A program made the position numbers and the translations under genes. Shown here piece by piece: positions 1 to 33,831 of a stretch of DNA of 33,831 bases (the first letter of the stretch is position 1; each line of letters starts with the position of its first letter). The stretch is from a virus. The stretch is from the IMG/VR virus record IMGVR_UViG_3300011114_000574, positions 1 to 33,831 of that record. One strand, given 5' to 3'. A model generated the notes under the pieces. The model did not search any database and was not told where the DNA came from. It saw only the letters and a list, made by a program, of their open reading frames with translations.

Positions 1-127
1 CAAATCAGTAGGAGTCACCCATGTACTTGTTATCTCCGCCGCCGTTCCAACCTCATCCAAATCAGATAAATCTAAGTCCGTCAAAAGTTTGTCGGCAACC
101 TTTTGAAACAAGTCACCAATCTTCCCG
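1..127. repeat. Terminal direct repeat, left copy (assembly overlap)
   Basis: Bases 1-127 are identical to 33705-33831. An exact 127-bp end overlap is the typical trace of a de Bruijn assembly of a circular or circularly permuted molecule at k=127. The repeat lies inside a tail gene whose reading frame continues across the join, which supports circularity over a true terminal repeat. Confidence 0.93.
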
Positions 128-678
128 AAAACGCTGACCTCATATTCTATCTTATCGCCGTCCCGATTGATTTTAAGTAGTTGTAAGTTGCCGTTGAAAA
201 CAGGAATGTAATTTGAATAAATAATTATAAAGGCGCGGATATTCGGATTGAATGAACCATATAAATCAATTTCAAAAATATTGTCAAAGATTAAATTGTT
301 CGCCTTTGTGCCGGGTAGCTTTATCGTTTTACTGAAACTTGCGTTTCTGCTTTCGGGATTTCTTATATCGGCGATTGCATAATTTAAAGAGTATGGAAAG
401 TCATCGTATAAATCAGCATTGTAATAATCAATATAAAAATAGCATCCTGACTGAGTAGTGTCTATTCCTGTTGTAACTGTTACACTTGTTGCTGAAACAT
501 AACTATCGATTACATCTCGCTTATCTCCTGCTGTTGTTCTTATAATTATTGCCTTGCCTACATCGGCGGCGGTAAAGTTCGTTCCTGTTCCTGTGATAGT
601 TACTGATGGGCTTGAAAGCGTACCAAACACTTCAACAGTTCCTAATCGTGGGGTCGTTATAAATAGTTCAGTATTCAT
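1..678 (-). CDS. Large tail protein with fibre-like C-terminus, N-terminal part (gene crosses the circular join)
   Basis: The ATG at 678-676 overlaps the TAA of the preceding gene (TAATG). The frame stays open to base 1 and continues at 33704 on the circle. The joined gene is 3417 nt, about 1138 aa. Residues about 10-75 form a beta-rich module with the pattern VTITGTGTNFT ... VGKAIIIRT ... SATSVTVTT, which resembles the domain inserted in the major capsid protein of this phage. The middle has no motif I recognise. The gene follows another tail protein and precedes a small protein and the tape measure gene, which suits a tail-tip or baseplate role. Exact function is inferred. Confidence 0.8.
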   Translation of the reverse strand, partial: MNTELFITTPRLGTVEVFGTLSSPSVTITGTGTNFTAADVGKAIIIRTTAGDKRDVIDSYVSATSVTVTTGIDTTQSGCYFYIDYYNADLYDDFPYSLNYAIADIRNPESRNASFSKTIKLPGTKANNLIFDNIFEIDLYGSFNPNIRAFIIIYSNYIPVFNGNLQLLKINRDGDKIEYEVSVFGKIGDLFQKVADKLLTDLDLSDLDEVGTAAEITSTWVTPTDL

Positions 679-1907
679 TATTGCCGTTGACTTATTATGT
701 CGTTACCAATCTCAATTTCAAATTCATTATTAAATAAATTATTGCCTGCATAGGTCTTCTGCGAATAAGCGGTATTGGTTATAATTACAGGAGCATAAGT
801 GTCAGCATCTATCTCCCAATATACTTGCGTTGATTTTGATAAAGTGAAAAGCCAATTACTCTCATCTTCCGTGATCCAGTTGGAATGTATTTTTATTTTT
901 TCAGTCGTTAAAGTATTGAACTGTGTTTTGCCTGCCTGACTCGGTGCAAAAGTAAAAGCCCCTGCCGCATCAACTGCCCCAAGTATTTTTTTATAACTTG
1001 ATTTTGCTGAATTGAAAGTGCGGTCGAATTTCATATTGAAACTGTAAGCATCAAAGCCTCCTAATGGATTCAACCAATGAAGTCTGAAATGTTCGTTGAA
1101 CTTTGAACAGTCGCAGTCAATGTTAAAAGTCAATGTTTCACCAAGTGCCACATTGCTATTGTTCACCATTGTAATCGTATAACTCGCGGCGCCGACAAGT
1201 AAAGCAGCATTCCAAAGGTTAATATTTTTCGTTCCTACTCCATACCGCAATATAAGTGCGGTGCTTGCTGTTAGTGTTTTATATGATGTTCCTAATAAGT
1301 TACCGCCGTCATCATAAGTTTTTAATCTTAGTTTTAATGGTTCACTTGCTGAGCCTGTTGTTATGTACAAATAGTAGTTTTGGTTAGTGCATATTTTTAT
1401 TCCTGTTGCAGGTGCTGTGGTTAAAAACTTTCTTGTTGTTGAAGTTGAACCGTTCAGCATTCGATACTGTGTAGATATGTCTAAGTTTATTAAGTCAGTT
1501 TCACTTCCGAATGAAGATACTGAATGTTTAACCGCCGCATTTATTGCCGTTATTGAACCCGTATTTGCAAGCACCCCGCTCACTGCTGGCGGTGTTCCAT
1601 ATTCTTCTCTTAATTGAATGCTGTAAAGCACATAACTATTTAAACATTCTATTGAATCCGTTGCATCACCTACTGAAAAATCATAACTTAAATAGTTCTC
1701 AACTATTCTGTGAGCATCGAATAAAAGAAAGCCATCAGGACGCGGTGAAAGTTTTATTCTTTTAGTAACAGAAAAAGGATAAGTCAATACTACATCAACA
1801 ACAAATCTAAAATTCGGCTGTGCCGTATTTGTTGAACTTGCTGTAATGATTATCGGATTGTATGCCGGTGTAATTGCATTCGGCTGTGTGATTATTGTTA
1901 TTGCCAT
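678..1907 (-). CDS. Putative tail protein, 409 aa (distal-tail type)
   Basis: A 409-aa protein rich in Thr, Ser, Asn and Ile with alternating hydrophobic strands throughout, no signal peptide and no membrane segment. It contains FRLHWLNPLGGFDAYSF near residue 280 and ends in EIEIGNDIISQRQ. I believe similar proteins occur beside tail genes in other Bacteroidota phages, but I cannot confirm this here. Its stop overlaps the start of the 1138-aa tail protein, so the two are translationally coupled. A tail-tip or distal-tail role is inferred from position. The function is not assigned by a recognised catalytic motif. Confidence 0.65.
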   Translation of the reverse strand: MAITIITQPNAITPAYNPIIITASSTNTAQPNFRFVVDVVLTYPFSVTKRIKLSPRPDGFLLFDAHRIVENYLSYDFSVGDATDSIECLNSYVLYSIQLREEYGTPPAVSGVLANTGSITAINAAVKHSVSSFGSETDLINLDISTQYRMLNGSTSTTRKFLTTAPATGIKICTNQNYYLYITTGSASEPLKLRLKTYDDGGNLLGTSYKTLTASTALILRYGVGTKNINLWNAALLVGAASYTITMVNNSNVALGETLTFNIDCDCSKFNEHFRLHWLNPLGGFDAYSFNMKFDRTFNSAKSSYKKILGAVDAAGAFTFAPSQAGKTQFNTLTTEKIKIHSNWITEDESNWLFTLSKSTQVYWEIDADTYAPVIITNTAYSQKTYAGNNLFNNEFEIEIGNDIISQRQ

Positions 1908-1912
1908 CAGTT

Positions 1913-2506
1913 TTATACTTTAACGATTTCAACGATTACTTTACTTGCTACCATTTTACTAAGTTCTTCATTTATCTTTTCAAACATTCCATTTGTCACC
2001 ACTTTAGAATAAAATCCTGTTCCTTCAATACCCTTGTTAAAGATGGATTGGCGAACTGCATAAACACGACTTCGTCCGCTGCTCACATTTGACTTCTTGC
2101 CCATTGTTTTAAATGGGAGTTTGCCGCCGCCTTTAGTCACTCCGCTTGTTGCTTTTGACCCAAGCCATTTAGCTATCGCAGCATAAGGAGGTAATTTATT
2201 CGTGTACTTGAAAGGTGATTGCGCTGCGCTTGCATAGGTTGACTTCTTACCCTTGACACCTTTGTCGACATACTTGCCATAGTCAAGCATTGAAAAAGAA
2301 ACTTTGTATTTGTCAGTGCCGATTTCGTCAATATTAAATGAAATAGATTTTGCAAGCTCACCGGATGCTGAATGTTGTTCTGCGCCCTCTCTTAATTTTT
2401 CTGATATTGATTCTCCTATCTCAAAAGCGAATAACGGAATCGACTTGAATAAAGATTTGTCTTTACTCAGTTTTGTTCCTATTCCGTTTAAATATTCGTA
2501 ACTCAT
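1913..2506 (-). CDS. HK97 gp10-like head-tail or tail-completion protein, 197 aa
   Basis: The protein has the layout of the gp10/tail-completion group: a helical N-terminus, a central stretch with LDYGKYVDKGVKG, a basic Gly/Lys-rich section, and the C-terminal motif AVRQSIFNKGIEGTGFYSKV. Proteins of this group act at the head-tail joint. The start ATG overlaps the TGA of the frameshifted chaperone frame. It lies between the tail-assembly chaperones and tail-tip genes, as expected for the group. Family assignment is by motif resemblance only. Confidence 0.6.
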   Translation of the reverse strand: MSYEYLNGIGTKLSKDKSLFKSIPLFAFEIGESISEKLREGAEQHSASGELAKSISFNIDEIGTDKYKVSFSMLDYGKYVDKGVKGKKSTYASAAQSPFKYTNKLPPYAAIAKWLGSKATSGVTKGGGKLPFKTMGKKSNVSSGRSRVYAVRQSIFNKGIEGTGFYSKVVTNGMFEKINEELSKMVASKVIVEIVKV

Positions 2507-2763
2507 TTTTCGCTCAGGTATTTATTCTTGTCTTTAATGTAGCTCACATAATTTAAAAAAGCAATTACATTCATTTCAGTCACCTCATCTATTGTTTTAC
2601 CCAATTCTTTCGCAACCGAATCGAATAGGTAGAACCACCCCCATCGGTCGGTAAATCCTCCAACTGTTTTTTCAATATCTTGTTCGCTTTCTTCAATTCG
2701 CTTTCTGCTTTTTGTACCATATAAATTTCCGTAGCTTCTATCAATTGAGGAAACAAATTGCAA
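2503..2763 (-). CDS. Tail-assembly chaperone, -1 frame extension (GT-like), 86 codons
   Basis: This frame has no ATG at its upstream end. It opens at a TTG that overlaps a run of nine T residues in the upstream chaperone gene. The layout matches the gpG/gpGT arrangement of long-tailed phages, where a minority of ribosomes slip -1 and add a second domain. Slipping at T TTT TTT would join the first 159 residues of the upstream gene to these 86, giving about 245 aa. The segment reads MNVIAFLNYVSYIKDKN near its end and looks helical. In such systems the G and GT proteins assist assembly of the tail tube around the tape measure. Independent initiation at TTG is possible but less likely. Confidence 0.75.
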   Translation of the reverse strand: MQFVSSIDRSYGNLYGTKSRKRIEESEQDIEKTVGGFTDRWGWFYLFDSVAKELGKTIDEVTEMNVIAFLNYVSYIKDKNKYLSEK

Positions 2764-3239
2764 AAAAAAACTGCCAATGAATAAGCTATTGACATCGGCA
2801 TTTCGTCAAAGTCATCTGCCTGCTTTGGTATTCTTTCACCATTGTATTTTTTTGGAGAACCATACCAAGTACAAGGAACAATAAAAGTCGTGAGAATCAA
2901 ATTCAACTTTGAGTTAATATCCTCTTTAACTTTAGTGTATTCTTTCAAGTCGGCATATTGCCCTGCGGTAATATCATTCAAATTTTTAATCACTTTGTAA
3001 AATCTCCCCTTCAGAAATATAAAGTTCGGTAGTTTATCTGTTGGCGGTGTTTCTCTTAAAAACTGAATGGAGTTTAATTTTTCAGCGAACTTTGAAATCG
3101 GCATCAGATTAATTTCTTCCTCTGAATAGTTAAACAGTTGCGCCACCAATTCAATATTCTTTTCATCTTCTGAAAGGTCGGATTGAATAATAGAATCTAC
3201 TATTTTAAATTGTCCTACGGTGATGCTTTTCCAATTCAT
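2589..3239 (-). CDS. Tail-assembly chaperone (G-like), 216 aa
   Basis: The N-terminus MNWKSITVGQFKIVDSI is followed by helical segments and resembles phage tail-assembly chaperones. The gene contains a T9 run at 2770-2762 in codons GTT TTT TTT TGC, followed by an overlapping -1 frame that lacks a normal start. After the T9 run the zero frame continues 57 codons to TAA, with a Lys-rich helix. Its ATG overlaps the stop of the 67-aa gene upstream. The gene sits between the terminase and tail-tip genes, well ahead of the tape measure in transcription order. Confidence 0.75.
   Translation of the reverse strand: MNWKSITVGQFKIVDSIIQSDLSEDEKNIELVAQLFNYSEEEINLMPISKFAEKLNSIQFLRETPPTDKLPNFIFLKGRFYKVIKNLNDITAGQYADLKEYTKVKEDINSKLNLILTTFIVPCTWYGSPKKYNGERIPKQADDFDEMPMSIAYSLAVFFCNLFPQLIEATEIYMVQKAESELKKANKILKKQLEDLPTDGGGSTYSIRLRKNWVKQ
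2763..2769 (-). other. Slippery heptamer T TTT TTT for -1 ribosomal frameshift
   Basis: In the zero frame of the 216-aa chaperone the codons are GTT TTT TTT TGC. The heptamer T_TTT_TTT fits X_XXY_YYZ, and the nine-T run gives strong re-pairing in the -1 frame. The -1 frame is open from here to 2503. I did not identify a stimulatory stem-loop. Confidence 0.72.
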
Positions 3240-3439
3240 ATTTGATTAAGTATTAATTCTGATTCGTCAATATTAATTCCATCAATCTCAAATTCATAAA
3301 GACGATGGCGTGTTTTAACTAAAAAATTCAATCGCTTAATTTCTGCATTCTCAACCATTCCCCAAGTTATCTGCCTCAGTGCAAGTAAATCAGATTCGTT
3401 GCCGTCAAAGTTGTGAACGATTATGTTTTCGGGTGTCAC
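3236..3439 (-). CDS. Hypothetical protein, 67 aa
   Basis: A small acidic protein (MTPENIIVHNFDGNES at the N-terminus, ending in NIDESELILNQI) between the large terminase and the tail-assembly chaperone. The start lies 32 nt behind the terminase stop, and the stop overlaps the next ATG. No cysteines, membrane segment or recognised motif. The position suggests a head-tail role, but the function is unknown. Confidence 0.6.
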   Translation of the reverse strand: MTPENIIVHNFDGNESDLLALRQITWGMVENAEIKRLNFLVKTRHRLYEFEIDGINIDESELILNQI

Positions 3440-3471
3440 ATAAATAAATACAATAAACCGCCTTTTGTTTA

Positions 3472-4689
3472 TCAGACGGAAACGACAAAGTATTTACCTG
3501 AGTTATTTAAAGCAAGTTTGTTGAGTGCTACATACCGAAGTGGGTCGATTAAATGATTTTGATGGTCAATGGGTTCGTTCAATTGCTTGCCGTCCTTGTC
3601 CTGCTTCCATTTGTAATTGCGCAATTCCTTTATCAGGTTCAAACTATCAGCCGTTACATTTATCTTGTATCGCTGTAAAACATCAATTCCTGATTTGATT
3701 GAATCCGCTCCTTTGGTTGCAGGAAATATATTCCATCCCTGATTCTGTATTTCTTTTATTGACTTCGGCTCTGCGCTATCGGCAATCAATTCTCTGCCCT
3801 TACTCAATCCTAAACTTTGCATCCGTTTACAAATATCAGGGTTTGTTAGTCCTGTTTCGTAAATATGTTCTTTCACCCAAAGTTCGCCGCTATGAAGATA
3901 AACAGAAAGCAATCCTGTTTCATCATTCGTAAATCCGAAATCCATTCCGTAAGCAATAAACTTTGAGTCCGTTGGTATCGCTTCGCATTGCTGCCAATTG
4001 TCAAACACAACTCCCTGCAAGTTCCCGATTTGCCCTAATCCGTAAACCTTGTACCAATTGTCCCAATACCCGGAAGTCGCTGACTTCTCTTTTGCTTTCA
4101 GAATAAAGTTAAGTGCTGATTCAGGGCAACATTCGTTGTCCGTATAATTGATTGTGAGAAAGTCCACATCGCTATCTTGCTGAAGTTCCTCGTGAAACCA
4201 AAACTGATTTGTCGGGTTCCAATCAAGATAAACTCCACACTTTGTTCGTGATGCGAGTTCTGTGTAAGCATGGAATGAAAGGTTGTTGCACTCGTTCATG
4301 TATAGCCAATCCCTTCGGGCACCTCTTAGTTTTGAATCCATATCCGCAGAAAAGAACTCAATGAATGAACCGTTTGAAAAGGTGTACCGGCTATCGGTGT
4401 CGTGCCAATGGCTGTCAATCCATCGGTTTGTTTCAATCATTATTTTTTTGAAGTCCTTCCTGCAACCTCGTTTTAAGTGCGGCATACTTTCGCTCACTAT
4501 ACTTATTTCGAGGGCAGGGGTTTTGGTTGCTTTGTCAATCAGGATTGGGATGATGCCAAATGTTTTGCCTGCATATTTTACCCCTCACAATTAAGTGAGG
4601 GGCGAATCGGCAGAGGTGCCACCCTGCACACCCCTAACGAATTTATTGAGTTTAAGAATTTTGTTGATTGCGGTCGTTCGCTGGAACAT
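3472..4689 (-). CDS. terL: Terminase large subunit, interrupted in the Walker A codons by a 39-nt in-frame insert
   Basis: The ATG at 4689 lies inside the end of the small terminase gene and gives MFQRTTAINKILKLNKF, then VRGVQGGTSA, the start of the terminase P-loop. Next come 39 extra nt with TAA and TGA in frame. The frame then resumes with GKTFGIIPILIDKAT and runs through DWLYMNECN (Walker B type), MDFGFTNDETG, LIADSAEP and DHQNHLIDPLRYV (nuclease motifs) to the stop. Without the insert the protein is about 392 aa with an intact GGTSAGKT P-loop. The ATPase drives DNA into the prohead and the nuclease cuts the concatemer. Plain translation gives a 32-aa N-terminal peptide, and no good start exists for a C-terminal piece with a complete P-loop. 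A complete phage needs this gene, so a rescue route (bypassing, excision or RNA processing) or a defective genome must be considered. Confidence 0.88.
4570..4608 (-). other. 39-nt hairpin insert in terL (candidate translational bypass or micro-mobile element)
   Basis: Coding-strand codons are GGC ACC TCT GCC, then 39 nt (GAT ... TAT GCA), then GGC AAA ACA. The insert holds the perfect stem CCCCTCAC/GTGAGGGG with loop TTAATT, an in-frame TAA in the loop and TGA in the right arm. Ala codons stand at both borders, GCC before and GCA at the end, so take-off at GCC and landing on GCA would restore GGTSAGKT exactly. As an insertion, the borders also show a 3-bp TGC repeat. The length is a multiple of three. 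I saw no second copy in this genome. Known precedents for such gaps are T4 gene 60 and the byp elements of yeast mitochondria. Confidence 0.8.
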
Positions 4690-5089
4690 CGGGAAATAGT
4701 TGTTGCTCTTGTCTTACTGTTTGCTCTGACTTTTCAATCAGTCCTAATTTCTTTGCGATAATGTTTGCGTTGAACAGTCCAACGGATGCGCCTTTGAAGT
4801 TTTGAACAAAGCAATTATTCCGTATGCGCGTAATGATAGTAACATATTCAGTATAAGCATTATCTGTATTCGCTGAATATTTACCCAAATCATTGATTAT
4901 TCCTTCATCGGCAAGATAACATTCAAATCCTTCAAAAGTTATAGGAGTCTGCAAAGGAGTGTCAACTCTATCGCCATCCCTTCCAACATATTCAACTTTA
5001 TACATTGGGTTATTCCTTTCCTTTTCAACATATAATTTGAAATACCCCCACATCAATTCAGGTGTTTCAATGTATTTAGTTTTTGCCAT
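4652..5089 (-). CDS. terS: Terminase small subunit-like DNA-packaging protein, 145 aa
   Basis: The ATG at 5089 is chosen over an upstream TTG because it follows the purine-rich AAAAGAAAAAAG and begins MAKTKYIETPELMWGYFKL, an opening common in phage small terminase proteins. The middle is helical (ITRIRNNCFVQNFKG, VGLFNANIIAKKLGL). The tail is Gln/Asn-rich and overlaps the start of terL by 38 nt. Small terminases recognise phage DNA and load the large subunit. The direct link to terL supports the call. Confidence 0.75.
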   Translation of the reverse strand: MAKTKYIETPELMWGYFKLYVEKERNNPMYKVEYVGRDGDRVDTPLQTPITFEGFECYLADEGIINDLGKYSANTDNAYTEYVTIITRIRNNCFVQNFKGASVGLFNANIIAKKLGLIEKSEQTVRQEQQLFPDVPANDRNQQNS

Positions 5090-5378
5090 TCTTTTTTCTT
5101 TTATACGCCACAGGCGGGTCAACAGTTACTGTTAAATCGTTGGTGCTAAATTCATCGGTCACAAACTTCTTTTCGTAAACATCGAAAGCAATAAAGCACT
5201 TCTGTAAGCACTCAGGCAAACAACCACTGCAACCGCCTTTGAACTTTAGTCCAGTTAGCTGTTCAGCTATTTCCATTATTATGTCGGCGCACCCTTCTAA
5301 GTTTGCAGTGTAGTGTTTCTTGTATTGAACCCAAATGTGTTTAAATGGTTTCAATCGGTTGTATTGTTGTTCGTTCAT
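5076..5378 (-). CDS. Cys-rich hypothetical protein, 100 aa
   Basis: The ATG at 5378 overlaps the TGA of the membrane protein gene upstream. The protein carries a Cys cluster (GGCSGCLPECLQKC) near residues 48-62 that could bind a metal, between a helical N-terminal half and a basic C-terminus (YKRKKNGKN). The 3' end overlaps the small terminase gene by 14 nt. The function is not recognised. Tight packing with the terminase genes suggests a role late in infection. Confidence 0.62.
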   Translation of the reverse strand: MNEQQYNRLKPFKHIWVQYKKHYTANLEGCADIIMEIAEQLTGLKFKGGCSGCLPECLQKCFIAFDVYEKKFVTDEFSTNDLTVTVDPPVAYKRKKNGKN

Positions 5379-5644
5379 TTCCAAAAGTTTAAGAATCTGT
5401 AAAGTACAATTGCTGTAATTGCGTTCAGTCCTGCGATTATAGGCACTTCAAATGTAAGTGATGTAAATGTATAACCGAATAAAATAGTAAGCCAGAACGA
5501 TAGGCAATGCTCACAATCTAATGGCTTTATTCTTTTCGGCAGTCCGTTGTTATTCCAATACGGTAAAAGAGTAAATTGCAACTGCTCAGGTATTCCTGTG
5601 AACATCACAAAGTAAACTGCGATGAATGGGATTAGGTAAATCAT
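5375..5644 (-). CDS. Small membrane protein with a CxxC motif, 89 aa
   Basis: Hydrophobic segments at about residues 1-20, 47-62 and 66-85 predict two or three membrane helices. Between the first two is a polar stretch with CEHCLSFW. The start overlaps the stop of the sigma-like gene, and the stop overlaps the next start. The same general pattern of a short membrane protein ahead of the terminase genes is found in some Bacteroidota phages. The function is unknown. Confidence 0.62.
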   Translation of the reverse strand: MIYLIPFIAVYFVMFTGIPEQLQFTLLPYWNNNGLPKRIKPLDCEHCLSFWLTILFGYTFTSLTFEVPIIAGLNAITAIVLYRFLNFWK

Positions 5645-6162
5645 AATTCTTTGTAAACTTTTAAAACTTCCTTTCGGTAGTTGGTGATTTCTTTGTGAAC
5701 ATGGTTGGCGTGGATGTTGGTTGCTTTCTCTACTTTTCTGATTGAGCCCTCACGCAAATATATTTCAAATAGTTTGCCGCCAAGTGGGTAAACTTTTTTA
5801 TGACGGCAATCGGCATCAACCATTGCCATTGCTTTTTCTATTTTTAACAGTTCAGATTCAAATTTTACTTTGTCGGATAAATCAGATTGTGATGTGTGAA
5901 TGTCTGTATAGTTTAATCCGCTTATGTATTTCTTATGAAATCGTCTGGAGTCATCATTCCAAATGTTGTTTATTATTTTGATGATAAAATAATTGAATGA
6001 GTTACCTGATTTGCTAAATACTTTCTCGAGTTCTTTATATTCTAATAGAATCATAATCACTTCCATATAAAGGTCGTCAGCAAATCCTCTGGCTATGTTT
6101 TTACAAACCTCCATTATCTTACCTTCTTTGTGAATCTTATTTATAATTTCATTCCTATCCAC
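5641..6162 (-). CDS. Sigma-factor-like transcription regulator, 173 aa (putative)
   Basis: The N-terminal third (NIARGFADDLYMEVIMILLEY) resembles sigma-70 region 2 of small phage sigma-like proteins. The C-terminus (SIRKVEKATNIHANHVHKEI) looks like a helix-turn-helix of region 4 type, followed by YRKEVLKVYKEL. It is the second gene of the late region and directly precedes the packaging genes, so it could direct host RNA polymerase to late promoters. It could also be another HTH protein of the packaging module. The call is by pattern only. Confidence 0.58.
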   Translation of the reverse strand: MDRNEIINKIHKEGKIMEVCKNIARGFADDLYMEVIMILLEYKELEKVFSKSGNSFNYFIIKIINNIWNDDSRRFHKKYISGLNYTDIHTSQSDLSDKVKFESELLKIEKAMAMVDADCRHKKVYPLGGKLFEIYLREGSIRKVEKATNIHANHVHKEITNYRKEVLKVYKEL

Positions 6163-6541
6163 GCCTTCCCAAAACTAAATGAGCTGCTTCGATTTCGTTT
6201 TTTGGCAACAACTCTTCTATTCCTGTTACCTGTTTAAACTGCTTTGAGTTCATCAAAGGAATATCCTTTATTTCTTTAAACGGCATCTCGTATTGCTTGA
6301 GGTAATCAAGTACAAGTTGATAGTAAATTGAATTTAGCCTTCCTTTTTTTGAAAGGTAAATCATATATTGACCTTCATAATTTCTTATAGCAGAAAATGT
6401 TTCGAGCAACCGGAACAGGTGATCCGTTTGGATAGTCAGCCCTTCATTATCTATCTGCGACTGAGCGAAAGAACAGTAACGACCGGGAACAACTCCGATG
6501 AGCAAATTAATTTTTACCTGTTCTTCAGTTGCGATTTCCAT
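6155..6541 (-). CDS. Hypothetical protein, 128 aa, first gene of the late region
   Basis: Mixed alpha/beta protein beginning MEIATEEQVKINLLIGVVPG. The middle has YMIYLSKKGRLNSIYYQLVLDYL and the C-terminus EIEAAHLVLGRRG. No signal peptide or cysteine cluster. Its ATG lies only four bases after a TAnnTTTG promoter element, so the mRNA may be leaderless. The 3' end overlaps the sigma-like gene by 8 nt. No function recognised. Confidence 0.62.
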   Translation of the reverse strand: MEIATEEQVKINLLIGVVPGRYCSFAQSQIDNEGLTIQTDHLFRLLETFSAIRNYEGQYMIYLSKKGRLNSIYYQLVLDYLKQYEMPFKEIKDIPLMNSKQFKQVTGIEELLPKNEIEAAHLVLGRRG

Positions 6542-6545
6542 TTTA

Positions 6546-6573
6546 CAAATCTAATTAAATTTTAAATATCAAA
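6546..6573 (-). promoter_or_regulatory. Bacteroidota-type promoter for the late region
   Basis: On the minus strand TAGATTTG (plus 6546-6553) matches TAnnTTTG. A TTTG (plus 6570-6573) lies 16 nt upstream. The element ends four bases before the ATG of the 128-aa gene, implying a leaderless or near-leaderless transcript. It overlaps the end of the VRR-NUC gene. Confidence 0.55.
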
Positions 6574-6924
6574 AATATAATCTGAAACACACTTCATAAA
6601 TTCGTCAAGCGACCGGCAAATGGAGTATTGATAATTCCATCGCTCCACATTCTTTTGAAACTCCTTTTGCTCGGGTGACTGTCTGCCTATTTTCGTTTTT
6701 AACTCAATTAGAAGCCCATGCTTCGATTTATTTGGTCGAAGGATAATTATATCAGCTACTCCTGCTTTCACTCCTTCACGCTTAAATCTGACCGCCTCAC
6801 GAATATTTCTTTGACCTCCGTTTGGAACGGCGAACGCAATGATGTTTGAATGTTGGAATGCCATCCACTTAAAACAAGTAATTTGTAAATGGCTTTCAGA
6901 TTCAATCGGTGCTTTGGATTTCAT
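6562..6924 (-). CDS. VRR-NUC domain nuclease, 120 aa
   Basis: A stand-alone VRR-NUC protein. Visible are the N-terminal helix ESHLQITCFKWMAFQ, then AFAVPNGGQRN, GVKAGVADIIILRP and LLIELKTKIGRQSPEQKEF. These give the PD-(D/E)xK core: the D of GVADI, then E and K of IELK. Phage members of this family are structure-specific nucleases that probably process branched DNA in replication or recombination. The start is the ATG at 6924, 15 nt behind an attC-like hairpin. The first nine codons are duplicated in inverted orientation at 18584. Confidence 0.85.
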   Translation of the reverse strand: MKSKAPIESESHLQITCFKWMAFQHSNIIAFAVPNGGQRNIREAVRFKREGVKAGVADIIILRPNKSKHGLLIELKTKIGRQSPEQKEFQKNVERWNYQYSICRSLDEFMKCVSDYIFDI

Positions 6925-6992
6925 GCTGTGAATTTAATTTATAACATTGGATTAAAAGATATGATTACACTTCGTTAATCTCTGTGTTATGC
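6898..6992 (-). repeat. Inverted repeat R1, 95 bp, pairs with 18516-18610
   Basis: Read on the minus strand, this 95-bp segment matches 18516-18610 on the plus strand with about three differences, all in the hairpin loop and inner arm. It holds attC-like site A and the first nine codons of the VRR-NUC gene. Confidence 0.9.
6939..6992 (-). repeat. attC-like hairpin A, 54 bp
   Basis: On the minus strand the site runs GCATAAC - ACAGA - GATTAA ... TTAATC - CAAT - GTTATAA. The outer ATAAC/GTTAT boxes pair, followed by an unpaired spacer and an inner stem with an extra base on the 3' arm. The stop codon of the 59-aa gene is within the first box (GCATAA). This matches integron attC layout (R'' spacer L'' loop L' spacer R'). 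Confidence 0.7.
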
Positions 6993-7166
6993 GACATTCC
7001 CTTTTTTCTTTTTATCTTTTTTCCCCTCCCCTAAAGAAAATGATTTAATGATTGAAAGAATTTCCGTTTCGCAAAAGTTCTTCCTACTCCTGCCTTGTTC
7101 GGTTGCAATCTTATCAAGCAACTTCACATCCTTGCTGTCCAGATGAATTTCTATTCGTGTTCTCAT
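6987..7166 (-). CDS. Ribbon-helix-helix-like small protein with Lys-rich tail, 59 aa
   Basis: MRTRIEIHLDSKDVKLLDKI looks like the strand and first helix of a ribbon-helix-helix (CopG/Arc) DNA-binding protein. A second helix follows, then a basic tail (GKKDKKKKGNVA). The ATG overlaps the stop of the 71-aa gene. The stop TAA falls inside the first box of hairpin A, as often happens with integron cassette genes. It may regulate its own cassette. A similar gene precedes hairpin G. Confidence 0.7.
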   Translation of the reverse strand: MRTRIEIHLDSKDVKLLDKIATEQGRSRKNFCETEILSIIKSFSLGEGKKDKKKKGNVA

Positions 7167-7378
7167 AGTGAAAGTATTTGAACTGGTATTTCACCGAAGT
7201 CCTTATCAAAGGTCGTGTCAATCGGTTGCCATATCAGTTTATTACTGTATCTCTTTTCAGTGGCATAAGCCATTTGCTTATCACAGGTCGGGCAACAAAT
7301 CAAATCGTTGCTGTGGTTCGGTTCGCCTTTAACTTCAACGATTGAACCTTCGTTACAGACATTGCATTTTAGTTTCAT
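7163..7378 (-). CDS. Zinc-ribbon-like protein, 71 aa
   Basis: MKLKCNVCNEGSIVEV has CxxC at residues 5-8, and ICCPTCDKQMAY has a second CxxC pair near residues 29-32, the spacing of a small zinc ribbon. The C-terminal half (KLIWQPIDTTFDKDFGEIPVQILSL) is not recognised. It lies between two small genes of the same cassette-like unit (7593 to 6987). The function is unknown, possibly nucleic-acid or protein binding. Confidence 0.65.
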   Translation of the reverse strand: MKLKCNVCNEGSIVEVKGEPNHSNDLICCPTCDKQMAYATEKRYSNKLIWQPIDTTFDKDFGEIPVQILSL

Positions 7379-7383
7379 AATGT

Positions 7384-7593
7384 TTAGTTGTTGAATGATA
7401 AATTGGTTGCATCGGTTGTGAACTTTCCATCAGGAAACATCGTGAACCACGATTGTTTTCCGTTACCTGATTGCATTGTGATTAACACTTCATCGTTAAT
7501 CTGTTTAGCCATTTCAAGTGCTTTCTTTTTCACTTGTCGCAGGTCGTAAAATTCATAGACCTTGTAGTTGATTTCAAATGTGTATTGCTTCAT
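7384..7593 (-). CDS. Hypothetical protein, 69 aa, first gene of cassette X
   Basis: The true start is the ATG at 7593 (MKQYTFEINYKVYEFYDL). The open frame upstream is promoter DNA with a TATCTTTG element 20 nt before the ATG. The product has beta strands at both ends around a helix (VKKKALEMAKQIN) and ends FPDGKFTTDATNLSFNN. No motif recognised. It leads a three-gene unit with the zinc-ribbon and ribbon-helix-helix genes, bounded by hairpins B and A. Confidence 0.65.
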   Translation of the reverse strand: MKQYTFEINYKVYEFYDLRQVKKKALEMAKQINDEVLITMQSGNGKQSWFTMFPDGKFTTDATNLSFNN

Positions 7594-7833
7594 CTTTTTA
7601 TTATTTATACGACAAAGATACGATAAAGTTACGACACCACCAAATAAAGTTATTAACAATCGTGCTGTTTTTGAAAATATGTATTTTGGTTTTCAAGTAG
7701 TTGTAAAATATTTTCAGTCGTGTTTTTTCGGTTATCAACAACAAAGAAAAAGAATGATTAAATGATTGCCCACGCACAAAAAAGATAAAAAGAAAAAAGG
7801 GAACGAGCCACCCCGCAAAAGCCCTACGCACTC
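7594..7833. other. Non-coding leader of cassette X
   Basis: Together with hairpin B this makes a gap of about 370 bp without a gene. It holds the promoter at 7613-7644 and AT-rich sequence. It also holds a 16-nt motif (TTTTTTGTGCGTGGGC on the minus strand, plus 7768-7783) that recurs at 17935-17950, just behind hairpin F. I see no convincing gene in it. Confidence 0.55.
7613..7644 (-). promoter_or_regulatory. Bacteroidota-type promoter of cassette X
   Basis: On the minus strand TTTG (plus 7641-7644), 20 nt, then TATCTTTG (plus 7613-7620). Good match to TTTG-N~19-TAnnTTTG. It lies 20 nt before the ATG at 7593. Confidence 0.7.
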
Positions 7834-7964
7834 GCATAACAAGAAGATTAAAAGAAAGCGGGGTGTAGTGGTTTATCATAGTGTAGTGCTGTTAATTGTC
7901 TGCATCGGTAAGTGGAAGTGTGGAGCATTTAATCCCGCCTTCTTTAATCTCCGATGCGTTATAT
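7834..7964 (-). repeat. attC-like hairpin B, 131 bp
   Basis: Minus strand: ATATAAC - GCATCGGA - GATTAAAGAAGGCGGG ... CCCGCTTTCTTTTAATC - TTCTT - GTTATGC. The inner stem is about 16 bp with one extra base on the 3' arm and one mismatch, around a loop of about 70 nt. It starts directly after the TGA of the 116-aa gene. Confidence 0.72.
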
Positions 7965-8023
7965 TCACATTTCTTTTTTTTCATTTCGATTAAAGATAGC
8001 CGAAATTTCATTCTCAATCTGTT
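7944..8023 (-). repeat. Inverted repeat L1, 80 bp, pairs with 17771-17850
   Basis: Read on the minus strand this equals 17771-17850 (plus) with a single difference (GAA versus GCA codon context). It covers the last 18 codons and stop of the 116-aa gene plus the left arm of hairpin B. Confidence 0.92.
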
Positions 8024-8315
8024 CAGTCAGTCCGATTTCAATTAAGTCGGCTGCTGCTGCTGTTAGTTCATAAAATGAAGTTCCCTTTGTTCTTTGAGTA
8101 TCTACTAATCCAAACTCTTTATAGATTTCTTTTGATGGTATTCTATAAGATTTGAACAAACGAATTAGCACTCTTTTAATTCTTAGAGTATCACTATCTC
8201 GTTCTAAACATTTGGCGATTTCAGAACCTAATACTGTCCTTCCTTTTCTTTGAGTGACAAGCATGAGTGCTTCGTAAATGGTCCGCCGGCGGTCGGTGTG
8301 GTTTAGATGGTTCAT
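7965..8315 (-). CDS. Hypothetical protein, 116 aa, last gene of the replication operon
   Basis: A mostly helical, basic protein. DRRRTIYEALMLVTQRKGR and GSEIAKCLERDSDTLRIKRVL could form a winged-helix or HTH-like domain, but the match is weak. It follows the primase-helicase by 24 nt. The C-terminus QIENEISAIFNRNEKKEM is encoded a second time, in inverted orientation, at 17771-17829. Its stop abuts hairpin B. Confidence 0.62.
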   Translation of the reverse strand: MNHLNHTDRRRTIYEALMLVTQRKGRTVLGSEIAKCLERDSDTLRIKRVLIRLFKSYRIPSKEIYKEFGLVDTQRTKGTSFYELTAAAADLIEIGLTEQIENEISAIFNRNEKKEM

Positions 8316-8339
8316 GGTTTATTTGTTTGGTTTACTGCT

Positions 8340-10088
8340 TTAAAAAGGTACTGGTTCTTCATTCATTCTTTTCCACTCATTCCAAAATCTGTATGGCAAT
8401 AAGAAATCTTTTCCTTGCTCTGAATACCTGCCTGTAAAAAAATCATAGTTGAATCGTACCGTTCCACATTCACCAACAAACTTCCACCGTACTTTCTGAA
8501 TATGAACATCTACTGAGTTATCTTTATTCCGATAAACGATTATTCCGTTATCAGCTTTGTTGTACCAATGTGCGCTCCCTGATATTGAATAAAGATTTGG
8601 TATTTCATAAGCCCCTGTTTCATTATCCTTTTTTAATTTGGTTGGATGTGCAACAAGAAACAAATGGATGCCATATGTTTTTATAATGGTAGTGAATTTT
8701 GCAAGTGATTCATTGATGTACTGAGTTTCATTTTGACCATTAGGAACTAAATGTTCGACACAATTCCAAGGGTCAACTATTGCGCCGTTCACTCCATACT
8801 TTTTAACACATTCTTTAATCGTGTCGCATATTCCGGTAACGCTTGTATCTGCTTCTGAAAACTTAAAGAAGTAAAAATGTTCCTTCACAAATTCGTAAGC
8901 AATCTCAACATCAACCGGTGCCATTTTAAAATTAGGTATTTCAGAATCAAAAGACTGCCCGATAAACATTGATGAAATCATTGAAAACATTTCTTCTTCA
9001 GGCATATTTTCAGGAGCAAACACTACCCACTTCCATCCGTATCTTGCTGAAAGCAAAATCATAAGCCACAATGTGAAGTTTGATTTGCCATGTGAAGGAA
9101 TCCCTGATACTACTGTAAAGTCCCCTTGACGAAAAGAAAGTAAGCGGTCAAAGTCTCCGAGCTTTACCTGATTCGGTTTCTCCCTTCCATTTTTATAAAG
9201 GTTGAAAATCTTTTCTTTGAAACCGTCAACCGTCCATATTCCTTTTATCGGTACTGGTTGTGCTGACTTAATACAATCAATTAATTTTCCTGTGCCATTC
9301 TTTTCTAAAAATTCATTTGCATCCTTACACTCTCCGAAGGTTACGATGTAACAACGGTCTGCTCCTAACCGCCTGATTAATTCGTTCTGTAAAAATATTC
9401 CTGCTTCATCGTTATCAGTTGCGATGTATATTTTCTCCATCGCCTCAAACAACTCCCAATTGTTATCAAGGTAGGTTAGTTGTGCTGAGTTTGATTTACT
9501 TGCTCCATTCGGCACGCTGATGGCTGAATAGTACCCTTCCTGATAAAAGGTCATGCAATCTATTTCTCCTTCACAAATCAAACATTCTGACTTTGCTTTT
9601 ATTGAATCCAAGTTATAGAAAATCAATTCGGCATCCTTCACTAAGCGGAATGATTTTTTTGCATCTCGGTATTTAATGTTAACCAGTGCGCCGTCACGAT
9701 AATAGTTAAAGTTGATTGTTTTTCGTTTACCTGCTTCAATAGTTTTATTCTGAAAACTTCCTTCCGGCATCCACTCCTCGCTTTCTGTAATTTTAAAATA
9801 TTGAAGGGTGCTTTCTTTTATCCCTCTTTTTTCAAACCAAGAAATAGTTTCTTTTGATAACGATGTGAGGTTACACATCGGCATCACATACTCTTTTTTC
9901 TCAGCAATGTTTAATGTTCCTTTGAATCCGCAGTTGTGACAAAACCATGTGCGTGTATCAATGTTCACCGATAAACAAGTATCTGATTTATGCTTACGCT
10001 CTTCGCTGCATTTCGGACACTTTGTTTTCAGTTGCCCTGATGTTTTAGACTTTAAGTCTATTCCTGTTTGCTCCCAAGTTATTTTCAT
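8340..10088 (-). CDS. DNA primase-helicase (T7 gp4/Twinkle type), 582 aa
   Basis: An N-terminal zinc ribbon (C24, C27, C50, C53) is followed by a TOPRIM primase core with LICEGEIDCMTF near residue 170 and IYIATDNDEAG near 225. A DnaB-family helicase domain follows with Walker A SGIPSHGKSNF near 335 and IVDPWN as Walker B near 440. Later come FLVAHPTKL and SGSAHWYNKADNGIIVYR, typical of helicase motifs H3-H4. It unwinds the fork and makes primers. The start overlaps the stop of the DUF1376-like gene. The size suits a full-length bifunctional enzyme. Confidence 0.93.
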   Translation of the reverse strand: MKITWEQTGIDLKSKTSGQLKTKCPKCSEERKHKSDTCLSVNIDTRTWFCHNCGFKGTLNIAEKKEYVMPMCNLTSLSKETISWFEKRGIKESTLQYFKITESEEWMPEGSFQNKTIEAGKRKTINFNYYRDGALVNIKYRDAKKSFRLVKDAELIFYNLDSIKAKSECLICEGEIDCMTFYQEGYYSAISVPNGASKSNSAQLTYLDNNWELFEAMEKIYIATDNDEAGIFLQNELIRRLGADRCYIVTFGECKDANEFLEKNGTGKLIDCIKSAQPVPIKGIWTVDGFKEKIFNLYKNGREKPNQVKLGDFDRLLSFRQGDFTVVSGIPSHGKSNFTLWLMILLSARYGWKWVVFAPENMPEEEMFSMISSMFIGQSFDSEIPNFKMAPVDVEIAYEFVKEHFYFFKFSEADTSVTGICDTIKECVKKYGVNGAIVDPWNCVEHLVPNGQNETQYINESLAKFTTIIKTYGIHLFLVAHPTKLKKDNETGAYEIPNLYSISGSAHWYNKADNGIIVYRNKDNSVDVHIQKVRWKFVGECGTVRFNYDFFTGRYSEQGKDFLLPYRFWNEWKRMNEEPVPF

Positions 10089-10735
10089 CTTTTGATTGGA
10101 TCGAATTGAGGTTGCGAATTAATAATTTTTTTCTGATTTTTATTTTTAATACAGGTTTTCAGCCAACCTATTAACGACTTTCTGAATTTATGTTGTGTTG
10201 TAAATTTCCAATCATCCCTATTGCATTTTACAAGATGGCTTTTAATCCATTCAGCATCGGGGGACTCTGAAAGTTCATTGTGTGCCATTTCTGAAAATTT
10301 AAAATCCCTTTCTAATAATATATCATTAGTCCATAATTCATTTTTATCTTCATCTTTATCTTCATCTTCAGGTCGTATAAGAATCGTATTAGAATCGTTA
10401 TACGATGGTAATACGATTGTATTTTTTTCTATCCCTTTTCTTTTATTCCATGTTTCTTTTGCCGCTTCAGAAATATTAGTTGATTTTTTTTGCCTTGAAA
10501 TCATTTCTTCTGACAGGCGAACATTATAAAATCCATGCTCAGTTTCAATAAATTTTGAGCGCAGCATTTTATCATCACCGACTAAATTTTCAAAAGAGTT
10601 TTTTTCAATAAAACCTCCATGCTGATGTTGTGAACAAAGTAGGCGAATATATTTTCCTGCCTGTTCGTTTGAAAAAAACATGGTACCAGTCAACCAATCA
10701 CCGGGATAAAATAAGAAAGCAGGATCTTTAGCCAT
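10085..10735 (-). CDS. DUF1376/YdaU-like replication protein, 216 aa
   Basis: The opening MAKDPAFLFYPGDWLTGTMF and SNEQAGKYIRLLC are typical of the DUF1376 family found in phage replication modules. A Glu/Asp-Lys run near residue 125 (EDEDKDEDK) divides this domain from a C-terminal helical part (WKFTTQHKFRKSLIGWLK) like that of replication initiator or helicase-loader proteins. It overlaps the start of the primase-helicase gene. The likely role is origin recognition or helicase loading. Confidence 0.8.
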   Translation of the reverse strand: MAKDPAFLFYPGDWLTGTMFFSNEQAGKYIRLLCSQHQHGGFIEKNSFENLVGDDKMLRSKFIETEHGFYNVRLSEEMISRQKKSTNISEAAKETWNKRKGIEKNTIVLPSYNDSNTILIRPEDEDKDEDKNELWTNDILLERDFKFSEMAHNELSESPDAEWIKSHLVKCNRDDWKFTTQHKFRKSLIGWLKTCIKNKNQKKIINSQPQFDPIKR

Positions 10736-10841
10736 AATAAAAAGTTCCCCCTAATAAATCCTGTGGAAACATGGCTTCTGACGGCACAATATCACATTCA
10801 GTAATAGAGGGAATTAGGTTAGTAAATCGTTGTGAAAACAT
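10728..10841 (-). CDS. Possible small protein, 37 aa
   Basis: The ATG at 10841 opens 37 codons (MFSQRFTNLIPSITE ... LLGGTFYYG) ending inside the start of the replication gene (8-nt overlap). Overlaps of this kind are the rule in this operon, which supports it, but the peptide is short and has no motif. A weak TATATTTA element (plus 10864-10871) stands upstream. Confidence 0.35.
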   Translation of the reverse strand: MFSQRFTNLIPSITECDIVPSEAMFPQDLLGGTFYYG

Positions 10842-10921
10842 TTGTCAGAATTTTGTTTCGGTGTAAATATAAAATTAAAATCTAATTGTAAAAGGAAAAG
10901 TTTATTAACAGGGTAATGTGA

Positions 10922-11215
10922 TTATGCAACTTTTATTTTAAAATCTTTTCTGCTAATCTCAAAGTAGCTGTTCACCTTGTTAATACTCTGAGTTGTTGCC
11001 CATCCTTTGAATGCCAATGTAATTTCCGAGGCGATTAAGTTTTGTGTTCGTGCTATTCTTATCTTATCGCCTGAAGTTAAATTTTCAATCCATGCTTTTA
11101 AGATGTGAGCAGGAACCGGTATATATTTTTCGTTCTTCCTTTTTCGTGTAGGTTCAATTCCAAACAGTGAACGCTGACCTCCACGGCGGTAACTTCTTTT
11201 TTTATGGTGGCTCAT
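10922..11215 (-). CDS. Basic hypothetical protein, 97 aa
   Basis: Strongly basic N-terminus (MSHHKKRSYRRGGQRSLFG, then TRKRKNEKY), then a helical part (PAHILKAWIENLTSGDKIRI) and the C-terminus EISRKDFKIKVA. Likely binds nucleic acid. The ATG overlaps the stop of the C5 methyltransferase gene. It is followed by 80 non-coding bases, which are AT-rich. Confidence 0.62.
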   Translation of the reverse strand: MSHHKKRSYRRGGQRSLFGIEPTRKRKNEKYIPVPAHILKAWIENLTSGDKIRIARTQNLIASEITLAFKGWATTQSINKVNSYFEISRKDFKIKVA

Positions 11216-12387
11216 TTGTTTAAGTATTTAAAAATGTGTGCAATGACTTCAATCGTCCAACCATTTCCTAACATCTTGTACCTCTGTGAATCGCTGACAT
11301 AGTTAGTGTAATTGTCTTTGACTGTTTGTAACCTCTCACATTCTATTGGTGTTAATCTACGGATTCTTGAAGTATTAATCAATAAATCACTTTTACCTTT
11401 CATTTTTGCAGGACTGATTCCATTTGTATCATAAATTCTATTTTGTTGGTATGGTTGGCATCCATTGCTTTCAGTTGATGGATTTAATTGCATTACTAGG
11501 TTGTCTTTATTTATTGCAGTAGTATTACCTGTATCTAAACAATAAGTTTTCCCATCATTTCTTGATAAATGCCCTGTACCACCTTTCCCTGTTGTTGAAC
11601 TTCTTGACATTGTATTATGGACTATTAAATCATCTACTCCACTACCACCAATTTTTAGACAATTAGATTTTTGATTTTCGTTTGGTACTCTTGGAATAAA
11701 GGGATGATTATTTTTAATTCTATCAAAAATAAATGAATTTTCACTCAAATAATATTTATCATCAACATCACTTTCCAAAACATCTTTTAATAATATTCCC
11801 CGGTCTTTTGGCTGCTTAATAATTGATTGCATATCTCCAAACAATCCGGATGGCTTCATTCCAATATTTGTCCAATAGATACGCTTTCTATTCTGAGCAG
11901 AAACCAATGATGAATTTATATGAATGCCATTTACTCCAATAGCTTTACTCAATATCCGTTCCCATTTATCACCCATCTCCACATTCTCCAACAAAAAGTA
12001 TTTTGGTTTTACCTCATTTAAAATTCTCATGTATTCCCAAAATAAATAAGACTGCCCTTCAAATTAAAATCCTTCTGATTTTAATTTAACATAATGTTCC
12101 AATGTCAAAATTTCCTGCTCATCTTTTGTACTCATTCCTTTTCTTTTACCGGCAAATGAAAATGATTGACAAGGACTGCCACCGATTAATAAATCTATTT
12201 GTGGAAATTCATAACCATCTATATCAACAACACTACCAAGCTGAACAGTATTAGGATAATTTGCCATTGTAACTTTAATCGCATACTTGTCTATCTCTGA
12301 TGCAAAGTATTGATTGACTTCTATTCCTGCTCTTGCAAGAGCTTGTTGTCCGCATGACATCCCATCAAAAAGAGAAAGTACATTCAT
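11212..12387 (-). CDS. DNA cytosine-5 methyltransferase with one in-frame TAA
   Basis: The first part has motif I (VLSLFDGMSCGQQAL), ASEIDKYA (motif II) and GGSPCQSFSFAGKR with the catalytic Cys (motif IV). After codon 107 there is a TAA (12066-12064), then FEGQSYLFWEY and MRILNEVKPKYFLLENVEM (motif VI, ENV), SAQNRKRIYWTN (VIII), RRLTPIECERLQ (IX) and MLGNGWTIEVIAHI (X). Both halves share one frame with no other damage, about 391 residues if the stop is read through. A change of GAA or CAA to TAA would explain it. A restart at ATG 12030 would lose 11 conserved residues. Probable role: protecting phage DNA from host restriction, if active. Confidence 0.88.
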
Positions 12388-12515
12388 CTGTAATTAATAA
12401 ATAGTGAACAATAAAAAGCAGCGGCAACTGCTCCGCACATTACCGCCGTCATCAAAAAAAACACAATAATCATTGTGAACTGAATCTCTTTTAAAATAGT
12501 GATTAGGAGTTTCAT
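12384..12515 (-). CDS. Small single-pass membrane protein, 43 aa
   Basis: The ATG overlaps the TGA of the 94-aa gene, and the TGA overlaps the ATG of the methyltransferase, so it is coupled on both sides. The sequence begins MKLLITILKEIQFT and is followed by a hydrophobic helix (residues about 14-40, with VFFLMTAVMCGAVAAAF). No function recognised. Tight coupling argues that it is a real gene. Confidence 0.6.
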   Translation of the reverse strand: MKLLITILKEIQFTMIIVFFLMTAVMCGAVAAAFYCSLFINYR

Positions 12516-12796
12516 TTCTTTTTATAAACTTTATTCATTCTACCATATCCTCCTGCTCTCTTATCATCCGTCAGCACTAAGTACCCTTCATTCATTATAT
12601 CAGTAATGCTACGCCTTACTGACCACAACGGATACTTATAACCGAATGATTCTAACTTGTTGAACACTTCAAAAGCCGTCAATCCTGATGGGTAGTTTCT
12701 GAAAATGTTTTTAATCATTTCGTCAACTTTCAAATTGTTATCCCAATGGAGTGCTAATTCAGGTTGGGTTAGGTTTGTAGTATTATAATAAGCCAT
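12512..12796 (-). CDS. Winged-helix-like protein, 94 aa
   Basis: The middle (SGLTAFEVFNKLESFGYKYP, then WSVRRSITDIMNEGYLVLT) has the helix-turn-helix and wing pattern of small winged-helix proteins, followed by GGYGRMNKVYKKK. Similar proteins occur in replication regions of Bacteroidota phages. A DNA-binding or regulatory role is inferred. Confidence 0.65.
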   Translation of the reverse strand: MAYYNTTNLTQPELALHWDNNLKVDEMIKNIFRNYPSGLTAFEVFNKLESFGYKYPLWSVRRSITDIMNEGYLVLTDDKRAGGYGRMNKVYKKK

Positions 12797-12824
12797 AATT
12801 AAAGTTGTTTCTAGGTTTTATTAT

Positions 12825-13613
12825 TTAATATTTGTAAGAGGTTTGCAGTCGTTCATTTGTCAGTTGTATTGCTTTTGGGTTAATATCGCATCCTATAAAT
12901 TTTCTGTTCAATTCTTTGCATACTACGGCAGTCGTTCCGCTTCCTAAATAAAAGTCGGCAATCAAATCTCCTGCATTGCTACTTGCAAGTATTAGCCGTT
13001 TCAATAGTTCCTTTGGCTTTTGTGTAGGGTAGCCAGTCAATTCTTTGTTGTCCCTGCTTATGTAGGTTATATCTTCAAACCAATCCTTCGGCAAACTTCC
13101 TGCCTCTAAAGTGTATTGCGTTCTTTTACCATTCTTTAAAACCGTATAATACCCGTATGTATCAATTTCTTTTTTAAACCTCCTATAAGTCAAATCTGAA
13201 ATACTATCTTTTACAATATCAGAGTTAAATGTAAAGTTTTCAGTTTTGGTGTAGTATAAAATTACATCGTGCTTTTTATTCCAACTGCTTTTAGTTTTGC
13301 CTTGCGAATTATACAACCAACTTATTTCATTTCGGTAATTATCGTAGCCGAAAATATCATCCATAATCAAACGCAACCAATGGTTTATTTTCGTGTCCAT
13401 CTGCAGGTAAATACAGCCAGTCGTTTTCAGTAATCGGTGCATCTCTTTTAATCTTGGTATGTAGTGGTTTTCAATTTCACTTCTTATCGGTTTTAAGTCC
13501 TGATACTCTCCAAAGTTTCTGCCAGTTCCGTAAAGTATATCACAGTAAATCATATCAACACTTTCGGCTGTTAGTTCCTGCATCAATTCTAAATTATCTT
13601 TCTCGTAAAGCAT
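12825..13613 (-). CDS. N4/N6 DNA methyltransferase, beta class (type III Mod-like), with altered motif IV, 262 aa
   Basis: The order motif IV, then target domain, then motif I fits beta-class enzymes. Motif IV reads IYCDILYGTGRNF (residues 22-34), where DPPY/F is usual: both prolines are replaced. The C-terminal half has GYPTQKPKELLKRLILASS and DFYLGSGTTAVVCKEL (motif I), then FIGCDINPKAIQLT. With no partner restriction gene this is probably an orphan enzyme for self-protection or anti-restriction. Whether DILY supports catalysis cannot be judged by eye. It is the first gene after hairpin C. Confidence 0.85.
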   Translation of the reverse strand: MLYEKDNLELMQELTAESVDMIYCDILYGTGRNFGEYQDLKPIRSEIENHYIPRLKEMHRLLKTTGCIYLQMDTKINHWLRLIMDDIFGYDNYRNEISWLYNSQGKTKSSWNKKHDVILYYTKTENFTFNSDIVKDSISDLTYRRFKKEIDTYGYYTVLKNGKRTQYTLEAGSLPKDWFEDITYISRDNKELTGYPTQKPKELLKRLILASSNAGDLIADFYLGSGTTAVVCKELNRKFIGCDINPKAIQLTNERLQTSYKY

Positions 13614-13674
13614 TTTAAAAACAAAATTTTAAATTTTAAAATTTCCCCTTCTTTTTTTCTTTTTTAAACCTGAC

Positions 13675-13744
13675 ACATAACAAGGGATTAAAAGAAATTG
13701 GCTGAAAAAAGAAGCCAACTTCTTTAATCCCCGATGCGTTATGC
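13675..13744 (-). repeat. attC-like hairpin C, 70 bp
   Basis: Minus strand: GCATAAC - GCATCGG - GGATTAAAGAAGTTGGCT, short T-rich loop, AGCCAATTTCTTTTAATCC - CTT - GTTATGT. The stem is about 18 bp with one extra base on the 3' arm at the same place as in hairpin B. The stop codon of the 55-aa gene lies in the first box. Confidence 0.75.
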
Positions 13745-13906
13745 GTCACCTTTAAGACGCTCCGAAACATAATCCTTTACCATCTTTTTAATCGGTTCGA
13801 CAAATTCAACACGAACACGAAAAGCAATAGTTTTAGTTTCATATTCTGCTTTTTTACGACCAGAGAAGGGGCGTTTACCCCCTCTCGTTTCTTTCTTTTT
13901 TTTCAT
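13739..13906 (-). CDS. Small basic protein, 55 aa
   Basis: ATG at 13906 overlaps the TAA of the 72-aa gene (TAATG). The N-terminus is basic (MKKKKETRGGKRPFSGRKK), then comes TIAFRVRVEFVEPIKKMVK, which resembles the strand and helix of a ribbon-helix-helix protein, ending SERLKGDA. The TAA lies in the GCATAAC box of hairpin C. A DNA-binding role is probable but not proven. Confidence 0.68.
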   Translation of the reverse strand: MKKKKETRGGKRPFSGRKKAEYETKTIAFRVRVEFVEPIKKMVKDYVSERLKGDA

Positions 13907-14124
13907 TATGCAAGTTTTAACCAGTTGATAAATTCTTGCTCTGTCAAGTTGTTTAAAAATTCTTTCATTGAGTTGTCATTACTTTCTCCTTTTAAAACAC
14001 AAGCTAAATTTACATTGTGTCTAACTCTTACAGGAAGTACTGTTAATCTTCTAAATCCTAAAGAATATTCTGATGGCTGAGCGTTTACTTTAGCTAATGT
14101 ATTTGTGATTGTTGCAGTTGTCAT
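13906..14124 (-). CDS. Hypothetical protein, 72 aa
   Basis: First gene of a two-gene cassette-like unit between hairpins D and C, with its own promoter 41 nt upstream. It begins MTTATITNTLAKVNAQPS, has a basic middle (LTVLPVRVRHNV) and an acidic helical end (FLNNLTEQEFINWLKLA). No cysteine cluster, membrane segment or known motif. Confidence 0.62.
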   Translation of the reverse strand: MTTATITNTLAKVNAQPSEYSLGFRRLTVLPVRVRHNVNLACVLKGESNDNSMKEFLNNLTEQEFINWLKLA

Positions 14125-14164
14125 TTTGTTTATTTTTAAATTTTTATTTGCTTAATTGCTGATA

Positions 14165-14195
14165 CAAATATACAACCCATTTTGATAACTGCAAA
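14165..14195 (-). promoter_or_regulatory. Bacteroidota-type promoter of the 72-aa/55-aa unit
   Basis: Minus strand TTTG (plus 14192-14195), exactly 19 nt, then TATATTTG (plus 14165-14172). This is the best consensus match in this part of the genome. It shows that the gap 14125-14454 is promoter plus hairpin D, not coding. Confidence 0.8.
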
Positions 14196-14274
14196 CTTTT
14201 TTCAAAGTATTTTTCATTTATTTTTAAAATAGTTTCTAACTTACTGATAATCAACACGAAAAAATAAGGCGAAC

Positions 14275-14405
14275 GCATAACAAAGTATTGGCAAAAAAGC
14301 GGTTTTAGTGCTTCGTATGAATATTTGTAGTAGGTTAAACATTGGTTCTTCGTATCAACTTTAGTGGTAAAAGTCCGCTTCTTCGCCAATACTCGACCGT
14401 TATCC
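14275..14405 (-). repeat. attC-like hairpin D, 131 bp
   Basis: Minus strand: GGATAAC - GGTCG - AGTATTGGCGAAGAAGCGG ... CCGCTTTTTTGCCAATACT - TT - GTTATGC. The inner stem is 19 bp with two G-A differences and encloses a loop of about 75 nt that itself has partial symmetry. It follows the adenine methyltransferase gene by about 50 nt. Confidence 0.72.
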
Positions 14406-14454
14406 GCAATTCCTGTTTTTTCTTTTTTGCCCCCGCACATTTTTAATAAACTTT

Positions 14455-15063
14455 TTACTTTGAAAATAAAGAGGTTTGAGCAGTTTCCATAGCAAACCTT
14501 TTCATCATTTCAGAATAATATCCTTTGTCAATTTCGCATCCTACCAAATCAAACTCTGCATAGTGGCAGGCAATCGCAATAGAGCCACTTCCCAAATGAG
14601 TATCCAGTATCTTCATTCCTTTCTCTGCATATTTGTTCAGCACCCAATCATAAAGTTTAATCGGCTTCTGTGTCGGATGTATCTTTCCAAATTCGTTTCT
14701 ACTCAAAAGTTTTTTTATCCTTGTCGGTTTGTTGAATGAAGTCCAAGCAAGTTCCGCATCTGCAAAACTCATTCCTTCACCAATCAGTTTGTCCCATATC
14801 AAAAAACATTTCGTGCTGCCCAAGTGCTGAAGGAAATAATTACCGCCCCAGATGATTTGATTTTTGCTCACTCTTTTCAGTTCTGTAAAGTAATCTTCAT
14901 TCGGTATTGCAGTGTCCCACCCTTTCGTTTCAAATTGCTTAAAATATGTTCCGCTTGTTTCTATTTCAACTCCATAAGGCGGGTCAACAATCGCCAAATC
15001 AAATTGATGTTTAGTGCAAGTTTTCATATACTCCATACAATCTATGTTCAACAATTCTATCAT
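14455..15063 (-). CDS. Adenine-specific DNA methyltransferase, 202 aa
   Basis: The N-terminal LAIVDPPYGVE carries the catalytic DPPY (residues 27-30), followed by IIWGGNYFLQHL, KIHPTQKPIKLYDWVL and MKILDTHLGSGSIAIACH (motif I), then GCEIDKGYYSEM. The motif order is IV before I (beta-class N6-adenine type). At 202 aa it lacks a large target domain, as usual for orphan phage enzymes. It stands alone between hairpins E and D as a single-gene cassette-like unit. It probably shields phage DNA from restriction. Confidence 0.9.
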   Translation of the reverse strand: MIELLNIDCMEYMKTCTKHQFDLAIVDPPYGVEIETSGTYFKQFETKGWDTAIPNEDYFTELKRVSKNQIIWGGNYFLQHLGSTKCFLIWDKLIGEGMSFADAELAWTSFNKPTRIKKLLSRNEFGKIHPTQKPIKLYDWVLNKYAEKGMKILDTHLGSGSIAIACHYAEFDLVGCEIDKGYYSEMMKRFAMETAQTSLFSK

Positions 15064-15142
15064 GAAAGTATTTTCAAAGTAAAAATTTTATTAAAAAAAT
15101 CTCCTCCGCTCTTTAAGAAAAAAATAAATTTCAAAAACAGAC

Positions 15143-15233
15143 GGATAACAAAAGGATTAAATGAAATTGGCATTTTGATTTTCTTATTTTTTATTGGCAA
15201 AAATTTAACTGCATAAACCCTCGTCCGTTATTG
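15143..15233 (-). repeat. Possible attC-like hairpin E, 91 bp (weaker)
   Basis: Minus strand: CAATAAC ... GTTATCC. The outer ATAAC/GTTAT boxes and the position (15 nt behind a gene stop, before the next gene) agree with the other sites. The 3' arm has the usual TTTAATCC, but the inner stem is poor, so the site may be degenerate. Confidence 0.45.
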
Positions 15234-15246
15234 ATATTTTCTGCTT

Positions 15247-15594
15247 TCATTGCAATTTTGATTTGTAGAAATTAATTATCTGCTCCATAAAACTATCATA
15301 GTAGAGCGCAAATGTTTTATAACCTTCCGGTTGCTGTTCCCATCTTCTATAAAGAACCGCCCGTAATCTTTGAGAGTTAGATTTTATTCCGTCCTCCACT
15401 TTTATTTCATCAATCATCTTTTCTTCCTCCTGAGTGAAAGCGTTTAGATTGATTCCCAACACACACTCCTTACCGTTCATTGAACCCAAGTCCATCATTT
15501 GCGAAGGTGAAAGTTCCGGAGTTGAAAATGTGATGCTCCACGATTTATCTACGCGGCTTTTAATGGAGGTTACTTGTGCTGCTATCTGTATCAT
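15247..15594 (-). CDS. Hypothetical protein of the recombination module, 115 aa
   Basis: Begins MIQIAAQVTSIKSRVDKSW and ITFSTPELSPSQMMDLGSM with beta-strand character, then a helical C-terminal half (LRAVLYRRWEQQPEGYKTF). The pattern is like small proteins that accompany phage annealing proteins, but I do not recognise a named family. The start overlaps the stop of the GIY-YIG-like gene. Confidence 0.6.
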   Translation of the reverse strand: MIQIAAQVTSIKSRVDKSWSITFSTPELSPSQMMDLGSMNGKECVLGINLNAFTQEEEKMIDEIKVEDGIKSNSQRLRAVLYRRWEQQPEGYKTFALYYDSFMEQIINFYKSKLQ

Positions 15595-16100
15595 AATGAA
15601 ACTAATTTATCTTTTGAATACCTTAATTTTTCATCTTCATAATATTTATAGTTTTTTATAAAGCCATTATGCTGTAAAACAAAGTTAACATTATCCTCTA
15701 TCCAATCTCCCCCAATACCATAAAACACATTTCTTATCTGAATTATATCTTTAAAATTTAAATTAAACCATTCGCCACCTACTCTTTTTTGATGGAAAAA
15801 TTCATGTAGCACTTGCTCAATTAAAACTGCCGGTTCATCATATCCCAATTCTAATTCAATCGAAATTAATACAGATAAATTACACCCTGACTGACTTCTT
15901 AAGTTTTGGATTCTTGAATAAATATTATCTGTAATTCCTATTTTACATAATTTAGTAACCGGATTTCCAATTAAGTAAACACATAATTTTTCAGGTAGTT
16001 TTCTAATTTCATCAGATATTGGATATTCTACTCTTTCATAATAGTAAGAATTTAAATACTTATGATTTATTGCTTTCTTATTTTTAAAAATAGTTTTCAT
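15591..16100 (-). CDS. GIY-YIG-like protein (T5orf172/MUG113 type), 169 aa
   Basis: CVYLIGNPVTKLCKIGIT, then IYSRIQNLRSQSGCNL and the C-terminal HEFFHQKRVGGEWFNL are the core motifs of the T5orf172/MUG113 group of the GIY-YIG nuclease superfamily: the VYLI...KIGI strand pair, the Arg of the R-x-L helix, and GEWF with the metal-binding Glu. A short basic N-terminus precedes. The likely role is DNA binding or cleavage in recombination or homing. The gene is embedded in the ERF operon with overlaps on both sides, so it does not look like a recent intruder. Confidence 0.8.
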   Translation of the reverse strand: MKTIFKNKKAINHKYLNSYYYERVEYPISDEIRKLPEKLCVYLIGNPVTKLCKIGITDNIYSRIQNLRSQSGCNLSVLISIELELGYDEPAVLIEQVLHEFFHQKRVGGEWFNLNFKDIIQIRNVFYGIGGDWIEDNVNFVLQHNGFIKNYKYYEDEKLRYSKDKLVSL

Positions 16101-16249
16101 ATCTGTTCGTTGGTTATAAAGTCCTTTTCATCTTCTTCCTCTTCGTCTTGAGGTTCGCAATGTTCTTTGCAAGCCGAACATATATCGGTGTCATCATATA
16201 TCCTTGCGCCGCAGCAGGATGAGTAATTGTAGCTTGGATGTATTATCAT
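16097..16249 (-). CDS. Small Cys-rich acidic protein, 50 aa
   Basis: Overlaps its neighbours at both ends with ATGA junctions. The Cys residues (SSCCGARIY, then DICSACKEHC) could form a zinc ribbon, followed by an acidic run (QDEEEEDEKDF). It resembles the 87-aa protein encoded just upstream (SCCHTPYF ... CTTCGNKC), so the two may be related. The function is unknown. Confidence 0.65.
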   Translation of the reverse strand: MIIHPSYNYSSCCGARIYDDTDICSACKEHCEPQDEEEEDEKDFITNEQI

Positions 16250-16509
16250 AATTCTAAATTGTTTTGAAAGGTTAAATCTTCTGAAAGCTCAAAGCGTTCA
16301 TTGCCTTTGAACCTGATTGTTTTCTTTGGCTCAATGTATTCCGGTAGTGGTGCAATCGGCTCCTGAATTGGATCAGCATAATAATCTATTCGCTCGTTTA
16401 CAAGTGCGCCAATATCGTGGGTAAATGGTTCACATTTATTTCCGCAGGTCGTACACACTCCATCGGCGAAGTATGGAGTGTGACAGCATGATGTTAGTTC
16501 GTTTGTCAT
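16246..16509 (-). CDS. Small zinc-ribbon protein, 87 aa
   Basis: The N-terminal TSCCHTPYFADGVCTTCGNKC gives a four-Cys ribbon (residues about 8-26), followed by a Pro/Glu-rich linker and a beta-rich end (KTIRFKGNERFELSEDL). Overlaps the ERF gene stop. Probably an accessory of the recombination module. No named family recognised. Confidence 0.68.
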   Translation of the reverse strand: MTNELTSCCHTPYFADGVCTTCGNKCEPFTHDIGALVNERIDYYADPIQEPIAPLPEYIEPKKTIRFKGNERFELSEDLTFQNNLEL

Positions 16510-17099
16510 TTCTTTATGAAGGTTAAAAGTTCATCCTGATTAATCTTGCTCACGATGTATTTTGATTTGATTTGTTCGAGTGTAACCTTACCGGCTTCTA
16601 AATTAATTTTAGCTTTCTGCCATTTTTCGGTAAGTGTTGTTTTGTCGTTTTCAAATTTATTCAACCATTCTTTTTTTGATTCGGCAACATTTACATTATG
16701 GTTTTCTTTCGGTTGCTGTGTTGCTGCATTTGCATCGTCATCTTCATCAATTGCCAAACCTAATATAGCACCGAGCGCATATCTGCGAGCGTATGTTATT
16801 GCGCTGCCAACCGCTTGCGGGTCGTTTACTTTAGCAACAGGCATTTGATAGGTTGCCTGAATATACTCTCCTGTTTCTGAGTGCATCAATACCGTTGTAA
16901 GTCCTGTTTCATCAGGGAACTGAGTGTAACACAATCCGCTTTCAGCCAACGGCATTGTGATGTGTTCAATGATTGTAGTGAGCGAAGCGTACTTACTTTT
17001 AAAGAACGGATTCACCGAATCCTTCTTTATGCTTCCTACTTTGATTTGAAAGGTTGTTAGTGCCTTTGCAAGATTTGAAATTGAGTCTGATTTTATCAT
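16506..17099 (-). CDS. ERF-family single-strand annealing recombinase, 197 aa
   Basis: LAKALTTFQIKVGSIKKDSVNPFFKSKY, which spans residues 10-37, then SLTTIIEHITMPLAESGLCY, TTVLMHSETGEYI and GSAITYARRYALGAILGLA are the ERF signature blocks. The C-terminus is an acidic linker (DEDDDANAA) and a helical tail. It anneals homologous single strands and could mediate exchange between the repeats described in this genome. It lies near the start of the early operon. Confidence 0.93.
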   Translation of the reverse strand: MIKSDSISNLAKALTTFQIKVGSIKKDSVNPFFKSKYASLTTIIEHITMPLAESGLCYTQFPDETGLTTVLMHSETGEYIQATYQMPVAKVNDPQAVGSAITYARRYALGAILGLAIDEDDDANAATQQPKENHNVNVAESKKEWLNKFENDKTTLTEKWQKAKINLEAGKVTLEQIKSKYIVSKINQDELLTFIKK

Positions 17100-17111
17100 T
17101 TTAGTTTGTTT

Positions 17112-17300
17112 TTATGATTTTAAATAATTATCTCTTAAGGTGTTCATGTCTCTTGTTACCTTCCATAATTGAACACGAATAGAACTGATTAATATTTCTT
17201 TGCGCGATTCATCTTTACAGGTTTCAATCCATTGCAATAACTCTTTAGTGTTTGCATCCACTATTTTGTCCATTTCTATTGAGTGTTGTTCGCTTGTCAT
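17112..17300 (-). CDS. Hypothetical helical protein, 62 aa
   Basis: The start is the ATG at 17300, one base after the stop of the 34-aa gene. An upstream TTG is less likely. It begins MTSEQHSIEMDKIVDANTK and is helical throughout (RKEILISSIRVQLWKVTRDM). No motif recognised. It comes directly before the ERF gene. Confidence 0.58.
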   Translation of the reverse strand: MTSEQHSIEMDKIVDANTKELLQWIETCKDESRKEILISSIRVQLWKVTRDMNTLRDNYLKS

Positions 17301-17301
17301 G

Positions 17302-17406
17302 TTATGAGTTGTTTGCAAGGGTGACGATTATTAAGAAGATAAAGAATAGGATTGTAGAACCGATGGCTACTGCGCATTGTTCTTTTGTTTGTTGTTGGTT
17401 TTTCAT
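17302..17406 (-). CDS. Small membrane protein, 34 aa, first gene of the early operon
   Basis: ATG at 17406, 26 nt downstream of a strong promoter element. A polar start (MKNQQQTKEQCAVAIG) is followed by one hydrophobic helix (STILFFIFLIIVTLA). Very short, but its place between promoter and operon supports it. Confidence 0.5.
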   Translation of the reverse strand: MKNQQQTKEQCAVAIGSTILFFIFLIIVTLANNS

Positions 17407-17431
17407 TGTGTTTTTGTTTAATTGTGTAGTG

Positions 17432-17462
17432 CAAATATAGTTAATAAATTGATAGTTGCAAA
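17432..17462 (-). promoter_or_regulatory. Early promoter, minus strand
   Basis: TTTG (plus 17459-17462), exactly 19 nt, TATATTTG (plus 17432-17439): full match to the Bacteroidota consensus. Likely drives the ERF/replication operon. It shares a 157-bp intergenic region (17407-17563) with a plus-strand promoter. Confidence 0.8.
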
Positions 17463-17519
17463 TATTTGCATAAATTATTTCAGTATATTTTTACACATTA
17501 TTTTGTTTATAACTTGTAT

Positions 17520-17547
17520 TTTGTTTCGCAATTTATTACTACATTTG
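17520..17547 (+). promoter_or_regulatory. Divergent promoter, plus strand
   Basis: TTTG at 17520-17523, 16 nt, then TACATTTG at 17540-17547, 16 nt before the ATG at 17564. It faces away from the early promoter, so the two may share control. Confidence 0.65.
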
Positions 17548-17563
17548 CCGAAAATAAATTCAG

Positions 17564-17755
17564 ATGTCAATAGTAATTATTCAAGTGCCGGAAAAGATTT
17601 TAACCTACTGCAAAACGAAATGTGCGAAGGGTGACAAATCAAATCTTATCAAAATCGGAGTAAGGGGAAATGATGTTTCTCTGTTCTTTAATGCGGGGCA
17701 AGGGCGCAAAGAAATTATTGAAAAGATTCACACATACTTTAAATCTAAACAATGA
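17564..17755 (+). CDS. Hypothetical protein, 63 aa, plus strand
   Basis: MSIVIIQVPEKILTYCKTKC, then NLIKIGVRGNDVSLFFNAGQ and a helical end (KEIIEKIHTYFKSKQ): two strands and a helix. The gene has its own promoter and is the first plus-strand gene next to the divergent early promoter, a place where regulators are common, but I see no HTH. Its TGA overlaps the next ATG. Confidence 0.62.
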   Translation: MSIVIIQVPEKILTYCKTKCAKGDKSNLIKIGVRGNDVSLFFNAGQGRKEIIEKIHTYFKSKQ

Positions 17756-17829
17756 AAACCCTTTTCCTCCAACAGATTGAGAATGAAATTTCGGCTATCT
17801 TTAATCGCAATGAAAAAAAAGAAATGTGA
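17752..17829 (+). CDS. 25-aa ORF carrying the C-terminus of the 116-aa protein
   Basis: The ATG overlaps the TGA of the 63-aa gene. After seven codons (MKTLFLQ) the last 18 codons encode QIENEISAIFNRNEKKEM, identical to the end of the protein encoded at 7965-8315. It arises where inverted repeat L2 begins. It is either a remnant of a truncated gene copy or a short coupled gene. The frame is kept. Confidence 0.45.
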   Translation: MKTLFLQQIENEISAIFNRNEKKEM

Positions 17830-17850
17830 ATATAACGCATCGGAGATTAA
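17771..17850 (+). repeat. Inverted repeat L2, 80 bp, pairs with 7944-8023
   Basis: 79 of 80 bases match the reverse complement of 7944-8023. It ends within the first stem of hairpin F, where the two loci diverge. Confidence 0.92.
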
Positions 17851-17915
17851 CGCTGCCTTGCGAAGCGTTGGCTCTTGTGCGAGGGGCAAGGTTGCGTTTA
17901 ATCTTCCTGTTATGC
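17830..17915 (+). repeat. attC-like hairpin F, 86 bp
   Basis: Plus strand: ATATAAC - GCATCGGA - GATTAACGCTGCCTTGC ... GCAAGGTTGCGTTTAATC - TTCCT - GTTATGC. The first boxes are identical to hairpin B, but the inner stem and loop differ, with the arms changed together so that pairing is kept. One extra base on the 3' arm, as in B and C. It starts directly after a TGA. Confidence 0.75.
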
Positions 17916-18057
17916 TGTCGTTTTTTTTCTTCTTTTTTTTGTGCGTGGGCTGTATTTCTCCCTTTTCAACTAAAAATAATCTCTTTGAATATCAAGCAGT
18001 TATGAACTATTTGAAAAATAAATGCAAAAGTATAGCGTATATCTCAAATACTCGGTG

Positions 18058-18065
18058 TATATTTG
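18058..18065 (+). promoter_or_regulatory. -7 promoter element of cassette Y, near-leaderless
   Basis: TATATTTG ends four bases before the ATG at 18070. No good TTTG lies upstream. An imperfect dyad (GCAAAAGTATAGCG at about 18024-18037 and its partner ending in TTTGC at 18066) overlaps the element and could be an operator. Confidence 0.5.
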
Positions 18066-18069
18066 CTGC

Positions 18070-18279
18070 ATGAAAAAGATACAAGAAATAAAACGGTTAT
18101 TAAAGTTAAGCGAAATAGCTCAATCAAAAGTTCAGTTTAATTGGAACGGAACAAAGGTTACTAATCCAATGCAACAGGCAGCAGCAAACAGATTGTATTC
18201 ACGAGCATATAAAGTATGCGCGGGCGAATATGACATTGCGACACTACATAGAGATGTAATAAAAGAAATGTCAAAATGA
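18070..18279 (+). CDS. Hypothetical protein, 69 aa, cassette Y
   Basis: The start ATG 18070 is preferred over an upstream ATG at 18022 because the promoter element lies between them. Helical and basic: MKKIQEIKRLLKLSEIAQSK, then NPMQQAAANRLYSRAY and ATLHRDVIKEMSK. No known motif. The TGA overlaps the start of the ribbon-helix-helix-like gene. The two form a unit between hairpins F and G. Confidence 0.62.
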   Translation: MKKIQEIKRLLKLSEIAQSKVQFNWNGTKVTNPMQQAAANRLYSRAYKVCAGEYDIATLHRDVIKEMSK

Positions 18280-18521
18280 AAACACTGCTGGAAATAATTG
18301 ATACAACTAACGAACTAAATATTTTGAACATGGACAGAAAACCGAAGAACATTCATCTGACTGATGGAGCAATAAAATTTCTTTCAATCAAAGCTATTGA
18401 AAATGGCACGAACTTTAAGAATTATGTTGAAGGGTTATTAGAAGCGATGTCGCAAACCCAATCGCTGCCTAAAGCAGCGAACAGAGGGGAGAAAAAAAAG
18501 AAGAAAAAAAATGCGGCATAA
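18276..18521 (+). CDS. Ribbon-helix-helix-like protein with Lys-rich tail, 81 aa, cassette Y
   Basis: The part MDRKPKNIHLTDGAIKFLSI and KNYVEGLLEAM fits a ribbon-helix-helix DNA-binding domain (strand KNIHLT, helix, helix). A basic tail follows (GEKKKKKKNAA). As with the 59-aa protein of cassette X, the stop TAA lies in the GCATAAC box of the following hairpin (G). The parallel layout suggests a related cassette with a different sequence. Confidence 0.7.
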   Translation: MKTLLEIIDTTNELNILNMDRKPKNIHLTDGAIKFLSIKAIENGTNFKNYVEGLLEAMSQTQSLPKAANRGEKKKKKKNAA

Positions 18522-18569
18522 CACAGAGATTAACGAAGTGTATTCATTTCGTTTAATCCAATGTTATAA
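18516..18569 (+). repeat. attC-like hairpin G, 54 bp
   Basis: Plus strand: GCATAAC - ACAGA - GATTAACGAA, loop, TTCGTTTAATC - CAAT - GTTATAA. Inner stem of 10 bp with one extra base on the 3' arm. Inverted near-copy of hairpin A with three loop and arm differences. Confidence 0.72.
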
Positions 18570-18610
18570 ATTAAATTCACAGCATGAAATCCAAAGCACC
18601 GATTGAATCT
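18516..18610 (+). repeat. Inverted repeat R2, 95 bp, pairs with 6898-6992
   Basis: Contains hairpin G and the first nine codons of a VRR-NUC copy. It matches the reverse complement of 6898-6992 with about three differences. Confidence 0.9.
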
Positions 18611-18679
18611 TATCTAAGGATGAATTACAAGAAAATAAAAAAGCCGGATGTCTCACGACAACCGGCTGACCTAACCTAA
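18584..18679 (+). pseudogene. Truncated VRR-NUC gene start
   Basis: The first nine codons (MKSKAPIES) equal the VRR-NUC gene at 6924, then the sequence diverges and stops after 31 codons inside the terminator. It is a recombination remnant, not a working nuclease. Confidence 0.8.
18642..18667 (-). terminator. Rho-independent terminator behind the endolysin gene
   Basis: Minus strand: AGCCGG, T, TGTC, loop GTGA, GACA, T, CCGGCT, then TTTTTTATTTT. Strong stem with a T-run. It also meets the plus-strand cassette Y transcript, with a weaker tail in that direction. Confidence 0.88.
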
Positions 18680-18698
18680 AACTTTTAATGCTGTAATG

Positions 18699-19148
18699 TT
18701 AATTCAAATCCTTTATATTAGGGATTATCTTTTCAACCATCGCACGAACCATTCGCCAATTCTTATACTCCCAATGTGGGTAGTCAATTATCGTGTGAAA
18801 GTTACCGCCCCAAGCAATTTTATTAAATACCGTTGTAGCGTGTTCCCTGCATAAATCTTTATAAGCAATGTTATTCCAATCAATAAGTGTGTTGTGTTCA
18901 TTCATGATCCAACAATCAACGGCGCAATTAAAATTGTGAGGACTTTGTCCTGCTTTCGCATTGGTCACAATCTTGCCGTCCGTTGTCCTCCCCTGATTAT
19001 ATAGCCTCGTTTGCTCATCCAAATTGCGATAGCCGAAAACAATAATCAAATCACGATTCAAGCGACTCATTACTTTGTCCGCTAATTGTTCAATGCACGA
19101 AACTACCCTTATATCAATTCCCTCTAATCGCTCAGAGTGTATAATCAT
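18699..19148 (-). CDS. M15-family peptidoglycan peptidase (endolysin), 149 aa
   Basis: A VanY/M15C-like domain: IIVFGYRNLDEQTRLYNQGR, then SPHNFNCAVD (zinc ligands H71 and D78), and DYPHWE (E127 catalytic region, H125 ligand). It cleaves peptide links in peptidoglycan (L-alanyl-D-glutamate type or related). No signal peptide, so release needs a holin-like partner, probably one of the small membrane proteins encoded just upstream. Last gene of the late region, ahead of a strong terminator. Confidence 0.9.
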   Translation of the reverse strand: MIIHSERLEGIDIRVVSCIEQLADKVMSRLNRDLIIVFGYRNLDEQTRLYNQGRTTDGKIVTNAKAGQSPHNFNCAVDCWIMNEHNTLIDWNNIAYKDLCREHATTVFNKIAWGGNFHTIIDYPHWEYKNWRMVRAMVEKIIPNIKDLN

Positions 19149-19303
19149 TTAGGCTTACTTCCTATCTTGATTCCAAAGGTGGCGAGTCCTGCACTCATCA
19201 GTGCGAGCCCTTCATTTTTATTCCCTGATAGCATCATTATTCCACCAACTAAGGTCATAGCGATTCCGCTTGCGTGTTCTTTTAAAAATGTTTTGAATTT
19301 CAT
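19145..19303 (-). CDS. Holin-like small membrane protein, 52 aa
   Basis: Two hydrophobic segments, residues about 12-26 (GIAMTLVGGIMML) and 33-46 (LALMSAGLATFGI), around a short polar turn, with a Lys-rich tail (KIGSKPK). The stop overlaps the endolysin ATG. Size, topology and place fit a class II holin. No family motif exists to prove it. Confidence 0.6.
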   Translation of the reverse strand: MKFKTFLKEHASGIAMTLVGGIMMLSGNKNEGLALMSAGLATFGIKIGSKPK

Positions 19304-19304
19304 A

Positions 19305-19409
19305 TTATTTATTTTTGTTTTTATTTTTTATGCACAAATAAATCTCTTGACCCATTCCTATTAAACAAAATAGAATGCAACCGAATAAAATTATTATAAG
19401 TGCGACCAT
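19305..19409 (-). CDS. Small membrane protein, 34 aa
   Basis: One hydrophobic helix (VALIIILFGCILFCLIGMG) and a polar Lys/Asn tail. It overlaps the end of the 91-aa gene by 16 nt and ends one base before the holin-like gene. LFGC looks faintly like a lipobox, so a small lipoprotein (spanin type) is possible. Confidence 0.5.
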   Translation of the reverse strand: MVALIIILFGCILFCLIGMGQEIYLCIKNKNKNK

Positions 19410-19669
19410 TCTTTTTTGTACTGTTTATAAATCCAATTCTCAACTATTTTTTTATCTTCAGGTGCATCACCAATCCACCTAATATAATATTTGTCGTACC
19501 CTTCAAAACTTTCGGGTTCTGCGATTTCACCCTGAAAGAAATTTTTATTATCATCAAAAACAAATGCAGTCCACCCGTTTGTCATTGTGAAGAATTGCAC
19601 ATGATTGTCCAGTTCAGGAATATAAATATCGAATAAACTTCTAAGCCATTCTACAAATCGCTTAATCAT
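19394..19669 (-). CDS. Hypothetical protein, 91 aa
   Basis: Starts with an amphipathic helix (MIKRFVEWLRSLFDIYIPEL) and then a beta-rich acidic part (VQFFTMTNGWTAFVFDDN) with WIGDAPEDKKIVENW. Part of the lysis-side cluster, overlapping its neighbours. The function is not recognised. Confidence 0.6.
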   Translation of the reverse strand: MIKRFVEWLRSLFDIYIPELDNHVQFFTMTNGWTAFVFDDNKNFFQGEIAEPESFEGYDKYYIRWIGDAPEDKKIVENWIYKQYKKEWSHL

Positions 19670-19962
19670 TTTTTAATCAGTTCGTATGTTTTATAAAAAT
19701 CCTTTATGCCTTCATCATAACTATCAATTTTTTGGGTGATATAATCAAGTTTTTTATTCACCTCTATATATTGAATGTTGTTTATTTTTTGGATTGTTTC
19801 TAATTGCGCCAACAACTTTTGAATCAACTCTTCGTGTTGGTTTAATCGGTGTTCATGTTCGTCAATTACTTTGTCGTTTTTATTGATTGAGCGCACAATA
19901 AAGAATCCAATTATTGAAATCATTAAAGTCCCTATGGTATAAACAAAGTGTTCAAGTGTCAT
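19666..19962 (-). CDS. Membrane-anchored coiled-coil protein, 98 aa (lysis cluster)
   Basis: An N-terminal membrane helix (residues about 7-24, IGTLMISIIGFFIVR) is followed by a long charged coiled coil (KVIDEHEHRLNQHEELIQKL). This resembles phage haemolysin XhlA-like or inner-membrane spanin proteins. It starts one base after the esterase gene stop. Probably helps membrane disruption at lysis. Confidence 0.6.
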   Translation of the reverse strand: MTLEHFVYTIGTLMISIIGFFIVRSINKNDKVIDEHEHRLNQHEELIQKLLAQLETIQKINNIQYIEVNKKLDYITQKIDSYDEGIKDFYKTYELIKK

Positions 19963-20718
19963 TTAAAAAAAGTTAATTGCAAAGTTAAAAGAAGTTTCCA
20001 CCGCTTCATTATATCCTCCATCTTTCGGCACCAAACCATGCCGCCTGCCTTGCCACACTAACCATTCACTCTTTACTCCCAATAGTATTAATTCAGTATT
20101 GATACTATGCGAACCGCAACAACTTACCCCGAATGCTTTACCGCAATCAATAGGGACTGTTGCATCAATGTCGGTCGATACATTGTAAACAGGTATATTG
20201 TTATTATACAGGTAAGTTAAATTAAGCACACCGCCCCATCCGTTTAATACTCCTGCGACTTTTTGTTTATGCTGATATGCAACTCCTAAAGCACAAAATC
20301 CACCTGCTGATGTACCGGCTAAATAAATTCTATTCGTGTCAATGTGATATTCGTTTGCGTGTGTCTTAATCCACTTTACTGCTTTCACACAATCATCTAT
20401 TCCTTTGTTCGCTGCGCTTAAAGTTGGATATATAAAGGAAGTTGAATAACCCACCCTGCAACTCACATAACCACTATCAACTGCTATTGCGCTCCATGTA
20501 TTACAGATGCTCCAATTCTGAGAAACAAAACCGCCGCCGGGAAAGAAAACAAAGCAAGGTTTTAATTCAGTTGTTGAACCGTCAATTCTGATTCTATTTA
20601 CTCCATCATATTTTCGTGTAATTGTCTGAGCTGAACAATCAGAAATTATCATCCAACTAAAAATGATTGCTATAAATACAGCCACACAAAACCAAAGCCA
20701 ATCTTCTTTTGTTTTCAT
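19963..20718 (-). CDS. Secreted or membrane-anchored alpha/beta-hydrolase (esterase), 251 aa
   Basis: An N-terminal hydrophobic segment (residues 8-28) reads as signal peptide or anchor. The catalytic domain has FFPGGGF (oxyanion loop, about 58-64), the nucleophile elbow GTSAGG (S137), an Asp in STDIDATVP (D183 or D185) and a His in GRRHGL (H227): a full hormone-sensitive-lipase/acetyl-esterase type triad. Several Cys pairs may form disulfides. A signal sequence is unusual for a virion enzyme. It may be exported to deacetylate or cleave surface glycans or lipids, or help lysis. It lies between the fibre and lysis genes. Confidence 0.82.
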   Translation of the reverse strand: MKTKEDWLWFCVAVFIAIIFSWMIISDCSAQTITRKYDGVNRIRIDGSTTELKPCFVFFPGGGFVSQNWSICNTWSAIAVDSGYVSCRVGYSTSFIYPTLSAANKGIDDCVKAVKWIKTHANEYHIDTNRIYLAGTSAGGFCALGVAYQHKQKVAGVLNGWGGVLNLTYLYNNNIPVYNVSTDIDATVPIDCGKAFGVSCCGSHSINTELILLGVKSEWLVWQGRRHGLVPKDGGYNEAVETSFNFAINFF

Positions 20719-20732
20719 AAATTTTTATCGGT

Positions 20733-21749
20733 TTAAATTACAATCATCAAAACTCCTGCTGTTCTGTAAACATCACCAATGTTTAACCCTCCTGCAACAG
20801 CTAAAGCATTTGAAGCAAAGTCTTGAATTAATACAATATTAAAGTGAGTTGCACTGACCTCAAGGTAATCTGGTGTACTCCATGAAGCAATTATTTGCGC
20901 ATTGGAATCATTTAAAGCTCTTGCATTAATTTTTATAGAAACAGCTCCTAAATTATCGGTTAAGGCATCAACATACTGCGCATCTCCATTAACATCGTAT
21001 TGAATTACGGTGTAAGGTGTGCCGCCTGTTGATGGTATGCTACTTTCATCTACCCACACTGCTGCCCCTGTTGAAGCATCAGTACACACATAAGTAGTAC
21101 CATTATCTAATACCCATCGTGAACCAATTTTAAATCTTAAAGTGTTGTCGAATGTATTGTCGGGATTGATATCGAAGCAATTATTAGATTCTCTTATAAA
21201 TCCGTTGTTGTCGAATATGTGATGAATACCTGACTGCCACATATCTTCATAGCCAACCGAACAAATTCGGCTGATACCGCCAGTTCCACCGAAGTCATAG
21301 GTTCCTGACCTTAACTCCGAGCCATTGTCAAGAACTATCTTATCGCCGTTAGATATTGATATATCTTCACCTCCTGTGGTGTTGCCTAACACCAATGTTT
21401 GATTAAGTGTTTGTGTGCCGCCGCCACCGACTGCTTCGCTTGCCGTTATCGTCATCGTTCCTGAATGAGAATCCATCCTGAACAATCTCACCCTTACAAA
21501 AGCACCCTCGCTTTCTGTGATGTGATAAACATAAGAATCACTGCCTCTGTTTATTTGTATCTGAGAATTTGGAACGAGAATCCAATTAGTCTCATCGGCA
21601 CTTGTCTCAATAATTACATAAGCCGATAGTCCGCTTATTGAATCGGTTATGATTTCAATATCTAAATTACGAGTTGCCCCTGCATAAGTAAATACTGAAC
21701 TCGTGGTGTCCCCTCCGCTTAAATTGTAAGCATTTAAAATTGTACTCAT
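20733..21749 (-). CDS. Tail fibre or receptor-binding protein, 338 aa
   Basis: The N-terminal 110 residues form a beta domain (YVIIETSADETNWILVPNS, then YVYHITESEGAFVRVRLFR), then a Gly-rich linker (EAVGGGGTQTLNQT), a repetitive beta stretch and the C-terminal ALAVAGGLNIGDVYRTAG, a motif common at the end of phage fibre and virion proteins. The ATG overlaps the stop of the 149-aa gene. It is the last structural gene before the esterase and lysis cluster, where host-range proteins often lie. Confidence 0.7.
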   Translation of the reverse strand: MSTILNAYNLSGGDTTSSVFTYAGATRNLDIEIITDSISGLSAYVIIETSADETNWILVPNSQIQINRGSDSYVYHITESEGAFVRVRLFRMDSHSGTMTITASEAVGGGGTQTLNQTLVLGNTTGGEDISISNGDKIVLDNGSELRSGTYDFGGTGGISRICSVGYEDMWQSGIHHIFDNNGFIRESNNCFDINPDNTFDNTLRFKIGSRWVLDNGTTYVCTDASTGAAVWVDESSIPSTGGTPYTVIQYDVNGDAQYVDALTDNLGAVSIKINARALNDSNAQIIASWSTPDYLEVSATHFNIVLIQDFASNALAVAGGLNIGDVYRTAGVLMIVI

Positions 21750-22195
21750 GATTCAGGTATTTTGCATTTATTATCTTGATAGCCTATTGTTCTTATTTCA
21801 ACTGAAATTTTTATGCCTGTTACAGCATCTTTAAATTCATCTTCGAATGGTTCGTAAGATTGTGAAAGAGTATAGAAAAAATTTGTTTCGTTGTTTGCTA
21901 AATATACCAATTGCGCAATTAAGTCCGCTGCATACAAGATGCAATCTGAATAAACTTCATCAATATTTCCGATGTCGGCTTTCACCAAGTCCATAAAAAA
22001 TATATCGTAGTTGTATGCAATTGTGTTTTGTGCGAATGAACCCGGTTGAAGCATTGCCCACATCAACGGATATTGCACATCTTCAATTTCTGCTATTTCA
22101 GAAACGGAACCACTCCCGAATGTTCTCAATTGCAAGTGACCGGCAACGAAATCAGAAAAGGTTTTTAAGATTTGGTTGTGGGTGAAGATTTGCAT
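21746..22195 (-). CDS. Head-tail or tail-terminator-like protein, 149 aa
   Basis: Begins MQIFTHNQILKTFSDFVAGH, then YNYDIFFMDLVKADIGNIDE and a C-terminal strand pattern (GIKISVEIRTIGYQDN). Alternating helix and strand with a long central helix resembles neck or tail-terminator proteins. It follows the connector gene after 69 non-coding bases. By position it links portal/connector and tail. Confidence 0.55.
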   Translation of the reverse strand: MQIFTHNQILKTFSDFVAGHLQLRTFGSGSVSEIAEIEDVQYPLMWAMLQPGSFAQNTIAYNYDIFFMDLVKADIGNIDEVYSDCILYAADLIAQLVYLANNETNFFYTLSQSYEPFEDEFKDAVTGIKISVEIRTIGYQDNKCKIPES

Positions 22196-22264
22196 TTTGT
22201 CAGTTTAATTAAATACTGTTCGCACTTCTTTATGTTTTCCGCTTTTACGGAAGGTCTGCCTTTT

Positions 22265-22870
22265 TTACGGATAGGGAAAGCCATTGGGAAAAGGATTTTT
22301 GTTTAAATCGATTTTGTCATTCGGTAAAGAGCTTTGGTTGTCACCTAATTCGCCAAGATAAATGCCTCCCATATTATTTTCTCGCTTTGGATAAATGGTA
22401 TCAACTGAGCTGCCCGGAATGAAGTAAAGCGGAAACATAGCAGTAGCATTTGCAAGTAAGTATCTTTTCAACCGCCCCTCTTTCACTTTCATTTTTTCTA
22501 AAGCCCGTTGCCCCAACACATACAACTCATTCAAATCAGCAGGAATAATTTCTCCATCTGTTTTTCTATTTACCCCTTTATTATTTACCCTATAACCCAA
22601 ATCAATCATGGCTTCATAACTCACTGCTTTTATCATGTACGCCCAAATGTAATCCTGCAATAAGGTTCTATAATTTGGTGAAGAACTTAAATCGGGGTCG
22701 GCAATAATCAGCGATTGTAAATAGTTGTATAGTGCTGTGCCTAACATTGGAAGAACATAATCTTCCTGCACATCATTGATTGATTGTGTCAGAAATTTTG
22801 GATCAACATTATCGCCTACATTGGTTTGCGATTTGAAGATTGCGACCGGTAGTAATTTAGCTGTTATCAT
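22265..22870 (-). CDS. Head-tail connector-like protein (DUF6712 type), 201 aa
   Basis: MITAKLLPVAIFKSQTNVGD, then DVQEDYVLPMLGTALYNYLQ and YIWAYMIKAVSYEAMIDLGY are a pattern I associate with DUF6712 connector proteins of Bacteroidota phages. The last third is loop-rich (NNMGGIYLGELGDNQ). Encoded one base after the portal gene. It likely forms the ring under the portal. Confidence 0.65.
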   Translation of the reverse strand: MITAKLLPVAIFKSQTNVGDNVDPKFLTQSINDVQEDYVLPMLGTALYNYLQSLIIADPDLSSSPNYRTLLQDYIWAYMIKAVSYEAMIDLGYRVNNKGVNRKTDGEIIPADLNELYVLGQRALEKMKVKEGRLKRYLLANATAMFPLYFIPGSSVDTIYPKRENNMGGIYLGELGDNQSSLPNDKIDLNKNPFPNGFPYP

Positions 22871-22871
22871 T

Positions 22872-25028
22872 TCAGTCGTTGTTTACATAAACTAATTCCT
22901 TTGCCCACTTATGCCTGCAATATGGTGTAGTGTCAGGACCTTGCACTCCTCCTTTCTTTGTGTACCATCCGCCGGTGAACTGAAACACATCATACCCCTC
23001 TCTTTCACTTATAGTTTGAATATCGGCTTTTGAGTAAACTCTATCGAGTGAAATCATCTTCCGGCAAAAGTCGCGCGAACCTTCAATTAATGTTTCTCCC
23101 ATATTTGGACGAACTTGATATGAGTAAACTGTTTTTATTGATACTGATTTTGGGGCGGCGGCGATTATATCGCTGCCTTTTGAAGTGATGGTATATATTG
23201 TTTTCGTCTTGCCTTTTGAAGTTTCTACATAACCTGAATCTTTCAGCCCTGCGATAATATCATTTAAAATTTTAACTGAAATATTTAAAGCCGCTGCAAT
23301 AGCAATCAGGTCAACTAATTTATCGTCCGCTAAAGCCGCTAATACCTGAACCTCTTTTTTTGAAAGTACATCGGCACCATAAAAATTATACTGCTCATCC
23401 TCTGCGAAGTTGAACCTTCGAGCGATTAATGAAACTTTCGAGCGTGGCATTCCAAATTCAGAGAATAGTTTTAAAAGTTTTTCATTCTGAACCTGATAAA
23501 ATTTCATCATCTCAACATCATCATTCGCCTCCAAGCCTAAAAAAGCATTGATGTCAGAATCAGATAATCCGAATCCTGATTTTAACATTGCCTTTGCCAT
23601 CGGTTCAGTTATTACCTGTTTAGTAAATTGTCGAACTATTCTGTTTATCTGCTGATGCTGTTTAGCGGTAAGGTTTTTAAGGTTGTCGTTTACTGCTTCG
23701 AGCGGTTGTGGCAGTGCGATTGGATTACCTTGTTCATCTAATTGCGGAGCAGGTGCTGCTTCAACTACCAATGGGTCATATCCTGCTTCTACTCTGATTT
23801 CATCCTTTGTAAGATTTGCGCTCAATACATTTTCACTCCATACAATCGGGAATTTTAACGGCTGAATTTTTATAACTTCTGGTAAACCGGCAATGGAAGC
23901 AAAATAATTAAACACTTTTTCAATCTCAGCTTGTCGCGGCGCTATATAATTCGCTTGGAATATTGCCCACGATTGCAATAGCTCTTGTGAACCTCCCAAC
24001 TGCCCTTCTGTTTTTATTCCGAATAACATCGGGCTTGTTACTTTATGAGCAACAAATATCCCTTCACTTACGCGTGGGTCGGTAGTTTCAAAAATCTTAT
24101 CCGCATTCGTCTGACTTATATCTTCAACTGTTACTGCATTATCTTTTCCGTTTGAAAAATTAACAAGAAACTTATTTGCATTATCAGTTCCGGAAAATTT
24201 CCGCTTTAGTTTTCTTTCTACATCCGCTTGAGTTGATTCTTCAGGAACTCCATTATTGTATGAGATAATTTTACCGCCCCAAAATCCATTCTTTACATTG
24301 TTCAAATCGTAGTTTGAAATCTCCACCGATGTTTCAATGTCGGCACATCCGCTTACATACTCAGGCAATGGATATGTTTTTAGTCCCGGTCTGTATTGAC
24401 GGTAACAGAAAATTGACGGCTCATTATATTTTCCTTCTTCAAAAGCAGGATATTCCTTCCATGATTCATGCAGTTTTGGATTTGCGATAATATTCGGATC
24501 CCATGAATCGCAATAAATAAAAGCATCCATGTCTTTATTCTTAATCCGATAATCACTCCAGTCTTTATGATATATTGCCGCTATTCCTGTTTTCTTTTTA
24601 TTCGGTACTATCAATAAATAAAATCCGCCGAATATCTCAAAGTCAAGCTCAATTCTTTTAGCAAGTTCATCAGCGTCATATTTTGGGTTAATTGTTTTAA
24701 GCCAATTTATAACTTTTAACTTTACAATATCGTCAACTCCTTTTAATTCTTCATCAAATCCGTTGCCGTAAATATATTTTGCTTTGCCGCTTATGATAGC
24801 TCCGTTCTTTGAACTGCGATTAAATAACTGTAACAGGTAATCACAATATCGGTTATTCCAATAGGTATCATCTTGCTCCCATCCGTAAATAATAAAGTCA
24901 CCGTCCCTTCCTATTCCACCCTGATAACCATTCCTTCCTTCAACGAATAAAGGAACTTTATGAGCAGCCAATTGAATAACCATTGAGCCAATTCCGTTTT
25001 TAGTATCTAATGGTGTTGGCTTCTTCAT
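22872..25028 (-). CDS. Portal protein with winged-helix and C-terminal MuF-like extension, 718 aa
   Basis: Residues about 40-450 carry portal features: WNNRYCDYLLQLFNRSS, AIISGKAKYIYGNGFD, HKVTSPMLFGIKTEGQLGGS and the following helix. This dodecameric ring is the DNA gate of the capsid. Residues about 560-625 (EVQVLAALADDKLVDLI, then LKDSGYVETSKGKTKTIYTI) read as a winged helix of MarR type. The last 85 residues (YQVRPNMGETLIEGSRDFCR, then FTGGWYTKKG and PYCRHKWAKELV) resemble the C-terminal part of Mu gpF-like minor head proteins. So it seems a fusion of three modules, longer than a usual portal (about 450-500 aa). Confidence 0.82.
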   Translation of the reverse strand: MKKPTPLDTKNGIGSMVIQLAAHKVPLFVEGRNGYQGGIGRDGDFIIYGWEQDDTYWNNRYCDYLLQLFNRSSKNGAIISGKAKYIYGNGFDEELKGVDDIVKLKVINWLKTINPKYDADELAKRIELDFEIFGGFYLLIVPNKKKTGIAAIYHKDWSDYRIKNKDMDAFIYCDSWDPNIIANPKLHESWKEYPAFEEGKYNEPSIFCYRQYRPGLKTYPLPEYVSGCADIETSVEISNYDLNNVKNGFWGGKIISYNNGVPEESTQADVERKLKRKFSGTDNANKFLVNFSNGKDNAVTVEDISQTNADKIFETTDPRVSEGIFVAHKVTSPMLFGIKTEGQLGGSQELLQSWAIFQANYIAPRQAEIEKVFNYFASIAGLPEVIKIQPLKFPIVWSENVLSANLTKDEIRVEAGYDPLVVEAAPAPQLDEQGNPIALPQPLEAVNDNLKNLTAKQHQQINRIVRQFTKQVITEPMAKAMLKSGFGLSDSDINAFLGLEANDDVEMMKFYQVQNEKLLKLFSEFGMPRSKVSLIARRFNFAEDEQYNFYGADVLSKKEVQVLAALADDKLVDLIAIAAALNISVKILNDIIAGLKDSGYVETSKGKTKTIYTITSKGSDIIAAAPKSVSIKTVYSYQVRPNMGETLIEGSRDFCRKMISLDRVYSKADIQTISEREGYDVFQFTGGWYTKKGGVQGPDTTPYCRHKWAKELVYVNND

Positions 25029-25471
25029 GATGGTTGGTAGGTTGTGGTGTTAATTACATCGGGAGTATAAGAAGGAGTGGTATTAACAAAACCTTCTACA
25101 TAACATTGTCCGCTTTCTAATTCATAGTTGCTATAAGATTCAATTTGCGCTTGTGTCATCAATGCAATTGCAGCAACTTGATTCTGTGTGAGTGTTGCGT
25201 TGATTGAATAAACTGAGTAATAGTAAATGCCTTCAACTCCTAATTCAATTTCGCCAATTGTTAAATCGGGATTGGTAGTTTCAACAATATCAAAACGATT
25301 GTACCGGTATGGATAAGGACTTGAATCAGCTGCTTTTAAAAGTGATGTCACATAATTTGTTGTTGAATCCAAACTTCTGAATATAAATATATATGTCTGA
25401 AATGGATAAATCTCTTTTTCTTTAAGAGTTAATACAACATCGTTAGTCGTGGATTTAATTAGTTTCAGCAT
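25025..25471 (-). CDS. Hypothetical virion protein, 148 aa
   Basis: Beta-rich N-terminal half (NDVVLTLKEKEIYPFQTYIF, then GEIELGVEGIYYYSVYSI) and a Thr/Tyr/Pro-rich end (FVNTTPSYTPDVINTTTYQ). It lies between a terminator and the portal gene, overlapping the latter. Likely structural by position. No family recognised with confidence. Confidence 0.6.
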   Translation of the reverse strand: MLKLIKSTTNDVVLTLKEKEIYPFQTYIFIFRSLDSTTNYVTSLLKAADSSPYPYRYNRFDIVETTNPDLTIGEIELGVEGIYYYSVYSINATLTQNQVAAIALMTQAQIESYSNYELESGQCYVEGFVNTTPSYTPDVINTTTYQPS

Positions 25472-25510
25472 CTATATCTAAATACAAAATTGTCGTTTTT
25501 GTTTATAAAT

Positions 25511-25540
25511 AAAAAAGCCGCTCATGGCGAACGGCTCTTT
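25511..25540 (-). terminator. Rho-independent terminator behind the 175-aa virion gene
   Basis: Minus strand: GAGCCGTTCG, loop CCATG, AGCGGCTTTTTTATTT. The stem AGCCG(c)TC/GA(a)CGGCT with T-run separates the capsid/tail-tube genes from the portal genes. Confidence 0.82.
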
Positions 25541-25561
25541 TATATTATCAAACCAAAACTT

Positions 25562-26089
25562 TTATGCAGCAGGTGCTATCAAAGTAGCCATCAAAGATGA
25601 ATCAACTTCTCTTGCCTGTACTGCTTCTGCTCCTTTGAATTGAAGCGTCCAAGCGTTGGCATCACTAATTACTTTTCCTGATGCGTACTTACTTGCGTCT
25701 GCAAGGTCACATCCGCGAACCTCACCGAGTAACCAATACAAGCCGTTCAAATCTAAACAGATAATCATTAATGTATTCTGAGCAAGCTCAGTGATGATAT
25801 TCCGTTTAGTAGTTGTTCTCTTTGGGATGACTATTGTTACATCTTGCTCCCACCCGATTGTACCACCTTGAATATTTATCTTTGGGGTTTCATTCCACTC
25901 TGAACTTTCTTTGATTTGTTGGAACTCCCAAAACTGTGTTCCGCTATCTAAAGTGAAAGTGGTAATTTTTTCACTTGTGTAACCAATGGTATTTTTATTT
26001 GCAAGTTCAGTAATAAATACCTCAGTTATCCCTGCCGCATTATCGCGGCAGTCAATCGAACTTATTCCTGCTGTTATAGCACAAGCCAT
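25562..26089 (-). CDS. Probable major tail tube protein, 175 aa
   Basis: Begins MACAITAGISSIDCRDNAAG, then ITEVFITELANKNTIGYTS, SEWNETPKINIQGGTIGWEQ and LMIICLDLNGLYWLLGE: a beta-barrel-like pattern. Its place directly behind the major capsid gene and before a strong terminator is where an abundant structural protein is expected. Proteins of this type are common in Bacteroidota phages and prophages and are usually unnamed. Tail tube is my best guess, with head decoration protein as the alternative. Confidence 0.58.
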   Translation of the reverse strand: MACAITAGISSIDCRDNAAGITEVFITELANKNTIGYTSEKITTFTLDSGTQFWEFQQIKESSEWNETPKINIQGGTIGWEQDVTIVIPKRTTTKRNIITELAQNTLMIICLDLNGLYWLLGEVRGCDLADASKYASGKVISDANAWTLQFKGAEAVQAREVDSSLMATLIAPAA

Positions 26090-26104
26090 TTTTTTAAAGT
26101 TTTA

Positions 26105-27295
26105 TTAAGCGAGTAAAAATTGAGTTACTTCTGTTGGGAAGGCTACATTCACTCCAAGTTTGAAGCGACCTGTGAACTCTCCACGATTACCCTGATAAGG
26201 GTTAAAAATCAATGTGAACTTTTCTTCTTCATCCATCAAATCAGTTCCTAAAAACATTCCTGATGTGCGTATTGCGTAAAGGCGATTGGTGCCTGTTAAT
26301 CCTGCAACTGCTTCAACTTTTAAAGTAGTGCCCGGAACCATTAAGCTACCATTTGCAATGGCGCTGTCAGTTACATAGGCAAAGAAGTTCGTAGTTGTGA
26401 TTTGGGAAATTAATGTTCTGAAGAAATCCCATCCGCAGAAAATTGAAATATCAGATTTGTCAATCAACTGCTGAGGTATTGCTCTGAAAATTGACTGTGC
26501 AATTTGTAAAGCGTTTGAAGTTGTGATGCCGGTTACTGATGTAATCGGTGCTGCAAAGTTTTCATTCGCTGCATTCACTCCTGTAATACTTAACCCTGAT
26601 GCTGTTGTTCCTGCGTAAACTGCTGTAACAGTCATTGAGGTTGCTGATGCAATCGCTGTAACGGTGTAAAGCACACCAACGATTCCAACTTTTGAACCAA
26701 CTGCTAATTCGGTTGTGAACAAACTTGAAGTCCCGGTAACAGTTCCCGATCCGTTTGTAACGGCAACTGTGCCACTCAATTTCTTTGCGTTTACATTTGT
26801 AACGCTTCCGGTTAATGTGCCTACATAAGCAGCATCAATCAACTTAATCAAACCGTCGTAGTATGATAAGTTGTTGGTACCGCTTGTGGTGTCACCCTGC
26901 CAAATACCCAACTCATTTTGATATTGGATTTTAGCCACTTTCAAATCGGTGTAATCTTTTGCGTAAAGCATATCGGTGTAAGTTCCACCGGCTTTTAATT
27001 TTTGTTGCGTGTAGTACGCTTCAAAATCTTTTTGGCAAGTTGCCTCTTCAACTTTTACACGACCAACTGTTATTGTCCGTTGTGTGATAGTTGTGGTTCC
27101 TGAAGCATTGAAGGCGCAAGTGGTGTCGGCTTGAAATACCGCATCCGAGTCCATAATATTGATGGTCGCACTTGACTTCACATCAAGCATCGGAGTCATC
27201 ATTTTTGCAGTCTTACCACCCATTACCGAAGCAACGGCAAGCATATCTGCATTTTGTTTTACATACGCTGTTAGCGTTCCTAAACTGTATCCCAT
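26105..27295 (-). CDS. Major capsid protein with an inserted beta domain, 396 aa
   Basis: HK97-type layout: N-arm MGYSLGTLTAYVKQNADMLA, E-loop region with INIMDSDAVFQADTTCAF and VKVEEATCQKDFEAYYTQQ, and a C-terminal domain (DISIFCGWDFFRTLISQI, then LKVEAVAGLTGTNRLYAIRT, FKLGVNVAFPTEVTQF). Between about residues 170 and 245 is a module with GTVAVTNGSGTVTG, FTTELAVGSKVGIVG and SATSMTVTAVYAG, likely displayed on the capsid surface. It follows the protease/scaffold gene by two bases. Without the module the protein would be about 320 aa, a usual length. Confidence 0.85.
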   Translation of the reverse strand: MGYSLGTLTAYVKQNADMLAVASVMGGKTAKMMTPMLDVKSSATINIMDSDAVFQADTTCAFNASGTTTITQRTITVGRVKVEEATCQKDFEAYYTQQKLKAGGTYTDMLYAKDYTDLKVAKIQYQNELGIWQGDTTSGTNNLSYYDGLIKLIDAAYVGTLTGSVTNVNAKKLSGTVAVTNGSGTVTGTSSLFTTELAVGSKVGIVGVLYTVTAIASATSMTVTAVYAGTTASGLSITGVNAANENFAAPITSVTGITTSNALQIAQSIFRAIPQQLIDKSDISIFCGWDFFRTLISQITTTNFFAYVTDSAIANGSLMVPGTTLKVEAVAGLTGTNRLYAIRTSGMFLGTDLMDEEEKFTLIFNPYQGNRGEFTGRFKLGVNVAFPTEVTQFLLA

Positions 27296-27296
27296 T

Positions 27297-28502
27297 TTAT
27301 TTTATGGTTTTTAAATTTTGATTTATTGAAGCAATTTTATCGAGGCGTGAGTTTTTTGCCTCTTTCTTTTTGAATTGGATGTTTGCTGAATTATCAACAA
27401 CAACTTCTTCATTTGCTATTGCTTCCACTACTGCGAAAGTTTCTTTCAACTGAATAGTTAATGTTTCAACTTTTTCTTTCAGCTCGTTATTTTCAGAAGC
27501 CATTTTTGTAGCTGCTGTATTGGCTGTTGTTGCTGATTCGGTTGCTGTTTTATTTGCAGCTTCCATTTCAGTATTTTTTGTTTCGAGTGCCTTCAATCTT
27601 TCTTCCATTGAAGCCATCAGTTTTTTCATATCCTCACCTTCTGTTGCCTCAACTGCTGCTGTTGCTATCTCTGCAATTGCGCCAGCTAAAACTGAAATGG
27701 TTGAACCATCCTCTAAAAGATAATCACCATCAGGAGCAACTGCATCGCCAATACGAATAGCTGCACCAACTATCGGCATATCACCGTCAATTGTTATAGC
27801 AATTCCGTCTTGTGTTTTTACTTCCATAAATTTCTGAGGTGTTGATTTGAAAGTCAATTTTGCTTTCTCGATTAATTCTTTTGCGGTCATTTGTTCAGAT
27901 TCTATTAATAAATACAAACTATCTAAATCTGTTTTTTTAATCGTTGATAAAAATTCTGCTACTTCGGCTTCATACGGCGTATCGGAATAGGTGAATAGTC
28001 CCTCGACTGAAAACCCTTTGAATGTTCCGTCTTTTACGGTTTCCCAAACAGAATCATTTTCAACTTTGTAAAAAGAAAACCATGTACCATTCGCTAAATG
28101 TTCTGTTCCTTTCATTGGTGCAATTCCTTTTTCAGAGTCAATAATGAAATCTGAAATCATAAAGCAATTATCAACTTTCTGATTCGGGTCGTGCATCAGA
28201 TTCACATTGGCATTATTGCCTAACCGATGAAACTTATCACGAATCTTTTCAATAGTTTCCTTTGTAAATATTACAAAGTGTTCACCTAACTTTTCATTCA
28301 TTCGGTATATCGGCATATCAGGAATCATCAATGCACCTGCGACAATCCTCTTTTCTTCGTTGACAAGTTTTAGCTTGTATTGTTCCGGCTGCTCCTTCAT
28401 CGCAATCCAATCTTGACGAATAGCAGGTGAATCAACTAAAGCAACATATTCAACTCCATCATTTTCTGCTGAAAGTGTGAGTTGGTAAATGGGTAAGTTC
28501 AT
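27297..28502 (-). CDS. XkdF-like prohead protease fused to scaffold, 401 aa
   Basis: Residues about 1-190 fit the XkdF-type prohead protease: VEYVALVDSPAIRQDW, GALMIPDMPIYR, NLMHDPNQKVDNCFMI with a candidate catalytic His, and GTFKGFSVEGLF with a candidate Ser. The middle is a linker with a small beta part (ITIDGDMPIVGAAIRI). Residues about 290-370 form an acidic coiled coil (MEERLKALETKNTEMEAANK) like a scaffold, and the end is basic. The C-terminal part would shape the prohead and be removed by the protease. It precedes the capsid gene as usual. Confidence 0.82.
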   Translation of the reverse strand: MNLPIYQLTLSAENDGVEYVALVDSPAIRQDWIAMKEQPEQYKLKLVNEEKRIVAGALMIPDMPIYRMNEKLGEHFVIFTKETIEKIRDKFHRLGNNANVNLMHDPNQKVDNCFMISDFIIDSEKGIAPMKGTEHLANGTWFSFYKVENDSVWETVKDGTFKGFSVEGLFTYSDTPYEAEVAEFLSTIKKTDLDSLYLLIESEQMTAKELIEKAKLTFKSTPQKFMEVKTQDGIAITIDGDMPIVGAAIRIGDAVAPDGDYLLEDGSTISVLAGAIAEIATAAVEATEGEDMKKLMASMEERLKALETKNTEMEAANKTATESATTANTAATKMASENNELKEKVETLTIQLKETFAVVEAIANEEVVVDNSANIQFKKKEAKNSRLDKIASINQNLKTIK

Positions 28503-28542
28503 ACCAATAAATACATACTTGGCATAAATGTTTATTTAACAC

Positions 28543-30627
28543 CTATCGAAATTGCGCTCTTGATTCGATAACATTCACCCGATTAATAACCCTTTTAATA
28601 TCTGTTTCCGTTACATATACTTTCGTTGAATTATCATTTCCGCCTCCCTGTCCGCTCAAATTTGTTGTCGGTTGGTTGGTTGGATTAATAGGTGCCGGTT
28701 CAGTTGATGGTGCGCCGCTTCCACCGAATGAAGATGATGAACTTGAGCCGCCTGCTGAATCAAATTTTGTTGATGCAATTTTAGCTATTGACGCTGCTGT
28801 TGCTGATGCCGCCGCAACTAACATTATAGCAGTTGACACGCCGAAGTCAGCCTTCGGTACTGTTGCAATGATATTAGTCACCGCTAATGCTCCATTGATT
28901 ATTGCCGAAGCGATTTGCATTTTCTTATTTGTTTCAAATTGTTTTCTCAATATCGCTTCCTCTTCCTTACTCCCTTTTTTTACCTTGGCTAACTTAGAAC
29001 TATATACCACATCACTCAAATTCTGAATGGCGGATAAACTATCCTGCGCCATCTTCAATCCAGATTGAACCTCTTTTACTGCTGCTGCTTTTTTAAGTGC
29101 GGCAATTTTTTGTTGGTGCTGAGTTTCTAGTAATTCAAGGTTAGTGTTATTGATCTTCGCCTGTTCGTACAAAGCATTTTCCAAAGCGATCTGTGCTTCA
29201 AGTTCCACATTACCACCTGCGCCTTGTAGTTTTGCAAGATCAGCTTCAGCGGCTGCAACAGTATCGGCTAACTGTTTCTCTCTTGCAGCGTCTTTGGCTG
29301 CTTTCTTTTGCAGGGCGATCTCATTCTCTAAAGCGATTGTGTCTTCGCCATAATGTTTTAACAACTCTAACTTGGTTTCATTCGCAGCGATCTCTAATTG
29401 AGTCGTGTCCTCGTTGTTCAGCTTCGCCTGAGTGATCTTTGTATCATAGTAATCTTGGTTGAACTTTAGTGCTTCAGCTAAATCAGCCTCTAGATTCTTT
29501 TGGTTCAACTCTTCCAAGTCCTTCTTGTCGGCTGCGATCTGTTTTGCCGTGTCTTCAGCTTTCTGTTTCTCTTCGTCAGCTGCCTTTTTATTTATGTCAT
29601 TGATCTGCAGGAGGTACCCTGCGCGGTCATTCTTTAATTTAGTCAAGGCTTCCTGCTGCGCCTTGATTGCCTTGTCCCCTTCAGCCTTTGTTTCTTCAGC
29701 ATCAAAAATGAAACTCGCAGCTTTGTCGTTTAGCTTTATGTCAAGCAGCTTTTTACCTGTGATCTTCTCATAGATATAATCAATGCCGTCTATTACCAAC
29801 TGAAGTGGAGCCGTCGACAAAGTCAGCAATCCTGACAGGATCGCTTTGTTTCTAGCCTCTGCCTGAACTTGTGCGTCTAAGGTAGTTTGCGCTGTCTCAA
29901 TGGCGACCGTCTGCGCTGCCACCGCTTCGTCAGTCTGTGCGACCTTTAAAGCTAGGATTTGTGCTTCTGTTTTTCCTTGTAGTTTCAGGATATTATCTTC
30001 AGCACCTAGTGTCTTCAGTTTCTCCTGTTGGACTTCTAGGTTCTTTTGAGCCTCCTTGTTAATCTTTTGCTGTTCGGTACTTACACCTGATACAACCGCT
30101 TTAATGTCCTGCCAATAGGCTACAATCGCTCCCAATGCTATTACAAGCAAACCAATACCTGTGCTTCCTATTCCTGCTTTGATTGCTAGGAAGGCATCCT
30201 TTGCTACACCCTTCATTGCAGCGAATGAATCCGACAGTCCTGCGATACCCTGAACACCCTGCGCCAAAGCTGTAGCCGCCTGAACCTTCAGCATTGTTTC
30301 CTCTAGTGCTTTGCCACTAGATCCGAACAAAGCCGCTGCTCCTTGTGCCGCCTGAAATCCTGCAGCCAACCCACCGACTACTTTAACAACTGATCCGATC
30401 TTGGCGTCAGCACCTGCAAAACTATTGACCTGCGCGTTCAGGTCTCCCATCCGATCTCTCGCTTCTCCTGCAGCTTTCAGAAACTTACCGCCCAACGCTG
30501 TGCCCTCACCTGCTGCCAATGCTGCGCTTGTCAATTCTTTTATTGACCTCTTTAATTCTCCAACTGTTTTTACCGAGTTGCTCGCATCAATAAGTATTTC
30601 TAAAACAACTTCTTTTTTCTCTGCCAT
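28543..30627 (-). CDS. Tape measure protein, 694 aa
   Basis: A long Ala/Lys/Glu/Gln-rich helical protein. N-terminal VVLEILIDASNSVKTVGELK, central hydrophobic segment (STGIGLLVIALGAIVAYW, about 155-172), then long coiled coils (residues about 185-500), a second hydrophobic part (ALAVTNIIATVP) and a Ser/Gly/Pro-rich tail. It sets tail length and passes DNA. At 694 aa the tail would be of order 100 nm by the usual 1.5 A per residue rule. Bases about 29150-30460 differ sharply from the rest of the genome in G+C and GATC content. It ends in TAG. Confidence 0.88.
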   Translation of the reverse strand: MAEKKEVVLEILIDASNSVKTVGELKRSIKELTSAALAAGEGTALGGKFLKAAGEARDRMGDLNAQVNSFAGADAKIGSVVKVVGGLAAGFQAAQGAAALFGSSGKALEETMLKVQAATALAQGVQGIAGLSDSFAAMKGVAKDAFLAIKAGIGSTGIGLLVIALGAIVAYWQDIKAVVSGVSTEQQKINKEAQKNLEVQQEKLKTLGAEDNILKLQGKTEAQILALKVAQTDEAVAAQTVAIETAQTTLDAQVQAEARNKAILSGLLTLSTAPLQLVIDGIDYIYEKITGKKLLDIKLNDKAASFIFDAEETKAEGDKAIKAQQEALTKLKNDRAGYLLQINDINKKAADEEKQKAEDTAKQIAADKKDLEELNQKNLEADLAEALKFNQDYYDTKITQAKLNNEDTTQLEIAANETKLELLKHYGEDTIALENEIALQKKAAKDAAREKQLADTVAAAEADLAKLQGAGGNVELEAQIALENALYEQAKINNTNLELLETQHQQKIAALKKAAAVKEVQSGLKMAQDSLSAIQNLSDVVYSSKLAKVKKGSKEEEAILRKQFETNKKMQIASAIINGALAVTNIIATVPKADFGVSTAIMLVAAASATAASIAKIASTKFDSAGGSSSSSSFGGSGAPSTEPAPINPTNQPTTNLSGQGGGNDNSTKVYVTETDIKRVINRVNVIESRAQFR
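29152..30456. other. GATC-rich, GC-rich import within the tape measure gene
   Basis: I counted 14 GATC sites between these coordinates and only 9 in the remaining 32 kb. The segment also has visibly higher G+C (for example 37 of 60 bases in 29881-29940). The 5' and 3' ends of the same gene lack these traits. A recent recombination with a phage of different host history is inferred. Confidence 0.8.
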
Positions 30628-30628
30628 T

Positions 30629-30964
30629 TTATTTAATTAAAAGTTCACCTGTAAGTTTCTTAAAAACATTCTGAACATGATGCACACAATCAACTGTCAC
30701 TATCTTTTCTTCGCAGTAAGTTATATCAGCAACCAATCTAACAGGCGAAAAAAAGATTGAAACATTGCCCTTCTGATAAGTGCCGAGTCCAGTGTTGTTA
30801 TCAATGAATTGGGTAAATCCAAAATCGATAAACCATTGGTCTGTCAATGAAATAGGAGTGTATGTAAGTAATGAAGCTTGAATGTCATCTACTTGCTGCT
30901 GAGTTACTTTTATATTGACTCCTGCAATTTTTAAAAAGTCCCCTTCAATTAAATCTATGTTCAT
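30629..30964 (-). CDS. Hypothetical tail-associated protein, 111 aa
   Basis: MNIDLIEGDFLKIAGVNIKV, then TQQQVDDIQASLLTYTPISL, KGNVSIFFSPVRLVADITYC and a C-terminal VHHVQNVFKKLTGELLIK. It lies between the long tail gene and the tape measure with one-base spacing. Small proteins of this kind are frequent next to tail-tip genes in Bacteroidota phages. The role is not known. Confidence 0.6.
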   Translation of the reverse strand: MNIDLIEGDFLKIAGVNIKVTQQQVDDIQASLLTYTPISLTDQWFIDFGFTQFIDNNTGLGTYQKGNVSIFFSPVRLVADITYCEEKIVTVDCVHHVQNVFKKLTGELLIK

Positions 30965-30965
30965 T

Positions 30966-33831
30966 TTAGTTTTTTCTTAAATACCACCCTGAAAAAATAC
31001 CTGTATCAACGGCACTTGCATCTTGTATTGTCACAACAAAATAATTGGTGACGGCTAAATTAACTGTCACACTTGTTACAGCACTTCCACTTGAAGCATC
31101 GTCTGTATTTACATTTGATGCCGATTGGAATGCTTCTATATGTGTGGCATCTTTTACTAAAAAAGTCCTTTGCATATTCTGTATTAAAGTAGCCGTTGCT
31201 GATGTCATTTGAGCAAGCAAAGTATCGGCTGTTGAATTGTTAGTTCCGAATCTGATTCGGGTAATCATTGTTCCTGCTGTCCCTGTCTTTCTAAATCGTG
31301 CAATCAAATCTAAAATGTCCCCTGCCGCTAAACTGTTTGCAGCAACCGTATAAGAATACACCTTCGTTTCAGCCGTTGCATTAACATTTACATCGGTAAC
31401 GCTCTTGCTCAATACAATCGCTGTTCCTGTTGAATAGATTGGTACATTTAAAACATTGGCTGCAAAAGTGGCGGCGCCTGATGTGCCTGTTGTGGTTAGT
31501 GATATTGTTGCTTGCTTAGTTCCCAAATCTGTATCATCCGCAATAGTTCCGTCTCTATCTTGAAATGTATAAGTCCTCGCAGCGGTGTTTGAGTTGGTAA
31601 AGAATGAAGTAAAAGTATTCAGTACATTCTTGAAGTTGATTTTTAATAGTGTAAGTCCTGCATAACCGCCGGTGGCATCTTTCTCGCTTTTTAATTGTAA
31701 GTCTGAAATCTTTTTTGCGCCGTCTTTTATTATCTTTCCTGTGACTCCATCAAATACCGCAATGTCTAAATCAGTTGCACTTGCCGGACCAACCACATCA
31801 CCACTTCCTGCACTTATTGTTGTTGCTATCCATTTACTCAAACTTGAATCATAAGCGTAAACCTGCCCGCTTGTTGGAATAGTAGCGTCAATTTCTAAAC
31901 CCCTTAATCCTGTCACCGTTGCTTGTGCCGCTGTATCTAAAGTTAAATCTTGCGTGATTGCAATCGGTCGACCATATCCATTTGCATCACCAACAACTAC
32001 TCCACCTGCTAATACAGATGATGATAAATAAGGAGTAAAAGTAGTGGATGAAGTTCCTACCTGCGTATTTCCATTGTTTACTACCTGCTCACCATAAACA
32101 GCATCGTTAATTTTTATCAGCTCACACTTTGTTAATTGATTCCCTATCGGGTTGAAGTCGATTACTTTATTCAGTCTGAAATATGTGCCGTCGATAAAAT
32201 ACTTTGCGCTGAAATCCAACACCCTCACATCTTCAGGAGTTAAATTAAAGTATGCCGTAACCAGTTTTGAATATTGGTCTGATATTTCCTGAATGAAATT
32301 TTCCCAAAATGATGTATAAAGATTTGCGGTATATGGGTAAAGTGTTGGGTCAGCCATTGAGTAATAAAGTGAGCGTGGCGAACCCCAATTGTAATCAAAT
32401 GTTGGTACTTGTGGAGTGCCGACTAAGTGACCGCTAAATGGATAAGTATATTTAGCAACTCCATCTAAAGTAAAGGAAGATGTGCCGGTGCTTTCCCCAA
32501 GACCGGCAAAGTAAATCATTCGCATCACTCCATTAAAGAAATTTGGAATGGTATTTACCCCATCTTTAATACAGGTCGGCAGCACCATAAAATGATACGG
32601 TGAACCGATTAATGGCATCGGCGCAATCTCACAATCTATTTTCTTCTTTGTGGCTATAAAATCATTCTCAACGATTACCTTTCTTTGTCCGTAAGTTTCA
32701 AAAGTCTTTGCTTTGTAATCTTTATTCCAAAAGTCAGCATCATCTTTCCAACTGAAAAGATATTCCTTCCAGTCCAATTCACCCATCGGAACAATCTCAA
32801 TATTTTGTCCAACATCCAACTTCTCAGTCCAATCAACAACAATTAGATTATCGTAATAAGTATCTCGTGGAAGAAATGAAATAACAGTATCGTTGTCAAA
32901 TACCGGCTCAAGATACAGGTTGAACATTTTAATAAGTGCTAATAAAAAATCACGCTGCTTGTAGTTGTCGGGTAAATAACCTTGTATGTGTTTTATTGGT
33001 GTAAGTCCCCAATGATTCACAATATCCCAAAATCCATAAGTATCATATCCACCTAATGTCGTGACATCATTCAAATAAATTACAGTATTTGGGGTATTTC
33101 CAATAAATTGATGCCCTGATATAACGGCGGCACAATCAATAGGAGAATTATATGAATACTCATTATCCAATGAAAATGTTTTAAGGTAGGTAGCTGGTCC
33201 TGAATTGATATAACCATAAGGAGTTGGAGGAGTTACGCCTGCGGTTGTCATTGAATAAACCATTTGTACTTTGTCACCATAATCTAATTCCTGTTGACCT
33301 TCATAAAATATTGCATTCGTTCCGGAATCCCCACTAACCACAGTAATAGTACCAAAAGCAGTATTTTCATAAAGACCTGTTCTCGCCCTTATTATTTGTA
33401 TATATCCAATAAATTCAACGGTGCCGGATGGTAATCCTAAACCTGCATCATATGCGGATATGGTAACATTTATTGAGGCATTTATCTGCACCCTCCTCCT
33501 CCACTCCTTCAAGCAAGGAATATATAATTTGTCCATTCCTGTTTCTGAATAAAGCGTTGCAGTATCAGCGCAAGTATAACCAACCGATGAAAGTATCTCT
33601 TCAAAGATTCTACTCACACGAATAGCAGGAGCCATCTGTGTGCTTACCCATGCTTGAGGTGATACATTGAAAACTTGAAGTCCATTGTCAATCATCGGAT
33701 AAAACAAATCAGTAGGAGTCACCCATGTACTTGTTATCTCCGCCGCCGTTCCAACCTCATCCAAATCAGATAAATCTAAGTCCGTCAAAAGTTTGTCGGC
33801 AACCTTTTGAAACAAGTCACCAATCTTCCCG
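30966..33831 (-). CDS. Large tail protein with fibre-like C-terminus, main part (gene crosses the circular join)
   Basis: The frame runs in from the right edge and joins the segment 678-1 to give about 1138 aa. The internal Met at 33815 is not the start. The first part is beta-rich with Trp/Tyr-rich segments typical of baseplate proteins. From about residue 790 onward fibre modules appear: SGQVYAYDSSLSKWIATTIS, GDVVGPASATDLDIAVFDGV, EKDATGGYAGLTLLKINF and TYTFQDRDGTIADDT, then a globular Thr-rich end (GIFSGWYLRKN). So it likely combines a tail-tip base with a receptor-binding or decoration C-terminus. It is followed by a small protein and the tape measure. Confidence 0.8.
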   Translation of the reverse strand, partial: GKIGDLFQKVADKLLTDLDLSDLDEVGTAAEITSTWVTPTDLFYPMIDNGLQVFNVSPQAWVSTQMAPAIRVSRIFEEILSSVGYTCADTATLYSETGMDKLYIPCLKEWRRRVQINASINVTISAYDAGLGLPSGTVEFIGYIQIIRARTGLYENTAFGTITVVSGDSGTNAIFYEGQQELDYGDKVQMVYSMTTAGVTPPTPYGYINSGPATYLKTFSLDNEYSYNSPIDCAAVISGHQFIGNTPNTVIYLNDVTTLGGYDTYGFWDIVNHWGLTPIKHIQGYLPDNYKQRDFLLALIKMFNLYLEPVFDNDTVISFLPRDTYYDNLIVVDWTEKLDVGQNIEIVPMGELDWKEYLFSWKDDADFWNKDYKAKTFETYGQRKVIVENDFIATKKKIDCEIAPMPLIGSPYHFMVLPTCIKDGVNTIPNFFNGVMRMIYFAGLGESTGTSSFTLDGVAKYTYPFSGHLVGTPQVPTFDYNWGSPRSLYYSMADPTLYPYTANLYTSFWENFIQEISDQYSKLVTAYFNLTPEDVRVLDFSAKYFIDGTYFRLNKVIDFNPIGNQLTKCELIKINDAVYGEQVVNNGNTQVGTSSTTFTPYLSSSVLAGGVVVGDANGYGRPIAITQDLTLDTAAQATVTGLRGLEIDATIPTSGQVYAYDSSLSKWIATTISAGSGDVVGPASATDLDIAVFDGVTGKIIKDGAKKISDLQLKSEKDATGGYAGLTLLKINFKNVLNTFTSFFTNSNTAARTYTFQDRDGTIADDTDLGTKQATISLTTTGTSGAATFAANVLNVPIYSTGTAIVLSKSVTDVNVNATAETKVYSYTVAANSLAAGDILDLIARFRKTGTAGTMITRIRFGTNNSTADTLLAQMTSATATLIQNMQRTFLVKDATHIEAFQSASNVNTDDASSGSAVTSVTVNLAVTNYFVVTIQDASAVDTGIFSGWYLRKN
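33705..33831. repeat. Terminal direct repeat, right copy (assembly overlap)
   Basis: Exact copy of bases 1-127. Removing one copy gives a circle of about 33,704 bp and joins the two parts of the long tail gene in frame. Confidence 0.93.

Follow-up and report, generated by a model that had tools for sequence, protein, structure and literature searches.

The phage genome analysed here carries seven similar hairpins between its genes, and the question is whether the DNA between them consists of integron gene cassettes held by a virus that has no integrase of its own. The window, i.e., the whole stretch of 33,831 nts that was analysed, is a complete phage genome. Qi et al. 2023 (PMC9892861) have already described attC clusters without an integrase in phages, one of them a Bacteroidota phage that carries methyltransferase cassettes, and five of six phage sites other than the present ones were reported to be active (PMC9892861).

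Seven hairpins with shared outer boxes

ATAAC...GTTAT boxes were present at all seven sites listed by the first-pass annotation (6939, 7834, 13675, 14275, 15143, 17830 and 18516). A strict scan, which demanded a box pair and an inner stem with 6 or more perfect pairs, recovered six of them and no other match in the window; in 200 Markov-shuffled windows it gave a mean of 0.135 matches (maximum 2). The seven hairpins are genuine and far above chance. At 15143 the boxes are present and the inner stem is weak. The proposed GATTAA start of the inner stem was found in six of seven sites, the exception being 14275, which has a different stem (AGTATTGGC). A stop codon within the first box was verified at all three places for which it had been claimed (6987, 13739 and 18519). 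The single extra base described on the 3' arm is there when the gene strand is read, on the arm opposite to that of canonical cassettes, and is not clear at 14275. No tyrosine recombinase was found in the whole phage (PF00589, 0 matches). An Rfam search returned no match, and no near-identical phages were present in GenBank.

Similarity to attC sites of Bacteroidota integrons

A covariance model (CM R1) was built solely from 39 attC sites adjoining integron integrases in Bacteroidota genomes. Its best match in the window was 13675-13744, the only window site that was significant with this loop-penalising model, and sites 14275 and 6939 scored poorly. With a loop-free profile, scores of 39, 25, 22 and 15 bits were obtained for 13675, 7834, 17830 and 18516, respectively, compared to an average best score of 10 (maximum 21.5) on 40 shuffled strands, and sites 14275, 15143 and 6939 were weak. 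According to the independent model and profile, the boxes, spacers and extrahelical base of attC are found at 13675, 7834, 17830 and 18516. The model also gave 18.8 bits for P12002L_attC2 (as identified here), its top match in 230 kb of other phage DNA; this site was shown to be active with IntI1 by Qi et al. (PMC9892861). With seven clustered sites and no PF00589 match phage-wide, the window agrees in this respect with a CALIN, which is defined by two or more clustered attC sites without a linked integrase. The sites are as follows:

6939..6992, + strand: attC b, before the VRR-NUC gene, receiving cassette A; G|TT cut at 6986/6987; assigned from boxes, stem and a 91% identical inverted copy at 18516-18569
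7834..7964, + strand: attC a of cassette A; host-attC profile 25.1 bits (24.1 on + vs 16.1 on -)
13675..13744, + strand: attC; CM R1 30.8 bits, E 1.9e-5; profile 39.1; best host-model match
14275..14405, + strand: attC-like hairpin with boxes and a 9-bp stem, no clear extrahelical base; weak profile (8.3 on +, 7.4 on -)
15143..15233, + strand: attC-like site with weak inner stem; profile 10.2 on + vs 1.6 on -
17830-17915, - strand: attC a' of cassette B; profile 22.3
18516..18569, - strand: attC b', copy of attC b; profile 13.4 on - vs 0.1 on +; within 18484-18610, an inverted match to 6898-7028 at 91%

The orientation of attC b was taken from its better-preserved copy at 18516-18569, the profile alone favouring the - strand (10.3 vs 5.7).

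Four units fit integron cassettes

If these are cassettes, each would span from the R' box cut (G|TTAT) through its gene or genes and its own attC to the next R' cut. Four units between hairpins fit this layout (6987-7958, 13739-14399, 14400-15227 and 17836-18521). The cassette layout claimed in the first-pass annotation thus fits these units and does not fit other gaps, such as 7959-13677, which lies between two hairpins and is the phage replication core. The units and their parts are:

6987..7958, + strand (attC orientation): cassette A, with attC a at its end; genes all on -, namely an RHH gene (6987-7166) and ORFs 7163-7378 and 7384-7659; box run 9 (circle) vs 5 (array); fold -43.4 vs -24.5 kcal/mol
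6997..7022, + strand: left inverted repeat of cassette A, 26/26 inverted match to 7778-7803
7778..7803, - strand: right inverted repeat of cassette A, inverted match to 6997-7022
13739..14399, + strand: cassette with an RHH-like ORF (13739-13906) and ORF 13906-14124, both on -; box run 9 (circle) vs 5 (array); no inverted repeat found
14400..15227, + strand: single-gene cassette, N6/N4 DNA methyltransferase (14455-15063, - strand, PF01555 match) and attC 15143-15233; box run 8 vs 5 and fold -32.8 vs -16.6 (circle vs array)
14440..14468, + strand: left inverted repeat of the methyltransferase cassette, 28/29 inverted match to 15069-15097
15069..15097, - strand: right inverted repeat of the methyltransferase cassette, inverted match to 14440-14468
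17836..18521, - strand: cassette B, alternative occupant of cassette A's insertion site; ORF 18022-18279 and RHH-like ORF 18276-18521, both on +; box run 7 vs 5 and fold -53.3 vs -28.3 (circle vs array)
17921-17940 / 18492-18511: inverted repeats of cassette B

One insertion site with two occupants

The insertion site of cassette A is present twice, in inverted orientation, with equal flanks and different cassettes joined at the predicted G|TT cut. In loci A and B (6898-8023 and 17771-18610), attC b and the start of the VRR-NUC gene are common to one side, the end of gene A from the G|TT cut is common to the other, and the cassettes between them differ. The gene A side is an inverted match of 98.75% over 80 nts (7944-8023 vs 17771-17850). 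Putative cassette exchange at G|TT rests on this single natural comparison. The flanks in locus B are:

17771..17835, + strand: copy of the 3' end of gene A (7965-8315), flank of the cassette A/B insertion site
18570..18610, + strand: copy of the VRR-NUC leader and gene start, the other flank

Since locus B holds truncated pieces of both flanking genes, this copy must have arrived otherwise than by cassette insertion. A relative (L001) lacks both locus B and the anti-restriction block at 12.8-16.1 kb.

Pairing within the predicted cassette circle

In integron cassettes that pass through a circular intermediate, the cassette start (TTRRRY) is complementary to the R'' box of its own attC, and this mark was found here. 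Across eight phage cassettes, boundary boxes pair over about 8.25 bp within their own cassette (circle), compared to 5.0 across the array hairpin (permutation p < 1/20,000); the values for 29 host cassettes are 7.8 and 5.3. Moreover, seven of the eight cassettes, from three phages, have cassette-specific inverted repeats near both ends (permutation p 5e-5), which form a longer attC stem in the circle but not in the array (fold of -44 vs -25 kcal/mol, respectively). No such stem-extending repeats were found in any of the 29 host cassettes. The repeats have no common terminal sequence, their off-diagonal scores being at background, and none above shuffles were detected around attC sites in P12002L, L008, L034, L146, L147, L170 and L221.

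Gene direction and comparison with known systems

All cassettes in the window have genes antiparallel to attC, as do nearly all viral attC sites analysed here, whereas 39 of 41 host integron cassettes are parallel and two reversed. The same-orientation arrangement of gene and site put forward earlier therefore needs correction; a parallel gene is typical of cassettes and not strictly required. In class 1 attC sites the extrahelical bases lie on the 5' arm of the top strand, likewise in the window. Class 1 cassettes (attC aadA1/aadA7 type) also share a single-stranded hairpin site with R''-L''-L'-R' order (PMC8946536); they differ from the window in parallel genes and a linked integrase and attI. 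Bacteroidota chromosomal integrons (G273, G293, G261, G072 and others) resemble the window in R boxes, spacers of 2-3 nts and 6 nts, extrahelical bases and the box signature of the circle, but have mostly GCGTTT- or GCGCAT-type L boxes, a linked integrase, parallel genes (39:2) and no extended outer stem (0/29 cassettes).

An integron integrase above cut-off was found in 105 of 395 Bacteroidota genomes. When the same hairpins were sought there, as the first-pass annotation had suggested, no convincing host array of the GATTAAA subtype was found among the 395; isolated pattern matches occurred in 23, about background. Scanning viral and genome collections by structural pattern mainly turned up chance palindromes, with attC-like sites only in G001/G002, G406, L008, L010 and a few others. 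Unrelated phages have the same attC subtype with other cargo, and in phage G002 a Xer/IntI-like recombinase adjoins the array. Among 80 phage relatives of the methyltransferase, one (L170) had a flanking attC-like site. With the Bacteroidota profile, no convincing attC was found in phage TJE1 or in the first 50 kb of phage H101.

The published phage CALINs share with the window attC clusters without an integrase, DNA methyltransferase cargo and a Bacteroidota host (PMC9892861). In Polaribacter phage P12002L, attC2 (as identified here; KR136259 30005-30059) has the architecture of the window sites and is antiparallel to both flanking genes, but cassette-specific inverted repeats are absent around it. 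Qi et al. mention divergent attC directions in P12002L and do not mention sites consistently antiparallel to their genes, stems formed in the circle alone or a site present in two states (PMC9892861).

Interpretation of the units

The units in the window are most probably integron-type gene cassettes forming a CALIN in a phage of Bacteroidota. This reading is based on the independent attC model, circle-versus-array pairing as in host cassettes, the two states of one insertion site and a close relative that lacks the anti-restriction block. The earlier integron-cassette interpretation is therefore partly supported; a phage-borne CALIN, regarded in it as a notable way to gain and trade genes, is supported here, but the kind was already known. 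Antiparallel genes and circle-only stem-extending repeats were not found in the literature searched. Several observations count against the cassette reading: a single window site is significant with the loop-penalising model, with poor scores at 14275 and 6939; the genes are reversed relative to attC, unlike in 39 of 41 host cassettes; no host integron of this attC subtype was found in the 395 genomes; and locus B contains gene fragments that cassette insertion does not account for.

It is unlikely that the cassettes are relics, i.e., a piece of a host integron captured long ago whose sites are now immobile. The absence of an enzyme from the phage, the degenerate hairpins at 14275, 15143 and 6939, and the lack of a matching host array would agree with this, but extended intra-cassette pairing has been kept, one genome holds two occupants of one site, and the same attC subtype occurs with other cargo in unrelated phages. 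More doubtful still are terminal-inverted-repeat modules (MITE-like or phage-specific) starting with GTTAT and mobilised not by an integron enzyme but, for instance, by a Xer-like phage recombinase, with convergent attC likeness. The inverted repeats in seven of eight units and in no host cassette, as well as the recombinase next to the G002 array, fit such modules; however, the repeats differ between units and only the R box is common, leaving no common enzyme site beyond the box, while spacer lengths, extrahelical base and box agree with host attC, host cassettes show an equal circle signature, and the phage in the window lacks a recombinase. Ordinary terminators between genes, or hairpins for mRNA processing, are suggested by positions between co-oriented genes directly past stop codons and by stable gene-strand RNA folds. 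They are highly improbable, as none of the seven hairpins coincides with a terminator call, no T run follows the stem, and termination has no use for conserved boxes, asymmetric spacers or pairing within a cassette.

If the units are integron cassettes, recombination at G|TT would join a cassette to an attC that the phage already carries, or free it as a circle. Because the phage has no tyrosine recombinase, the mover would most likely be a host IntI, and we infer this mobility and its present-day activity from sequence. In the main array, the antiparallel genes are aligned with the direction of phage transcription. In the excised circle, the two inverted repeats would come together on both sides of attC, adding some 20-30 bp to its outer stem; after insertion, the extended stem would be divided between neighbours. 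The likely effect is that a circle folds and inserts easily, whereas an inserted cassette would fold and leave less easily. It is possible, as a tentative proposal, that reversed genes and circle-only stems mark a phage-adapted cassette class for one-way capture of anti-restriction and regulatory genes via host integrases.

These data link integrons to gene acquisition by Bacteroidota phages, and they go beyond site prediction in that two cassettes at one site are evidence of exchange at the sequence level. Antiparallel genes and a circle-only stem are testable deviations from textbook cassettes. Recombination has been shown to depend on how attC folds and on its strand position with respect to replication (PMC8946536), so that the two features concern an established mechanism. 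If they favour insertion over excision, they would account for the acquisition and retention of anti-restriction genes by phages that have no integrase.

Attachment sites of the phage and the host attC model

The 33.8-kb phage genome, with almost all of its genes on the minus strand, bears a perfect 127-nt direct terminal repeat (1-127 and 33705-33831) and is therefore complete, being either circular or terminally redundant. Since its primase-helicase is nearest, among annotated phages, to proteins of Tenacibaculum and Flavobacterium phages (34-37% identity), the host is likely a member of Bacteroidota. No Rfam match was found in the window, nor any tyrosine recombinase, which agrees with the first-pass annotation of a phage without an integron integrase. 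A C5 DNA methyltransferase gene (Dcm family, 11212-12387) is broken into two ORFs, 12064-12387 and 11212-12030, covering profile positions 1-89 and 95-328, respectively.

A strict scan of the window recovered six of the seven attC-like hairpins in the first-pass annotation and no others (chance expectation, 0.135); in the remaining one, at 15143, the boxes are present and the stem is weak. Of 395 sampled Bacteroidota genomes, 105 encode an integron integrase that scores above the TIGR02249 cut-off, and 50 host attC sites were chosen from arrays adjoining integrase genes on structure alone, using our own structural scan and not IntegronFinder. They have in common the R boxes, a 2-3 nt spacer, the L box and a 6-nt spacer followed by GTTA, and the extrahelical bases of the L box sit on the 5' arm. 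A covariance model trained on 39 of these sites matched 13675-13744 in the window at 30.8 bits (E 1.9e-5, E-values being rough). Across 230 kb of other phage DNA, its top match (18.8 bits) was KR136259 30005-30059 in Polaribacter phage P12002L, which we identify, by its location between two methyltransferase genes, as the P12002L_attC2 site of Qi et al. that recombines with attI1 (PMC9892861). A second test, with a profile disregarding loop length, ranked 13675, 7834, 17830 and 18516 highest in the window (39, 25, 22 and 15 bits); on 40 shuffled strands the best score averaged 10.1 and reached at most 21.5, and by itself 18516 therefore falls short of significance.

Orientation of the attC sites and their genes

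When the profile was scored in both directions, with each host site judged with its own locus left out, orientation was correct for all 50 host sites. Sites 7834, 13675 and 15143 were called on the plus strand of the window, 14275 weakly so, and 17830 and 18516 on the minus strand, each of the six opposite in direction to its flanking genes. Site 6939 was miscalled by the profile; 18516 is its better preserved copy. Among host integron cassettes, the gene is parallel to attC in 39 and reversed in 2. The sites had been described as lying beside genes of the same direction, as in integron cassettes: the attC architecture holds, but attC is antiparallel to the genes. Orientable attC-like sites of P12002L and the viral contigs G001, L008, L034, L146, L147, L170 and L221/L222 are antiparallel too, although these sites are not all independent, the orientations cover Bacteroidota phages only, and some ORF calls beside L008 and L034 are mixed in direction.

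The stop codon lies inside the R box, as the first-pass annotation had seen, in three small-protein genes (6987-7166, 13739-13906 and 18276-18521). The first encodes a CopG-type RHH protein (Pfam); the other two products are similar by eye only and gave no family match. Each gene overlaps or abuts another small ORF, and the pairs are reminiscent of toxin-antitoxin cassettes.

Two occupants of one insertion site

The same insertion site is present twice in the window, with different contents:
Locus A, in gene direction: gene A end (7965-8315), hairpin a (7834-7964), cargo, hairpin b (6939-6992), VRR-NUC start (6562-6924)
Locus B, 17771-18610, inverted: copy of the gene A end, another hairpin in place of a, other cargo, copy of hairpin b, copy of the VRR-NUC start

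The copy of the gene A end spans 80 nt at 98.75% identity, and that of hairpin b has 91% identity. The switch from common to differing sequence falls at the R' cuts, except for about 15 nt of attC consensus plus a purine tract. That the two loci have hairpin b in common but differ in hairpin a is independent support for the orientation of attC and for the attC-to-cassette assignment. Because broken gene ends are present in locus B, it was probably copied out of a relative by a route other than cassette insertion. The close relative L001 (primase protein identity up to 96%) is without locus B and without the 12.8-16.1 kb block, which in the window holds three attC sites and two methyltransferases. 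A T5orf172/MUG113 (GIY-YIG type) nuclease (15591-16100) borders this block.

Circle signatures of the cassettes

A genuine cassette begins with bases (TTRRRY) that, in the circle, were once paired with the R'' box close to its end as a single R''/R' pair. For eight phage cassettes, of which the window supplies four, G001 two and the viral contigs G002 and G406 one each, the outward pair run from the box was 8.25 within the cassette versus 5.0 across the array hairpin, and their box-pairing total was reached in none of 20,000 permutations. The corresponding values for 29 host cassettes were 7.8 and 5.3. We regard this own-cassette pairing, as read from the sequence, as the strongest sign that the units were exchanged by integron-type recombination.

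Cassette-specific inverted repeats were found near both ends in seven of the eight phage cassettes and in none of the 29 host cassettes; the finding covers eight cassettes of three phages only, two of which were found via the attC subtype. The start-versus-end matrix has a diagonal mean of 21.3 and an off-diagonal mean of 11.2 (permutation p 5e-5), and nearly no inverted repeats occur in the window besides these and the A/B duplication. In the excised circle, the two repeats lie on either side of attC and extend its outer stem; in the array, this long stem is divided among neighbours. Folds were computed on bottom-strand DNA (attC plus flanks):
Host cassettes, mean: -27 kcal/mol in array, -31 in circle
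Eight phage cassettes: about -26 kcal/mol in array, about -43 in circle
Seven repeat-bearing phage cassettes: about -25 kcal/mol in array, about -44 in circle
Starts swapped in from other cassettes fell short of a cassette's own circle fold in 7/8.

Further cassettes in other phages

In phage contig G002, a 280-aa tyrosine recombinase (G002:47298-48140; L033:7298-8140) adjoins further cassettes. It scores 173 bits with NF040815 and 146 bits with TIGR02249, both below cut-off, and may be the lysogeny integrase of that phage or act on its array. By eye, an attC-like site at L030:91-860 has arms ATAACAAGGCACTTAATGCA and TGCATAAGTGCCTGATACGTTAG about 750 nt apart, with one gene plus its inverted repeats between them. 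The motif GTGCTTCGTA, then roughly AACTTT, recurs across two phages that are otherwise unrelated, where it sits in hairpin loops and at the ends of cassettes:
Window 14275-14405
Cassette ends of viral contigs L030 and L033

Relation to known phage arrays and proposed mechanism

Phage CALINs (clusters of attC sites lacking an integron integrase) are already documented and experimentally supported, with methyltransferases among their cargo and a Bacteroidota phage among their carriers (PMC9892861), and the window array is therefore a variant of an established kind. The open-licence literature searched, where absence is weak evidence, gave no instance of a consistently antiparallel layout, of inverted repeats specific to each cassette or of a single phage site with two cassettes.

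Most likely, a host IntI would recombine the window sites at G|TT. Folding of attC from double-stranded DNA depends on terminal-structure length and supercoiling, and recombination is higher when the bottom strand is on the lagging-strand template (PMC8946536). In the antiparallel layout, the attC bottom strand is the coding strand, and its lagging-template status depends on the direction of replication. The circle-only stem should help free circles to fold, which would favour insertion of cassettes over their excision.
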